A stretch of 17,058 nucleotides of DNA from an uncultured Lactobacillus sp. (GTDB lineage Bacteria > Bacillota > Bacilli > Lactobacillales > Lactobacillaceae): NCBI GenBank assembly GCA_945281075.1, contig CALYQE010000031.1, forward strand, positions 1 to 17,058, in the 5' to 3' direction. Position numbers and translations under genes: made by a program. Of this stretch, positions 1 through 17,058 are shown piece by piece. The notes under the pieces were generated by a model. It was given only the letters and a program-made list of their open reading frames with translations. It did no database searches and was not told the DNA's origin. Each line of letters starts with the position of its first letter. The stretch's first letter is position 1.

Positions 1-180
1 TATCGATTAGATACATGTTGGAAAACTGCGAGTTAATAAATTTTTCGTTATTGGCCAAATGAGGTTCGGTTGCGTGGCTGTAATTAGATAAGCTGGTGCC
101 GAAAGTGTTAGCTATAAAGATTGCTATGAATATTAGTATCCAAAATGACCACTTCTTATAAAATGATTTTTAGATTGCAT
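1..180 (-). pseudogene. 5' end of exported-protein gene, frameshifted at an A5 run
   Basis: On the minus strand an ATG at 180 is preceded by AAAAGG (191-196, 10 bases upstream). It opens a frame that stops after 15 codons. If the five-A run (five T at 167-171 on the plus strand) is read with one extra A, or with a -1 slip, the frame continues to the window edge as 60 residues. Those residues form a textbook signal peptide: a basic n-region (K4, K5, K9, K10), a hydrophobic core at about 11-28, and a possible signal-peptidase site after YSHA (residue 37). The mature part seen so far is TEPHLANNEKF and onward; I do not recognise it. The rest of the gene lies outside the window. It could be a pseudogene, a gene using slippage on the A run, or a sequencing error in a homopolymer. 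Confidence 0.5.
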
Positions 181-585
181 AATTTGTTTTCCTTTTAGAT
201 AGCTAAAAACAGTTTTAAGTAATTAAATCAGATATTGGCAATAGTATTATTAAAATTTTATTAATTAGGCTAATTATCCGAAATAAACGGACAGTTGGTC
301 TATTTGTGCAGGAAATTGTAAAAAGCTGCAATTATTATCTGATTGAAAAGGAAAAACTTGTTATATTATGAATAATGGCTAATGAGATTTAAAAAATGAA
401 TCTATTCTACCGAGTATTTGTATATTTAAAACACTAGATATTTAAAAATTCACTTAGTACATATGACTAGGTGAATTTTTTAATTATTTATACATTATAA
501 ATAATATGTTACTATATTAATAATTTATGCATAATATATAAAAACAATTGTGCTATTTTAAGCAAATACTTAGATTGCAAATAGT
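181..585. other. Intergenic stretch between two leftward genes
   Basis: This 405-base stretch is very AT-rich. It holds the RBS of the gene starting at 180 and one strong hairpin terminator (444-480). A poor rightward promoter can be drawn (TTGAAA 343-348, 15-base spacer, TATTAT 364-369). Together with the terminator it would give a transcript of roughly 110 bases, but nothing else supports an RNA gene. I see no other gene here. Confidence 0.5.
444..480. terminator. Bidirectional intrinsic terminator
   Basis: Arms 444-458 and 466-480 form a 15-bp stem with one G-U wobble and a 7-base loop. Runs of T flank it on both strands (T6 at 476-481 on plus, T5 on minus). It lies about 105 bases beyond the stop of the leftward AraC gene and upstream of the leftward gene at 180, so it most likely ends the MFS-AraC transcript. 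Confidence 0.8.
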
Positions 586-1464
586 TTAGTAGTATTTTTT
601 TCTAAATTTACCAGGTGATAATCCGGTAGCTTCCTTAATTTTTTTGTATAAATGTGATGCGTCTGTAAAACCACATAAACTAGCTATTTTTTCCAACGGA
701 ATAGCATTATCTTTTACTAATAAACTTTTAGCTACTTTAACGCGAACTTTTAATAAATAATGATGCAAACTCATACCTGTATATTTTTTAAAGTCTCGAG
801 AAAGTTGGGAAGGACTAATTGAGCAATTATAAGCAATATCACTTATTCTAATTTTTTGTTTGTAGTTTCGATTCATAAATTCTAGCGCAGACTTAATGTA
901 ATCAGGCATAGAATGAAAGTCACTTGATAAATTTGTTAATTTGTTTTCCTGTGTTACTGATAAGTCACAAATCAAATTGTAAGTTAAGTTTGATAAAAAT
1001 GGGTCATTTTGACCGTCGGAATTGGTAGAAATAAGTCTGAAAATTCTTATGAATAAATTCTCAATATTTTTGCGAGGATTAAAAACTGGAAGAGTATACT
1101 TAGTAATTTGATTGAAAATCTTTTGCATAAATGGGCTATTGAAGTGAAGAAAGTAAAATTCACTATCGGTAATAGCCTTATAGCTGTTTATTTCTTTACA
1201 GTCAAGTAAAACAATCTTATTCTTAGCGTGAAATTCCTGATTACGAAAACAAAACTTCAATTCTCCTTTTTTGATATACATAAGTAAAAATGAGTCCATA
1301 AAATCTCTCTTTACCTGATAAGGATAAGTTACCCGATATTCAGCTCCAAACATCGGGTAAAAGTATATTTCGTGAGCTAAATCACTGGGATTGTTATAAT
1401 ATATGCCTTTTTCAACAGTTACGCCACATTCATTTTCGGGAATAAAATCTTTGTACTTATTCAT
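586..1464 (-). CDS. AraC-family transcriptional regulator
   Basis: This is a 292-residue regulator, the usual length for AraC proteins with an N-terminal sensor. Residues about 20-170 look like the cupin-type ligand-binding arm. The last 105 residues form the double helix-turn-helix domain: first HTH around ISDIAYNCSISPSQLSRDFK, then the hallmark second HTH with IASLCGFTDASHLYKKIK and GLSPGKFRK. It starts one base after the stop of the upstream MFS gene, with its RBS (GAAGGA) inside the end of that gene, so the two are translationally coupled. It is the only transcription factor in the window and is the natural candidate to control the divergent inositol locus from the 2918-3537 region. Canonical inositol loci use the DeoR-type IolR instead. 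Ligand unknown; an inositol or a derivative is an inference from context. Confidence 0.93.
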   Translation of the reverse strand: MNKYKDFIPENECGVTVEKGIYYNNPSDLAHEIYFYPMFGAEYRVTYPYQVKRDFMDSFLLMYIKKGELKFCFRNQEFHAKNKIVLLDCKEINSYKAITDSEFYFLHFNSPFMQKIFNQITKYTLPVFNPRKNIENLFIRIFRLISTNSDGQNDPFLSNLTYNLICDLSVTQENKLTNLSSDFHSMPDYIKSALEFMNRNYKQKIRISDIAYNCSISPSQLSRDFKKYTGMSLHHYLLKVRVKVAKSLLVKDNAIPLEKIASLCGFTDASHLYKKIKEATGLSPGKFRKKYY

Positions 1465-1465
1465 T

Positions 1466-2917
1466 TTATTCCTTCTTCATTTCTTTATCCTCAGCTGTTT
1501 CGCTAGACTGAAAACAGGATTGTAACTCTTCAAGAGACTTTCCACGTGTTTCAGGGATGAATTTAATTGCATAAAACAAAGAAAGAACATTTAATATGGT
1601 AAAAATAATAAATGTATTGCTTAATCCAAAATTTGTTAATAAAATCGGAAAAATATAGCCGACTAAAAAATTTGCAAACCAAAGAAAGAAAGTCGCTATG
1701 CCCATTGCCATTCCACGAATGCTCTGGGGAAAAATTTCCGATAACAGTACCCATACAATTGGCGAAACTCCACCCTGAAAAAAGATTAAGAAAATTGCCA
1801 TTAATATCAACATAATATATGGAAAAAGAGAATTATCCTTGAGCAAAAAAGACAAGATACTGATTATTAGCATAGTGGTAGTAGTACCACAAATTGCGGT
1901 AATGACCATTTTTCGTCTGTCAATTTTACCCATTAAATGAATGCTGACAATGGTTGCAATGGTTGAAATGATACCGTTGCTGATATTTGCGACTAAGGCT
2001 GCAGAATGGCTAAAACCCGCATTGCTTAGAACCGTTGTTCCATAAAACATAATAATGTTAATGCCAATGCCTTGCTGCATAATGCCTAGTCCAATGCCAA
2101 TTAAAATTAGACGCCGAATCCACGGAACTTTTAAGTCTTTTAGTGTTACCTTTTTTTGTTTATTACTTTTTGCTAAGGAATCTTCTATTTCGGATATTTC
2201 AGTTGATACGTCTTCCCTATTGCTACGAATATCCTTTAATATATTCGCGGCTTTTTTATTTTGATGTTTGGTAATCAGCCATCTTGGTGATTCTGGAACT
2301 TTGCTTATTCCGACTAAAAGTAAAACTTCTGGAATTAAGCCAAAAGCCAGCATATAGCGCCATACTCCACTGTAGTTACCTAGCATTACGCCAAAAAGAG
2401 CATTGATAATGTAAGCCAGTAATTGTCCGCTGACAATCATCAATTCATGATGATTAACAAAATTTCCCCTAATATCTGGGGTAGATAGTTCAGCAAGGAA
2501 AACAGGGCTAATGACAGATTCAGCCCCTACAGCTAATCCTAAAATGAATCTAAATAGGATCATTACAATGGCATTGGGAGCAAAAGTGCAACCTAAGGTA
2601 CCCAAAACAAAAATCCAGGCTGCGTACATTAAAACATGTTTTCTGCCAAATCGATCTGACAATTTGCCACCAATAACTGCGCCAAAAGCTGCACCTAAAG
2701 TTATTCCACTAGTAACTAGTCCTTCGTCTGAAGCATTTAAATTAAGCTGATCTGGTCTGCTCATAAAGGCCAGAGAGCCATTAGTTGCTCCTGTATCAAT
2801 TCCAAAAAGCAGACCACCCAAAGTGATTATCCAACCGTATAATTGTAACTTTTCTTTTTTCTTCTTATTTACGATCTCATCTTCTTTGCCAGAAGACGTA
2901 GCTTGATTATTATTCAT
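1466..2917 (-). CDS. MFS sugar-porter family transporter (IolT-like)
   Basis: This is a 483-residue, 12-helix major facilitator of the sugar porter family, located in the cytoplasmic membrane as a proton-linked importer. Diagnostic motifs are present: GKLSDRFGRKH after TM2, LAELSTPDIRGN after TM4, PESPRWL at the start of the central loop, QQGIGINIIMFYG in TM7, SEIFPQSIRG in TM10 and IPETRGKSLEEL at the C-terminus. An Asn/Lys-rich tail of about 25 residues precedes TM1. It is similar along its length to the divergently encoded porter at 3538. It is the first gene of a leftward pair with the AraC regulator. The start is supported by GGTGA four bases upstream. The substrate is a hexose or inositol by family; inositol is inferred from the neighbourhood. 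Confidence 0.92.
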   Translation of the reverse strand: MNNNQATSSGKEDEIVNKKKKEKLQLYGWIITLGGLLFGIDTGATNGSLAFMSRPDQLNLNASDEGLVTSGITLGAAFGAVIGGKLSDRFGRKHVLMYAAWIFVLGTLGCTFAPNAIVMILFRFILGLAVGAESVISPVFLAELSTPDIRGNFVNHHELMIVSGQLLAYIINALFGVMLGNYSGVWRYMLAFGLIPEVLLLVGISKVPESPRWLITKHQNKKAANILKDIRSNREDVSTEISEIEDSLAKSNKQKKVTLKDLKVPWIRRLILIGIGLGIMQQGIGINIIMFYGTTVLSNAGFSHSAALVANISNGIISTIATIVSIHLMGKIDRRKMVITAICGTTTTMLIISILSFLLKDNSLFPYIMLILMAIFLIFFQGGVSPIVWVLLSEIFPQSIRGMAMGIATFFLWFANFLVGYIFPILLTNFGLSNTFIIFTILNVLSLFYAIKFIPETRGKSLEELQSCFQSSETAEDKEMKKE

Positions 2918-2956
2918 CGTATCACCATTTCCTAATTCAAAAATAAATCAGTTATA

Positions 2957-2969
2957 GTGATGCAATCAG
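2957..2969. promoter_or_regulatory. Imperfect copy of the GTGATTGCAATCAC palindrome
   Basis: GTGATGCAATCAG differs from the perfect palindrome at 3390-3403 by loss of one T and a changed last base. It lies about 40 bases upstream of the leftward porter start, a plausible operator position. Confidence 0.3.
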
Positions 2970-3117
2970 TCAAAAATATGCTCGTGAGTAATTTATTCAT
3001 ATTTTTAAAATCATTACAAGTAAATCCGGGTTCAAAAGAAAAAAATGACACTTGCGATTCATTGATATATAAGCATTAGTGATAGTCAGTTTAATTTCTT
3101 GAAAACTTTCTAAATTA

Positions 3118-3160
3118 AGGGACAATCTGGGTAAAGTTGTTATTTTAGGGGCCATCTGAG
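3118..3160. repeat. Direct repeat pair, 29-bp period (candidate AraC operator)
   Basis: AGGGACAATCTGGG (3118-3131) and AGGGGCCATCTGAG (3147-3160) match at 11 of 14 positions and lie in the same orientation 29 bases apart. AraC-family activators typically bind direct repeats of this sort on one face of the helix. The G-rich repeats stand out in an otherwise AT-rich spacer. Confidence 0.5.
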
Positions 3161-3163
3161 ATA

Positions 3164-3199
3164 AAAATTTACATTTTTGTGGTTAAAATTTACGCTTTT
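3164..3199. repeat. Direct repeat pair, exact 21-bp period
   Basis: AAAATTTACATTTTT (from 3164) and AAAATTTACGCTTTT (from 3185) match at 13 of 15 positions with a period of exactly 21 bases, two turns of the DNA helix. This is a second candidate tandem activator site, directly adjacent to the 29-bp pair. Because the unit is AT-rich, chance similarity is more likely than for the other pair. Confidence 0.35.
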
Positions 3200-3344
3200 A
3201 TTCTTAATAAAGCTCATATTTTCTAGTTTAAATTACTTTTATGCTTGAAATTGTTCTTTATTATTTTTTGCCAAAATATTGGAAAAATCCTTATCTGACG
3301 GAACATAAATAAAAGATAAATTTGTGACGAATCTTCCAAAAAAA

Positions 3345-3358
3345 TATAAGCGCTTGCA
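3345..3358. promoter_or_regulatory. cre-like site (CcpA)
   Basis: Read on the minus strand, TGCAAGCGCTTATA matches the catabolite-responsive consensus TGNAANCGNWWNCA at every fixed position but one. It is about 180 bases upstream of the iolT start and suggests repression of the locus when a preferred sugar is present. Confidence 0.6.
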
Positions 3359-3389
3359 AAAAGGTTGACTCTAAATAAAATGATTTTTA

Positions 3390-3403
3390 GTGATTGCAAT
3401 CAC
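3390..3403. promoter_or_regulatory. Perfect 14-base palindrome, candidate operator
   Basis: GTGATTGCAATCAC is perfectly self-complementary. It sits between the cre-like site and the iolT start, and a near copy lies at 2957-2969 next to the divergent gene. Such symmetry suggests a dimeric repressor rather than an AraC protein, but no gene for one is in the window. Confidence 0.4.
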
Positions 3404-3537
3404 GAAAAAATAGATTTAAAGATCTATGTTACATAGGTATTTATTTTTTTGCTCGTTAAAAAAATAGGTGTGGTTAAGTTTAATCCTATGCTTTTATAAA
3501 TAATAGCATTAGGTTAGAAAAATTTGGAGATTGCAAA

Positions 3538-4944
3538 ATGCAAGAAGATAGTTATGAAAATAACCATCATGGTTATTTAGTTTTGGTTGCATGGATTGCA
3601 TGTATGGGAGCTCTTTGCTTCGGTTTTGATACTGGGGTAGTAAATGGGTCCTTAGATTTCATGGCAAAACCAAGTCAGTTAAACTTGTCAGCTTTTGAGC
3701 AAGGCGTTGTTTCAAGTGGGCTGACTTTTGGTGCCGCTTTTGGTGCCGTCTTTGGCAGTCCGTTAAGCGATCGAATTGGTCGTAAAAGGCTGATGATTTG
3801 GTTAGGAGTGTTATTCACAATTACCGCTTTGGGGTGTGGTTTTGCACCTAATACAATGATTCTGATTATTTTTAGAGTAATTATGGGTCTAGCAGTTGGT
3901 GCAACTTCTGCAATGGTACCCGTTTATTTAGCAGAAATTTCACCAGCTGAAGAACGCGGTAAATTTGTAAGCATGAACCAGTTGCTGATTGTCGGTGGTC
4001 AAGGACTAGCTTTTCTCATTAATGCCGTTTTGGGCAATACGATTGGTCTTCATGATGCTGCTGTGTGGAGAATAATGCTGGGTATTACGGCTATTCCAGG
4101 TGTTTTATTGTGGTTTGGCATGTACCTGGTTCCAGAAAGTCCTCAATGGTATGCAAACAAAGGAATGTTTGGCCAAGCTCTGGAAGCTCTTTGTCGGGTC
4201 AGGAGTAAGGCACAAGCAGAAGCTGAGATTAACGACTTAAAAGAAAACGCGGCAAAATTAAAACAAGAAAATGCAGAAAAAGCTTCGTTTAAAGATTTTA
4301 AAAAACCCTGGATTTTGCAAATTGTTATTACAGGTTCTTTATTAGGCGTTTTCCAACAATTTGCTGGAATTAACAGCGTCATGTATTACGGTACCAAAAT
4401 TTTAACTTCTGCTGGTTTTGGTAGCAATACATCATTATATATGAATATTGCAAATGGAGTATTTTCAGTAATTGGCGCCATTGTTGGAATGTATACGGTT
4501 GATAGACTTGGCAGAAAGCCATTGCTGCTAATCGGATATGTTTTTTGTGCAGTTGCTTTAGTTGCAATTGCGCTAATTGGCAGTTTTGCCCTTCATACTT
4601 CATGGGCTCCATTTGCAGTTTTGATTATTTTACTCATTTATATTGTGATTGATCAGGGGACCCTGGGGCCCGTTACGTGGTTGCTCAATTCGGAGATCTT
4701 CCCAGTCCGCTACCGTGGATTAGGAACTGGTATCACGATTTTTGTTTTATGGATGGCTAATTTTATAGTTGGATTAGTTTTTCCAGTTATTCTCTCTATT
4801 TTAGGGATATCATCATTCTATATTTTTGCGATATTCTGTCTTATCGGCGCATGGTTTGTCAAAGTTAGGATTCCAGAGACAAAGGGTGCTTCATTAGACA
4901 GTATTGAAAAATTCTTCCGTGAAAGATATGAAAAACAAAAATAA
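3538..4944 (+). CDS. iolT: Inositol/sugar MFS porter, IolT-like
   Basis: This is a 468-residue, 12-helix sugar porter of the major facilitator superfamily, a proton symporter in the cytoplasmic membrane. Family signatures in order: GSPLSDRIGRKR after TM2, VYLAEISPAEERGK after TM4, PESPQWYANKG opening the cytoplasmic loop, QQFAGINSVMYYG in TM7, VDRLGRKPLLL in the TM8-9 loop, SEIFPVRYRGLG in TM10 and RIPETKGASLDSIE at the end. The start is supported by GGAGA at 3526-3530, seven bases before the ATG. It precedes iolE by 35 bases, so the two are one transcription unit, which points to myo-inositol or a related cyclitol as substrate. The divergent porter at 1466-2917 is a paralog. The symbol rests on family plus context; a hexose substrate cannot be excluded from sequence. 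Confidence 0.88.
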   Translation: MQEDSYENNHHGYLVLVAWIACMGALCFGFDTGVVNGSLDFMAKPSQLNLSAFEQGVVSSGLTFGAAFGAVFGSPLSDRIGRKRLMIWLGVLFTITALGCGFAPNTMILIIFRVIMGLAVGATSAMVPVYLAEISPAEERGKFVSMNQLLIVGGQGLAFLINAVLGNTIGLHDAAVWRIMLGITAIPGVLLWFGMYLVPESPQWYANKGMFGQALEALCRVRSKAQAEAEINDLKENAAKLKQENAEKASFKDFKKPWILQIVITGSLLGVFQQFAGINSVMYYGTKILTSAGFGSNTSLYMNIANGVFSVIGAIVGMYTVDRLGRKPLLLIGYVFCAVALVAIALIGSFALHTSWAPFAVLIILLIYIVIDQGTLGPVTWLLNSEIFPVRYRGLGTGITIFVLWMANFIVGLVFPVILSILGISSFYIFAIFCLIGAWFVKVRIPETKGASLDSIEKFFRERYEKQK

Positions 4945-4979
4945 GCAACTAAATAATTTATTTAGTAAGGAGAAATATT

Positions 4980-5891
4980 ATGGCCGAATATAAAATTGAT
5001 AAAAATATTAAATTAGGTATTTGTCCTATTGGTTGGCGCAATGATGATATTCCATCAATTGGTGCTGAAAACACTTTTCCTCAACTCTTAAGCGATGCCG
5101 CATTAGCTGGCTTTAAGGGTGTAGAAATGGGTGGCTTTTTCCCAAGCACAGATGAAATAAATTACGAACGAAAATTGCGTCACATTGAAATTGCTGGTCA
5201 ATGGTTCAGCAGTTTCATTATTAGAGACGGTATTGAAAAAGCAACGGCTGACTTTGAAGAGCACTGCAAGAAACTACAGGCTCTAGGAGCTCACATTACT
5301 ACAGTTTCAGAGCAAACTTATTCAATTCAGCAAACAAGTAAAAATATTTTTACGGATAAACCTTACTTTACGGATAAGGAATGGGATGAAGTCTGTGAAG
5401 GCCTGAATAAATATGGTGAAATTGGTAAGAAATATGGCGTAAAAATCGCATATCATCACCACATGGGTACCGGCATTCAAACTTTTGAAGAAACTGAAAG
5501 ACTTATGGACAATACTGATCCGGACAAGGTTGGTCTGGTATTTGATACAGGTCATGCTTTTGTTTCAGAAGGTGAAGTAATGCCGATGCTTAACGCATTT
5601 ATTGACCGTGTTGTCCATGTACACTTCAAGGATGTTCGTAAAGCTAAAGAAGATGATTCAAAGGCAAGAGGATTGTCGTTCCAAGATGCATTTATGAATG
5701 ACATGTTCACTGTACCAGGTGACGGTGATATTGACTTTAGGCCAATATTTAAGGCACTAGCTGATCATCACTATACAGGTTGGATTATGGTTGAGGCAGA
5801 ACAGGATCCTAAGAAGCATAATCCATTTGAAATGGCATTAAAGGCACATAAGTATATGGAAGATGAACTGTTTGCACCATATAGAAAGTAA
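4980..5891 (+). CDS. iolE: Myo-inosose-2 dehydratase
   Basis: This 303-residue protein is an IolE of the xylose-isomerase-like TIM-barrel superfamily. It removes water from 2-keto-myo-inositol (scyllo-inosose) to give 3D-(3,5/4)-trihydroxycyclohexane-1,2-dione in the cytosol, using a divalent metal. Hallmark stretches known from Bacillus IolE are all present: CPIGWRNDD (15-23), GGFFP (51-55), AGQWFSSFIIRDGIE, VSEQTYSIQ, YHHHMGTGIQT (158-168), DTGH (189-192), HVHFKDVR (213-220), FTVPGDGDIDF and VEAEQDP (271-277). The last five supply the His, Asp and Glu residues of the metal site. Length matches the family. AAGGAG precedes the ATG and the gene follows iolT closely. It is one of the two most securely identified enzymes of the locus, together with iolG. 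Confidence 0.95.
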   Translation: MAEYKIDKNIKLGICPIGWRNDDIPSIGAENTFPQLLSDAALAGFKGVEMGGFFPSTDEINYERKLRHIEIAGQWFSSFIIRDGIEKATADFEEHCKKLQALGAHITTVSEQTYSIQQTSKNIFTDKPYFTDKEWDEVCEGLNKYGEIGKKYGVKIAYHHHMGTGIQTFEETERLMDNTDPDKVGLVFDTGHAFVSEGEVMPMLNAFIDRVVHVHFKDVRKAKEDDSKARGLSFQDAFMNDMFTVPGDGDIDFRPIFKALADHHYTGWIMVEAEQDPKKHNPFEMALKAHKYMEDELFAPYRK

Positions 5892-5991
5892 AAATAAGCA
5901 ATCATAAGTTAACAAGTATTTTTATCACTTATAACGTTTACTAGTTAATATCAAGAATGCAAATTTACCCGAACTGTAAACATCTAATTAT

Positions 5992-6019
5992 TTGAGTAGT
6001 TCTTTTAAAAATTCATAAT
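5992..6019 (+). promoter_or_regulatory. Promoter upstream of the flavoprotein gene
   Basis: TTGAGT (5992-5997), a 16-base spacer and CATAAT (6014-6019) resemble a sigma-A promoter, matching TTGACA at four and TATAAT at five positions. It lies 110 bases before the ATG at 6129 in the 237-base gap after iolE. I see no strong terminator in that gap, so iolT-iolE transcripts may also read through. Confidence 0.45.
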
Positions 6020-6128
6020 AATGATAAATTCACTAGTTTTTAGATTAATATAACATGCTTGTTTAATTAAATTTTTTAAATTAATTTACGCCTAATTTGC
6101 CTTAAAAAAAGAGAGGTTTTTAATAAAT

Positions 6129-7994
6129 ATGATAATTGATAAGTCCATAAATTGGGATAAAGTCTACGATGTAGTAGTGTTAGGCTTTGGTGGTGCTGGT
6201 GCTAGTGCAGCCAGATTTGCTGCAGATGACGGTGCAAAAGTTTTGGTAGCAGAAAAAGCTCCGGAAGGCCATGAGGGTGGTAATACCAGATACTCGGGCC
6301 AAAATGTTGGTTATACCCCAGATCCAGAAAAGTTCAGAACATATTATAAGCAGCTTGCGCAAGGCTTCCACATTGATAAAGACGTGGAAGATACTGTAAT
6401 CAAGGGCTTGTCAAACATGAAAGATTACTTCTCTAAATACTTAGAGGTAGAGCCGTTTGTATTTGGTGAACATCCGAATGATAACCCGTTAAGTCATACT
6501 GCTGATAATCAAACGACCGCAACACACCCAGAATTCACTAATTCTTCAGCTTCCGAATTAATGACTGTTCATAATGGAATGTTTGACTCTGCACTATGGA
6601 CTGTGCTTAGAGAGAGGGTTATTGACAGGATGGATAATATTGACGTTTGGTTTGAATCGCCAGCCGTTCATATTATTCAAACCCCTGATAAAACTGTCGT
6701 TGGTGTTCAAATCAAGAGAAAGGGCAAAGTGAGAAATATTGGAGCACGAAATGGTGTTGTTCTTTCAACTGGTGGCTTCTCGAATAGTAAAATTAAAATT
6801 CAAGATTTTATCGGTGAGCACCATTTAGCTCCAGTGGGAACTCTTTACAACACTGGTGATGGTATTGACCTTGCAATTGAAGCTGGTGCTAGATTATGGC
6901 ATATGACTACTTATAACTCAGCTGGCATCGTTGGTGATTTAACATTACCAGTGCATGAAGGTGAGCGCAGTATTTTCCAGCCAGCCGATATTGATGCTAA
7001 AGAAATGTACACAGGTAGCATTTTCTTAGTTGGTGATGATGGTACTAGATATTGTCGTGAAGATATATTTAGTATAGAGGGCTGGTTCTACAATCATGGT
7101 CAATGGCGGACGCCGCAGGCTCCAATTAAGCCGTACGTTGTTTTTGATCAAAAGCAATACGAAAGACTGGCTAAAATAGATCACGTACCATATCAACGAG
7201 CACTAAAGAATTTCTTGATAAGTGCTGACAGCGTTGAGAAACTGGCAGCCAAAATCGGTGTTGAAACAGAAACGCTAATTTCAACAATTGATATGTTTAA
7301 TTCTTACGCTGAATCCGGTAACGATCTAGATTACCACCGTGCAGCTGATACCATGGAGAGATTTGACGCAACGCATACTGTATATGCTTTGCCTATGGTT
7401 CAATCAATTGCGCAAACGCATGGTGGTCCAAAGAGAAACGGCAAGGCTGAGATCATGGATCCATTTAACAATGCGATTCCTCATTTTTATGGTGCAGGTG
7501 AACTAGGAAGCAACATTGTTAGGATTTATCAAGGTGGTGAAAACCTTGCTGACTGTCTGATATTTGGTAAGGTTGCAGGTGAAAATGCTGCCAAGGTAAA
7601 GCCCGACAGAAATAATGTGTTTGACGACAACAGTGATGTCACCTCAGGTGCATCTGTAAAAGAAGACACTGACTTATCTACCGATTTGAAGAAAAAATAT
7701 ACCGTTAAGCTGGACAAAAACCAATTTCTTGGCGTAAGTTCTGCTGGTATGGGCAATGATATCGTTGTCCGAATCACTGTAGATGATGACTTGAACCTGA
7801 AAAATGTTGAAGTTTTACAGGAAAGCGAAAGTGAAGACTATGGTAAGCGTGCGATTAAGACCTTGCCAAAAATCATGGTAGAGAAAAACACTTATGATGT
7901 TGATGTTGTTTCAGGAGCTTCTTCTTCGAGTCGAGCTATGAGGGAAGCTGTTAAAAACGCTTTAGATTCGGCAAAGGAATTCCATAGTAAATAA
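6129..7994 (+). CDS. Flavoprotein reductase: FAD domain plus C-terminal FMN-binding domain
   Basis: This 621-residue protein belongs to the fumarate reductase/urocanate reductase/tricarballylate dehydrogenase class, which transfers hydride between FAD and an activated C-C bond. An ADP-binding fold opens the protein (GFGGAGASAA from residue 19, GGNTRYSGQN from 51). Later motifs are DDGTRYCRED (about 303-312), QTHGGPKRNG around H431, and QGGENLADCLIFG (from 468) closing the FAD site. An Asp/Ser-rich linker (about 495-535) leads to an FMN_bind domain (about 536-618) ending in DVDVVSGASSSSRAM, the ApbE-type attachment motif with Ser598 where Thr is more common. There is no signal peptide, so it is cytosolic. 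The GAGAGG RBS sits 12 bases before the ATG, rather far. In this setting it may reduce an unsaturated cyclitol intermediate, but the substrate is not evident from sequence. Confidence 0.88.
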   Translation: MIIDKSINWDKVYDVVVLGFGGAGASAARFAADDGAKVLVAEKAPEGHEGGNTRYSGQNVGYTPDPEKFRTYYKQLAQGFHIDKDVEDTVIKGLSNMKDYFSKYLEVEPFVFGEHPNDNPLSHTADNQTTATHPEFTNSSASELMTVHNGMFDSALWTVLRERVIDRMDNIDVWFESPAVHIIQTPDKTVVGVQIKRKGKVRNIGARNGVVLSTGGFSNSKIKIQDFIGEHHLAPVGTLYNTGDGIDLAIEAGARLWHMTTYNSAGIVGDLTLPVHEGERSIFQPADIDAKEMYTGSIFLVGDDGTRYCREDIFSIEGWFYNHGQWRTPQAPIKPYVVFDQKQYERLAKIDHVPYQRALKNFLISADSVEKLAAKIGVETETLISTIDMFNSYAESGNDLDYHRAADTMERFDATHTVYALPMVQSIAQTHGGPKRNGKAEIMDPFNNAIPHFYGAGELGSNIVRIYQGGENLADCLIFGKVAGENAAKVKPDRNNVFDDNSDVTSGASVKEDTDLSTDLKKKYTVKLDKNQFLGVSSAGMGNDIVVRITVDDDLNLKNVEVLQESESEDYGKRAIKTLPKIMVEKNTYDVDVVSGASSSSRAMREAVKNALDSAKEFHSK

Positions 7995-8001
7995 AATTTT
8001 A

Positions 8002-8033
8002 TTGACAACAAATATGCGATGTGTAAAACACAT
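8002..8033 (+). promoter_or_regulatory. Promoter with an inverted repeat over the -10
   Basis: A perfect TTGACA (8002-8007) is followed after 16 bases by TAAAAC (8024-8029). The -10 lies inside a perfect inverted repeat, ATGTGT-AAA-ACACAT (8019-8033), well placed for a repressor to block polymerase. It would start the unit 8156-10915, upstream of the leader hairpin at 8059-8127. Confidence 0.5.
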
Positions 8034-8058
8034 TCGATGACATACTAAAATATTTGCT

Positions 8059-8127
8059 AAAACTCGTAGTTAACTTTTTCAGAATGATTAATGCAAACAT
8101 TCAGCTGATTAGTTCTACGAGTTTTTT
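8059..8127 (+). terminator. Leader hairpin with T-tract: terminator or attenuator
   Basis: Perfect 11-bp arms, AAAACTCGTAG (8059-8069) and CTACGAGTTTT (8115-8125), close a 45-base loop and run into a T6 tract (8122-8127). Inside, AACT (8072-8075) pairs with AGTT (8111-8114), and GAATG (8082-8086) pairs with CATTC (8098-8102). It lies 65 bases after the flavoprotein stop, between a promoter (8002-8029) and the next gene's RBS (8144-8149). It may end the upstream transcript, or act as a conditional attenuator in the leader of 8156. It matches no riboswitch class I can recognise. Confidence 0.55.
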
Positions 8128-8155
8128 GGTAAAAAGCAAAAATAAGGAGATTGCT

Positions 8156-8842
8156 ATGTTGAAAGGAATAATCCCTGTATCTGTTTCTGCAAGGTTAATA
8201 AGAAACTGTAAGAAAAGCACACCAGTTTTTGTCAGTGGCAGGCTCTTATCCTTAATGACTTTAGGTAGGGATAATGAAGGTCTGATTACTAGGCGTGAAT
8301 ATTTACAATACTTTACTACTTTGAGTATTGAAACAGATGCGGTATTAATTGCTGATGGTCAGACTGGTTTTGGTAATGAATTAAGTGCACGAATGACAGC
8401 AGAGGAGCTGGGCAATGCTGGCGCGAAATACTTGGTAATAAACGACCAAATTTGGCCTTCAACATCGGTAAAGATTTCAGGCTCAATTGCTAAAAAAATT
8501 TTCATTAATACTGTCAAAGCAGCCATATATGGTGCTGAAGATTATAATCTGCAAGTTGTTCCTAAACTGGAGGGAATTAATGAGTATGGCTATAGTGAAT
8601 TATTAAATCGTATTCAGGCATTGTTGCAATTAGGAATTACACAGATTATTGTTTCACGCTCTAATAAAAGTGACTTGCTTAAACTTAAGCAAACAGCATT
8701 TTTTAATCACTTAGGAATAGCGCTGGACGATCGAGCAATATCTTTTACTGAGGCCCGTGAATTAAAACCTTCATTTATTCTGCCGGTCAGGCAGACAATT
8801 GATCAGATTGAAAAAGCGGATAATGAAATATTGAGTTTTTAA
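8156..8842 (+). CDS. Isocitrate lyase/PEP mutase-fold protein, short and lacking the catalytic-loop Cys
   Basis: This 228-residue protein resembles the isocitrate lyase/PEP mutase superfamily (PrpB, oxaloacetate decarboxylase, PEP mutase) but is about 60 residues shorter than usual. The segment ADGQTGFG (66-73) corresponds to the family's D-x-D-T-G-(Y/F)-G, with the second, metal-binding Asp replaced by Gln69. INDQ (95-98) replaces IEDQ, and the K-x-C-G loop that should follow is missing. The ATG at 8156 is chosen because AAGGAG (8144-8149) stands six bases before it; an upstream in-frame ATG at 8054 lies within the leader hairpin. It precedes its larger paralog by 17 bases. Loss of key residues suggests a non-catalytic partner subunit or a changed reaction; the family assignment itself is moderately sure. 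Confidence 0.7.
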   Translation: MLKGIIPVSVSARLIRNCKKSTPVFVSGRLLSLMTLGRDNEGLITRREYLQYFTTLSIETDAVLIADGQTGFGNELSARMTAEELGNAGAKYLVINDQIWPSTSVKISGSIAKKIFINTVKAAIYGAEDYNLQVVPKLEGINEYGYSELLNRIQALLQLGITQIIVSRSNKSDLLKLKQTAFFNHLGIALDDRAISFTEARELKPSFILPVRQTIDQIEKADNEILSF

Positions 8843-8859
8843 TTTAGGGGGGAATAACA

Positions 8860-9735
8860 ATGAAAAACAAAGCACAAATAATGTGTTCGGCTTTTAATGA
8901 TTTAGTTCACGAAGGTGATAAAATCCTCAAATTACCAATTGCCGGCAATGGACTATCAGCCAAAGTATGTGAAAAAGCGGGTGCAAGGGCCATTAATTTG
9001 ACTGGCTTTGCAGTTAATTCTGCTTATGGTCAGCCCAACATGGGATTTGCTGATTTTTATGCATTATTTAATCAGGCAAAAGAGATAATTGATAGCGTTG
9101 ATATTCCTGTTTTATGTGATGTAGGTACCGGTCATGGTTTTAGGGAAAATATTGCGAGAACTACGCGTAGCTACGAAGCCATTGGTGCAGCAGGAATTTA
9201 CATTGATGACGGAGTCTGGCCTAAAGCATGCGGCATGATGGCGAAAACTATGATTGTGCCAATACCCGAAATGGTAAACAGAATTTACGCTGCAGTTGCA
9301 GCCAGAAAAAATAATGATTTTACAATTATGGTTCATACATCTTCTCGTGATATTTGTAATATTAATGAGACAATTAATAAATGCAGCAATTACGTTAAGG
9401 CAGGCGCTGATATGCTGTTCATTGATAATATTGCAAGTATTATGGAAGTTAGCAAAATTATCAGAGAAATTCCAGATACACCATTGCTAATAAATGCCTG
9501 CTCACTGAAAGAACCTATCAGCATGAATGAGTTGCTTAAATTAGGCGTTTCCATAGTAACATTCGATGATAGCACGTTATATGCAAGTGTAGAAAAAGAG
9601 CAGGAGACGCTTAGACAAGAGCTTAAGTGTACAACTGTTTCAAAAAAGCAGAAAACTTGTAATGATGCAGCACGTTTTTCGCGTCTTGTTGGGACTGAAA
9701 GTATTGCTAATCTCGAAAAAAAATTCAAGATATAA
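8860..9735 (+). CDS. Isocitrate lyase/PEP mutase-family protein, variant active site
   Basis: This 291-residue protein is full length for the PrpB/PEP mutase family, TIM-barrel enzymes that make or break C-C or P-C bonds next to carboxylates. The order of motifs follows PrpB: NSAYGQPNMGFAD early, CDVGTGHG (86-93) for the metal-site D-x-D-T-G-Y-G, IDDG (115-118) for IEDQ, and PKACGMM (121-127) for the catalytic loop K-R-C-G-H, keeping Cys124. Then comes VHTSSRD where PrpB has ARTDA. Thus Gly89 replaces the second metal-binding Asp, and the Arg and His used for carboxylate binding are changed. GGGGGG (8846-8851) serves as the RBS. Neighbours are the shorter paralog upstream and an MFS transporter 13 bases downstream. 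Probably a lyase with an unusual substrate; the reaction cannot be named. Confidence 0.82.
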   Translation: MKNKAQIMCSAFNDLVHEGDKILKLPIAGNGLSAKVCEKAGARAINLTGFAVNSAYGQPNMGFADFYALFNQAKEIIDSVDIPVLCDVGTGHGFRENIARTTRSYEAIGAAGIYIDDGVWPKACGMMAKTMIVPIPEMVNRIYAAVAARKNNDFTIMVHTSSRDICNINETINKCSNYVKAGADMLFIDNIASIMEVSKIIREIPDTPLLINACSLKEPISMNELLKLGVSIVTFDDSTLYASVEKEQETLRQELKCTTVSKKQKTCNDAARFSRLVGTESIANLEKKFKI

Positions 9736-9748
9736 TTGGGATATTTTC

Positions 9749-10915
9749 ATGAAAAAACAAAGACTAACAATTAAATTTATCACTATTATCGTTTTATTTT
9801 GGTTTGCGCAATATGTTTATATTCCCTACCAAACTCCCTTTTTGACAGCTATCAATGTAGCTTCAAACCTTATTGGTCTTGTTGTAGGAGCCTACGGTTT
9901 ATCACAGTTGTTGCTTAGAATACCAATAGGCATGCTAGCAGATTGGTATTTGAATCACAAATTACTTATCATTTTTGGAACATTTCTTTCCGGATTTGCT
10001 TCTTTGATAAGGTTAGTTTTTCCAAATGGAATAGGATTTTTAATTGGTAATATTATTTCAGGAATTGCTAGCTCAACTTGGCTGTCCTTTATGCTCTTTT
10101 TTTTAAAAATTAACACTAAAAATAGTAAAGTAGAAAATATGGCAATTCTAGTAATGTTTAATAATATAGGAATGCTTTTAGGATTTATAATTTCCAGTAT
10201 TTTTTATGGGCAATTTTCGATGTCAGGTTTATGTTTATTTAGCATTATAGCTGGAATACTAGCTTTTGCATTATCCATAACGCTACCAGATGTTGCCTTT
10301 TCAACTAACTCTGGTCAAAATCTCTGGTCTAATTTTTTTCGAGTTGTAAAAAACAAGACTTTACTGATATGCGGGCTTCTTGCATTTATTCAGCAGGGTG
10401 TCCAGATGTCAACCACAATGTCTTTTACCACTCAAGTTATTAAAGAAATTCATGCACCAGAATATTCTGAGGGTCTTTCTTCAATTATCTTCATGATGGC
10501 AGCAGTTATATTTGCGCAAATAACCTCTTCAAGGCTTCTTTCCCGATTTTCCAAAAAAAGCATCTTGATAGTTAGCTATATTCTGTTAGCAATTTACTGC
10601 TTTTTGGTACCAATCACAAAGAATATTTATTTAATCTACTTTTTACAGCTCATACCAGGAATTGGTACAGGGACGCTGTTCGCAATTCTAAATGCTGTGG
10701 CGATTTCTGAAGTACCACAAGCCGCATTGTCAACTGCAACTGGTTTTTTTCAATCTATTTATGCGTTAGGGATGACATTATTTCCAATTCTAGCAGGCCA
10801 ATTGCGTGCTAAATATTCAATGATTACAGCATTTTATGTATTAGGGATTGCTTCATTAATAGGTGGATTCATAGTACTGCTTTTTGGGGATAAAAAGACG
10901 AAAATATTTAGTTAG
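9749..10915 (+). CDS. MFS transporter, not of the sugar-porter family
   Basis: This 388-residue major facilitator has about 12 predicted transmembrane helices and no large central loop. The loop-2 motif is LLLRIPIGMLADW, in the style of MFS_1 drug or organic-anion carriers rather than sugar porters, and PESPR/PETKG signatures are missing. The ATG at 9749 is chosen over the in-frame ATG at 9662 because the longer form would begin inside the preceding gene and add 29 unrelated hydrophilic residues. A weak TTGGGAT stands in for an RBS, so translation is probably coupled to the gene 13 bases upstream. Grouping with the two lyase-like genes suggests it imports their substrate or exports an end product such as an organic acid. 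Direction and substrate unknown. Confidence 0.85.
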   Translation: MKKQRLTIKFITIIVLFWFAQYVYIPYQTPFLTAINVASNLIGLVVGAYGLSQLLLRIPIGMLADWYLNHKLLIIFGTFLSGFASLIRLVFPNGIGFLIGNIISGIASSTWLSFMLFFLKINTKNSKVENMAILVMFNNIGMLLGFIISSIFYGQFSMSGLCLFSIIAGILAFALSITLPDVAFSTNSGQNLWSNFFRVVKNKTLLICGLLAFIQQGVQMSTTMSFTTQVIKEIHAPEYSEGLSSIIFMMAAVIFAQITSSRLLSRFSKKSILIVSYILLAIYCFLVPITKNIYLIYFLQLIPGIGTGTLFAILNAVAISEVPQAALSTATGFFQSIYALGMTLFPILAGQLRAKYSMITAFYVLGIASLIGGFIVLLFGDKKTKIFS

Positions 10916-10944
10916 TTTTTACATTTTATAAATATTTATTTACA

Positions 10945-10972
10945 TTGTGAGAAGTTTATAAAGCTCTATAAT
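10945..10972 (+). promoter_or_regulatory. Strong promoter upstream of iolG
   Basis: TTGTGA (10945-10950), a 16-base spacer and a perfect TATAAT (10967-10972) form a good sigma-A promoter, so transcription should begin near 10979. This excludes the in-frame ATG at 10971 as the start of iolG. Confidence 0.7.
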
Positions 10973-10986
10973 GAATTTTGTATCAA

Positions 10987-11005
10987 GTAAGCGAAAGCGC
11001 TTACC
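10987..11005. promoter_or_regulatory. Palindromic cre-like operator just after the start site
   Basis: GTAAGCG-AAAG-CGCTTAC (10987-11004) is a perfect inverted repeat. It contains CGAAAGCGCTTACC (10992-11005), which fits the CcpA cre consensus except at the outermost bases. It would lie about 13 bases into the transcript from the 10945-10972 promoter, a roadblock position. A LacI-family local repressor would bind a similar site. Confidence 0.6.
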
Positions 11006-11036
11006 TAAAAATAACTTAAGTCTTAGGAGGCAAATT

Positions 11037-12062
11037 ATGACACTTAGAATAGGTATTATTGGTTGTGGTTACAAGGGAACCGACCATGTCGAACGTGTTG
11101 CAAATAGTATTAACGGCGCAACACTAGCAGGTGTGGCTGACATCAAACAGGAACGTGCAGCAAAACTGGCAAAAAAGTTTAACTGCAGGCAATTCAAAAC
11201 GGGCGATGAATTGATTGAATCACCTGATATTGATGCAGTCATGGTTGTTACTCGTCCACACGATACTCATGTACCATTTGTTCTTAAATCTCTTGAAGTA
11301 GGTAAATACGTCTTTAGTGAAAAGCCACTTTCAACTTCCGCTGAGGACTGTAAGCGTGTTGTTGAAGCTGAAACCAAAATCGGTAAGCGAATGGTGCAAG
11401 TAGGCTTTATGCGTCGCTATGATAATGGCTACCGTCAAATCAAGAAGGCAATCGATGAAGGAACGTATGGCAAACCATTGGTTCTTCACATGACTCATAG
11501 AAACGAAACTACAGTTTCAGACTATTATGACAACGATGCAATTGTTGAAACAGCTATTCACGAATGCGACATCATGCACTGGTTGGTAGGAAGTGACTAT
11601 GACAAAGTTTCTTGCTTTATTCCAGGCGCACAGACCAAGTATACCCACAAAGGTTTGAAAGACCCACAAATTATGACTTTCGACACTAAGAGCGGCGTAC
11701 ATGCTGACCTCGAAGTTTTTGTTAATAACCATAACAGCTATGACATAAACTGTGAAGTCGTTTGTGAAGAAGGTAATATTGCTTTGACTAGTCCAACATT
11801 CACATCAGTCAAGACACAAGAAAGATTCCAGACTTCAATTCCACAAAATGACAGCTTTCGCTTCCGTCAGGCCTTTGACTCTGAAATTCAGGATTGGGTA
11901 AATGGAGTTTTGGCCGATCATCTTAACCCAACTGCACCTACAACTTGGGATGGTTTAATGGCTTGCGTCGCAGCTGATGCTTTAGAGAAGTCACGCGATA
12001 ACGGCTTTGTTAAGGAGCCAGTTATTTTACCAGAGAGACCAGCTCTTTATGAAAACAAGTAA
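11037..12062 (+). CDS. iolG: Myo-inositol 2-dehydrogenase
   Basis: This 341-residue Gfo/Idh/MocA oxidoreductase oxidises myo-inositol to 2-keto-myo-inositol with NAD+, the first intracellular step of inositol breakdown. The N-terminal Rossmann fold shows GIIGCGYKG with G9, G11 and G14. EKP (95-97) carries the substrate lysine K96. IHECDIMHWL (175-184) supplies the catalytic Asp179 and His182 pair seen in Bacillus IolG. Long stretches match my recollection of Bacillus IolG, for example MVQVGFMRRYDNGY (119-132), GLKDPQIM, SYDINCEVVCEEGNI and DSEIQDW. The ATG at 11037 follows TAGGAGG (11024-11030). It heads a unit with iolH and an iolI-like gene, under its own promoter and cre-like site. Some relatives act on scyllo- or chiro-inositol, so the exact isomer is open. 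Confidence 0.9.
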   Translation: MTLRIGIIGCGYKGTDHVERVANSINGATLAGVADIKQERAAKLAKKFNCRQFKTGDELIESPDIDAVMVVTRPHDTHVPFVLKSLEVGKYVFSEKPLSTSAEDCKRVVEAETKIGKRMVQVGFMRRYDNGYRQIKKAIDEGTYGKPLVLHMTHRNETTVSDYYDNDAIVETAIHECDIMHWLVGSDYDKVSCFIPGAQTKYTHKGLKDPQIMTFDTKSGVHADLEVFVNNHNSYDINCEVVCEEGNIALTSPTFTSVKTQERFQTSIPQNDSFRFRQAFDSEIQDWVNGVLADHLNPTAPTTWDGLMACVAADALEKSRDNGFVKEPVILPERPALYENK

Positions 12063-12091
12063 TAAGATAAGAAGAAAAAAGAGGTCTTTTA

Positions 12092-12958
12092 ATGAAATTA
12101 GCATATGATGCTTCGATGTTTCGTGATAACACACCTCTTCATGAGACAATTGACAAAGTAGCTCAGTTGGGTTACAAGTACCTGGAATTAGCTCCAAGAC
12201 AAGACTTTTTCTGGTTTTACCAATATCCGAAGGCAAATTCGGCCATGATTGCTGATGTTCGCAAATGGTGTATGGATGCAGGAGTACAAATTTCATCGTT
12301 GGTACCTGTCCAGCAATGGTCATCGCCAAACGAACAGGAACGCCAGGCAGCAGTTCGCAATATGAAGAGAACTATTTGGCTAGCATCAGAATTAGGAGTC
12401 GATATAATTAATACTGAGTTTTCTGGCGATAAATATAATTCTGTAACCTCTGAAGGTCAATGGTATAAATCGATGGAAGAATTGCTTCCAATTTTTGAAA
12501 AAGAAGGAATTCGTCTTGAGATTCAGGCTCATCCAAATGACTTTGTCGAATCAAGCTATGCCGCAGCTCAACTTATTCGTTCATTAAATTCAGATAATGT
12601 AGGACAAGTATTGTGTTCAGCACACGCTTTCTATTCAGATGCTGGTAAGGGTGATGTGCGTCAAGAAATTTTGGATTCAAAAGATATTTTGAGCCACATA
12701 TTAATCGCAGATACATTTAATTTTGCTGGATCATATGGATTACGATACACAATTAATCCTCCTGGTGCCCCCGTTACAATTCACCAACACCTCAATCCAG
12801 GTGAAGGTGAAGTAGATATGGATACATTCTATGCTACTCTTCGTGAAATTAACTTTGATGGTATTGTTACGAACAACGTATTTATGTGGCCTGACCGTAT
12901 TGAATGGTCAAATGAAAAAACATTAAAGTCTATTAAAGAAGGACTTCATATAAACTAA
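12092..12958 (+). CDS. iolH: IolH-family TIM-barrel protein of inositol metabolism
   Basis: This 288-residue xylose-isomerase-like TIM barrel closely follows Bacillus IolH: QLGYKYLELAPR near the start, WSSPNEQERQAAVRNMKR, MEELLPIFEKEGIRLEIQAHP in the middle, then LSHILIADTFN, YTINPPGAP and IHQHLNPGEGEVDMDTFY. The Glu, His and Asp residues in the last group are the probable metal site. IolH belongs to inositol loci, but its reaction has never been firmly settled; an isomerase or epimerase role on an inosose-derived intermediate is the usual suggestion. An AGAGG RBS precedes the ATG, 29 bases after iolG, and the next gene starts 13 bases downstream, so the three are co-transcribed. Confidence 0.88.
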   Translation: MKLAYDASMFRDNTPLHETIDKVAQLGYKYLELAPRQDFFWFYQYPKANSAMIADVRKWCMDAGVQISSLVPVQQWSSPNEQERQAAVRNMKRTIWLASELGVDIINTEFSGDKYNSVTSEGQWYKSMEELLPIFEKEGIRLEIQAHPNDFVESSYAAAQLIRSLNSDNVGQVLCSAHAFYSDAGKGDVRQEILDSKDILSHILIADTFNFAGSYGLRYTINPPGAPVTIHQHLNPGEGEVDMDTFYATLREINFDGIVTNNVFMWPDRIEWSNEKTLKSIKEGLHIN

Positions 12959-12971
12959 AAAGGAGACAGTT

Positions 12972-13823
12972 ATGCTTTCTTACGATGACTTTTGTATTAA
13001 TAGAAAAGCAGCACCAGGATTAGATTTAAAAGATTTTATTCGCATGGTTGCTGATTTGGGGATCAAGTATATTGAATTACGTAATGATATTACAGGTAAA
13101 GTTGATAACTCCACAATTTTAGATGATTACCAGCCAGAGGAGATCAAGGACCTGCTTGATGAAAAGGGCATTCAGGTCGTTGATATCAATGCTCAGGGCA
13201 ACATGGATTTAGTAACAAAATTAGATGAAAATATCACTAGTTTGGAAGAAATGATTCGTATTGGTCGCGTTTTAAAAGTTAAGAACATTTTATTTTGTCC
13301 TGTTAGGGATGAAAATGATTCAAGAACTAGTGAAGAAAAATATCAAGGCGCAGTTAACAACATGAAAGCATACTCAAACTTGCTAAAGGAAAATGACATG
13401 AGCGGCTTGCTTGAGCCCTTGGGTTTTATGGATTCTTCCCTTAGAACCCCTTGGCAAGCTCAGGATGTTATCAAAGACGCTGGTGTAGATAACTTTAAAC
13501 TAGTAGCCGACAACTTCCATTACTATTTAGCTAATGTTACTCAAAAAGATTTCGACACAAAAATTGATCCACAAATGGTTGGTTTGGTTCACCTAAGTTC
13601 GGTCATCAACCATAAGAAACGTGAAAACTTAGATGATGCTGACAGAATCATGCTAGATGAAAATGACATAATGCGTGCTGATGTTCATGCAAAAATGTTC
13701 GAAAATAGTTCTTATGACGGACTATATTCATTTGAGCCTTTTTCACCTGAACTATACAAATGGGATGCCAAAAAGGCTAAAAAAGAAATTATTCACAGTA
13801 TTAATTTAATTAATGCTAACTAA
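12972..13823 (+). CDS. IolI-like sugar isomerase/epimerase, TIM barrel (copy 1 of 3)
   Basis: This 283-residue protein has the xylose-isomerase-like barrel fold. It keeps four positions that bind metal in IolI (2-keto-myo-inositol isomerase) and relatives: Glu148 in LLEPLGF, Asp180 with His183 in VADNFHYY, His207 in GLVHLSS and Glu255 in SFEPFSPE. The N-terminus carries CINRKAAPGL, shared with two paralogs encoded on the opposite strand at 14090-14938 and 14951-15808, and differing from Bacillus IolI. It starts 13 bases after iolH with AAGGAG as RBS and is the last gene before the 13948 terminator. Probable role: isomerising or epimerising a keto-inositol or ring-opened keto-acid. A lyase role like that of C-deglycosidase barrels is possible. 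Confidence 0.82.
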   Translation: MLSYDDFCINRKAAPGLDLKDFIRMVADLGIKYIELRNDITGKVDNSTILDDYQPEEIKDLLDEKGIQVVDINAQGNMDLVTKLDENITSLEEMIRIGRVLKVKNILFCPVRDENDSRTSEEKYQGAVNNMKAYSNLLKENDMSGLLEPLGFMDSSLRTPWQAQDVIKDAGVDNFKLVADNFHYYLANVTQKDFDTKIDPQMVGLVHLSSVINHKKRENLDDADRIMLDENDIMRADVHAKMFENSSYDGLYSFEPFSPELYKWDAKKAKKEIIHSINLINAN

Positions 13824-13947
13824 TTTGAATCAAATACTTACTTCATAATCCAATTCGTTTATCAAAAATAAAGTTTAATAAAACAAACAGTAGACTTATC
13901 AAAATCAAACCCTTTCAAAGTTTTTGCTTAACTTTCTAATCGCAAAA

Positions 13948-13983
13948 CGTATCAGACTGGTTATTAGCCTGATACGCTTTTTT
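13948..13983 (+). terminator. Intrinsic terminator of the rightward locus
   Basis: CGTATCAG (13948-13955) pairs with CTGATACG (13969-13976), extended by two more pairs past one mismatch around a 7-base loop, and is followed by T6 (13978-13983). The T-tract is on the plus strand only, so it ends the iolG-iolH-iolI-like transcript. Confidence 0.85.
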
Positions 13984-14037
13984 ATTGAATTCTTTAAATA
14001 TTGTAGCTATGTTTAAAAAACTTCTTAATATAAAAAC

Positions 14038-14074
14038 CTGTTAACAACTTATCCATCTAATAAGTCATTAACAG
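14038..14074. terminator. Bidirectional terminator between convergent genes
   Basis: CTGTTAA (14038-14044) pairs with TTAACAG (14068-14074) and ACTTAT with ATAAGT inside it, separated by a symmetrical two-base internal loop, closing on a 7-base loop. T-rich tails follow on both strands. It lies just beyond the stop of the leftward gene at 14090 and backs up the terminator at 13948. Confidence 0.75.
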
Positions 14075-14089
14075 ATTATTTTTTATTCT

Positions 14090-14938
14090 TTATCCCGCAA
14101 TAATCTTTTCTATGCTACTTGAGATTTCTTTCTTGCATTTATCATAACTCCAGTCATTAATTTCAGGAGCACATGGTTCAAAAGAATAAAGACCAAAATA
14201 GTTGCTTTCTTTAAACCAATTTGCTTGCTCTACTGATTTCATTACATCATCTTTATTATCAGAAATAAAGTAGCGGTCAGCGTCGTCTGCCTCTTCAGGG
14301 TTCTTGTTAGTCGTGATTGAACTGAGGTGGATTAAACCAACCCGGCTGACATCAACTTTTTTTGTAAAGTCATCTTTAGTAACACCTGCCTTATAGTAAT
14401 GGAAAGTATCGGCAATTAACTTGAAGTTTTTAGCATCGGCTTCTTGAAGAATTCTTTGTGCAACCCACGGAAAGCGGAGTGATGAGTCACCAAAGCCAAG
14501 TGGCTCAACAAGTCCGTTTACACCCACTGCACCGAGAATATCAGAATAAATACGAATATTGTGAACTAAATCGGCAAATTTTTGCTCGTCAGTTCGAATA
14601 TCATCGGTGTTTCGAATAGGAGTAAAAAGGATGTTCTGCGCACCAATTTTCTGCGCAATTTCCGTTAATTTAGTGACTTCTTGCAGTTTTTGGTTCCAAT
14701 TACTTTGATCATCTAAGTTAAATTCGGCAGAAATATTGGCGACATGTACATCATAGTTGCGCTGCAAGTTGTTAAATTCATCAGTAGTTAAATCATCTAA
14801 AAAATTACTGCCTTGATGAATATCAGTGCGAAGTTCAATATTGTGAACACCCACATCATTTGCTAATTTAACAAATTCGGGTAATGAGAGACCGCCGGCA
14901 CAACAACGATTAACACAAAAATCATTTAATTCTAGCAT
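14090..14938 (-). CDS. IolI-like TIM-barrel protein (copy 2 of 3)
   Basis: This 282-residue paralog of the 12972 and 14951 genes opens with FCVNRCCAGGL. It keeps the metal-binding pattern: Glu in LVEPLGFGDSSLR, Asp and His in IADTFHYY, His in GLIHLSS, Glu in SFEPCAPE. The two Cys in the N-terminal motif replace residues Lys and Ala of the other copies and could alter the pocket. AGGAGGA precedes the ATG and overlaps the stop of the upstream gene, so it is the second gene of a leftward operon with copy 3. Function as for the other copies: a sugar or keto-inositol isomerase or epimerase, reaction unproven. This is the most divergent of the three by eye. Confidence 0.82.
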   Translation of the reverse strand: MLELNDFCVNRCCAGGLSLPEFVKLANDVGVHNIELRTDIHQGSNFLDDLTTDEFNNLQRNYDVHVANISAEFNLDDQSNWNQKLQEVTKLTEIAQKIGAQNILFTPIRNTDDIRTDEQKFADLVHNIRIYSDILGAVGVNGLVEPLGFGDSSLRFPWVAQRILQEADAKNFKLIADTFHYYKAGVTKDDFTKKVDVSRVGLIHLSSITTNKNPEEADDADRYFISDNKDDVMKSVEQANWFKESNYFGLYSFEPCAPEINDWSYDKCKKEISSSIEKIIAG

Positions 14939-14950
14939 AGTTGTTTCCTC

Positions 14951-15808
14951 CTATATTTTTTTCAGCAGTTCAATACTGGTTGTAAGATTTGCTTTAGCTT
15001 TTTCGTAATTCCATTTACGTAATTCATTGGAAAATGGTTCAAAGGAAAATAAACCGTCAAACTGGCTGTTTGCAAACCACTTAATAGTATCGTAAGCACT
15101 AATATTATCGTGATTTGGATCACCTAAAAGTACCCGATCTTGATCTGTCAGTTTTGATTTTGGTCTTTTAACTTCAACCGTACTCATGTGGATTAGTCCT
15201 ACTTGACTAACATCCAATTTTTCGTCTAAGTCCTTTCGTGTAACGCCACCCATAAACCAATGAAATAAATCTGCAACTACTTTAAAGTTATCGGCTCCTG
15301 CTTCTTTAATAATGTCAATGGCTCTAAAAGGTGTTCTTACAGAGCTTTCTGGGAAGCCTAAGGTTTCAAAAAGTCCAGACATTCCTTCTTCTTCAAGTTG
15401 CTTTGCAAAAACCTTGACTGTCTTGACGCCTTCGGTAAATTTTTCATTATTGCTGCGATAATCATGCTTATCCATAACTGGACAAAAAAGTATTTTTTTT
15501 GCACCAATGCCCTTAGCAATTGTAATCATTTCATTTAAGTCTTTAAGATTATCCTCTTTTTGCGACAATAGATCAGTACTGCCTAGTGAGTTGATATCTT
15601 CAACCTGAACGTCATACTGTTTTAACAAGTCGTTGAACTCAGAAATGCTCATTCCGTCCAAAATGTTCTTATTATCTGGCTCACTACCCAGGTCATTGCG
15701 CAATTCTACGTGCTTAATTCCTAAATCATGTGCTAGTTTAATAAAATCCGTAATTGGAAGACCGGGAGCAGACTTCCGATTAAGACATAAATTTGAGTTA
15801 TTGATCAT
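14951..15808 (-). CDS. IolI-like TIM-barrel protein (copy 3 of 3)
   Basis: This 285-residue xylose-isomerase-like barrel begins with LCLNRKSAPGL. It retains Glu in LFETLGFPESSVR, Asp and His in VADLFHWF, His in GLIHMST and Glu in SFEPFSNE. It shares ILFCPV, ADNFK and many other blocks with copy 1 (12972-13823), to which it looks closer than to its operon partner. GGAGG stands six bases before the ATG (15815-15819). It is the first gene of a leftward two-gene operon with its own promoter (15874-15901) and cre-like site (15846-15859). The conserved metal site implies an active enzyme; the substrate is inferred to belong to the same cyclitol pathway because of shared family, location and control. 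Confidence 0.84.
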   Translation of the reverse strand: MINNSNLCLNRKSAPGLPITDFIKLAHDLGIKHVELRNDLGSEPDNKNILDGMSISEFNDLLKQYDVQVEDINSLGSTDLLSQKEDNLKDLNEMITIAKGIGAKKILFCPVMDKHDYRSNNEKFTEGVKTVKVFAKQLEEEGMSGLFETLGFPESSVRTPFRAIDIIKEAGADNFKVVADLFHWFMGGVTRKDLDEKLDVSQVGLIHMSTVEVKRPKSKLTDQDRVLLGDPNHDNISAYDTIKWFANSQFDGLFSFEPFSNELRKWNYEKAKANLTTSIELLKKI

Positions 15809-15845
15809 TGAAAACCTCCATTTTTAAAGTTCTATTTTTCCACTA

Positions 15846-15859
15846 TAAAAGCGTTTTCC
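15846..15859. promoter_or_regulatory. cre-like site of the iolI-like operon
   Basis: On the minus strand GGAAAACGCTTTTA fits the cre consensus apart from two positions (first base and position 13). It lies just downstream of the start site predicted from the 15874-15901 promoter, the same arrangement as at iolG. Confidence 0.4.
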
Positions 15860-15873
15860 ATAATCAATAGTAG

Positions 15874-15901
15874 ATAATAAAAGAAGGTTGGTAAATGTAA
15901 A
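15874..15901 (-). promoter_or_regulatory. Promoter of the leftward iolI-like operon
   Basis: On the minus strand TTTACA (15896-15901), a 16-base spacer and TATTAT (15874-15879) match the sigma-A consensus well. The predicted start lies about 60 bases upstream of the ATG at 15808. Confidence 0.6.
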
Positions 15902-16052
15902 AACCGCGCACATAATTGTACTTTTATATAGTGTAAAATGCTGTTAACAAAAGTTAGCATTATGAAAAAGTATGTACCATAATTAAATGTTTACGATAGT
16001 TTAGCTTAAACAAAGTGAACTGAGAGGATAAACTATTCAATTAGAGTTACAA

Positions 16053-16087
16053 AAAAGCAAGTTTACCAATTAGGCTGACTTGCTTTT
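16053..16087 (-). terminator. Intrinsic terminator after the leftward pair at the right edge
   Basis: AAAAGCAAGT (16053-16062) pairs perfectly with ACTTGCTTTT (16078-16087) around a 15-base loop. Read leftward it ends in a T6 tract, about 55 bases beyond the stop at 16141. The plus strand also has a T-rich tail. Confidence 0.75.
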
Positions 16088-16140
16088 ATTTTAGTTTTAA
16101 GTTTATAGCAGTATTAAAATACTAAGCTTTGCTTTGATGT

Positions 16141-16725
16141 TTATTTCTCATTGAATTTTTGCGTTTCTTGTGCTTTTTTAAGCTTTGAAAGTGCAATCGG
16201 TTCTCCAAATGGCAAAGTAGGTAATTTAAGTACAAGCCAAATCAAGAGTGGTAATAGACCTATTTCAAGGTACCCGATAACTGATACAGCCACTCCAAAC
16301 CACAGAAAGCAAGAGCGGATAATTTTTATATAATAAAGTATCCGGTTAATTTTCCAGTCTTTTTGGTTTTTGACCTTAAAATATCTGATTTTTGACGCTT
16401 TTTTTTGATGATCATTATTACTGTTAATGCGGCTTTCTTGAACGGTATTTTTTTCGTTAAAAAACTTAGCAGAGTTTGCTTGCCTATTTGTCGCACTTTT
16501 TGTTTTGATTTTTTGACTGTTGGCTTCAGTAAATAATTTTCGTGAATCAATGGTAGTTCGGCTGTAAAGGGCATTGTACACTTTTTGCTTCGGATGTGCC
16601 CAACCCATACCGCGTTTCCCGTAATTAGGAATGATTGCTTTTTTTAGAGCTCTCGTAGCTCTACCCTTGGTTCTTGCAGCAATAGATTTTTTGAGACTTG
16701 GCTTTCTTAGACCTACTTTTATCAT
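16141..16725 (-). CDS. Small basic membrane protein of a phage/element-associated type
   Basis: This 194-residue protein has a very basic N-terminus, VGLRKPSLKKSIAARTKGR, followed by KKAIIPNYGKRGMGW. That opening recurs in hypothetical proteins I recall from Lactobacillus and Streptococcus, often near prophage or integrated elements; the function is unknown. A long, polar, Lys/Asn-rich middle (about 50-130) leads to two hydrophobic segments (about 133-170). So it is probably membrane-anchored by its C-terminal part. I place the start at 16725: GAGG (16735-16738) is nine bases upstream of that ATG but only three from the ATG at 16731, and family members begin M-x-KVGLRKPS or similar. The preceding partial gene ends 12-18 bases upstream, so they are one unit. 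Unrelated to the inositol genes. Confidence 0.72.
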   Translation of the reverse strand: MIKVGLRKPSLKKSIAARTKGRATRALKKAIIPNYGKRGMGWAHPKQKVYNALYSRTTIDSRKLFTEANSQKIKTKSATNRQANSAKFFNEKNTVQESRINSNNDHQKKASKIRYFKVKNQKDWKINRILYYIKIIRSCFLWFGVAVSVIGYLEIGLLPLLIWLVLKLPTLPFGEPIALSKLKKAQETQKFNEK

Positions 16726-16743
16726 TGTCATTAACCTCTTTTT

Positions 16744-17058
16744 TTAATATTCCCATTTGCATAGTGTATAGCCTTGACGAATAGCCTGCCCTAACTTCAT
16801 ACTAGTAATATTTCCGTTTGCAGGTCTTAAGCCTCTGCAGTCTGGATCAAAGTGATACCTTCTGCCGGAATTTGGTGCTACATAGACAGTTTGATTGTTA
16901 CGCTTGTTTTCAGCAGATTGCTTTTGTTGTTGCTGTTTTAGTTGTTTCTGCTGTCTTTTTCTTTGCAGCTTTAACTGCCTATTATGTCTTATTTTAGCTT
17001 CTTTTTGAGCCCTTGCAGCTAAGCTTTTTTGTCTTGCTTTTCTTTGAGCAGTTTCCTC
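16744..17058 (-). CDS. C-terminal part of a protein with coiled coil and Ada-like Cys/His end domain
   Basis: The frame is open to the window edge and the 5' end is missing, leaving 104 residues to the stop at 16744. The first 55 residues are rich in Lys, Arg and Gln (QRKRQQKQLKQQQQKQ) and would form a charged helix or coiled coil. They are followed by VYVAPNSGRRYHFDPDCRGL and, 22 residues later, GYTLCKWEY. That arrangement, tyrosine-His then Cys then a Cys near the C-terminus, is the small metal-binding fold found at the end of many Firmicute surface or phage-encoded proteins. Here the usual C-x-x-C ends as C-K-W-E, so one Cys is lacking. The full-length role cannot be judged; co-oriented with and tightly spaced to the next gene. 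Confidence 0.7.
   Translation of the reverse strand, partial: EETAQRKARQKSLAARAQKEAKIRHNRQLKLQRKRQQKQLKQQQQKQSAENKRNNQTVYVAPNSGRRYHFDPDCRGLRPANGNITSMKLGQAIRQGYTLCKWEY

What the first reader, a model, noticed from the sequence alone, without database searches (positions are those of the whole stretch)
3538..13823. Inositol locus with a replaced lower pathway
IolT, IolG, IolE and IolH are recognisable, but IolD (ring hydrolase), IolB, IolC (kinase), IolJ (aldolase) and IolA are absent from this 10-kb locus. Where they would be expected stand a flavin reductase, two isocitrate lyase/PEP mutase-fold proteins and a non-sugar MFS carrier. The IolE product is an enolisable cyclic dione, so reduction at its C-C double bond by a fumarate-reductase-like enzyme would be chemically sensible and would reoxidise the NADH made by IolG. 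Subsequent C-C cleavage without phosphorylation could fall to the lyase-fold pair. This would be a variant fermentative cyclitol pathway.
Basis: partly seen in the sequence, partly recalled or inferred. Interest (0 to 1): 0.75.

Follow-up and report, generated by a model that had tools for sequence, protein, structure and literature searches.

The report
Inositol locus with reductive lower branch
A Lactobacillus carries the first enzymes for handling inositol-type ring sugars but not the usual later ones; a flavin enzyme that may reduce the ring compound sits among them, so these bacteria may dump electrons on inositol rather than eat it in the textbook way.

Summary
Sugar porters, IolE, an IolG-type enzyme and TIM-barrel genes form a cluster without iolA/B/C/D; a FAD/FMN reductase (FRD), two isocitrate-lyase-fold genes and an MFS carrier lie inside it. 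No iolA, B, C or D passes its curated cut-off in this genome (76% complete) or in two 99% complete relatives that share the locus. IolE without IolD is not unique: 17 of 19 other sampled Lactobacillaceae genomes with this IolE class lack iolD. Of those, 16 loci were fetched; 14 hold an MDR-type (quinone/enone) reductase, and the other two genomes have it on another contig. In the window's lineage the FRD may fill that slot: it occurs in exactly the 3 of 75 genus genomes that have IolE, evolves as slowly as IolE, precedes a conserved terminator-like hairpin, and lacks the fumarate-reductase arginines. I favour a reductive, IolD-independent branch (0.45). Substrate, product and electron donor are untested.

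The parts
586..1464 (-). AraC-family regulator
   Evidence: HTH_18 72.1 bits, AraC_binding 25.6; kept in L005 and L054 at 74 and 80%
1466..2917 (-). second sugar-porter-like MFS transporter (not scanned itself against family libraries)
   Evidence: ORF; orthologues 81 and 77% in L005 and L054; 40-42% hit to window IolT orthologue region in L005
3390..3403 (.). perfect palindrome GTGATTGCAATCAC upstream of the IolT-like gene, operator-like
   Evidence: identical in three species; one exact match in the window, 0.09 expected at up to 2 mismatches
3538..4944 (+). IolT-like sugar porter
   Evidence: TIGR00879 339 bits, cut-off 237.8
4980..5891 (+). IolE, myo-inosose-2 dehydratase family
   Evidence: TIGR04379 349.1 bits, cut-off 290; PDB 3cny E 9e-139; 59 polar positions invariant in 18 IolE sequences
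6129..7994 (+). FRD: FAD_binding_2 + C-terminal FMN_bind flavoprotein, no N-terminal flavin-reductase domain found
   Evidence: PF00890 90 bits, PF04205 51.7 bits; active-site comparison; dN as IolE
8059..8125 (+). terminator-like hairpin (11-bp outer stem, long loop, then T run) between FRD and ICLa
   Evidence: stem kept in three species, one compensatory pair among 14 predicted pairs; not listed by the simple consensus scan
8156..8842 (+). ICLa: divergent ICL/PEP-mutase-fold protein without the active-site Cys
   Evidence: PF13714 20.6 bits, below cut-off; start codon by alignment with relatives; motifs
8860..9735 (+). ICLb: ICL/PEP-mutase-fold protein with altered catalytic motifs
   Evidence: PF13714 121.3 bits; TIGR02317 150.9 vs 354.4; alignments
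9749..10915 (+). MFS carrier, not of the sugar-porter type; the ORF opens at 9662, start at 9749 chosen here
   Evidence: MFS_1 108.5 bits; no sugar-porter model among its NCBIfam matches except an arabinose transporter subfamily far below cut-off; dN 0.23-0.27
11037..12062 (+). IolG-type Gfo/Idh/MocA dehydrogenase (start codon inferred)
   Evidence: NF052679 352.4 bits, below its 540 cut-off
12092..12958 (+). TIMa, IolI-like TIM barrel
   Evidence: AP_endonuc_2 139.6 bits; PDB 1i60 IolI E 1.8e-7
12972..13823 (+). TIMb, AP_endonuc_2 TIM barrel
   Evidence: 77.7 bits; 42-52% relatives beside TIMa in other lactobacilli
14090..14938 (-). TIMc, paralogue of TIMb
   Evidence: 43% to TIMb; kept in L005 and L054
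14951..15808 (-). TIMd, paralogue of TIMb
   Evidence: 47% to TIMb; kept in L005 and L054

Best explanation
This is a cyclitol cluster of a Lactobacillus lineage in which the classical upper enzymes feed a reductive, IolD-independent branch. The porters import a cyclitol; the IolG-type enzyme oxidises it to an inosose and makes NADH; the IolI-like TIM barrel adjusts the isomer; IolE removes water, giving a ring dione or its enol. Instead of hydrolytic ring opening by IolD, the FAD/FMN flavoprotein reduces this compound, or a further dehydrated enone, so that reducing equivalents are disposed of; the reduced ring leaves the cell, perhaps by the MFS carrier. Shown: genes, order, conservation, absence of iolABCD over cut-off, IolE family and conserved residues, FRD domains and altered active site. 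Inferred: substrate, FRD reaction, electron donor, export, role as electron sink. The ICL pair is not needed here and its role is open.
For: FRD orthologue and IolE occur in the same 3 of 75 genus genomes. FRD dN 0.065-0.075, beside IolE 0.062-0.074 and IolT 0.058-0.063. IolE-FRD gap is 237, 138 and 46 bp; a conserved terminator-like stem follows the FRD. In 16 fetched iolD-less IolE loci of other lactobacilli, 14 hold an MDR-type reductase and the other two genomes have a 76% and a 62% orthologue on another contig; none of 9 iolD-positive genomes has a match above 36%, and none of the 3 genomes with this locus has any at E<=1e-20. A plasmid-borne L. plantarum copy repeats this, and an L. salivarius one has an aldo/keto reductase instead. 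IolE keeps all 59 polar positions invariant in 18 sequences, iolD-positive ones included. ApbE in 3 of 3 genomes.
Against: No biochemistry. The FRD family is large and its substrates are mostly unknown: 48 of 75 genus genomes have a match at E<=1e-100, and this genome has 8. The three FRD-IolE genomes may reflect one event, and the 16 MDR loci are related and partly mobile, so the counts are not independent. The MDR enzyme's role is itself unproven, and the L. salivarius enzyme resembles a carbonyl reductase. The IolG-type enzyme is below its equivalog cut-offs and this lineage's IolE has 15 substitutions of its own, so the substrate may not be myo-inositol. No electron donor identified. The IolE-FRD gap in the window (237 bp) could hold a promoter.
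Confidence: 0.45

Rival explanations
1. FRD, ICL pair and MFS carrier form a separate module for another dietary compound (for example an unsaturated plant acid or phenolic) that became inserted between two iol gene groups.
For: The ICL pair stands without iol genes in the fetched flanks of 12 other loci, often followed by an MFS gene (two of these carriers checked, aromatic-acid-symporter type but below cut-off). Relatives of the FRD of about 800 aa have an architecture that I recall for HcrB, a hydroxycinnamate reductase (PMC10295242, passages).
Against: The FRD orthologue is found only in the 3 IolE genomes of 75 and changes in step with IolE, not with the ICL pair; the hairpin separates it from the pair. 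None of the 12 stand-alone pairs has a close FRD next to it; L008 has a distant one (26% identity) about 4 kb away.
Confidence: 0.22
2. One reading: the FRD reduces the IolE product and the ICLa-ICLb pair then cleaves the carbon ring without phosphorylation, feeding fermentation.
For: The pair is kept with the cluster in three genomes as intact ORFs; ICLb keeps Lys122, Cys124 and Gly125 and invariant residues of its own in 13 aligned rows; loss of the residue aligned with an acid-binding Arg would suit a non-acid substrate (residue role recalled).
Against: ICLb has lost DxD, EDQ, KRCGH-type and RTD motifs that relatives keep; ICLa lacks the Cys in 17 of 17 aligned rows; dN 0.30-0.37 against 0.04-0.075 for the core; hairpin between FRD and pair.
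Confidence: 0.12
3. The substrate is another ring polyol or keto-sugar, such as D-chiro-inositol, pinitol or a quinate-like acid; the scheme is reductive but not for myo-inositol.
For: The dehydrogenase fits the inositol/D-chiro-inositol model best yet stays below cut-off; IolI-like TIMa and three TIMb-type paralogues suggest several isomers; reduction of quinate and shikimate by lactobacilli is recalled, not retrieved (the search listed no paper on it).
Against: IolE passes the inosose dehydratase cut-off and keeps the invariant polar residues; no shikimate-pathway gene was named in the locus.
Confidence: 0.12
4. The classical pathway is complete after all, with iolA/B/C/D/J elsewhere in the genome but missed.
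For: The window genome is 76% complete; below-cut-off relatives of iolC, iolA and iolD exist; iolJ was not searched.
Against: iolB gives no match in 3 of 3 genomes, two of them 99% complete; best iolC 177.7 vs 300, iolA 199.6 vs 448.5, iolD 156.2 vs 715.
Confidence: 0.04

Closest known systems
Lactiplantibacillus plantarum lp_3604-3615 myo-inositol cluster (PMC11066574, passages) and the plasmid copy L067
   Same: IolT, IolG-type enzymes and IolE; in L067 also AraC regulator, TIM barrels and no annotated iolB/C/D
   Different: L067 has an NADP-dependent (MDR) oxidoreductase and an HbpS-like gene, no FRD, no ICL pair
Classical iol cluster (control L070, Peribacillus plasmid)
   Same: IolE (57% identity over the match), porter, IolG-type enzyme, TIM barrels
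   Different: iolA, B, C, D and an aldolase gene present there, absent here
Anaerostipes inositol-to-propionate fermentation (PMC8355322, passages)
   Same: anaerobic inositol use by a gut bacterium with IolG and IolE
   Different: it uses IolD, B, C and J and reduces the three-carbon product, not the ring
HcrB hydroxycinnamate reductase of L. plantarum (PMC10295242, passages)
   Same: NADH- and flavin-dependent C=C reduction in lactobacilli; family relationship to the FRD is recalled, HcrB itself was not aligned
   Different: HcrB carries its own NAD(P)H-binding flavin-reductase domain (COG0431); none found in the FRD
Methylisocitrate lyase PrpB
   Same: fold and overall alignment of ICLb (E 4e-27 to PDB 3eoo)
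   Different: metal- and substrate-site motifs replaced in ICLb; ICLa lacks the Cys

Membership tests
Inositol catabolic gene cluster (IolCatGC, PMC9430895) | at least three of iolB, iolC, iolD, iolE within 10 kb | tested here: not met
   only iolE in the locus; iolB, C, D not over cut-off in the genome; definition
myo-inosose-2 dehydratase (IolE) | curated model TIGR04379 | tested here: met
   349.1 bits vs 290
myo-inosose-2 dehydratase (IolE) | dehydratase activity | not testable with these tools
   59 invariant polar residues kept is only indirect
Inositol 2-dehydrogenase (IolG) | equivalog models TIGR04380 or NF052679 | tested here: not met
   180.5 vs 355; 352.4 vs 540
Inosose isomerase (IolI) | sequence match to IolI | tested here: inconclusive
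   PDB 1i60 E 1.8e-7; IolO model 55.1 vs 300
Fumarate reductase (flavocytochrome c type) | Arg402, His504, Arg544 (roles recalled) | tested here: not met
   Ser315, Ala428, Tyr467 in the MAFFT alignment; the HMMER alignment puts Gln, not Arg, at the third place
ApbE-flavinylated FMN_bind protein | FMN_bind domain with SGA[S/T] site and an ApbE in the genome | tested here: met
   PF04205 51.7 vs 22; SGAS; ApbE 3 of 3 genomes; flavinylation itself untested
HcrB hydroxycinnamate reductase | own NAD(P)H-dependent flavin-reductase domain | tested here: not met
   no PF03358 in the FRD, present in relatives of about 800 aa
Methylisocitrate lyase / ICL-fold lyase (ICLb) | curated model TIGR02317 and DxD, KRCGH-type and RTD motifs | tested here: not met
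   150.9 vs 354.4; DVG, KACGM, HTS
IolD-less IolE cluster of Lactobacillaceae (defined here) | IolE with sugar porters and IolG-type genes, no iolB/C/D nearby | tested here: met
   16 fetched examples elsewhere
IolD-less IolE cluster of Lactobacillaceae (defined here) | MDR-type reductase (in 14 of 16 other loci) | tested here: not met
   no match at E<=1e-20 in G000, G415, G446

The most novel reading that the evidence does not exclude
A cyclitol-reducing electron sink: inositol is oxidised, dehydrated and then reduced on the ring by a flavinylated ene-reductase, so that it serves as electron acceptor, with deoxy-cyclitols excreted and no IolD-type ring opening. The general form would hold for the many lactobacilli with IolE but no IolD, lineages using different reductases; the ICLa-ICLb pair would be a heteromeric, re-purposed enzyme acting on the neutral reduced ring.
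Probability: 0.22. Interest if true: 0.75.

Novelty: new variant of a known kind. Interest (0 to 1): 0.5.

Why it matters
If true, lactobacilli annotated as inositol users on the strength of iolE, iolG and iolT do not break inositol down by the textbook route, which would change genome-based predictions for insect and animal guts. It would add cyclitols to the electron acceptors of lactic acid bacteria, give a substrate to one of the many orphan flavin reductases of this genus, and make testable why IolE so often survives without IolD.

Tried and rejected
A single-protein scan of genome contigs with ICLb confirmed no relative; the permitted second scan, with an alignment of ICLa relatives, gave 14 loci. 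The own-genome search for GD_AH_second was aimed at a family that does not bear on the question. The consensus scan found no excess (promoters 35 found, 39.6 expected; terminators 9 found, 6.7 expected, the FRD-ICLa hairpin not among them). A catabolite-repression-like pattern, recalled, was at chance (45 found, 45.2 expected). Rfam: no match. I tried to read Tyr467 of the FRD as a ketosteroid-dehydrogenase-type carbonyl-binding Tyr: the one plasmid protein annotated kstD that I aligned has Val there and a paper search for that residue returned nothing, so it is not claimed. dS is saturated (pS 0.67-0.87), so only dN is used. Residue roles in PrpB and fumarate reductase are recalled. Ten paper searches were answered; no listed title or abstract start describes a ring-reducing, IolD-less inositol pathway, but most listed papers were not opened and only open-licence papers are held. 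Seven papers were opened: passages of PMC11066574, PMC9430895, PMC8355322, PMC10295242, PMC7752859, PMC11263657; outline, abstract, sections 8 and 9 of PMC10433979.

Rows left out before counts: one search aligned the 120 listed of 2032 FRD matches (one of its 18 close relatives, P0032, is the window's own protein or a near copy); one search used 24 of those; searches used 12 of 202 and 9 of 31 matches; one search fetched 18 of the 19 other genomes of the 63-68% IolE class (G142 left out, for its likeness to G092 and G118) and none of the 5 of the 46-48% class; L039, L041, L047 and L049 are shorter than 20 kb; one search left out L016; the 18 IolE sequences were chosen by hand and leave out six of the fetched loci plus L055, the second copy of L005. 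Co-occurrence of the FRD with IolE outside the genus was not searched beyond the fetched flanks.
Full report
WHAT IS THERE. The window is G000:C31:1-17058, in a 1.84-Mb assembly of 188 contigs, 76% complete. A conserved locus runs from 586 to 15808: an AraC regulator and a sugar-porter-like gene on the minus strand; IolT-like porter, IolE, FRD, ICLa, ICLb, MFS carrier, IolG-type dehydrogenase, TIMa and TIMb on the plus strand; TIMc and TIMd on the minus strand (families). The same order stands in L005 (Lactobacillus laiwuensis; its contig has the same length, 45866, as that of G415, L055) and in L054 (G446, whose single contig has the length, 1635875, listed for L. xylocopicola proteins). L. 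[quoted passage not shown]). The hosts of the window's organism and of L. laiwuensis were not established here.

IS THE LOWER PATHWAY MISSING? In G000, G415 and G446, iolB gives no match, and iolC, iolA and iolD give none over their curated cut-offs (0 of 3 each). Control genome G049 passes in all four searches and G105 in the three that included it. G415 and G446 are 99% complete. iolJ was not searched. By the published definition (three of iolB, C, D, E within 10 kb; PMC9430895, passages) this is not an inositol catabolic cluster.

A WIDER PATTERN. In a sample of 397 genomes of the family, 25 have an IolE match at E<=1e-60. Without G000 these are 19 at 63-68% identity and 5 at 46-48%. iolD passes its cut-off in 9 of 397: all 5 of the second class, 2 of the 19 (G155, G298), and two genomes without an IolE match at that limit (G105, G330). 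So 17 of 19 have this IolE and no iolD. I fetched 18 of the 19 loci; 16 are without iolD, and none of these showed iolB, iolC or iolD near IolE. Of the 16, 14 carry an MDR-type oxidoreductase (matches to PIG3 quinone oxidoreductase and crotonyl-/acryloyl-CoA reductase models, all below cut-off), 13 an HbpS-like gene and 6 TIMa. The two without the MDR gene are on short contigs, and their genomes carry orthologues of 76% and 62% on another contig. None of 9 iolD-positive genomes has a match above 36%, and none of G000, G415, G446 has one at E<=1e-20. An L. plantarum plasmid has the cluster between IS256 elements with an NADP-dependent oxidoreductase of that family and no annotated iolB/C/D (that gene table is incomplete by the tool's own word). 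An L. salivarius plasmid has an aldo/keto reductase there; another L. salivarius strain is reported with iolA, B, D, E, G and I (PMC7752859, one passage). The L. plantarum cluster lp_3604-3615 is treated as myo-inositol metabolism or production (PMC11066574, passages). So IolE without IolD is common in lactobacilli and tends to come with a reductase. The genomes are related and the cluster is partly mobile: this is a correlation, not independent events.

WHY THE FRD BELONGS TO THE CORE. The FRD orthologue (88%) and IolE occur in the same 3 of 75 genus genomes. dN across the three species: FRD 0.065-0.075, IolT 0.058-0.063, IolE 0.062-0.074, IolG 0.047-0.066, TIMa 0.040-0.068. The IolE-FRD gap is 237, 138 and 46 bp. 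An 11-bp stem followed by a T run lies between FRD and ICLa in all three species (window 8059-8125; one compensatory pair), with a long loop unlike a simple terminator. The palindrome GTGATTGCAATCAC upstream of IolT is identical in the three.

WHAT THE FRD IS. FAD_binding_2 plus C-terminal FMN_bind with an SGAS motif; ApbE is encoded in 3 of 3 genomes. Against flavocytochrome c3, Arg402 aligns with Ser315, His504 with Ala428 and Arg544 with Tyr467. The Tyr is in 120 of 120 aligned relatives; Ser315 is in 18 of 18 close relatives and 3 of the other 102. HMMER places Gln instead of Tyr against Arg544, in either case no Arg. It belongs to a large family of flavin reductases in lactobacilli (48 of 75 genus genomes have a match at E<=1e-100) and is not a fumarate reductase by these residues. 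Relatives of about 800 aa carry an extra flavin-reductase domain; this one does not, and its electron donor is unknown.

WHAT THE ICL PAIR IS. Of the 14 loci, L005 is the present locus, L018 has one gene, and 12 have an ICLa-ICLb tandem without iol genes in the fetched flanks, some of them short. A stingless-bee lactobacillus, Nicoliella, has such a pair with an MFS gene on a plasmid. In the 11 of 12 that I aligned, ICLb keeps KRCGH and the other canonical motifs. In the window, L005 and L. xylocopicola they read DVG, DDG, KACGM (or KSCGQ, KECGQ), His for the Arg of RTD, and Asp for Glu. ICLa has no Cys at that place in 17 of 17 aligned rows. dN is 0.30-0.31 for ICLa, 0.33-0.37 for ICLb and 0.23-0.27 for the MFS carrier. 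In the genus, ICLb relatives occur in 5 of 75 genomes: the three with this locus, G421 (39%) and G431 (32%). The pair looks recruited and re-purposed, or decaying; ring cleavage by it is neither shown nor excluded.

MECHANISM. From the established reactions of IolG and IolE, the expected product is a ring dione or its enol. IolE here is sound at sequence level: 59 polar positions are invariant in 18 sequences, three of them from iolD-positive loci, though this lineage has 15 substitutions of its own and only 56% identity to the Peribacillus enzyme, against 64-67% for the other lactobacilli. Reduction of that compound by the FRD and export of the product is my inference (0.45). It would dispose of reducing equivalents in a homofermentative, anaerobically grown Lactobacillus. 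Substrate, product and donor are the open points.

NOVELTY. The parts are known. The FRD-IolE association, the reductase pattern in IolD-less clusters and the altered ICL pair were not seen in the titles and abstract starts listed by the paper searches, which cover open-licence papers only. New variant of a known kind; interest 0.5.

Noticed in passing
L006-L017; L069:7408-8930: A tandem of two ICL/PEP-mutase-fold genes, one without the active-site Cys and one canonical, recurs in many Lactobacillaceae genera, often with an MFS carrier; it may be a heteromeric enzyme of unknown substrate.
   Followed up: partly
L067:1-23943: An IolD-less iol cluster with MDR reductase lies between IS256 transposase genes on an L. 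plantarum plasmid typed as mobilizable, so the set may travel as a unit.
   Followed up: no
L068:3334-9585: In an L. salivarius plasmid copy an aldo/keto reductase (DkgA-like, below cut-off) stands where other lactobacilli have the MDR reductase.
   Followed up: partly
G000, G431 and other genus genomes: FMN_bind flavin reductases are strongly multiplied in this genus: 8 matches at E<=1e-100 in G000, 11 in G431; most substrates unknown.
   Followed up: no
window 3390-3403: Perfect 14-bp palindrome upstream of IolT, identical in three species; its regulator is unknown, since such a palindrome is not typical of AraC-type sites (recalled).
   Followed up: partly
G105, G330: Two family genomes pass the iolD cut-off but have no IolE match at E<=1e-60.
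   Followed up: no
window 16141-17058: Minus-strand basic ORF and a Lys/Gln-rich frame running off the window with an HFDPDCRGL motif; not identified.
   Followed up: no
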